DNA of 23,185 nt from the IMG/VR virus record IMGVR_UViG_3300012936_006787, positions 1-23,185 of that record; one strand, 5' to 3'. The translations under genes were made by a program, and so were the position numbers. Below the pieces are notes generated by a model that was given only the letters and a program-made list of their open reading frames with translations, did no database searches and had not been told where the DNA came from. Positions 1-23,185 of the stretch are shown here, one piece after another. How positions within the stretch are numbered: the stretch's first letter is position 1; each line of letters opens with the position of its first letter. Source of the DNA: a virus.

Positions 1-148
1 TAATCGTCTCTTGCAAACCGTTGTAGTCGTAGAACGAGAGAAACTCCGCGACGAGAGCCGGTGTAGGACTAATGCCGTTAGCCCAAAGGGTGTTGTCAAT
101 GATAAGTTCAGCGCGACGTCTGTGATTCTGAATAACTTCGATGTCCAT
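1..148 (-). CDS. Hypothetical protein, N-terminal part only
   Basis: An ATG at 146-148 opens a minus-strand frame that stays open to the window edge, so only the first 49 residues are seen (MDIEVIQNHRRRAELIID...). The Shine-Dalgarno AAGGAGC sits 6 nt before the ATG, which supports the start. It follows the 18-residue microprotein by about a dozen bases and is probably the last visible member of the operon that begins at 573. I do not recognise the family; the visible part is charged and has no signal peptide. Confidence 0.75.
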   Translation of the reverse strand, partial: MDIEVIQNHRRRAELIIDNTLWANGISPTPALVAEFLSFYDYNGLQETI

Positions 149-159
149 GTGATTGCTCC

Positions 160-216
160 TTATTTGTTAACGTGAGTGATGATGAAAAGTAATAGTAGCA
201 TATAGATTAAAGTCAT
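160..216 (-). CDS. 18-residue hydrophobic microprotein
   Basis: A short frame encodes MTLIYMLLLLFIITHVNK and ends in TAA. It has AAGGA 7 nt before the ATG, overlapping the stop of the 35-residue gene upstream. Apart from its ends the product is one continuous hydrophobic stretch, so it would be a single-span membrane peptide if translated. Spacing and ribosome binding site match the neighbouring small genes. No family is recognised. Confidence 0.5.
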   Translation of the reverse strand: MTLIYMLLLLFIITHVNK

Positions 217-225
217 AGTTTATCC

Positions 226-333
226 TTAAAGTCCATCTGTAATAAAAACGTATAGAAACATCGCCGCAAAGAAACCTGCCAAGAGAAGTCCACCATTTGC
301 CGCTGCGTCAGTAAAAGTAATATCCAAAGTCAT
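226..333 (-). CDS. 35-residue small membrane protein
   Basis: The frame runs from ATG at 331-333 to TAA at 226-228. Residues about 14-31 (GGLLLAGFFAAMFLYVFI) form one predicted membrane helix, with acidic residues near both ends. The start overlaps the end of the 24-residue frame by 26 nt in another frame, which points to translational coupling. An ATG 6 nt upstream in frame is an alternative start. Function unknown; small membrane peptides in phage early regions often act on the host envelope, but nothing here shows that. Confidence 0.55.
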   Translation of the reverse strand: MTLDITFTDAAANGGLLLAGFFAAMFLYVFITDGL

Positions 334-382
334 CTCCATATTTCCAGTAATAGTATTCGTAGTCTTCCTTAGTCATCTTCAT
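308..382 (-). CDS. 24-residue aromatic/acidic microprotein
   Basis: The ATG overlaps the TGA stop of the 64-residue gene as ATGA, the usual signature of translational coupling. The product, MKMTKEDYEYYYWKYGDDFG plus YYFY, is very rich in Tyr (8 of 24) and acidic residues. It overlaps the next gene in a different frame. No family is recognised and expression is not certain. Confidence 0.4.
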   Translation of the reverse strand: MKMTKEDYEYYYWKYGDDFGYYFY

Positions 383-573
383 GCTCTTAAAACAATCACC
401 TTTCTTGCACCTTCATCAAAGTCAGGCAGAGCTCTGTAATAATCTGTCGTTATCTTTCCTTCTTCAACTCTTTCAGCGTCTAGAGGAACGATCTCGTCGT
501 GATTCACCTCAATAACCACCTCGTTGTGTGGATCTAAAGATTGTAACTTTTCGATTAGCTGTTCAACTGTCAT
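379..573 (-). CDS. Small conserved-type protein, 64 aa
   Basis: Starts at ATG 571-573 with AAGGAGG 6 nt upstream, and its own GTGTAA/TATAAT promoter lies at 593-621. The N-terminus MTVEQLIEKLQSLDPHNEVV resembles small soluble phage and bacterial proteins of the 'V.ELIEKLQ..DP...VV' kind, which have no agreed function as far as I know. No membrane segment, no cysteines. It is the first gene of a compact operon of microproteins reaching past the left edge. Confidence 0.8.
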   Translation of the reverse strand: MTVEQLIEKLQSLDPHNEVVIEVNHDEIVPLDAERVEEGKITTDYYRALPDFDEGARKVIVLRA

Positions 574-592
574 TTGTTCCTCCTTATGTTTT

Positions 593-621
593 ATTATACT
601 TTGTCTTTCGTCGTCTTACAC
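593..621 (-). promoter_or_regulatory. Promoter GTGTAA-N17-TATAAT for the 573-1 operon
   Basis: On the minus strand GTGTAA (616-621) is followed after exactly 17 nt by TATAAT (593-598). The -10 box is 19 nt from the ATG at 573, with AAGGAGG in between. It is one of six copies of the same architecture in the left arm. Confidence 0.85.
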
Positions 622-637
622 GTTAACGTCGTAATCC

Positions 638-991
638 TTAGCAGCCTTCTTCTTCGTCCTCCTCGTCTACGTCTTGACAGATCTCGTCGTCAGGGTGGAT
701 GAGACACCAGTTAGCGTTCATCATGTCAATGTTCGCACCGTCACCATCATCTGCTTCATCAGCCTGCGCGATGATAATCTCTTCGTCCATAACAATGACC
801 TCAGACGTCTCTTCATCACGAACGATTCGAATCTCGTAGTCATCGAATTGAATCTTCTGTACGTAACCTTCGATAACGTAGTCATCGAACTCGTAATGCT
901 GAACGGGTACATCGTCATGTTGTGCTGCATGAAACGCAACGGTTGAAAGTGAGAATGACAAGGCGAGGGTGAGTAGGTTATAATATCGCAA
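638..991 (-). CDS. Secreted acidic protein with signal peptide, 117 aa
   Basis: A TTG start at 989-991 with AAAGGA about 7 nt upstream gives MRYYNLLTLALSFSLSTVAF, a clear Sec signal peptide with cleavage likely near AFHA/A. The mature part is extremely acidic and ends in a run of Asp/Glu followed by GC. Two cysteines in the C-terminal third and the C-terminal Cys could form disulfides in the periplasm. The TTG frame is preferred over the ATG frame starting at 1008 because that one lacks protein-like composition. No family recognised; probably exported to the host periplasm early in infection. Confidence 0.65.
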   Translation of the reverse strand: MRYYNLLTLALSFSLSTVAFHAAQHDDVPVQHYEFDDYVIEGYVQKIQFDDYEIRIVRDEETSEVIVMDEEIIIAQADEADDGDGANIDMMNANWCLIHPDDEICQDVDEEDEEEGC

Positions 992-1046
992 AGCGATCCT
1001 TTCGTCATGTTGTTTGTTGTTATTGTTGTGTTGTCCTTATGGTCAT

Positions 1047-1075
1047 ATTATAACCTAAGGAATCATGTTTTACAC
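1047..1075 (-). promoter_or_regulatory. Promoter GTGTAA-N17-TATAAT upstream of 991
   Basis: GTGTAA (1070-1075) and TATAAT (1047-1052) are 17 nt apart on the minus strand. The spacer shares ATTCCTTAG with the promoter at 2098-2126, so these two form a subtype with a longer untranslated leader of about 50 nt. Confidence 0.85.
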
Positions 1076-1142
1076 GCCGTATGACGACGCGACCAAGCGT
1101 TATACCATCAAAACATCTACGACCTATCAGGTCATCGCGACC

Positions 1143-1739
1143 TTAGAGTTCCTCGTCTTCCATCTCCATTAGATCCTCAATGCTTTCCGTCACGTCTTCA
1201 ACAACTTCATCGACCTCAACATGTTCTACTTCAACTTTTGCGTCACGAGTCGTCGCCAACTCAAGACGCATCGCATGGGGAGTCGATGGAAGCTGTTCGA
1301 TCTTATCGTCAAGATCATGGATTGCAATATAATGAAGTTGTTTAGGATGATCGATAGTCGAACCGCCAGTACGAACCTCAAATGCTGCAGACTTAACTCC
1401 ATTCGCGATGCGAGGACCGGCAAAGCGAATCCATGCGTAACCCGCTTGATCAATCCAATAACGATAATCGATACAATCAGCGAGATCAAATCCTTCGAGA
1501 GTAGACGCGATCTCTTCGAGCGAGACCTTAACCCATTTAGCTCCTCGACCTGAGAAACGAGCCTTAACCTCGCTACGCCAATCATCGACGAGGCCAGTCT
1601 TCGCTGAGCGACCACAAAGAGGCTTAATCTCTTGATTAATCAGTTGATCAAGGTGTCGTTTAAATGAGGTTACTTTTGGTTCTCCACCATTATCGACGAA
1701 GGACTGGAATAGTTGTTGAATGGTTGTTTGAGTTTCCAT
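1143..1739 (-). CDS. Hypothetical soluble protein, 198 aa
   Basis: The start chosen is ATG 1737-1739 (METQTTIQQLFQSF...), which has AAGGAGATAAC directly upstream. An in-frame ATG at 1775 would fall only 5 nt after the -10 box of the promoter at 1781-1809, so it would lie at or before the transcription start. The central part is basic to neutral with a motif rich in aromatics (DCIDYRYWIDQAGYAWIRF); the last 40 residues are strongly acidic, much like a DNA-mimic or chaperoned tail. No signal peptide or membrane helix. I do not recognise the family; position and promoter suggest an early host-takeover gene. Confidence 0.8.
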   Translation of the reverse strand: METQTTIQQLFQSFVDNGGEPKVTSFKRHLDQLINQEIKPLCGRSAKTGLVDDWRSEVKARFSGRGAKWVKVSLEEIASTLEGFDLADCIDYRYWIDQAGYAWIRFAGPRIANGVKSAAFEVRTGGSTIDHPKQLHYIAIHDLDDKIEQLPSTPHAMRLELATTRDAKVEVEHVEVDEVVEDVTESIEDLMEMEDEEL

Positions 1740-1780
1740 GTTATCTCCTTGAATGTTTGATTGAATGTTTTCCATGGTTT

Positions 1781-1809
1781 ATTATAATCCTTTGTTTTAT
1801 TAGTTACAC
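1781..1809 (-). promoter_or_regulatory. Promoter GTGTAA-N17-TATAAT for 1739-1143
   Basis: GTGTAA (1804-1809) is 17 nt from TATAAT (1781-1786) on the minus strand. Its position rules out the ATG at 1775 as a normal start and supports the one at 1739. Confidence 0.85.
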
Positions 1810-1834
1810 GGGATGAGGGTTGTTTGGTTCCTTG

Positions 1835-1912
1835 TTAATTGTAATACCAGATCGCGAAGGGAATCACCAAGAATACCGAGCCAAGAATGAGTGGGATTAA
1901 GTCGTAGATCAT
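1835..1912 (-). CDS. 25-residue single-span membrane microprotein
   Basis: The ATG at 1910-1912 has AAGGAGG 4-5 nt upstream and its own promoter at 1931-1959, so although tiny this is very likely a real gene. The product MIYDLIPLILGSVFLVIPFA ends IWYYN and is hydrophobic almost throughout, giving one membrane helix. It is transcribed ahead of the 198-residue gene. Function unknown. Confidence 0.65.
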   Translation of the reverse strand: MIYDLIPLILGSVFLVIPFAIWYYN

Positions 1913-1930
1913 TTGTCCTCCTTATGGTTT

Positions 1931-1959
1931 ATTATATCTTCACTTTAGATGAGTTACAC
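1931..1959 (-). promoter_or_regulatory. Promoter GTGTAA-N17-TATAAT for 1912-1835
   Basis: GTGTAA (1954-1959), 17-nt spacer, TATAAT (1931-1936), then AAACCATAAGGAGG leading to the ATG at 1912. A full promoter for a 25-codon gene argues that the microprotein is expressed. Confidence 0.85.
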
Positions 1960-1983
1960 GTTTCGGGTTGACGAGGTGAAAGG

Positions 1984-2052
1984 TTATAACCACCAGACAA
2001 ATGTGACAAAAGAAAGAAAGGTGATAATGTCGGGAATCATATAAACCTCCAT
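1984..2052 (-). CDS. 22-residue membrane microprotein
   Basis: ATG 2050-2052 is preceded by AAGGAGG at 4 nt; an in-frame ATG four codons later is itself preceded by GGAGG, so either start is possible. The product is MEVYMIPDIITFLSFVTFVW plus WL, a single hydrophobic span with a Trp-rich end. Promoter at 2098-2126. Size and character match the 25-residue gene next to it. No homology recognised. Confidence 0.55.
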   Translation of the reverse strand: MEVYMIPDIITFLSFVTFVWWL

Positions 2053-2097
2053 GAGGCCTCCTTGATTGAATGATTGATCGTTTGTCCTTATATCTGT

Positions 2098-2126
2098 ATT
2101 ATAGACTAAGGAATAGAGTTTTACAC
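2098..2126 (-). promoter_or_regulatory. Promoter GTGTAA-N17-TATAAT for 2052-1984
   Basis: GTGTAA (2121-2126), 17 nt, TATAAT (2098-2103) on the minus strand. The spacer contains ATTCCTTAG as in the 1047-1075 promoter, and the leader to the start codon is about 45 nt. Confidence 0.85.
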
Positions 2127-2129
2127 GTA

Positions 2130-2300
2130 TTACGTCCTTTTCAGCTGAGTCATCTCACATCGCAGTCCTCGTGTATCTTGACTACTTCGTCAGCTGGAGT
2201 TACCTAGTTTTCAAATATCTGGAGTTGGAATCCCGAGGTCCGTTGCCATCCTTTCCTCTTCGTCCTTAGGAACCGCCGTTCCTATCCCTCCTTATGTTTT
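2130..2300 (-). other. Transcribed leader or possible small RNA; 12-codon frame
   Basis: This 170-nt stretch lies downstream of the promoter at 2301-2329 and holds no ordinary gene. The leader has AAGGAGG right after the -10 box, a GGAAC/GTTCC hairpin around 2270-2282, and a 12-codon frame at 2211-2249 (MATDLGIPTPDI) with GAGGAAAGG before its ATG. Further on, CAGCTGA and TCAGCTG can pair across about 40 nt. It could encode a very short peptide or a small RNA; the sequence alone does not decide. Confidence 0.3.
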
Positions 2301-2329
2301 ATTATACCCCACATCGTGGTAAGATACAC
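2301..2329 (-). promoter_or_regulatory. Promoter GTGTAT-N17-TATAAT, rightmost of the series
   Basis: GTGTAT (2324-2329) is separated by 17 nt from TATAAT (2301-2306) on the minus strand, followed by AAAACATAAGGAGGGA. It differs from the other five only in the last base of the upstream box. No sizeable gene follows it. Confidence 0.8.
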
Positions 2330-2500
2330 GACGAGGGCTAAAAGCCCCGGGGCTCTAAAGGGCCCCTAAAAGGGCCCCCTACAGAGGGCCTAAAACTCAG
2401 TGATACACGCCGGGCCAGGGGGTTTAGTCGTCTACCCGAATTTTCTTCCGGAGAACTTTTCAAAAAGCTTTTAGGGTACACATCTGAATACACCGAATTT
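2330..2500. other. Divergent spacer between the two arms, with GC-rich palindromes
   Basis: No gene is seen here. Between 2343 and 2390 there are stacked GC-rich palindromes: AGCCCCGGGGCT (2343-2354), GGGCCCC (2360-2366), GGGCCCCC (2372-2379) and GGGCC (2386-2390), separated by TAAA-type linkers at about 12-nt spacing. They stand out sharply from AT-rich surroundings. They lie between divergent transcription units, so an ordinary terminator is not expected; a replication or packaging landmark, or an insulator, is possible. Confidence 0.5.
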
Positions 2501-2503
2501 GTG

Positions 2504-2540
2504 AAAAAAACTTCGGGAGAAATTTTGGAAAACTTTTTGA
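2504..2540 (+). repeat. Copy of the A/T-rich half of the array repeat
   Basis: The stretch with AACTTCGGGAGAAATTTT followed by GGAAAACTTTTTGA recurs almost unchanged at 3400-3434 and 4651-4685, each time ahead of a tagged gene. Here it comes without the 30-nt GAGCTGGG element, since there is no gene upstream on this strand. It includes the in-frame codons that would lengthen the first array gene, which is why the start at 2501 is rejected. Confidence 0.75.
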
Positions 2541-2569
2541 TATTTATAGTACAAAGAAAAGAGACATAT

Positions 2570-3304
2570 ATGAGTTTGTTAAAACGTTATATAAAAGAAA
2601 GTTTGTTGTTAGAAAATAATTTAAATAGCAAAATATTAAGTATTGTTGATAAACTAGACGGTCTAGGCAAGAAAACAAAAGTTTTAATAGAGAGAATAGG
2701 TACTTCGGGATTTTCAGTTACAATTTTTGTTGAAAAAGAAAATATTGCTCATATTAGTTTTATGCTTGCTGATCGAGTTGAAAGAAAAGGTAAAAGAGAA
2801 AGAAAATGGGTTGTAAATCCTAGTGGAAGAGGTCCAAAAAAAAGAAAGGCATATCAAGTTGCGCATTCAAAAGCTGTTAAAGGTTTTGGTCCTTTAGTTT
2901 ATGAGATTGGATTGGAAGTAATATCAGGTTTGCTTATGTTTCCTGGTGCTTTATTGTCTGATAGAAGAAAAGTCTCACAAGATGCAAAAAAAGTTTGGGA
3001 TACTTATTTGAAAAGAGCTAGCACTGAGCAAGGTCTTCATGCTATTAAAATGGATATAGACACAGTGTCTCTAAAAAGAGCTAAGTTAAATCAAGGTATT
3101 GAAATTGAGCAAATGACGCCTGATTTTGAAGAAGATGATTTACGTCAAGATTCTACCTTAGATTATTTAAATTCAGGACAACAAAAAATAAACTGGAAAG
3201 ATGTTGAAATATCTCTTTGTTATGCATTTTATAAAGATAAGTTTACGGTGCTTTCGTACATAAATAAAAAAGATAATATTGACATAATTTATAATTTAGA
3301 TTAA
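2570..3304 (+). CDS. Tagged protein with GFGPLxYEIGLE core, 244 aa (paralogue of 7772-8554)
   Basis: Start ATG 2570 (MSLLKRYIKESLLLENN); the longer frame from 2501 would translate the intergenic repeat. The N-terminus has I8-K-E10 and L13-L-E15, both matching the (I/L)xE prohead-protease rule. The core around residues 112-165, KGFGPLVYEIGLEVISGLLM ... LSDRRKVSQDAKKVWDTYLK ... IKMD, is clearly homologous to the protein at 7772-8554. I have a general memory of 'GPLLYD.AME....LMSDR..VS..A..VW' proteins in marine phages; their function is not established to my knowledge. No membrane segment. Probably head-packaged, by analogy with its neighbours. Confidence 0.75.
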   Translation: MSLLKRYIKESLLLENNLNSKILSIVDKLDGLGKKTKVLIERIGTSGFSVTIFVEKENIAHISFMLADRVERKGKRERKWVVNPSGRGPKKRKAYQVAHSKAVKGFGPLVYEIGLEVISGLLMFPGALLSDRRKVSQDAKKVWDTYLKRASTEQGLHAIKMDIDTVSLKRAKLNQGIEIEQMTPDFEEDDLRQDSTLDYLNSGQQKINWKDVEISLCYAFYKDKFTVLSYINKKDNIDIIYNLD

Positions 3305-3320
3305 TATATACGCTTTTTAT

Positions 3321-3350
3321 CGAGCTGGGTGTCTCTAGAGTCACGGACGT
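3321..3350 (+). repeat. Intergenic 30-nt element, copy 1 (start of a 140-bp module)
   Basis: First of five copies of an element beginning CGAGCTGGGTGTCTCTAGAG and ending TCACGGACGT, 16 nt after a stop codon. It contains an imperfect dyad, GTG.CTCTAGAG.CAC. Copy 1 continues through ACGTAAAAAACGT, then the A/T-rich half at 3400-3434, and ends in the promoter-like 3445-3460. The whole 3321-3460 stretch is nearly identical to 4572-4711. Confidence 0.85.
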
Positions 3351-3444
3351 AAAAAACGTTTGCGGCACTTATTTGTAATAGTAATTTCAGTTTTTGTGCA
3401 AAAAACTTCGGGAGAAATTTTCGAAAACTTTTTGTATTTTCATT

Positions 3445-3460
3445 GATAAATAGATTTATA
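3445..3460 (+). promoter_or_regulatory. Promoter-like GATAAATAGATTTATA
   Basis: The same 16 bases occur at 4696-4711, and a close variant at 5994-6009. In both exact copies the box ends 28 nt before the ATG of a tagged gene. The conserved distance suggests an array promoter, perhaps related in kind to the T4 late box TATAAATA, but no -35 motif is evident. Confidence 0.5.
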
Positions 3461-3488
3461 ATATGTTTTAAAAGTAAGAGATTTATAT

Positions 3489-3803
3489 ATGCGTATAACT
3501 GAGAGTAGACTAAGAAGAATTATAAGAAGTGTGATAAGCGAAAATATGCCGTATGACAATCCGGATGAATATATGGGTTACGGGTCATATGGTGAAGTTG
3601 AAGATAGTAATGTGAGTCTTGAAGAGTTAGAAGAAATGTTGATGATACATAGTTATGAAGCCCAAAGAGCTGATGGTTATGGTGAAGTGATGCTAGCGAA
3701 AGGTGAGTATGAGTCTGGTGTTATTAGTAAAGACGAGTATATGGATTTGCTTAAACCATTTATAAATGATGTAATTGAGCAAAGTGGAAGATCTAGTTTT
3801 TAA
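3489..3803 (+). CDS. MRITES-tagged protein, 104 aa
   Basis: Begins MRITESRLRRIIRSVISE, the type example of the tag: a basic amphipathic stretch ending I16-S-E18. The rest is acidic and rich in Tyr, Gly and Met, with no cysteines and no membrane segment, and is unlike the bodies of the other tagged proteins. Preceded by the promoter-like box 3445-3460 and followed 18 nt after the stop by intergenic element copy 2. If the tag is a capsid-targeting propeptide, the mature protein starts at Asn19. The body is not recognised. Confidence 0.85.
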   Translation: MRITESRLRRIIRSVISENMPYDNPDEYMGYGSYGEVEDSNVSLEELEEMLMIHSYEAQRADGYGEVMLAKGEYESGVISKDEYMDLLKPFINDVIEQSGRSSF

Positions 3804-3821
3804 TTATTATGGGTTTTCACT

Positions 3822-3850
3822 CGAGCTGGGTGTCTCTAGTGTCACGACGT
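3822..3850 (+). repeat. Intergenic 30-nt element, copy 2 (short type)
   Basis: CGAGCTGGGTGTCTCTAGTG then TCACGACGT; one base shorter than copy 1 before ACGT and continuing into TTTACATATG rather than the A5 hairpin. The dyad has one more mismatch here. The same short form is seen in copy 5. The rest of the gap (3851-3924) carries TATATATAGATTATGAATAG and the GAGG ribosome binding site of the next gene. Confidence 0.85.
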
Positions 3851-3924
3851 TTACATATGTTAAATTTAAATTTGTAATTTGATTGTATATATAGATTATG
3901 AATAGAGATTAACGAGGATTGGAT

Positions 3925-4134
3925 ATGAGAATAACTGAAAGTAGATTGAGAAGAATTATCAAGGAAGAGTTAGATGCTCACGATAAAAGCTATTTAGCAA
4001 GAGGTCTAGAAGATTTGTATAATAGAACAAACATGGGGACATTAAATACAGAGAGTGATAGTGTTAAACTTAAGCAAGTAAGCGACAGTTTAATAGATTT
4101 AATACAGTTGTTGGAAAGAACAATAGCAAAATAG
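3925..4134 (+). CDS. MRITES-tagged protein, 69 aa
   Basis: Start ATG 3925 with GAGG 8 nt upstream; a TTG two codons earlier is rejected because the tag begins exactly at this Met. MRITESRLRRIIKEELDAHD has the (I/L)xE site four residues earlier than its relatives (I12-K-E14). The short body is helical and rich in Leu, with heptad-like spacing toward the C-terminus (VSDSLIDLIQLLERTIAK), so it may form a small coiled coil. Flanked by copies 2 and 3 of the intergenic element. Confidence 0.8.
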   Translation: MRITESRLRRIIKEELDAHDKSYLARGLEDLYNRTNMGTLNTESDSVKLKQVSDSLIDLIQLLERTIAK

Positions 4135-4139
4135 TTAGT

Positions 4140-4169
4140 CGAGTTGGGCGTTTCTTGAGTCACAGACGT
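4140..4169 (+). repeat. Intergenic 30-nt element, copy 3 (most divergent)
   Basis: CGAGTTGGGCGTTTCTTGAG then TCACAGACGT, only 5 nt after a stop codon. Six or so positions differ from copy 1, but GAG.TGGG, TTGAGTCAC and GACGT are kept. The remainder of the gap (4170-4233) has no second half and no exact promoter box. Confidence 0.8.
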
Positions 4170-4233
4170 AACAAGCTTTTCTGCTTTTAGTGATAATTAG
4201 TTATGTAGTATTTTTAAAGAAAGAAGATTTAAA

Positions 4234-4563
4234 ATGTATGTAACTGAGATTGGGTTGCGAAGATTATTTCGAAGTCCAATACGTGAAAGTGTTGAAGAAA
4301 TGATTAACGTTGAAGATATTAAAAATAGAGCATTGAATGGTGAAAAGCCTTATGATTATTTTGGTGTGTCTTTAGGGATGAATCCAAGCGTAGCAGAAAT
4401 TAGTTCTTTTGTGTATGCATATTGTTTTAAAAGAGGCATGTATGATCAAGAGGAAATAGAAAATTTAATTGCGCAAGTTGCTGCAGTTGTGGCGATTAAA
4501 GAGTCTGAAAAGTTGGAGCTTCACAAATATTATTTGGATTTAGTACAAGGCAATTACAACTGA
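4234..4563 (+). CDS. Protein with degenerate MRITES-type tag, 109 aa
   Basis: Starts MYVTEIGLRRLFRSPIRESV. The tag has drifted at many positions, yet I16-R-E18 is kept, which is what would be expected if the cleavage site rather than the whole tag is under selection. The body is mostly helical (about 90 residues) without cysteine pairs or membrane segments; residues 57-85 (PSVAEISSFVYAYCF...EEIENLIAQVAAVVAIK) look like a small helical domain. AAGAAAGAAG precedes the ATG. Flanked by element copies 3 and 4. Function unknown. Confidence 0.8.
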   Translation: MYVTEIGLRRLFRSPIRESVEEMINVEDIKNRALNGEKPYDYFGVSLGMNPSVAEISSFVYAYCFKRGMYDQEEIENLIAQVAAVVAIKESEKLELHKYYLDLVQGNYN

Positions 4564-4571
4564 TAGTTGCT

Positions 4572-4601
4572 CGAGCTGTGTATCTCTTGAGTCACAGACG
4601 T
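4572..4601 (+). repeat. Intergenic 30-nt element, copy 4 (start of second 140-bp module)
   Basis: CGAGCTGTGTATCTCTTGAG then TCACAGACGT, 8 nt after a stop. It is followed by ACGTAAAAAACGT, TATTTGTAATAGTAATTTCAG, the A/T-rich half (4651-4685) and the promoter-like box (4696-4711). Apart from scattered substitutions, 4572-4711 repeats 3321-3460. Confidence 0.85.
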
Positions 4602-4695
4602 AAAAAACGTTTTCGACACTTATTTGTAATAGTAATTTCAGCTTTTTAGCAAAAAATTTTCGGGAGAAATTTTGGAAAACTTTTGACATTTCAGT

Positions 4696-4711
4696 GATAA
4701 ATAGATTTATA
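4696..4711 (+). promoter_or_regulatory. Promoter-like GATAAATAGATTTATA, second copy
   Basis: Identical in all 16 bases to 3445-3460, and the start codon follows at the same distance (28 nt, ATG 4739). Confidence 0.5.
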
Positions 4712-4738
4712 TATTATTGTTTAAGAAAGGTTTTTTTA

Positions 4739-5428
4739 ATGAGAATAACTGAGAGCAAGTTAAGAAAGATAATTCGTCAAGTAATAAAAGAAAGTGCTGG
4801 TGGATCACATAGTTGGTATTCTGATTGGGTGGAAGCAACAGAAAAAATTAAAAAAAGAAGTTTATCAAAGATTTCATATGACTGTCTAAACGACTTTGGT
4901 ATTACTCATGTTGATGCAAATAGTAACGATAGTATTGTATATAATTTAACTAAATTTCAAGATAGAGGAATTTCTGAGGGTGAGTTAACATCTATTCTTT
5001 CTAAAATATCAAGCGTACCTGCTGCAGATGCTGATGAGATGTCAAGACTTAATTTAATGTTTACAGCGACTGTTGGTTTGCTAATAGAAAATGGAAAGTT
5101 AAAAGTTAATTTCGGTGCTAAAGACAAAAAAGCATTAAAACAAATGAAATCTGGAGAGATGGCGATTGTGGGTGCGATAAAATCTGGAAATGATAAGTTG
5201 TCATCTTGTTTAATATATGAAAAGCCAGGCAATCATTCAACGGTTGACACGAGTAATTATTTTGTAATTGAACAAAATCCTCATAATCACAAGATATTTG
5301 ATAGAAAAGAGGCTGGTAATATAAGAAGGTATAACGAAAAACAGCAAGCTGATTATTTAGAGCGCAGGAAAAAAGCTGAGCGAAAAAGAAAAGATGAAGA
5401 GCTTCCTTGGTACGAATATACTAGATAA
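4739..5428 (+). CDS. MRITES-tagged protein, 229 aa
   Basis: Start ATG 4739, where the tag MRITESKLRKIIRQVIKE begins (I16-K-E18); the frame is open 45 nt further upstream, but that part lies in the promoter-like repeat. AAAGG lies 9 nt upstream. The body has a region KKALKQMKSGEMAIVGAIKS and a very basic, Arg/Lys/Glu-rich C-terminal helix (about residues 190-225), which would suit binding to DNA or packaging in the head. No known domain recognised. Flanked by element copies 4 and 5. Confidence 0.8.
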   Translation: MRITESKLRKIIRQVIKESAGGSHSWYSDWVEATEKIKKRSLSKISYDCLNDFGITHVDANSNDSIVYNLTKFQDRGISEGELTSILSKISSVPAADADEMSRLNLMFTATVGLLIENGKLKVNFGAKDKKALKQMKSGEMAIVGAIKSGNDKLSSCLIYEKPGNHSTVDTSNYFVIEQNPHNHKIFDRKEAGNIRRYNEKQQADYLERRKKAERKRKDEELPWYEYTR

Positions 5429-5435
5429 TCTTTGA

Positions 5436-5464
5436 CTAGCTGGGTATCTCTAGAGTCACGACGT
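5436..5464 (+). repeat. Intergenic 30-nt element, copy 5 (short type)
   Basis: CTAGCTGGGTATCTCTAGAG then TCACGACGT, 7 nt after a stop. Like copy 2 it continues TTTA and lacks the A5 hairpin. This is the last copy; the gap after 5970 has none. Confidence 0.85.
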
Positions 5465-5541
5465 TTATGTGTATTAAATCTTTTTAACTGATTTGTTTAA
5501 ACATATATAATAATATAGAAAGAACAAACAAGGATTTATAT

Positions 5542-5970
5542 ATGACACAGATTAGATATGTGCCTCAAGTGCCTAAAACGTTAAGTGAAGCGTTGAGAGT
5601 AACAGCAAAGCGCATTGCTTCTGGGAGTCGTTATAAGTGGACACATATGGGAGCATGTAATTGTGGGCATTTAGCGCAGACTGTGACTTTTAATTCGCCT
5701 GAAGTGTTGCATAAGATTGCTTTGCAGAGAGCCGGTGATTGGGCTGAGCAGACGAGAGAATATTGTCCGACAAGTGGATATCCTCTTGACTTTGTGATTA
5801 GCTCTTTGTTGGATTTAGGTGCAACTTTGCAAGAGTTAAGAGATCTTGAGCGATTGAGTGATCCAAAAGTGTTAAAGCGAATTCCTGTCGAGAGGCGACG
5901 AAATTTAAATCACCGTCGACGAGAAGACGTTGTGTTGTATATGGAGACTTGGGCTAAAATGCTCAAATGA
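5542..5970 (+). CDS. Conserved bacterial-type protein with ACNCGHLAQT motif, 142 aa
   Basis: Untagged protein within the tagged array. Residues 38-48 (GACNCGHLAQT), about 67-84 (DWAEQTREYCPTSGYPLDFV) and 101-128 (DLERLSDPKVLKRIP...NHRRREDV) match my memory of a conserved but uncharacterised cellular protein family from several bacterial phyla. Cys39, Cys41, His43 and Cys75 could bind a metal. The ATG 5542 has CAAGGA 9 nt upstream. It uses more TTG, GTG and CGA codons than its neighbours, which together with its cellular look suggests recent acquisition. Function not known. Confidence 0.8.
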   Translation: MTQIRYVPQVPKTLSEALRVTAKRIASGSRYKWTHMGACNCGHLAQTVTFNSPEVLHKIALQRAGDWAEQTREYCPTSGYPLDFVISSLLDLGATLQELRDLERLSDPKVLKRIPVERRRNLNHRRREDVVLYMETWAKMLK

Positions 5971-6129
5971 CAGAGAAATATTAATATTTAATTAATAGAT
6001 AGATTTATATAATATTTTTAATGTGAGAGTTAGATCATGTTGAAGGTGTGATTGATGCTTGTGTCTTTTCTGAGTTACTTTGAAGGTTGACTAATAAGTA
6101 GATTTGGCTTATTTGAAAGGGCATTTATT
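5971..6129 (+). other. Gap with promoter-like box and a possible gene remnant
   Basis: The box AATAGATAGATTTATA at 5994-6009 resembles the array promoters. At the same 28-nt distance an ATG (6037) follows with GAGAG upstream, but the frame stops after four codons (MLKV). No tag is recognisable. This looks like a slot whose gene has been lost or broken. TGGCTTATTTG (6105-6115) recurs at 6384-6394. Confidence 0.35.
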
Positions 6130-6375
6130 GTGAGTCGAATTATTTGTTTTTTTTTGTTTCTTGTATTATGTTGTAGTGATTATCATGACAACGAAGGATT
6201 TAATAGTTTGGGTGAAAAGAAGGTGTGTGACTCGATAAAAGTGCGAGTTCGGGCATGCACTGGAGAAGGAGTTGAGAATTGGGGTGGGTGTCATGAAGTT
6301 GACGAAGACATTGCTTGGGAGAGTGATTGTGGAGAGGTAAAGTGGAAGTTAAGATTAGGTAATCTGGAGAATTAA
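6130..6375 (+). CDS. Small predicted lipoprotein, 81 aa
   Basis: GTG start with AAAGGG 9 nt upstream. The N-terminus MSRIICFFLFLVLCCSDYHD is a lipoprotein signal peptide with a lipobox at about LVLC14 and a second Cys beside it. The mature protein has four more cysteines and is acidic. It would be anchored in the host inner or outer membrane. Phage-coded small lipoproteins of this kind include spanin subunits and superinfection-exclusion proteins; neither role can be assigned from sequence. It lies between array genes without an intergenic element. Confidence 0.7.
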   Translation: MSRIICFFLFLVLCCSDYHDNEGFNSLGEKKVCDSIKVRVRACTGEGVENWGGCHEVDEDIAWESDCGEVKWKLRLGNLEN

Positions 6376-6444
6376 ATATATGCTGGCTTATTTGTTTATT
6401 GGTGTATATTTATATTTGGTTTTTAAAGATTAATGGAGCGTTAA

Positions 6445-7038
6445 ATGAAAATAACAGAGAGTAAGTTAAGAAGAATTATAAAACAAGTATTGATTGAAAT
6501 TAATTCACCTCAACAAGCTCGAGCTGCAATGGCTGTATCTAAAGCATATCGTGATGAAGGTGATTTTGAAGAAGCATTCGCAAAAGCTTTTCCTGAAGTA
6601 CAAAAAGAAAAGCGAAAAGGTATTAATTTAAGAAAGCGAAAAGGTATTAATTTAAGAAAAGGTCATGATAAACTTACACAAAAAAGACTAATTTCAAAAC
6701 TTAAAAAAGATTTAAAACTTGAAGACGATATAATTCCTGAAAGAGAACTCTCGTTTTCTAAAAGCTTTGGTAAAGAAATGAAATCAAAAGAAACAGTTAT
6801 GATAAAATATGACGTTGCTTTGCTTGGAGCCGAAAAAGACGAAAGCAAGACTAACAGTTTTATAGGACCACTCACAGGAAAGTCTAGTTTTTTAATTAGA
6901 TACGAAGGTAATGTATTTTCTGTTAAAATAAAATACAAGTATCCTGAGGATAGAACTCAACATTTAGATGATATGACAAAGAAACTTAGAGACCTAGGTC
7001 TAAAAAGAGTATATATAAGTAATGCAAGTGATCTTTGA
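6445..7038 (+). CDS. MKITES-tagged protein, 197 aa
   Basis: Tag MKITESKLRRIIKQVLIE with L16-I-E18. TGGAG lies 8 nt before the ATG. Residues 22-50 resemble a helical segment (QQARAAMAVSKAYRDEGDFE). A perfect 24-bp tandem duplication gives a doubled RKGINLRK at about residues 57-72, making a highly basic patch. The C-terminal half (YDVALLGAEKDES...SFLIRYEGNVFSVKIKYKYP) appears beta-rich; the end has KKLRDLGLKRVYIS. No family recognised. The basic linker would suit DNA contact inside a capsid. Confidence 0.8.
   Translation: MKITESKLRRIIKQVLIEINSPQQARAAMAVSKAYRDEGDFEEAFAKAFPEVQKEKRKGINLRKRKGINLRKGHDKLTQKRLISKLKKDLKLEDDIIPERELSFSKSFGKEMKSKETVMIKYDVALLGAEKDESKTNSFIGPLTGKSSFLIRYEGNVFSVKIKYKYPEDRTQHLDDMTKKLRDLGLKRVYISNASDL
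6611..6658 (+). repeat. Perfect 24-bp tandem duplication within the 197-aa gene
   Basis: The 24-bp unit beginning AGCGAAAAGGTATTAATTTA occupies 6611-6634 and again 6635-6658 without a mismatch. It keeps the frame and adds eight residues. Lack of divergence suggests a recent event. Confidence 0.9.
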
Positions 7039-7051
7039 TTAAGGTTTAAAC

Positions 7052-7327
7052 ATGAGAATAACAGAAAGCAAGATAAGAAGTATTATAAGAAGTATATTGC
7101 TCGAGTCACCTAGACATGACCACATAAATAATTACGAAAAACTAGAAGAGCAAAATGCGACTGAGTGCTTGACTAACGGTGCCCAATTTAATACGCAAAT
7201 AGAACCAAGAAAAGTAAGCATTTCAGTTGATATGCCTTTTGACTTAAATATTGACGAAGAAGAAGCAATTAAATTAGAAAATTTACTTCATAATGCAGTT
7301 GAATTAGTTTTAAGCAGATATTTTTAG
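7052..7327 (+). CDS. MRITES-tagged protein, 91 aa
   Basis: Tag MRITESKIRSIIRSILLE with L16-L-E18; AAGG is 8 nt upstream of the ATG. It starts 13 nt after the preceding stop, so the two are probably co-transcribed. The body is acidic with a beta-like stretch (RKVSISVDMPFDLNI) followed by a helix (EEEAIKLENLLHNAVELVLS). One Cys. Not recognised. Confidence 0.8.
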   Translation: MRITESKIRSIIRSILLESPRHDHINNYEKLEEQNATECLTNGAQFNTQIEPRKVSISVDMPFDLNIDEEEAIKLENLLHNAVELVLSRYF

Positions 7328-7369
7328 TATTTAGAGAATAATTATAATATTGTTTTAAAAGGAATTTTT

Positions 7370-7732
7370 ATGAGAATAACAGAGAGTAGATTAAGAAATA
7401 TTATAAAAAATACAATTAATGAAATGAGTCATGATGCACTTGACCACTATTCAGGACCTGAGTCATATGTAGGTATGGGTGGTGGTAATGTATATGCAAC
7501 AAACAATGAGCTTATGAATAGAGCAAGATCTTGTATGAACATGTCTGCTACTGATCTTATGGCTATGTGTGCTGAGATTTGCAAAAAAAATCCTGAAATG
7601 GCTCAACATTGTGCTAATTTATGTGTAGCAGTGTTATGTGATGGAAACATGAATGGTTGTTGTGAATGTCTCGAAAGTATTTGCCAATGTGAGCACTGTT
7701 GTGAAGTTTGTGTAAGATGTTGTGGATGCTAA
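7370..7732 (+). CDS. MRITES-tagged Cys-rich protein, possible metal store, 120 aa
   Basis: Tag MRITESRLRNIIKNTINE with I16-N-E18; AAGGA 6 nt upstream. Residues 20-50 are Gly/Tyr-rich. From residue 55 to the end there are 17 cysteines in helical-type spacing: C67AEIC71, C81ANLC85, C90, then CC.C, C.C, CC, C, CC.C. The CAEIC...CANLC pattern resembles four-helix, Cys-lined copper-storage (Csp/DUF326-type) proteins, but His residues are few and the C-terminal part is denser in Cys than that family. A head-packaged metal- or redox-buffering protein is an inference. Alternative: a disulfide-rich peptide unrelated to Csp. Confidence 0.75.
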   Translation: MRITESRLRNIIKNTINEMSHDALDHYSGPESYVGMGGGNVYATNNELMNRARSCMNMSATDLMAMCAEICKKNPEMAQHCANLCVAVLCDGNMNGCCECLESICQCEHCCEVCVRCCGC

Positions 7733-7771
7733 TTGCACGACATTAATTAGTTTGCATGAGGATAAGTTTCT

Positions 7772-8554
7772 GTGAATCGTAAAGAATACAAATTATTGGT
7801 TGAAGGTTGGCAGAATTTTTTAAAAGAGAGTCCAGTTAATATAAGTGGTATTACAAAAATAAAATCATTTGTTGATAGAATAGTTGCTTTACGTGAAGAG
7901 ACTGGGAAAGATATTAAAATTCGGGCGCGACTAAATGGAACTATATTAGAGGTTAACTTATTAAACTACTCAGTTTTAAGAATGAATGGCGTATTTTATC
8001 AAAAAGCATGGCTTAATCATCTCGGAAATGTAGATAGAAACGTAAAAGTTGATGGAGACCGTGATCCTTACGTAATAAAATATTCAGATGTAGGCGGGGG
8101 CTTTGGCCCTTTACTTTACGAGATAGGATTAGAGATTGTTAGCTGCAACTTGGGTGGTGCATTAATGAGTGATAGAGGTGAAGTATCTGAGGAAGCTGAA
8201 CGTGTTTGGGATCGTTATCTTAGAAGATCTAAGTCTGAGTTTAATATTGAAGCTATTAAGATGGACTTTACTGATGAATCTTGGGATGACGTAATGTATG
8301 ACGCACCATTTTCGGATATGGCAGACGAAGAGCAGGAAAGATTTAAGAAGACAAAAAAATATACTGAAAATGATCCAACAGATGACATATACCAATATTC
8401 AGCTATTTTAAATTCTGCTGAAAAGGGTGTTTTTGTTGACGGTGACTGGAAAAACTTTGAAAGCCCTTTAGCGTATGCATATTATAAGTTAGAGCCTGAA
8501 ATATTGGCATATATTGAAAGCTTAGAAGAAAACATACTTGAGATAGACATTTAA
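7772..8554 (+). CDS. Second-tag protein with GFGPLLYEIGLE core, 260 aa
   Basis: GTG start with GAGGATAAG upstream. N-terminus MNRKEYKLLVEGWQNFLKES is the second tag type, ending L9-V-E11. Residues about 109-163 (GGGFGPLLYEIGLEIVSCNL...GALMSDRGEVSEEAERVWDRYLRR...AIKMD) are homologous to the protein at 2570-3304, and both end with a weakly similar module containing 'AYAYYKLEPE' / 'CYAFYKDKFT'. Function of the core is not established. It starts 39 nt after the Cys-rich gene. The stop overlaps the stop of the minus-strand frame 8551-8697. Confidence 0.8.
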   Translation: MNRKEYKLLVEGWQNFLKESPVNISGITKIKSFVDRIVALREETGKDIKIRARLNGTILEVNLLNYSVLRMNGVFYQKAWLNHLGNVDRNVKVDGDRDPYVIKYSDVGGGFGPLLYEIGLEIVSCNLGGALMSDRGEVSEEAERVWDRYLRRSKSEFNIEAIKMDFTDESWDDVMYDAPFSDMADEEQERFKKTKKYTENDPTDDIYQYSAILNSAEKGVFVDGDWKNFESPLAYAYYKLEPEILAYIESLEENILEIDI

Positions 8555-8697
8555 ACTTGTTTGTTTAGCTCGTTAACTGTTTTTAATATATTTTGAATTT
8601 CATCTTCATTAAAACATTCTCTATTAATCGCTTCTTGCAATGTTCTAATTAAAATATTAATGCAAGTTAATTGTTTTTGATTTATCATGTAGTTCAT
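8551..8697 (-). CDS. Possible 48-aa antisense-strand small gene
   Basis: A minus-strand frame from ATG 8695-8697 (or 8686-8688) to TAA 8551-8553 fills the gap between two plus-strand genes. The product (MNYMINQKQLTCINILIRTL...) is a plausible short amphipathic helical protein with no low-complexity look. Its stop shares bases with the stop of the upstream plus gene. No Shine-Dalgarno is visible, although TATATTATAACTATT lies just upstream. Without it the 178-nt gap would be empty, which is unusual in this genome. Confidence 0.45.
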   Translation of the reverse strand: MNYMINQKQLTCINILIRTLQEAINRECFNEDEIQNILKTVNELNKQV

Positions 8698-8732
8698 AAT
8701 AGTTATAATATATAAGTTATAGTGAGTTTACA

Positions 8733-8990
8733 ATGTTTAAAGCAGTTAAGTATTTTATGATTTCTTTTATGTTCTTTTTTGCGTCAGCTATATCTTGTTC
8801 AGAAAAAAATGAAGAGGTAGTTATTCCTAAAACAGAGTGTGAGCAGATCAAAGATATCGTAACAGATTGTTTAGGTTTACACCGCGGCGCTTTGGGGTAT
8901 ATAAATAGTTGCGGTGACATATCTTTAGTAAGAATTAAAGCATTAAATAGTTGTAAAGAGATATTTAATCATATTGAAAACAAGGATTGA
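8733..8990 (+). CDS. Small predicted lipoprotein, 85 aa
   Basis: MFKAVKYFMISFMFFFASAI then SCSEK: a lipoprotein signal with lipobox around AIS-C22. The mature part has five further Cys, including paired-looking C.QIKDIVTDC and NSC...LNSC spacings, which would form disulfides in the periplasm. It shares layout, not obvious sequence, with the lipoprotein at 6130-6375. Its TGA is followed 2 nt later by the ATG of the next tagged gene. Spanin or exclusion lipoprotein are possible roles. Confidence 0.7.
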   Translation: MFKAVKYFMISFMFFFASAISCSEKNEEVVIPKTECEQIKDIVTDCLGLHRGALGYINSCGDISLVRIKALNSCKEIFNHIENKD

Positions 8991-8992
8991 CA

Positions 8993-9700
8993 ATGAATAG
9001 AAGTGAAACAAAGTTATTAGTTGAAAACTGGAGAAATCTACTGCATAGAGGAGAGTATACATGTGGTGCTGACTTTCTTGAATCATGCAATTTTGACGGA
9101 AAGTTTTTAAATGAATCATCAATTCAAAAAGCTAATACAAATAAATCAAAACTTTTAAATGTATTGGCAGCGTTAATGCTGTCTAGCAGCTTTGGTGGAG
9201 CTTTAAACAAAGTACAGGCAAAAGGTTTAGGAGGTCGAGCAAATGATGCTTTTAGCGAGATGGATGATTCTTTTAAACAGCAAGACTTGAATGAGGCAGA
9301 AAAAGAAGAAAAGCTTCTAATGACAATGCTAGACCTACTTGAAGAAGAAGCTGGGATGCCTTCAAGTTTAAGAAAAAGATTTGAAGATAAATATAAAAAT
9401 GGTGGCCCAGAGACTAAAGCAGCAATTATAATAATGTGCATGAAAAAAGTTAAGTCATTAGCACCCGAAGTAGCGAGACGTGGTAAGAGCGATCCTTTAG
9501 TTAAAAAATATAACGCTGTTGACGTTGCAAAAGAAACAGCAAAGGGAGAAAAAGACGGCAAAGGAAAAGATAAAAATGGTGAATTCATAATTAGGAATGG
9601 TAAAAAATTCTACTTAACTAGCACAAAAATTAACGTAACACACTTTAAAAATCAAAAAGAAATAGACAGAATGAAGAGTGCTGAAAAAGGAAGAAGATAA
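8993..9700 (+). CDS. Second-tag protein, 235 aa
   Basis: Start ATG 8993 (MNRSETKLLVENWRNLLHRG), aligned with the tag of the 260-aa protein: MNR-x-E-x-KLLVE-x-W-x-N-x-L, ending L9-V-E11. AAGGA is 8 nt upstream; a TTG two codons earlier is not needed. Residues about 44-70 (KSKLLNVLAALMLSSSFGGA) may be membrane-active. The middle is helical and charged (EKLLMTMLDLLEEEAGMPSS), and the C-terminus is very Lys-rich with a KGEKDGKGKDKNG linker. Function unknown; the basic tail suits packaging with DNA. Confidence 0.8.
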   Translation: MNRSETKLLVENWRNLLHRGEYTCGADFLESCNFDGKFLNESSIQKANTNKSKLLNVLAALMLSSSFGGALNKVQAKGLGGRANDAFSEMDDSFKQQDLNEAEKEEKLLMTMLDLLEEEAGMPSSLRKRFEDKYKNGGPETKAAIIIMCMKKVKSLAPEVARRGKSDPLVKKYNAVDVAKETAKGEKDGKGKDKNGEFIIRNGKKFYLTSTKINVTHFKNQKEIDRMKSAEKGRR

Positions 9701-9718
9701 ACATTTTTTATAACTTCT
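9692..9718. terminator. Possible bidirectional terminator between converging genes
   Basis: AGAAGATAAA pairs with TTTAT-AA-CTTCT around a short CATTT loop, giving about 10 base pairs with a 2-nt bulge across the ends of two converging genes. Both arms are AT-rich, and the run of T inside is not in the classic position. Weak call. Confidence 0.3.
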
Positions 9719-10469
9719 ACCAAGTGTAAACAATATTTGTCTTGACGACAAGATCATTCGTCAGTATATTTTCTGGTGGTTTTGTATCATACATATAATT
9801 AATAGAATTGTCTAGTGACATATTCCAAGAAGATATTAAAATTGTTCTGACGTTTGCCTCTAAACTGATTCTATAATCAGAAGGATTATCAAACAAAGGT
9901 TGATAATACAATGTTAACAGGATTAGATTCTTTTTCTTTTCGTCAAATGATTTAATCATCGTCAAATAAGATGTACCTCGCCATAAAGTGCTAGTTTTTT
10001 TATCTAAAATTACTTCATGATCAAGCATTACACCTGAACCTAAGCTAAGAGAAATATCTTCTTTTTTAATAATCTCTGCTCTTAATCCTCCACCGTTTAA
10101 CTGTCTTATCTTAAGAGACTTGAATTCGTCTTGCTGAAATTGGGTAAATAATTCTATGCCCACAATATTCCATTTCATCCATGTCCATCGAAAGTGTACA
10201 AAAGAATTGTTTTTAAATTTCTTGTCTGATTGTTTACCTTGTGTACTTTTTTCTTGCAAAAATACATGATGCTTTTTATTTTTAAAATGAATTAAAAAAT
10301 TTATATCAAAAGAAGTAATATCTACATTTCCTCTTTGAAGTTCAAGGCCTCCTTTAGCTTCTCCCCAAAATGGTTTTTCTTTGTTGTTGTTCCTAATAGA
10401 CTCAATATTAACCTGACTAAAAGAAAAGCTAGGTAAAAGAAACATTAAAATTAATAATATTTTCTTCAT
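9717..10469 (-). CDS. DUF481-like outer-membrane beta-barrel protein, 250 aa
   Basis: Signal peptide MKKILLILMFLLPSFSFS, cleavage before Gln. The mature protein has W-G-E-A-K-G-G-L-E-L-Q-R-G-N-V-D-like opening (residues 35-50), the hallmark of DUF481/YdiY-type 'salt-induced' outer-membrane proteins, then alternating hydrophobic/polar strands ending in TNIVYTW with a terminal aromatic, as expected for a barrel inserted by the BAM machinery. It has no tag. Start codon is 10 nt from the end of the lysozyme gene, so the two form one minus-strand unit. An outer-membrane barrel is unusual cargo for a phage and may alter the surface of infected cells. Confidence 0.7.
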   Translation of the reverse strand: MKKILLILMFLLPSFSFSQVNIESIRNNNKEKPFWGEAKGGLELQRGNVDITSFDINFLIHFKNKKHHVFLQEKSTQGKQSDKKFKNNSFVHFRWTWMKWNIVGIELFTQFQQDEFKSLKIRQLNGGGLRAEIIKKEDISLSLGSGVMLDHEVILDKKTSTLWRGTSYLTMIKSFDEKKKNLILLTLYYQPLFDNPSDYRISLEANVRTILISSWNMSLDNSINYMYDTKPPENILTNDLVVKTNIVYTW

Positions 10470-10478
10470 ATTTTTTCC

Positions 10479-11717
10479 TCATACAAACAAATGTGAATAT
10501 ACTCTTTTGAGTGATTCGTTATTACTTTTATCTTGAAAATTTCTTGGAGTAATAGATATTCTTATGTCTTCAATTCCTTTTTTAATAAGCTCATAATTTT
10601 CTTGAGGTCTGCCACTTCTTTGTAAGTCACTATGATATTTTGTTTTACCTTTTATTGTGCCATCCTCATTAAAATTATATAATATTTCTTTGGCAGCAAT
10701 TTTAAATAAATTAATAGCAACTTCAACTTCTTCTTCACTTAAGTCTTCACTGTCTAAGACTATAGCTGCGTGGCGCATTGTTTCGTTAAAGTTTTTAAAC
10801 TTATCTAAAAATCCTGGGCCCATATTATAAGCCATGTCATAAAAAGCCTGCTTTGTATCTTGAGGAAGTACTTTAAAGTATTTTACTTTGTTCATTTGAT
10901 CAATTACTTCAGCAACTTCTTGGTCTGCAGCAATACCAGCTTGCTGTAAATTTACAGGAGAAGTACTTGATGCATTGTCGTTCTCAATTGAATACGTATC
11001 AAAAAACTTTTCACGCCATCCTGGTATTTCTTTTTCTATCCAGTCAGCTTTGCTTACTCCTTTTTTTCTTTGCTTTTTCCAGTCATTTTCTAATCTCTCG
11101 TGTTCACCTTCATCAAGATTTGCATCAGTAAAAACTATTGTTCCGTGACCAATACTCCATTGATGATGATCTGGATATGGTAGTCCTCTAAATCCTTCAT
11201 GTCTAAGAATGCTTTGCTTAACTTTTTGCTTGTCAGTACTTTTATCATATTCTATTGTAAAATTAAAAGCTTGTTCAATTTCACCACTGCTTTCAGGATT
11301 TTGTTGAATTAAATTTCTCATTACCTTTTTTTCATTTGAAACTTGTGCAGCACTGGGCTTGCTACTTTGTGAGCCTGAAGAATTTTTTACGTAATCAGGT
11401 ATACCGTTCCAAAGACCTACTACTGTTGAAAGTGTTAAAATTCCTTTTAAAGCTAAACTAGACAAACCTTTATATCGTGGTTCTATGGCAGTCAACGCTT
11501 TAAATTCTTTGCTATCTTCTTTAATCTCTTCGTCAGGAGTGTAAACTTTTTTTGAAACAACAGGTGTTAAATTAGTTTGAACGTAATGACGAGGATTTTG
11601 ATCTTGAACTGGTATTAAGCCAAACTGAACATCTTTATGCTCTTGTTCTATACCTGACTCTATTAAAAATTTTTTAATTAAGTAATGACTTTTTTTATTC
11701 TCTGCTATAATAATCAT
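10479..11717 (-). CDS. GH24 (T4-type) lysozyme with tag-like N-terminus and TM segment, 412 aa
   Basis: Peptidoglycan muramidase domain from about residue 165: LRHEGFRGLPYPDHHQWSIG holds the catalytic Glu174 and Asp183 at the T4 lysozyme spacing, with Ser188 where T4 has Thr26; AFYDMAYNMGPGFLDKF (291-307) matches the helix of the same fold. The first 20 residues, MIIIAENKKSHYLIKKFLIE, end L18-I-E20 like the tagged proteins, and a hydrophobic segment lies at about 84-103. At 412 residues it is more than twice the size of T4 lysozyme. It may be carried in the virion and act on entry rather than at lysis; that is inference. AAAGG precedes the ATG. Confidence 0.75.
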   Translation of the reverse strand: MIIIAENKKSHYLIKKFLIESGIEQEHKDVQFGLIPVQDQNPRHYVQTNLTPVVSKKVYTPDEEIKEDSKEFKALTAIEPRYKGLSSLALKGILTLSTVVGLWNGIPDYVKNSSGSQSSKPSAAQVSNEKKVMRNLIQQNPESSGEIEQAFNFTIEYDKSTDKQKVKQSILRHEGFRGLPYPDHHQWSIGHGTIVFTDANLDEGEHERLENDWKKQRKKGVSKADWIEKEIPGWREKFFDTYSIENDNASSTSPVNLQQAGIAADQEVAEVIDQMNKVKYFKVLPQDTKQAFYDMAYNMGPGFLDKFKNFNETMRHAAIVLDSEDLSEEEVEVAINLFKIAAKEILYNFNEDGTIKGKTKYHSDLQRSGRPQENYELIKKGIEDIRISITPRNFQDKSNNESLKRVYSHLFV

Positions 11718-11762
11718 ATAATACCTTTAATTTTATATCTAAGTATAATTATGAGAGAAAAA

Positions 11763-12056
11763 ATGATTAATGACGATTTATACATAATCCAGTCAGATGT
11801 GACTGGAATGATAAAAATAGGTAGATCTAAAAATCCAATCAAAAGATTAAAGCAGCTTCAAACTGGTAATCCAAATAAGCTAAAATTAATTGCATCTTTT
11901 AAAGGTGAAGGATGGAAAGAAAAAATAGTTCACGAAAGACTAAATAGATATAGACTTGAGGGTGAGTGGTTTAGTTATGATTGTGTAGGAAGTATTCCTG
12001 GCAGTATGTACGAACAAATAACTTTTGGTTCTTTTGATGACTGGTGGAATAATTAA
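11763..12056 (+). CDS. T5orf172/GIY-YIG-type domain protein, 97 aa
   Basis: Start set at ATG 11763 with AGAGA upstream; an in-frame ATG at 11751 would add four residues, and the frame further upstream overlaps the divergent lysozyme gene. LYIIQSDVTGMIKIGRSKNP, KRLKQLQTGNP, E53-x3-H57 and GEWF (67-70) follow the T5orf172/Mug113 branch of the GIY-YIG nuclease superfamily almost throughout. The short single-domain size is usual for phage members. Whether it cuts DNA is not known; some relatives are fused to repressors. Divergent from the lysozyme gene across a 45-nt promoter region. Confidence 0.8.
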   Translation: MINDDLYIIQSDVTGMIKIGRSKNPIKRLKQLQTGNPNKLKLIASFKGEGWKEKIVHERLNRYRLEGEWFSYDCVGSIPGSMYEQITFGSFDDWWNN

Positions 12057-12110
12057 TTAAAAAAGTTTTGCAAATAAAAGTTTTTAGAAGAAATTTATAA
12101 ACGAGGGGAT

Positions 12111-13946
12111 ATGGAAATTAAAAATCATGATCTAAAGTATAACGTGTCAAATAGACTGTTGACAGAAAACAGTTTTGAAGTAAACTTTACAAGAAAAGAA
12201 ATGAATTCATTAATTAATAGTAAGAATATTAATGAATCAAAATCTATAAAGTCTGTATTTAATAAAATTAAATTAATAGCTAAAAAAACAAAACTAGGTT
12301 TTAACGCTTTAAAAAACTTTTTTAAAAGAATCTATTTGTTTACAAGAGAAATTCCAAAAGTTAAAATTATAGCAGGGGTTTTGTTAATAACAATTTCTTC
12401 AAACTTGATAGAAGCAAGTGTCGCAAAAGCAAGAACTTTGGAGTCACACAATACACTTTCTGCTGCTGTAGAAGAAGTAAAACAAAAAGATGAAGCTAAA
12501 CCAGGTTCAAACTTAATTTTTAGTGATGGAAAAGGGTATTATATCGTTCCTGCAGGTAATCAAGGATTAAACGAGTTAATTGATTGTATTAAAAGCGGCA
12601 GCGACGTTCCTGAGCTTCCAGAAGCTGTTGAAGGTATCGAAGTTACAGTTAACGTTACATTTTCAGAAACTAGTGCTCTATCTGATCAATTGGAGTCTGT
12701 ATGGGGTAAATATAAAAGTTTGATACAGCAAAACGAAGATTTAAACTTTGTTCATATAAATGCAAAAGTTAATGATGAAAAAGTTAATTTTGTATTTATA
12801 CCAAATCCAGAAAAAATTACGTATGAAGAAGTACTAGAAATATTAAAAAGTAAAAATATTAAACTTCCAGATCCAAACTTATATCAAAGTATAAAAAGTG
12901 GAGTAGGAGAAAAAACAGGCGTCGTTAATGGCAGTGTTAGTCATCCTAAAAAATATCCAGATAATAAATGGAGTTTTGTTTTTGGTAAGTCTGAATCTGC
13001 CAAAGGTACATTGTTACATGAAGCTTCACATTTATTTGGAATACAAAAAAGTCTTTCAAAAATGCATAGCATTTTAGACAAAGCTGAAAATAGGATTTCG
13101 CTAAATATTAAAAAAGGTATACCTATGGATGCAAAAAACTTAACAGGCATACCGGGTATTGGAAGTGAATACGACATACAAGATATTGAAAACGGAATAA
13201 GTAAAGATCATATGATTAACTTGATCGGTCATAAAAATGTCATGACTAATTTTGTGACTACGACAAATGATATAAAAGTCTTGAAAAAGCAAGCTGAGTG
13301 GGTTTTTTCTATAGGTCTGGGTTTAGGTAGAATAAAGCCAGTAAAGGGCAAAAAAGATCTTTATATCATTGTCAAAAAAGCATCAGGTAAAAAATTAGAT
13401 TATTACACGGATGCAGAAGAAATTTCTAGATATGAAGACAGCATTAGACATTTTATTGAAGAAGCCAAAGACAACAAAAACCTAACAGAAATTGGTAAGA
13501 AAATTGCTGTTTTCTACAAAGAAATAGACTTAGAGGAAAAAGTCAAGCTAAGAGTAGAAAAAGTCATAGATAATATCGAGAACGACCCTTACGGTGACGA
13601 ACTAAATAGAGAAATTGCTAATTTTCGAAGTCAGCTTATTTCACAATTTAATCAAATGGTAGATAAAGAATATAAAAAAAATAAAAACATTAGTCAAAAA
13701 GACAAAGAGATTATTAGTCACTATATTATTGACGTTATCTTTTTTTTAGTTTTGTATTATTCACAAGAAATTCAAAACATTAATGCTGAAGGGCAAAACG
13801 TCTATGGCGATATACGTGGAGAAAGTAGCAAAATAAACAGCTTGATTAAATTAGATAGATTTTCTCAACAATTTGACTTGCACGAATCAATTAATAGATT
13901 TAATTTATTAAAAGAAAAGGTTTATATGGAGTTGCTAAAAGTATAA
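12111..13946 (+). CDS. HExxH zinc metalloprotease-like protein with TM segment, 611 aa
   Basis: GAGGGG lies 5 nt before the ATG. N-terminus has R15-LLTE19, ending in (I/L)xE. A basic region (45-80) leads into a hydrophobic span at about 84-103. The protease signature is LLHEASHLFG (HEASH at 303-307), HExxHxxG as in metzincins, but the position of the third His is Lys; a later GHKNVMTNF (around residues 373-381) could give a replacement His and a Met-turn-like sequence. The C-terminal half is helical and charged. The layout tag-TM-enzyme parallels the lysozyme. A virion protease that acts in the host envelope or on head proteins is possible. No family assigned. Confidence 0.65.
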   Translation: MEIKNHDLKYNVSNRLLTENSFEVNFTRKEMNSLINSKNINESKSIKSVFNKIKLIAKKTKLGFNALKNFFKRIYLFTREIPKVKIIAGVLLITISSNLIEASVAKARTLESHNTLSAAVEEVKQKDEAKPGSNLIFSDGKGYYIVPAGNQGLNELIDCIKSGSDVPELPEAVEGIEVTVNVTFSETSALSDQLESVWGKYKSLIQQNEDLNFVHINAKVNDEKVNFVFIPNPEKITYEEVLEILKSKNIKLPDPNLYQSIKSGVGEKTGVVNGSVSHPKKYPDNKWSFVFGKSESAKGTLLHEASHLFGIQKSLSKMHSILDKAENRISLNIKKGIPMDAKNLTGIPGIGSEYDIQDIENGISKDHMINLIGHKNVMTNFVTTTNDIKVLKKQAEWVFSIGLGLGRIKPVKGKKDLYIIVKKASGKKLDYYTDAEEISRYEDSIRHFIEEAKDNKNLTEIGKKIAVFYKEIDLEEKVKLRVEKVIDNIENDPYGDELNREIANFRSQLISQFNQMVDKEYKKNKNISQKDKEIISHYIIDVIFFLVLYYSQEIQNINAEGQNVYGDIRGESSKINSLIKLDRFSQQFDLHESINRFNLLKEKVYMELLKV

Positions 13947-13950
13947 ATTT

Positions 13951-14421
13951 TTATTTTTTGTCGACTCTTGGCAACCATTCTTCAACTTCATCGTGTAGTA
14001 TAACTTGGTCTGTCTTTTTTGTTTTAATAGGCTTTTCGTTTTGAAAAACTGAAAGTTTGTTGATTACAGCACTTTGTAATTCAAATATTTGCTCTCTTAG
14101 CAGCTGCATTTGAATTTGAGAGTCACGTAGTCTTGCTATCAAAGCAGCACGGTCAGCATTGGCAGCGGCAAGCTTATCCTTTAATTCTTCAACCTCACTA
14201 GGGTCTCGACCTGATGCAATTGCTAGCATAGAAGATATACTACCTGTAAGCATGCCTATAATACCAATAAGAATATCACGATTTTCTTCGACAATTTTTG
14301 TTGTTGACAAGAAATAAATTAGCTCGCAAATTAGAGCCATAAATACAACGCTTGCCCACCAACCTCTTTTCGCTTTGTCACTTTTTGTAAATTGTTTGTT
14401 TGTTTTTTCTTTATCAGTCAT
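13951..14421 (-). CDS. Two-TM coiled-coil membrane protein, 156 aa
   Basis: Basic N-terminus, TM1 about residues 21-39 (GWWASVVFMALICELIYFL), TM2 about 51-69 (ILIGIIGMLTGSISSMLAIA), then a long heptad coiled coil (about 73-125) rich in Ala, Leu, Gln and Arg, ending in a charged tail. It starts 3 nt after the cyclase stop and is surely co-transcribed with it. Holins also have two helices and a charged tail, so holin is an alternative, but the tight linkage to a cyclase makes a membrane effector of a cyclic-nucleotide system worth testing. Confidence 0.65.
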   Translation of the reverse strand: MTDKEKTNKQFTKSDKAKRGWWASVVFMALICELIYFLSTTKIVEENRDILIGIIGMLTGSISSMLAIASGRDPSEVEELKDKLAAANADRAALIARLRDSQIQMQLLREQIFELQSAVINKLSVFQNEKPIKTKKTDQVILHDEVEEWLPRVDKK

Positions 14422-14424
14422 AAT

Positions 14425-15303
14425 TTAAGATCCTGTTAATGTATTATATAAAAACATATATATTTCTTGAAGTAAAGGGTATATCCAACCAATATAATGT
14501 TTTAAATCTATTCCAGTCATTGTATAAAATATTGCATTACCATGAAAAGTATTTGCAGTTTTAATAAGTCCCCAAACGATATAACATAAAATTATAAAAG
14601 AAAGTCTATGTATAATCCACCAAAACAACTCATTTAATGTTTTATTTCGAAGTCTTGTCCTTATTTTTTTTGCGCCACCTATTCTTTTTGCTTTTTCACC
14701 ATCAGATGGGGGTTGTAATTGAGCTTCTATTAAGCCAATAGCATATATAGCTTCAGGTTCAGCAACACCTTTGAATTTATAAAGTCCAACAAGCGCTGAT
14801 AGTGCTTTACTTGGAATAAATCTGCTTCTATGACCGTATTTTTTATATTGCATATATGCTGATTTTGATAATAAAATTTGCTCTTCTCCACATATTGACA
14901 TAGTTCTTGCAGCTATATTTTTACCGATACCTTCTAGATTTATTCTTTTACCCCCAGCTCTTACTATATGTGCTTCAGATTTAACAATAAGCATTTTGTC
15001 CCAATGTATTCCTACTCTACTGCGAAAAGGAAATTTCTTTTTTCTAAGATATTTTTTATAATCAAAAGCAAAACCAATTGCATCTGAAACAGATGCAAAC
15101 ATCATGAGGTGGCCATCAGAAGCGTCTATTAACTGGCCATTATGTCTAGCAATAAAATTCATAACAGCTTTATCATGAATTCCAAACCAAGTTGCAGAAA
15201 TCTTCGAACCATTTCTTTGAACAAATTTTGTACTACCGATAATATCTGTAAGCACTATTGCAATATACGATTCAATCATATTTTCAGGTAAATAATTACT
15301 CAT
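14425..15303 (-). CDS. Class III nucleotidyl cyclase with two C-terminal TM helices, 292 aa
   Basis: Start ATG 15301-15303 (MSNYLPEN...), with AGGTG upstream and overlapping the preceding stop as ATGAGTAA. The cyclase domain covers about 12-185: metal-binding Asp20 (IVLTDIIGST) and Asp63 (DASDGHLMMF), and the catalytic Asn/Arg pair in GKNIAARTMS (about 119 and 123). The usual purine-selecting Lys before the second Asp is Asp60, and the partner Asp before NxAAR is not present, so ATP or GTP specificity cannot be assumed. Two TM helices follow (about 226-248 and 271-288). It would make a cyclic nucleotide at the membrane. Phage-coded class III cyclases are uncommon. Confidence 0.8.
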   Translation of the reverse strand: MSNYLPENMIESYIAIVLTDIIGSTKFVQRNGSKISATWFGIHDKAVMNFIARHNGQLIDASDGHLMMFASVSDAIGFAFDYKKYLRKKKFPFRSRVGIHWDKMLIVKSEAHIVRAGGKRINLEGIGKNIAARTMSICGEEQILLSKSAYMQYKKYGHRSRFIPSKALSALVGLYKFKGVAEPEAIYAIGLIEAQLQPPSDGEKAKRIGGAKKIRTRLRNKTLNELFWWIIHRLSFIILCYIVWGLIKTANTFHGNAIFYTMTGIDLKHYIGWIYPLLQEIYMFLYNTLTGS

Positions 15304-15502
15304 TTTTGCACCTACATACATCTATTATTTGTAAACAGTCATAACATACACAATCAGGCCATTTACATTCTAATGCGATAATGTTACATTTACAATTATG
15401 TTTAATGCATTCACAATCTTTATTGTCCAAATTACATAAAGGACAAATGTGATCTTCTGGAATTGGTTTTGTAAAATCTCTTGTTTTTTCATTAGAAGAC
15501 AT
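15296..15502 (-). CDS. Cys-rich zinc-binding-type protein, 68 aa
   Basis: Twelve cysteines in 68 residues: C20PLC23, C30EC32, C37KC39, C46, C51VC53YDC56, C63RC65. The CxxC and CxC pairs point to two or three zinc sites. AAGGA lies 7 nt before the ATG at 15500-15502. Its TAA overlaps the cyclase ATG, so the two are translationally coupled. No family recognised. As first gene of the cyclase cassette it could be a regulator or a scaffold of the enzyme. Confidence 0.65.
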   Translation of the reverse strand: MSSNEKTRDFTKPIPEDHICPLCNLDNKDCECIKHNCKCNIIALECKWPDCVCYDCLQIIDVCRCKNE

Positions 15503-15564
15503 TTGTATTCCTTTTTATTCTATACATAAATAATTATCTATAGAAATAGTAGAATAGAGGTTAT

Positions 15565-15828
15565 ATGTTTGATAAAACTCCTTTAAAAAGCAAAAAGTTT
15601 ATTGCATATTTAATAGCTGATATTGGTTGGAAAATAGTAGTTTTATATATGCTTACTCATTTAAAGTCTAAACTTGAAGCAGGCGAGCTTACTTTTTTAA
15701 TGACTGTAGTGATTACAAGTGGCGTAATACAAATAGGATATATATTAGGTCAAGCGGCTTTAGACAAATATATCAATGCTGCTGTTGAAATTCTTGACAA
15801 AGATGATCATGACAAAAAGGAAAAATAA
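15565..15828 (+). CDS. Two-TM small membrane protein, 87 aa
   Basis: AGAGG lies 5-6 nt before the ATG. Two membrane helices, about residues 12-31 and 43-63, connected by a short charged loop, with an acidic/basic C-terminal tail (DKDDHDKKEK). Size and topology fit a class II holin, and lysis genes are expected somewhere in the genome, but no lysis neighbour is adjacent. Divergent from the cyclase cassette. Confidence 0.7.
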   Translation: MFDKTPLKSKKFIAYLIADIGWKIVVLYMLTHLKSKLEAGELTFLMTVVITSGVIQIGYILGQAALDKYINAAVEILDKDDHDKKEK

Positions 15829-15829
15829 A

Positions 15830-16252
15830 GTGTGTAAATATTTATTTGAAAGCTTAAGATACAATAAATGCCTTATTAAACTAGATGATGTAGAAAAAAA
15901 ATTTTTATATGAGTCGCTTAAAGAAAGTATTAAATCAGAAACAATAAATATAAAGTTAGTTAAAAAAACAATAAATAATTTGTATGAAAGAACTGATGTT
16001 AGATATTTTAAAAAAGAACATGTTAATTCTATTTCTAATGATCTTATGAATAGAATTAACATGTTTATTAAAGAAGAAGTTGGAAGAAATTGGCATACAG
16101 TTTCTTATGCCTCTGAACCTGAAATGGTTAAAAGATCAGTTAGTATTTGCACGCAAACAGGCAAATATATTGTATGCTGTAATTCTAAAGAAATTTACTT
16201 TAACGATGAAGACTCTGCGATTCTTTATGCTAGAAATAATAAATGTTATTAA
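15830..16252 (+). CDS. Hypothetical protein with short (I/L)xE N-terminus, 140 aa
   Basis: GTG start at 15830, 1 nt after the previous stop, with AAGGA 8-9 nt upstream; the open frame extends upstream into the preceding gene, but that is only overlap. The N-terminus MCKYLFESLR has L5-F-E7, the shortest candidate tag. Five or so cysteines cluster toward the C-terminus (VSICTQTGKYIVCC). The fold is not recognised. Confidence 0.65.
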   Translation: MCKYLFESLRYNKCLIKLDDVEKKFLYESLKESIKSETINIKLVKKTINNLYERTDVRYFKKEHVNSISNDLMNRINMFIKEEVGRNWHTVSYASEPEMVKRSVSICTQTGKYIVCCNSKEIYFNDEDSAILYARNNKCY

Positions 16253-16328
16253 GTTAATAAATTTTATTATTGGCTATTATAATATTGCTTGTAAATTTAT
16301 TTTAACCTTGAATTGAAAAGTATAATAC

Positions 16329-17951
16329 ATGAACTACTGGATTAACCATTTTCCTTATGAACAACCTAGAGATGCTCAAGAAAAAATTATATCTAAAGTT
16401 TTAGAAGAATTTAAAAATGGAAAAAAATATGCAATTATAGATTGCGGTACTGGTGTTGGAAAGTCTGCAATTGGGCTTACAATCGCAAGTTATATGAACA
16501 AGTCTTCAGACTATGAAGGCATTTATGAACCAGGCTCATATTTTTTAACAACACAAAAAGTTCTACAAGAGCAATACGAAAAAGACTTCAAAAGTAAAGG
16601 AATAATTTCTTTATACTCATCTTCTAACTATGTTTGCTCCAAAGACGGCAAAGCTTCTTGTAAAGATATACAAACAGGTCTGAGAGCGAATAGTTTACCA
16701 AAGAAATATGAAAATTGCAAGTATAATTGTGTTTATAAATTAAAGAAAAAAGACTTTATTGAAAAAGATAAAGGTATTACAAACTTTTCTTACTTTTTAA
16801 CAGAAAAAAATTATAGTCAAAAAATACCTAATAAAAAAGTTTTAGTTATTGATGAAGCGCATAATCTTGAATCAGAACTATCTAGGTTTATTGAAATAAG
16901 CGTTTCAGAGTATTTTTCAGAAAAAATATTGAAACTAAAAATACCAAAAGACTTAAATACACAGTTTAAAGTTTTTAACTGGATAAAAAACAATTATATA
17001 GTTTTACTTTCACAAAAAAAACAGTTTATTGAAAATCAATTAGAAAAATTTGGTATTACTAGTAATAAACTTGATGAGTTTAAAAAAATTACTAATCATT
17101 ATGAAATGATAACTTCACATGAAAAGAAAATAAAGCAGTTTATAGAAATATACGACAAAGACAATTGGGTTTTTGACACGGATAATAGTAATAACAGCTA
17201 TAAAAAGTTTGTTTTTAAGCCTATAGATGTTTCTAAGTACGCAAAAGACTATATCCTAAGTTATGCTGATTATGTGATCTTCATGTCAGCTACAATCATA
17301 TCACATGAAGGTTTTTGTTTAACTTTAGGTCTACCTGCTGAAAAAACTGTTGTTGTTAAAGAAGAATCACCATTTCCTCCTGAAAATCGTCCTATAATCT
17401 TTTCACCTGCTGGGAGCATGTCATTTAAAAATATTAATAAAACCCTACCAATATCAGTTGAAATGATAAGCTCTATACTTAGTCATCATCAAGATGAAAA
17501 AGGAATAATACATACACATAGCATTAAAATTTCAGAATACATTAGAAAAAATATTCCAAAAAAATATAAAAATAGAATACTAGTCGCTTACGGCGAAAGT
17601 AGAGAAAAAATGCTAAACAAGCATAAAACTTCAAATCTACCAACAGTACTTATATCACCTTCTATGGCAGAAGGTGTTGATCTAAAAGGTAATTTGTCAA
17701 AATTTCAAATAATATGTAAAGTGCCTTTTCCTTATTTAGGTGACAAAGTAGTTAAAAAGAAAATGTCAAAATGGAACTGGTGGTATGATGTTTCAACAAT
17801 AAGAACAATAATTCAAAGTATTGGTCGAAGTATTAGATCAGAAACTGATACAGCTGTAACATATATACTAGATAGCGATTGGAAAAGACTTTACAGTAAG
17901 TCTAAAAAAATGCTGCCAAAAGATTTTGAAAGAAGTTACTATGAAAATTAA
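16329..17951 (+). CDS. DinG/XPD-family superfamily 2 helicase, 540 aa
   Basis: Walker A GTGVGKS at 40-46, DEAH at 175-178, SATI motif near 319, ISPSMAEGVDLKG near 443-455 and QSIGRSIRS near 499-507 complete the SF2 helicase set. Cys103, 111, 130 and 134 between Walker A and DEAH sit where DinG and XPD hold a 4Fe-4S cluster. It is shorter than E. coli DinG (about 716 aa) and has no nuclease domain. A 5'-3' ATP-dependent DNA helicase for replication or repair is likely. A weak GAAAAG is the only ribosome binding site. The Nudix gene overlaps its end. Confidence 0.85.
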   Translation: MNYWINHFPYEQPRDAQEKIISKVLEEFKNGKKYAIIDCGTGVGKSAIGLTIASYMNKSSDYEGIYEPGSYFLTTQKVLQEQYEKDFKSKGIISLYSSSNYVCSKDGKASCKDIQTGLRANSLPKKYENCKYNCVYKLKKKDFIEKDKGITNFSYFLTEKNYSQKIPNKKVLVIDEAHNLESELSRFIEISVSEYFSEKILKLKIPKDLNTQFKVFNWIKNNYIVLLSQKKQFIENQLEKFGITSNKLDEFKKITNHYEMITSHEKKIKQFIEIYDKDNWVFDTDNSNNSYKKFVFKPIDVSKYAKDYILSYADYVIFMSATIISHEGFCLTLGLPAEKTVVVKEESPFPPENRPIIFSPAGSMSFKNINKTLPISVEMISSILSHHQDEKGIIHTHSIKISEYIRKNIPKKYKNRILVAYGESREKMLNKHKTSNLPTVLISPSMAEGVDLKGNLSKFQIICKVPFPYLGDKVVKKKMSKWNWWYDVSTIRTIIQSIGRSIRSETDTAVTYILDSDWKRLYSKSKKMLPKDFERSYYEN

Positions 17952-18396
17952 AAATGATATTACTGGCGCAGGTATAATATGTTATTTTGACAATAGAGAA
18001 GGTTTAATCGAAGAATTAGATAATGAAATTTTATACTTAGTTTTACAAGACTTTAAAGACAAATACGACTTTACTAAAGGAACTATTGACAAAGGTGAAA
18101 ACGTTTTTGAATGTGCTATAAGAGAAACTTATGAAGAGTCAAATTTAGACTCATTCGATTTTGAAAAAGTTTATAGTCCTATTAAAGCCAATGATAACTT
18201 AGTCATGTTTTTAGGTAAAATTAAATATGAGACAATGTTATTAAGAAATAATATTATAAAACTAAAAGTTAACAAACAAATAAAAAGTCCAGAACATAAG
18301 TCTTATAGCTTTTTAAGTTACAAAGATATTTTAAAAATCAATTTATACGAATATCTTTTTTCTTACATAGAGATAGCACAAAACATTTTATACTAG
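17941..18396 (+). CDS. Nudix hydrolase, 151 aa
   Basis: Start ATG 17941 lies inside the last codons of the helicase gene (11-nt overlap). The Nudix box is G47-x5-E53-x7-R61E62-x2-E65E66-x-N68-L69: every metal-binding and catalytic position is there, only the Gly near the end is Asn. It would cleave a nucleoside diphosphate linked to another group. The substrate cannot be told; phage members include NADH/ADP-ribose and cap-type hydrolases. Co-transcribed with the helicase. Confidence 0.85.
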   Translation: MKIKNDITGAGIICYFDNREGLIEELDNEILYLVLQDFKDKYDFTKGTIDKGENVFECAIRETYEESNLDSFDFEKVYSPIKANDNLVMFLGKIKYETMLLRNNIIKLKVNKQIKSPEHKSYSFLSYKDILKINLYEYLFSYIEIAQNILY

Positions 18397-18420
18397 TTTA
18401 ATAATTTATATAATTAACAT

Positions 18421-19608
18421 ATGAGAAATTCAAATTTATTTACACTTGTTAGTAATTTTAACAAGCTTATTGAAAAACAAGAAAAAAGAAAAATAAGAGT
18501 TATTCAAAATAATGCTGTTTATAATAATAAGAGTTTATTTTTAAATAGCATAATAGCAGATGAATGCTTTAAACATAGTCCATATAGAAATATTATCTTA
18601 AACTATATTATGAAGTCTGAGAGATATTTGAAAGGCGGATCGTTTTTACTTTTAAAACTCATGACTTTAAAAATAAAAAAACTTTCTATTAATAAAAAAA
18701 ATATTAATAAAAACGTAAAAAATTTAGAAAAAGCAGTGTTACAAGAATCAAGTAGTGAACAATATAATAAGTTTATAAAACAAATACTACATTTTTCAGG
18801 TTCTGATAGCAGTATCAGATGCAAAAAAACAAAAAACAGTATAATAGAAGTTGCAAAAAACATGCATCCGGAAATTTTTGTTAATATTTCAGAAGATTTT
18901 AGAAGTTTATATTTTAAAAATCAAAATAGTAGTACAAAAAATTTTTTAACTATTTGTATGGACTCTTATCTTGAAAGAGAAAGCGAAATATCAACAATAA
19001 TAAATAAGGCAATTGAAAATAAACAACAAGTTTTAGTTTTTGCAAGAGGCTATTCTGAAAACTTTAGACGAAATATTAAAAACATTATATTGCAAAGCAA
19101 AATTTATATTTACTTATATGAAGTTAAATTTGACAATAATGATCCTTTTTTATTAAAAGATATTGCAAGTATTTTAGATATGAAAATATATTCTTTAGAC
19201 GCAGGTGACAATATAACCAAAGACTTGTTACAAAAATCAAAAAATAATTATTTAAAAGTTTTTCCGAATAAAATTAAAATATTAAATCCTAATTTAAAAA
19301 TACAAGAAGAAATAAATAAACAATTGAAAAATTGTGCAGATATAAGTTTAAAAGAATATTTGCTAAAAAGAAAAAAAAGATTAACATCAAATACTACAGA
19401 AGTTTTGATTCCTGATTCAAATATAAAATTATTTGAAGAAATCAAAAATATTATTCATCTATATAATAACTTAGCAATATCAGGATTTGTTGAATTTGAA
19501 GGACAAATTTACCCTAAAAACATATTTAACTTTATTGAAAATCTTTCAGAAAGACTTGTAAATACTATAGACAATATTTCTGTAGTAGTCAAGCTAAAAG
19601 AGGACTAA
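18421..19608 (+). CDS. Divergent chaperonin (GroEL-like)-related protein, tentative, 395 aa
   Basis: The region around residues 182-262 (ESEISTIINKAIENKQQVLVFARGYSENFRR...KDIASILDMKIYSLDAGDN) recalls the GroEL apical domain: 'PLLIIAE....AL..L..N...G...V.AVK.P.FG......L.DIA.LTGG.VIS'. The following stretch with LKVFPNKIKIL and the C-terminal NNLAISGFVEFEG fit loosely the return strands into the intermediate domain. The ATP-binding P-loop-like GDGTTT of true chaperonins is not seen. The protein is Lys/Asn-rich like the genome. If right, it might be a phage folding factor; otherwise it is unrecognised. Confidence 0.6.
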   Translation: MRNSNLFTLVSNFNKLIEKQEKRKIRVIQNNAVYNNKSLFLNSIIADECFKHSPYRNIILNYIMKSERYLKGGSFLLLKLMTLKIKKLSINKKNINKNVKNLEKAVLQESSSEQYNKFIKQILHFSGSDSSIRCKKTKNSIIEVAKNMHPEIFVNISEDFRSLYFKNQNSSTKNFLTICMDSYLERESEISTIINKAIENKQQVLVFARGYSENFRRNIKNIILQSKIYIYLYEVKFDNNDPFLLKDIASILDMKIYSLDAGDNITKDLLQKSKNNYLKVFPNKIKILNPNLKIQEEINKQLKNCADISLKEYLLKRKKRLTSNTTEVLIPDSNIKLFEEIKNIIHLYNNLAISGFVEFEGQIYPKNIFNFIENLSERLVNTIDNISVVVKLKED

Positions 19609-19612
19609 GTGT

Positions 19613-20080
19613 ATGTACCAAAAACACCTTATAGAATGTCAGTGTACTCTAAATATTTTTAAAAATAATACTAAAGTTGTTTATCATAAAATACCTGTTA
19701 TATCTTTTATCGATAACAATGATCAAGTAAAAGAAAAATATATAATATGCAATAATTGTGGAGTTGTACACAGAGTTTATGAAGTTTTTAAGAGTGAAAT
19801 TAAATGGGGTGTGGAAGATCTTAAAAATCTTGTTAATACTAAAGAAGATATAGAACAAAATTTAAATTTTTTAGGTAAAAATGACATTGTTAATATTCTA
19901 AATAAAGAGCAATCTTATACTTGTGATTGGGAATTAGCTGAGTATTTAATTGAAAACAATTTAGATGGAAATATTAATTTACAACTAACAGAATCTGATA
20001 ATAATATCGTATACAAGGTTTTAGAAATTAAAGGCGACAAACATCGTATAAAAAAAGAAATTCAACAGAGGTATTTATGA
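19613..20080 (+). CDS. Zinc-ribbon phage protein, 155 aa
   Basis: Cys9-x-Cys11 and Cys46-x2-Cys49 with His53 form a probable zinc site: HLIECQCTLNIFK ... KYIICNNCGVVHRVYE. The 'ECQC ... CNNCG..H' layout with 'SEI' following matches what I remember of small unnamed proteins widespread in marine myophages. The C-terminal half is acidic with no known motif. It starts 4 nt after the preceding stop and overlaps the next gene by ATGA, so it is in the operon from 16329. Confidence 0.75.
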   Translation: MYQKHLIECQCTLNIFKNNTKVVYHKIPVISFIDNNDQVKEKYIICNNCGVVHRVYEVFKSEIKWGVEDLKNLVNTKEDIEQNLNFLGKNDIVNILNKEQSYTCDWELAEYLIENNLDGNINLQLTESDNNIVYKVLEIKGDKHRIKKEIQQRYL

Positions 20081-20295
20081 CTAATCTTAATCCAGAAAAT
20101 GAAAATGACTTAAAGTCAATTAATAAAGTTAGAGATATTCATAAAGAAATATTAAATTTTGGAATTAACCAGAAAGAAATTACTAAACTCATTGAGCTTC
20201 TTTGTCTAGAGCTAGAAGATACAAAAATTATGCGTAAGGTTTTGTCAATAATAAAGTCTAATAAAGAAGAAGAAAAACCACGATTATCAATATAA
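20077..20295 (+). CDS. Small hypothetical helical protein, 72 aa
   Basis: The ATG overlaps the TGA of the zinc-ribbon gene (ATGA). The protein is charged and predicted helical, with Leu-rich segment KEITKLIELLCLELEDTKIM. No motif recognised. Co-transcription and translational coupling with its upstream neighbour are likely. Confidence 0.7.
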   Translation: MTNLNPENENDLKSINKVRDIHKEILNFGINQKEITKLIELLCLELEDTKIMRKVLSIIKSNKEEEKPRLSI

Positions 20296-20306
20296 AGGAT
20301 TTTATA

Positions 20307-20513
20307 ATGGAAGATAAATTAGAAGAAATAGAAGCATTGCCATCATCTGTTGAAGATTACTATAGTTCACTGAGACTTCTTGTAGAAACTATGGAATCAG
20401 ATGCACTCAAGTCACAAAAAGGAAATAAAGCTGCAGGAGTTCGTCTTAGAAAAAGTTTGAGACATCTTAAAAAGTTTTCGGGAGACTTTGTAAAGTTTAC
20501 CTTAGAAAGTTAA
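20307..20513 (+). CDS. Histone H1-like (Hc1-type) DNA-binding protein, 68 aa
   Basis: AAAGGA sits before the ATG. Residues 38-55, KGNKAAGVRLRKSLRHLK, match the 'KGNKAAGTR.RK..Q.LK' core that I know from Hc1-type histone H1-like proteins of Chlamydia and Bacteroidetes. The first 35 residues are acidic and helical instead of basic, so the protein is shorter and less basic than classic Hc1. A role in DNA compaction or host-nucleoid remodelling is inferred. The gene end overlaps the end of the convergent regulator gene by 12 nt. Confidence 0.65.
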   Translation: MEDKLEEIEALPSSVEDYYSSLRLLVETMESDALKSQKGNKAAGVRLRKSLRHLKKFSGDFVKFTLES

Positions 20514-20765
20514 ATCTATTTTTTTTCTTAACTTTTCAATAATACTTTTTTCTATTTGACATACTCTCATTCTCGTTATATCAAAAAGATCACCTACTTC
20601 TTGCAAAGTATGTGTATCTTTATTGTTGACTAAATTAATCATACAATTGTTGTTTTGATTATTTAAATTATGCCAATATCTGCATGATTTATTTCTACAA
20701 TTTTTGTTTTTGTCATGATGAGCTTTAAAGCAGGTAATATTACTGTAATCTTTAAATTTATCCAT
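20502..20765 (-). CDS. Sigma-region-4-like HTH regulator with Cys motif, 87 aa
   Basis: N-terminal Cys12, Cys23, Cys28 and Cys41 with His residues form a probable zinc site (CRNKSCRYWHNL...NNNC). Residues 53-80, TLQEVGDLFDITRMRVCQIE followed by KSIIEKLR, are a near-textbook sigma-70 region 4.2 helix-turn-helix, the part that binds -35 elements. There is no region 2, so it cannot act as a full sigma. Similar zinc-plus-region-4 proteins occur in marine phages. Its leader and start codon lie in an inverted repeat shared with phoH. Likely a regulator of phage transcription. Confidence 0.8.
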   Translation of the reverse strand: MDKFKDYSNITCFKAHHDKNKNCRNKSCRYWHNLNNQNNNCMINLVNNKDTHTLQEVGDLFDITRMRVCQIEKSIIEKLRKKIDLTF

Positions 20766-20840
20766 GTTTTAGTAAACCTTTCTTTTAAGTTTAATATTTA
20801 TACTATTATAGATACCTAAGAAAGATTTTACTAAAACATG
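20763..20840. promoter_or_regulatory. Symmetric divergent promoter region with 14-bp inverted repeat
   Basis: CATGTTTTAGTAAA (20763-20776) and its exact inverse TTTACTAAAACATG (20827-20840) each contain the start codon of one divergent gene. The match continues less perfectly inward (AAGAAAGG on one strand, AAGAAAGA on the other). Both mRNAs therefore begin their coding region with the same leader, AAGAAAG(G/AT)TTTACTAAAACATG-like. Candidate operator for a shared regulator. Confidence 0.75.
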
Positions 20841-22145
20841 AGTGAAAATTTAAGAAAAACTTTTGTAATTGATACTAGCGTTTTATTGTATGACATGAAT
20901 TCTCTTTTTAACATGAGTGGGAATGATATAATAATACCTCTAGTTGTCTTAGAAGAATTAGATAAATTTAAAACTAGAGAAGGACTTTTAGGTGAATATG
21001 CCAGGTTTTTTAATAGATTTTTTGATGAATTAAGAAAAATAGGGAGTCTTAATAAAGGAATACATTACGAAGATTCAGATATCAACATCGCAGTATCTTC
21101 TGACTATTATTGGGATAATATAGACTCTTTAGATAAAAGTACAAACGACAATAAAATAATAGCATGCGCAAACTTTGCAAAAAAAAATAAAGTTAATAAC
21201 GAAGTTGTTGTTATAACTAAAGATATAAACCTTAGAGTAAAATGTGATGCAGTAGGAATATTAGCAAATGACTATTACGCTGACTACGAATTTATACAAA
21301 AAGATAATTTATACAAAGGTTACGAAGAGATTAATACAACGTCTGAGATAATAAATTCAGTTTATACAAACAAAAAGCTTTTAATAAAAAAAATTCCTGA
21401 AATTGATATTTTATTATCTGAAAACCAGTTTGTTGTGTTAAAGTCTGACTATAACAACCAGTCATGTCTTACAGTCAAAAAAGAAGACTATATTTGTTTA
21501 GTTGAGAAAAATCCTAAGTTAGGCATTGAGCCTAAGAACAAAGAACAAACTTTTGCTTTAGACCTATTAATGGATGACAAAATATCACTTATCTCTTTAA
21601 CAGGTATTCCTGGAAGTGGTAAAACTTACTTGGCTTTAATGACTGCATTAAAGTTTATCGAAACGGAAAAAAAGAAGAGAATTATATTTACTCGACCTAT
21701 TCAAACAGTAGGTAAAGATATAGGATTTCTTCCAGGTGATATTAGCGAAAAAATGTCTCCTTGGTTGGCACCTATTGTTGATAATTTTAGAAATCAATTT
21801 GGTGATCTAACTTACTTTGAAATGATGATTGAAAAAGGTCAAATAGATGTTGCACCTTTATCACATATTAGAGGAAGAAGCTTTAACGACGCGATAATTA
21901 TAGTTGATGAAGCTCAAAACGCAACTGTGCATGAGCTCAAAACAGTGATTACAAGAACTGGTAAGAATTCAAAAATCATACTTTTAGGTGATATTGAGCA
22001 AGTTGACTTGCCGTATATTAATAAATTTTCTAATGGACTAACAATAATTGTTGAAAAATTAAAAAATGAAAAAATAACAGGACATGTTAACTTTGAAAAA
22101 GGATACAGATCAGAACTTGCTAATATTGCTGCAAAAATAATATAA
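20838..22145 (+). CDS. phoH: PhoH-like ATPase with N-terminal PIN domain, 435 aa
   Basis: Residues 1-150 are a PIN nuclease domain with the acidic set Asp12 (FVIDTSVLLYD), Glu39/40, Asp104 and Asp129 (TKDINL). The C-terminal half is a PhoH ATPase: Walker A GIPGSGKT (256-263), FTRPIQTVGKDIGFLPGD (about 284-301), DEAQN (357-361) and LLGDIEQVD (382-390). This two-domain form (PhoH2/YlaK-like) is linked to RNA unwinding and cleavage. Full length for the family. PhoH is frequent in marine phages. Divergent from the sigma-region-4-like gene, with a shared leader. Confidence 0.9.
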   Translation: MSENLRKTFVIDTSVLLYDMNSLFNMSGNDIIIPLVVLEELDKFKTREGLLGEYARFFNRFFDELRKIGSLNKGIHYEDSDINIAVSSDYYWDNIDSLDKSTNDNKIIACANFAKKNKVNNEVVVITKDINLRVKCDAVGILANDYYADYEFIQKDNLYKGYEEINTTSEIINSVYTNKKLLIKKIPEIDILLSENQFVVLKSDYNNQSCLTVKKEDYICLVEKNPKLGIEPKNKEQTFALDLLMDDKISLISLTGIPGSGKTYLALMTALKFIETEKKKRIIFTRPIQTVGKDIGFLPGDISEKMSPWLAPIVDNFRNQFGDLTYFEMMIEKGQIDVAPLSHIRGRSFNDAIIIVDEAQNATVHELKTVITRTGKNSKIILLGDIEQVDLPYINKFSNGLTIIVEKLKNEKITGHVNFEKGYRSELANIAAKII

Positions 22146-22155
22146 GGATAATAAT

Positions 22156-22479
22156 ATGACAGCCAGCAAATATGATTTAAATCGATTTAAAAAAGTTTAT
22201 CCTCTAATAAGAACAAAGCCACAAATTTTAGAATTTGCAGTTGTCGAAGGTCTTGATGCTGAAACTACCATTTTAAACTACACAAATTCTCACGCACAAA
22301 CTTACAATTTTGTAAAAACTTATATAACAATACCCACAGTTTCAGCTACACCTGAAGACGAAAATGTTAATGTTTATATAACTAGTTTAACTACTACATC
22401 TGTTACTATAGAGAGTTCAGCACCTTTTACAGGTAAAGTTCACTTACAAATTCTTAAGGACACAAGTCAAAATGTCTAA
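22156..22479 (+). CDS. Probable virion structural protein, 107 aa
   Basis: AAGGATAATA precedes the ATG. The first 55 residues have polar mixed structure with VEGLDAETTILNYTNSHAQT; the C-terminal 50 form short Thr/Ser/Val-rich beta strands (VSATPEDENVNVYITSLTTT). A small all-beta module of this type is common in tail and neck accessory proteins. It leads a three-gene structural run. No specific family. Confidence 0.65.
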   Translation: MTASKYDLNRFKKVYPLIRTKPQILEFAVVEGLDAETTILNYTNSHAQTYNFVKTYITIPTVSATPEDENVNVYITSLTTTSVTIESSAPFTGKVHLQILKDTSQNV

Positions 22480-22693
22480 TTACGAACACGGTAAATTTAC
22501 AATCGAACAAGATTCTTACGATAAAACAGTATATTTGAACAATAGCTACAGCAATGAAATAGTTGTTAAGTTATCACCTATAAACAAAAACATTAATGTA
22601 TATTTATCTGATGTTCAAAATAATTATTTTGTAGCATCTAAAAGTTCCAGTGAGACGATAGAAGTTAACTACGTAGTAATAGAAAGCGAATAA
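22472..22693 (+). CDS. Small beta-rich probable virion protein, 73 aa
   Basis: The ATG lies inside the last codons of the previous gene (8-nt overlap, ATGTCTAA). The sequence alternates polar and hydrophobic residues (TVYLNNSYSNEIVVKLSPIN), with no Cys, no helix-rich part. It looks like the same beta-type module as its neighbour. Function unknown, context structural. Confidence 0.65.
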   Translation: MSNYEHGKFTIEQDSYDKTVYLNNSYSNEIVVKLSPINKNINVYLSDVQNNYFVASKSSSETIEVNYVVIESE

Positions 22694-22695
22694 TA

Positions 22696-23185
22696 ATGCC
22701 AAAAGATTTTTTAAGTAATCAAATAAAGACTGGCCAGATTATAGGATCAGGATCTCAGGACAAACCAGAAGTTGTAATTGTAAATTCTAATGTAACTGAT
22801 GGTGTAGGTGGAATTAACGCTGATGTCTTGACAAACAAAGCTGGTCCAGATGTATTTCTCTTTGTAAGTGGTACTATCGGAGGAAAAAACGCTGCAACAC
22901 CAAATTCAGTATCAGTTTTTGGAGGAGATGTTGTTATTAGTGGATCGTTATTTGATGCTAACGGTGATTTAATAACTGGTGGTGGTGATGGCGGATCTTT
23001 TCCGACAGGTTCTATTAATATTACAGGTTCAATAACACATACACAAGGCGTGAATATAGGCCAAGCACCTGACGATGACTATACAGATGGTTTATTTACA
23101 GACTTAACAGAAAATACATTACTTGGTGATGTTATTGATAGATTTAACGAAGTATTAGGTAATTTAGCCCCAAAGCCAGCGCCTA
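22696..23185 (+). CDS. Probable tail/neck fibre-like structural protein, N-terminal part
   Basis: Starts at ATG 22696, 2 nt after the preceding stop, and stays open to the window edge (163 residues seen). MPKDFLSNQIKTGQIIGSGS, VFLFVSGTIGGKNAA, VSVFGGDVVISGSLFD and INITGSITHTQGVNIG are Gly/Ser/Thr-rich repeats of the short beta-turn kind seen in trimeric fibres and other virion appendages, followed by LLGDVIDRFNEVLGNLAPKP, which I associate with phage structural proteins. No Shine-Dalgarno is obvious; coupling to the upstream gene is likely. Confidence 0.7.
   Translation, partial: MPKDFLSNQIKTGQIIGSGSQDKPEVVIVNSNVTDGVGGINADVLTNKAGPDVFLFVSGTIGGKNAATPNSVSVFGGDVVISGSLFDANGDLITGGGDGGSFPTGSINITGSITHTQGVNIGQAPDDDYTDGLFTDLTENTLLGDVIDRFNEVLGNLAPKPAP

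What the first reader, a model, noticed from the sequence alone, without database searches (positions are those of the whole stretch)
3489..7732. Seven unrelated small proteins share an MRITES N-terminal tag with a fixed (I/L)xE site: a probable head-packaged effector set
Seen: proteins at 3489, 3925, 4234, 4739, 6445, 7052 and 7370 share M(R/K)ITES(R/K)LRRII(R/K) while their bodies have nothing in common. In six of seven, Glu is at residue 18 and Ile/Leu at 16; the seventh has I12-x-E14. The decayed tag at 4234 keeps I16 and E18. Known: T4 internal proteins IPI-III start with a 10-residue capsid-targeting sequence (MKTYQEFI(A/S)E) cut by gp21 protease after (I/L)xE. Inferred: these are packaged into the head, trimmed there, and injected as host-takeover or anti-defence proteins.
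Basis: partly seen in the sequence, partly recalled or inferred. Interest (0 to 1): 0.9.

Follow-up and report, generated by a model that had tools for sequence, protein, structure and literature searches.

The report
Capsid-targeting tags on unrelated phage proteins
A giant-phage fragment carries a row of unrelated small proteins that share a removable address label ending in a protease cut site; related phages use up to about 40 such labels and swap them between proteins, most likely to load a changing set of proteins into the virus head for delivery to the next host cell.

Summary
Seven tagged ORFs (3489-7732) have unrelated bodies, and the set is larger: two more genes (7772, 8993) carry a second tag, MNRKEYKLLVEGWxxFLxE, and one (2570) a third, MxLLxxYIKxxLLxE. 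The tag occurs in 62 IMG/VR contigs. Among 143 non-redundant MRITES-type tags, (I/L)xE is present in 104 (47 +/- 4 in column shuffles), with register varying (E18, 19, 21, 22) and Ser/Ala/Asn often following. This resembles the predicted maturation site of the phages' own gp23-type capsid protein (QVLRE|SS, ALRE|NS). Every tagged contig examined that carries gp23 also carries a T4-type S77 prohead protease, including the closest relative. Two small head-operon proteins have tag-like N-termini. One body family occurs with all three tags. In the window and close relatives, 18 of 21 copies of a 20-bp element stand just upstream of tagged genes. Best reading: capsid-targeting propeptides, functionally like T4 CTS but with different sequences, interchangeable classes and a much larger repertoire. 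Packaging, cleavage and injection are inferred, not shown; effector functions are unknown. No paper in the held library mentions these sequences. New variant of a known kind.

The parts
2570..3304 (+). class C tag (MSLLKRYIKE|SLLLE|N) on a body of the same family as 7772
   Evidence: body 38% identical to 7772, E=6e-26, with a different tag
3325..3344 (+). 20-bp cis element CTGGGTGTCTCTAGAGTCAC upstream of tagged gene 3489
3489..3803 (+). class A tagged protein, 104 aa; tag 3489-3542, predicted cut VISE18|N
   Evidence: orthologues L069 and L053 keep VISE|N, dN/dS 0.13-0.24
3826..3845 (+). 20-bp element upstream of 3925
3925..4134 (+). class A tagged protein, 69 aa; predicted cut IKE14|E
4144..4163 (+). 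20-bp element (3 mismatches) upstream of 4234
4234..4563 (+). 109-aa protein with decayed class A tag that keeps PIRE18|S
4576..4595 (+). 20-bp element upstream of 4739; the 168-nt intergenic stretch 4571-4738 is 79% identical to 3320-3487
4739..5428 (+). class A tagged protein, 229 aa; predicted cut VIKE18|S
   Evidence: 88% and 95% identical orthologues in L069 and L053
5440..5459 (+). 20-bp element upstream of untagged gene 5542
5542..5970 (+). untagged 142-aa gene inside the island; its homologue in L068 also follows the 20-bp element
6445..7038 (+). class A tagged protein, 197 aa; predicted cut VLIE18|I
7052..7327 (+). class A tagged protein, 91 aa; predicted cut ILLE18|S
7370..7732 (+). 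class A tagged Cys-rich protein, 120 aa; predicted cut TINE18|M
   Evidence: homologues in L020, L068 and L070 keep M/LNE
7772..8554 (+). class B tag (MNRKEYKLLVEGWQNFLKE19|S) on a 260-aa protein
   Evidence: model shows tag helix 3-19, low-confidence stretch 17-23, then folded domain
8993..9700 (+). class B tagged protein (MNRSETKLLVE11|NW), 235 aa

Best explanation
The N-terminal tags are capsid-targeting propeptides of a T4-superfamily giant phage. During assembly the amphipathic tag docks the protein on the prohead core. The S77 (gp21-type) protease then cuts after (I/L)xE at the tag's end, in the same maturation step that trims the gp23-type capsid protein. The freed body stays with the packaged DNA and is probably injected into the next host. 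Different tag classes (A MRITES.., B MNRKEYKLLVEGW.., C MxLLxxYIxxLL..) are interchangeable routes into the head, and the island is a reshuffling set of packaged proteins. Shown by sequence: shared tags, unrelated bodies, tag swaps, site statistics, protease and gp23 in relatives, tag-like head-operon proteins, shared cis element. Inferred: docking, cleavage, retention in virions, injection, effector role.
For: (I/L)xE coupling: 104/143 against 47.3+/-4.1 in column shuffles; no enrichment over column shuffles for [IL]xD or for [IL] at offsets 1, 3 or 4; the residue after the site is S/A/N in 63/109 against 25/177 after other Glu. Untagged genes have [IL]xE[SNA] in the same N-terminal stretch in 7%, class A in 45%. 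The putative gp23 site in eight relatives is V/A-L-R/K-E|S/N/A/V. gp23 and S77 occur in the same 12 of 18 records searched for both or for gp23, and no HK97-type Phage_capsid was found in 45 tagged contigs. 12 of 16 head-operon small proteins rank in the top 46 of the untagged genes by the tag HMM. One body family carries tags A, B and C; another carries A and C at up to 90% identity. No repeated N-terminal tags with unrelated bodies in four S77-negative large contigs (908 genes), but one of two further S77-positive controls has its own tag family ending in [IL]xE. Predicted model: isolated tag helix, then a low-confidence linker containing the site. 18 of 21 copies of a 20-bp element lie 71-248 nt upstream of tagged genes. 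T4 CTS biology: PMC9026906, PMC5694885.
Against: No virion proteomics or cleavage data. The window itself lacks protease and capsid genes. Among contigs of 100 kb or more, S77 is present in 7/9 tagged but also 4/7 random contigs, so co-occurrence alone is weak. Helical Glu-rich tags give (I/L)xE by chance fairly often, and 27% of class A tags lack it at E15-26. Tag subfamily structure could inflate the column-shuffle result. Bodies are on average acidic, unlike the basic T4 internal proteins.
Confidence: 0.8

Rival explanations
1. The tags recruit proteins to another phage structure in the infected cell (replication complex, membrane or tail), and (I/L)xE is incidental to an amphipathic Glu-rich helix.
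For: Tags are short amphipathic helices, and a few tagged bodies resemble metabolic enzymes: Nudix, P-loop kinase, nicotinamide-nucleotide adenylyltransferase.
Against: Three unrelated tag sequences converge on (I/L)xE, often with S/A/N after it as in the gp23 site; head-operon proteins carry the same motif; four S77-negative large contigs show no such tags.
Confidence: 0.1
2. Tagged proteins are transient prohead core or scaffold components, cut and expelled before DNA packaging, not injected effectors.
For: Two conserved head-operon proteins with tag-like N-termini and several (I/L)xE sites look like core proteins.
Against: Bodies are diverse, fast-changing and differ between close relatives; some resemble enzymes.
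Confidence: 0.15
3. The shared N-terminus is only a by-product of DNA repeats (common promoter plus start region) that drive gene shuffling or expression, with no protein-level function.
For: The 168-nt intergenic region and 20-bp element are repeated upstream of tagged genes.
Against: Tags are conserved as protein across phages of 27-53% GC; body families swap between tags of unrelated sequence.
Confidence: 0.03

Closest known systems
T4 internal proteins IPI-III and their capsid-targeting sequence (with Alt)
   Same: Short N-terminal propeptide shared by unrelated bodies, ending in (I/L)xE, in phages with gp21-type protease and gp23 capsid; variable repertoire
   Different: Tag sequences differ from T4's; three interchangeable tag classes; up to about 40 per genome against a handful; bodies mostly acidic; tag-like N-terminus also on head-operon proteins; shared 20-bp cis element
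phiKZ and SPN3US ejection proteins with propeptides
   Same: Head proteins cut by a gp21-related protease after a short motif ending in Glu; many packaged and ejected proteins
   Different: Propeptides there are mostly much longer (several over 100 residues) and, apart from gp53/gp54, not reported as shared (PMC5694885); here 14-22 residues and shared widely
Cargo-loading peptides of encapsulins
   Same: Short tag loads unrelated cargo into an HK97-fold shell (from general knowledge)
   Different: Usually C-terminal and not removed; here N-terminal with a predicted protease site, in a phage with a T4-type head

Membership tests
T4-type CTS-tagged internal head proteins | short N-terminal sequence shared by otherwise unrelated proteins | tested here: met
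T4-type CTS-tagged internal head proteins | (I/L)xE site at the end of the tag, beyond chance | tested here: met
T4-type CTS-tagged internal head proteins | gp21-type (S77) protease and gp23 in the same genome | tested here: met
   closest relative G025 and 11 other tagged contigs; the window fragment itself holds neither
T4-type CTS-tagged internal head proteins | sequence homology to the T4 CTS MKTYQEFI(A/S)E | tested here: inconclusive
   class means exceed shuffles (8.7, 13.4, 11.3 against 5.3-5.8) but this may rest largely on the shared (I/L)xE end; no clear homology
T4-type CTS-tagged internal head proteins | basic bodies (a property of T4 IPs, not strictly defining) | tested here: not met
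   class A and B bodies median -3.0 and -3.7 net charge per 100 aa, class C 0.3
T4-type CTS-tagged internal head proteins | present in virions, trimmed, and injected | not testable with these tools
   needs virion mass spectrometry and injection assays

The most novel reading that the evidence does not exclude
A widespread group of environmental T4-superfamily giant phages uses a modular head-loading code: several unrelated, interchangeable removable tags, related to prohead-core proteins and linked to a dedicated cis element, load dozens of exchangeable proteins per virion, a large uncharted pool of injected phage effectors recognisable from sequence alone.
Probability: 0.6. Interest if true: 0.85.

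Novelty: new variant of a known kind. Interest (0 to 1): 0.74.

Why it matters
Phage effectors that arrive with the DNA are hard to find because they evolve fast and lack recognisable domains. If these tags are capsid-targeting signals, a simple N-terminal profile would list the packaged proteins of many uncultured giant phages (about 160 class A proteins already here, nearly all in no known family), offer testable candidates for host takeover and counter-defence, and provide new tags for loading cargo into phage heads.

Tried and rejected
tblastn of tag peptides in INPHARED gave only weak unrelated hits. A literature search for the tag peptides found no paper. S77 co-occurrence as sole proof was rejected because large random contigs often have S77 too. 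An ADP-ribosyltransferase (Alt-like) reading of L015:2055-2729 and relatives (YRG..SSWS motifs) stays a weak lead: the model failed (pLDDT 38) and there were no PDB or Pfam matches. No fold match for the 7772 body, so no function is claimed. T4-late-type promoter motifs were not clearly enriched upstream of tagged genes. RNA folding of the intergenic repeats was not better than shuffles.

Full report
Observation. A 15-position tag PSSM gives six of them 38-48 bits, while 1 of 18,925 Met positions in shuffled ORFs exceeds 8 bits. Residues 16-18 read (I/L)xE in 3489, 4234, 4739, 6445, 7052 and 7370; 3925 has I12-x-E14. Bodies do not match each other. Orthologues in related contigs are under purifying selection (dN/dS 0.12-0.59) and keep the site while the rest drifts, for example VISE|N in all three 3489 orthologues and TINE, TMNE, VLNE in the 7370 family.

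The set is larger than reported. Clustering N-termini over whole contigs found two more tag types in the same genomes: class B (MNRKEYKLLVEGWxxFLxE; window 7772 and 8993) and class C (MxLLxxYIxxLLxE; window 2570). The body of 7772 and 2570 is one family, found with tag A in L015, tag B in the window and several relatives, and tag C in three proteins. A second family (SRKGMSQHQWAHARVNS, DUF5824-like) has tag A in G005 and G015 and tag C in G011 and G014, at up to 90% body identity. So the tags behave as exchangeable modules.

Spread. A strict DNA pattern for the tag occurs in 62 IMG/VR contigs and in only two bacterial MAG contigs, whose bins also contain S77 prohead proteases. One 284-kb contig (G015) carries about 40 class A proteins, and 50 kb of a 484-kb uncultured-phage record (LR756508) carries 18. 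The tag sequence was not found in any paper of the held library.

The site. In 143 non-redundant class A tags, (I/L)xE with Glu at 15-26 occurs in 104, against 47.3+/-4.1 when columns are shuffled, none of 500 shuffles reaching the observed value. Register varies (E18 in 41, E19 in 10, E21 in 22, E22 in 22). Over column shuffles, [IL] at offsets 1, 3 or 4 before Glu and [IL]xD show no excess. The next residue is Ser, Ala or Asn in 63 of 109, against 25 of 177 after other Glu. Caveat: subfamily structure can couple columns, though it should also have raised the other offsets. In untagged genes of the same genomes [IL]xE[SNA] occurs in 7% of the matching stretch. Figures for classes B and C are partly circular because the seeds contained the site.

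Head context. gp23 and the S77 protease are found in the same 12 contigs of the 18 records searched for gp23; overall 17 of 65 tagged contigs carry S77, and no HK97-type Phage_capsid was found in 45. G025, whose genes are about 88-92% identical to the window's at 7772 and at PhoH, has both. gp23 N-termini show one conserved candidate cut, LLENQAAQVLRE|SS or ALRE|NS, placed by position where T4 gp23 is cut (my own comparison by eye) and resembling tag ends such as QVIKE|SA. Between the protease and the scaffold, every genome examined has two small proteins with tag-like N-termini (MAKVSRSMLKSIVKECLVELLAEG; VKITPSTIRRLVKEERARLNE); 12 of these 16 rank in the top 46 of the untagged genes by the tag HMM. 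Another small gene close to gp23 resembles class B (MNNTKLIMESWRKFLKE).

Controls. Random 15-16-mers gave a length-weighted sample of IMG/VR: S77 in 4 of 33 contigs of 30 kb or more against 13 of 28 tagged; for contigs of 100 kb or more the contrast is weak (4 of 7 against 7 of 9). Four S77-negative large contigs (908 genes) have no N-terminal tag family with unrelated bodies; one of two further S77-positive contigs, which was not found by the MRITES pattern, has a family of seven of its own (MNKDxxLxFEAYxK..) with [IL]xE in 86%. Not every tagged contig yielded a cluster at that threshold (G011, G012 and G014 did not).

Structure. A nine-sequence model of 7772 (pLDDT 79) places the tag as a separate low-confidence helix (3-19), a very low-confidence stretch at 17-23 that contains the cut, and then a folded domain. 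No known fold matched.

Expression. The intergenic spacers carry repeats: 3320-3487 is 79% identical to 4571-4738, and a 20-bp element CTGGGTRTCTCTWGAGTCAC occurs five times in the window (none in shuffles). Of 21 copies in the window and five relatives, 18 lie 71-248 nt upstream of class A or B genes. It may be a promoter or regulator for a tagged-gene regulon, or a recombination point; this is not resolved.

Bodies. Of 144 representatives, few match any family: Nudix, AAA_33 kinase, PAP2, a nicotinamide-nucleotide adenylyltransferase, DUF5824 and a handful of weak hits. They are on average acidic, unlike T4's basic internal proteins.

Interpretation. T4's CTS is a 10-residue propeptide needed to enter the prohead core, removed by gp21 after L/I-x-E; targeting and processing residues are separable (PMC9026906). 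The tags here meet the sequence-level features of that system but not its sequence, and come in several interchangeable classes. I file them as working like T4 CTS internal proteins, a new variant. Virion presence, cleavage and injection remain untested.

Noticed in passing
window 14425-15321 (-): Probable class III nucleotidyl cyclase: PDB match to cyclase Ma1120, E=3e-6, followed by hydrophobic, possibly membrane-spanning C-terminal segments. A phage-encoded cyclase could act in second-messenger signalling.
   Followed up: partly
window 10479-11717 (-): Protein with a weak phage-lysozyme match whose N-terminus (MIIIAENKKSHYLIKKFLIESG) also ends in LxE|S; possibly another diverged tag. Gene 12111 (..NRLLTEN) is similar.
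   Followed up: no
window 9717-10469 (-): DUF481 protein (Pfam E=8e-18), probably an outer-membrane-type protein, encoded by the phage beside the tagged island.
   Followed up: no
window 1-2300: GC about 0.43 in the first 2 kb with genes mainly on the minus strand, against 0.22-0.38 elsewhere; possibly a recently acquired segment or an assembly join.
   Followed up: no
window 6609-6656: Exact 24-nt tandem duplication inside the tagged gene 6445, giving RKGINLRKRKGINLRK.
   Followed up: no
L041:7413-8093 (-): Tagged G015 protein has a second, internal tag-like stretch (RMTEADLREVIRNLLSE) just before a conserved basic domain, as if cut twice; L113:13553-14326 also has an internal tag.
   Followed up: no
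L169-L171 (Flavobacterium phage immuto): Cultured phage with S77 and gp23 has small N-terminal pairs (MKKSELVKLIKEEL / MKKSQLREIIRKEL; MENFDLKKFLVENKLT..) that could be its own targeting tags.
   Followed up: partly
window 7370-7732 (+): Cys-rich (about 17 Cys) tagged protein conserved in four phages; may bind metal.
   Followed up: no
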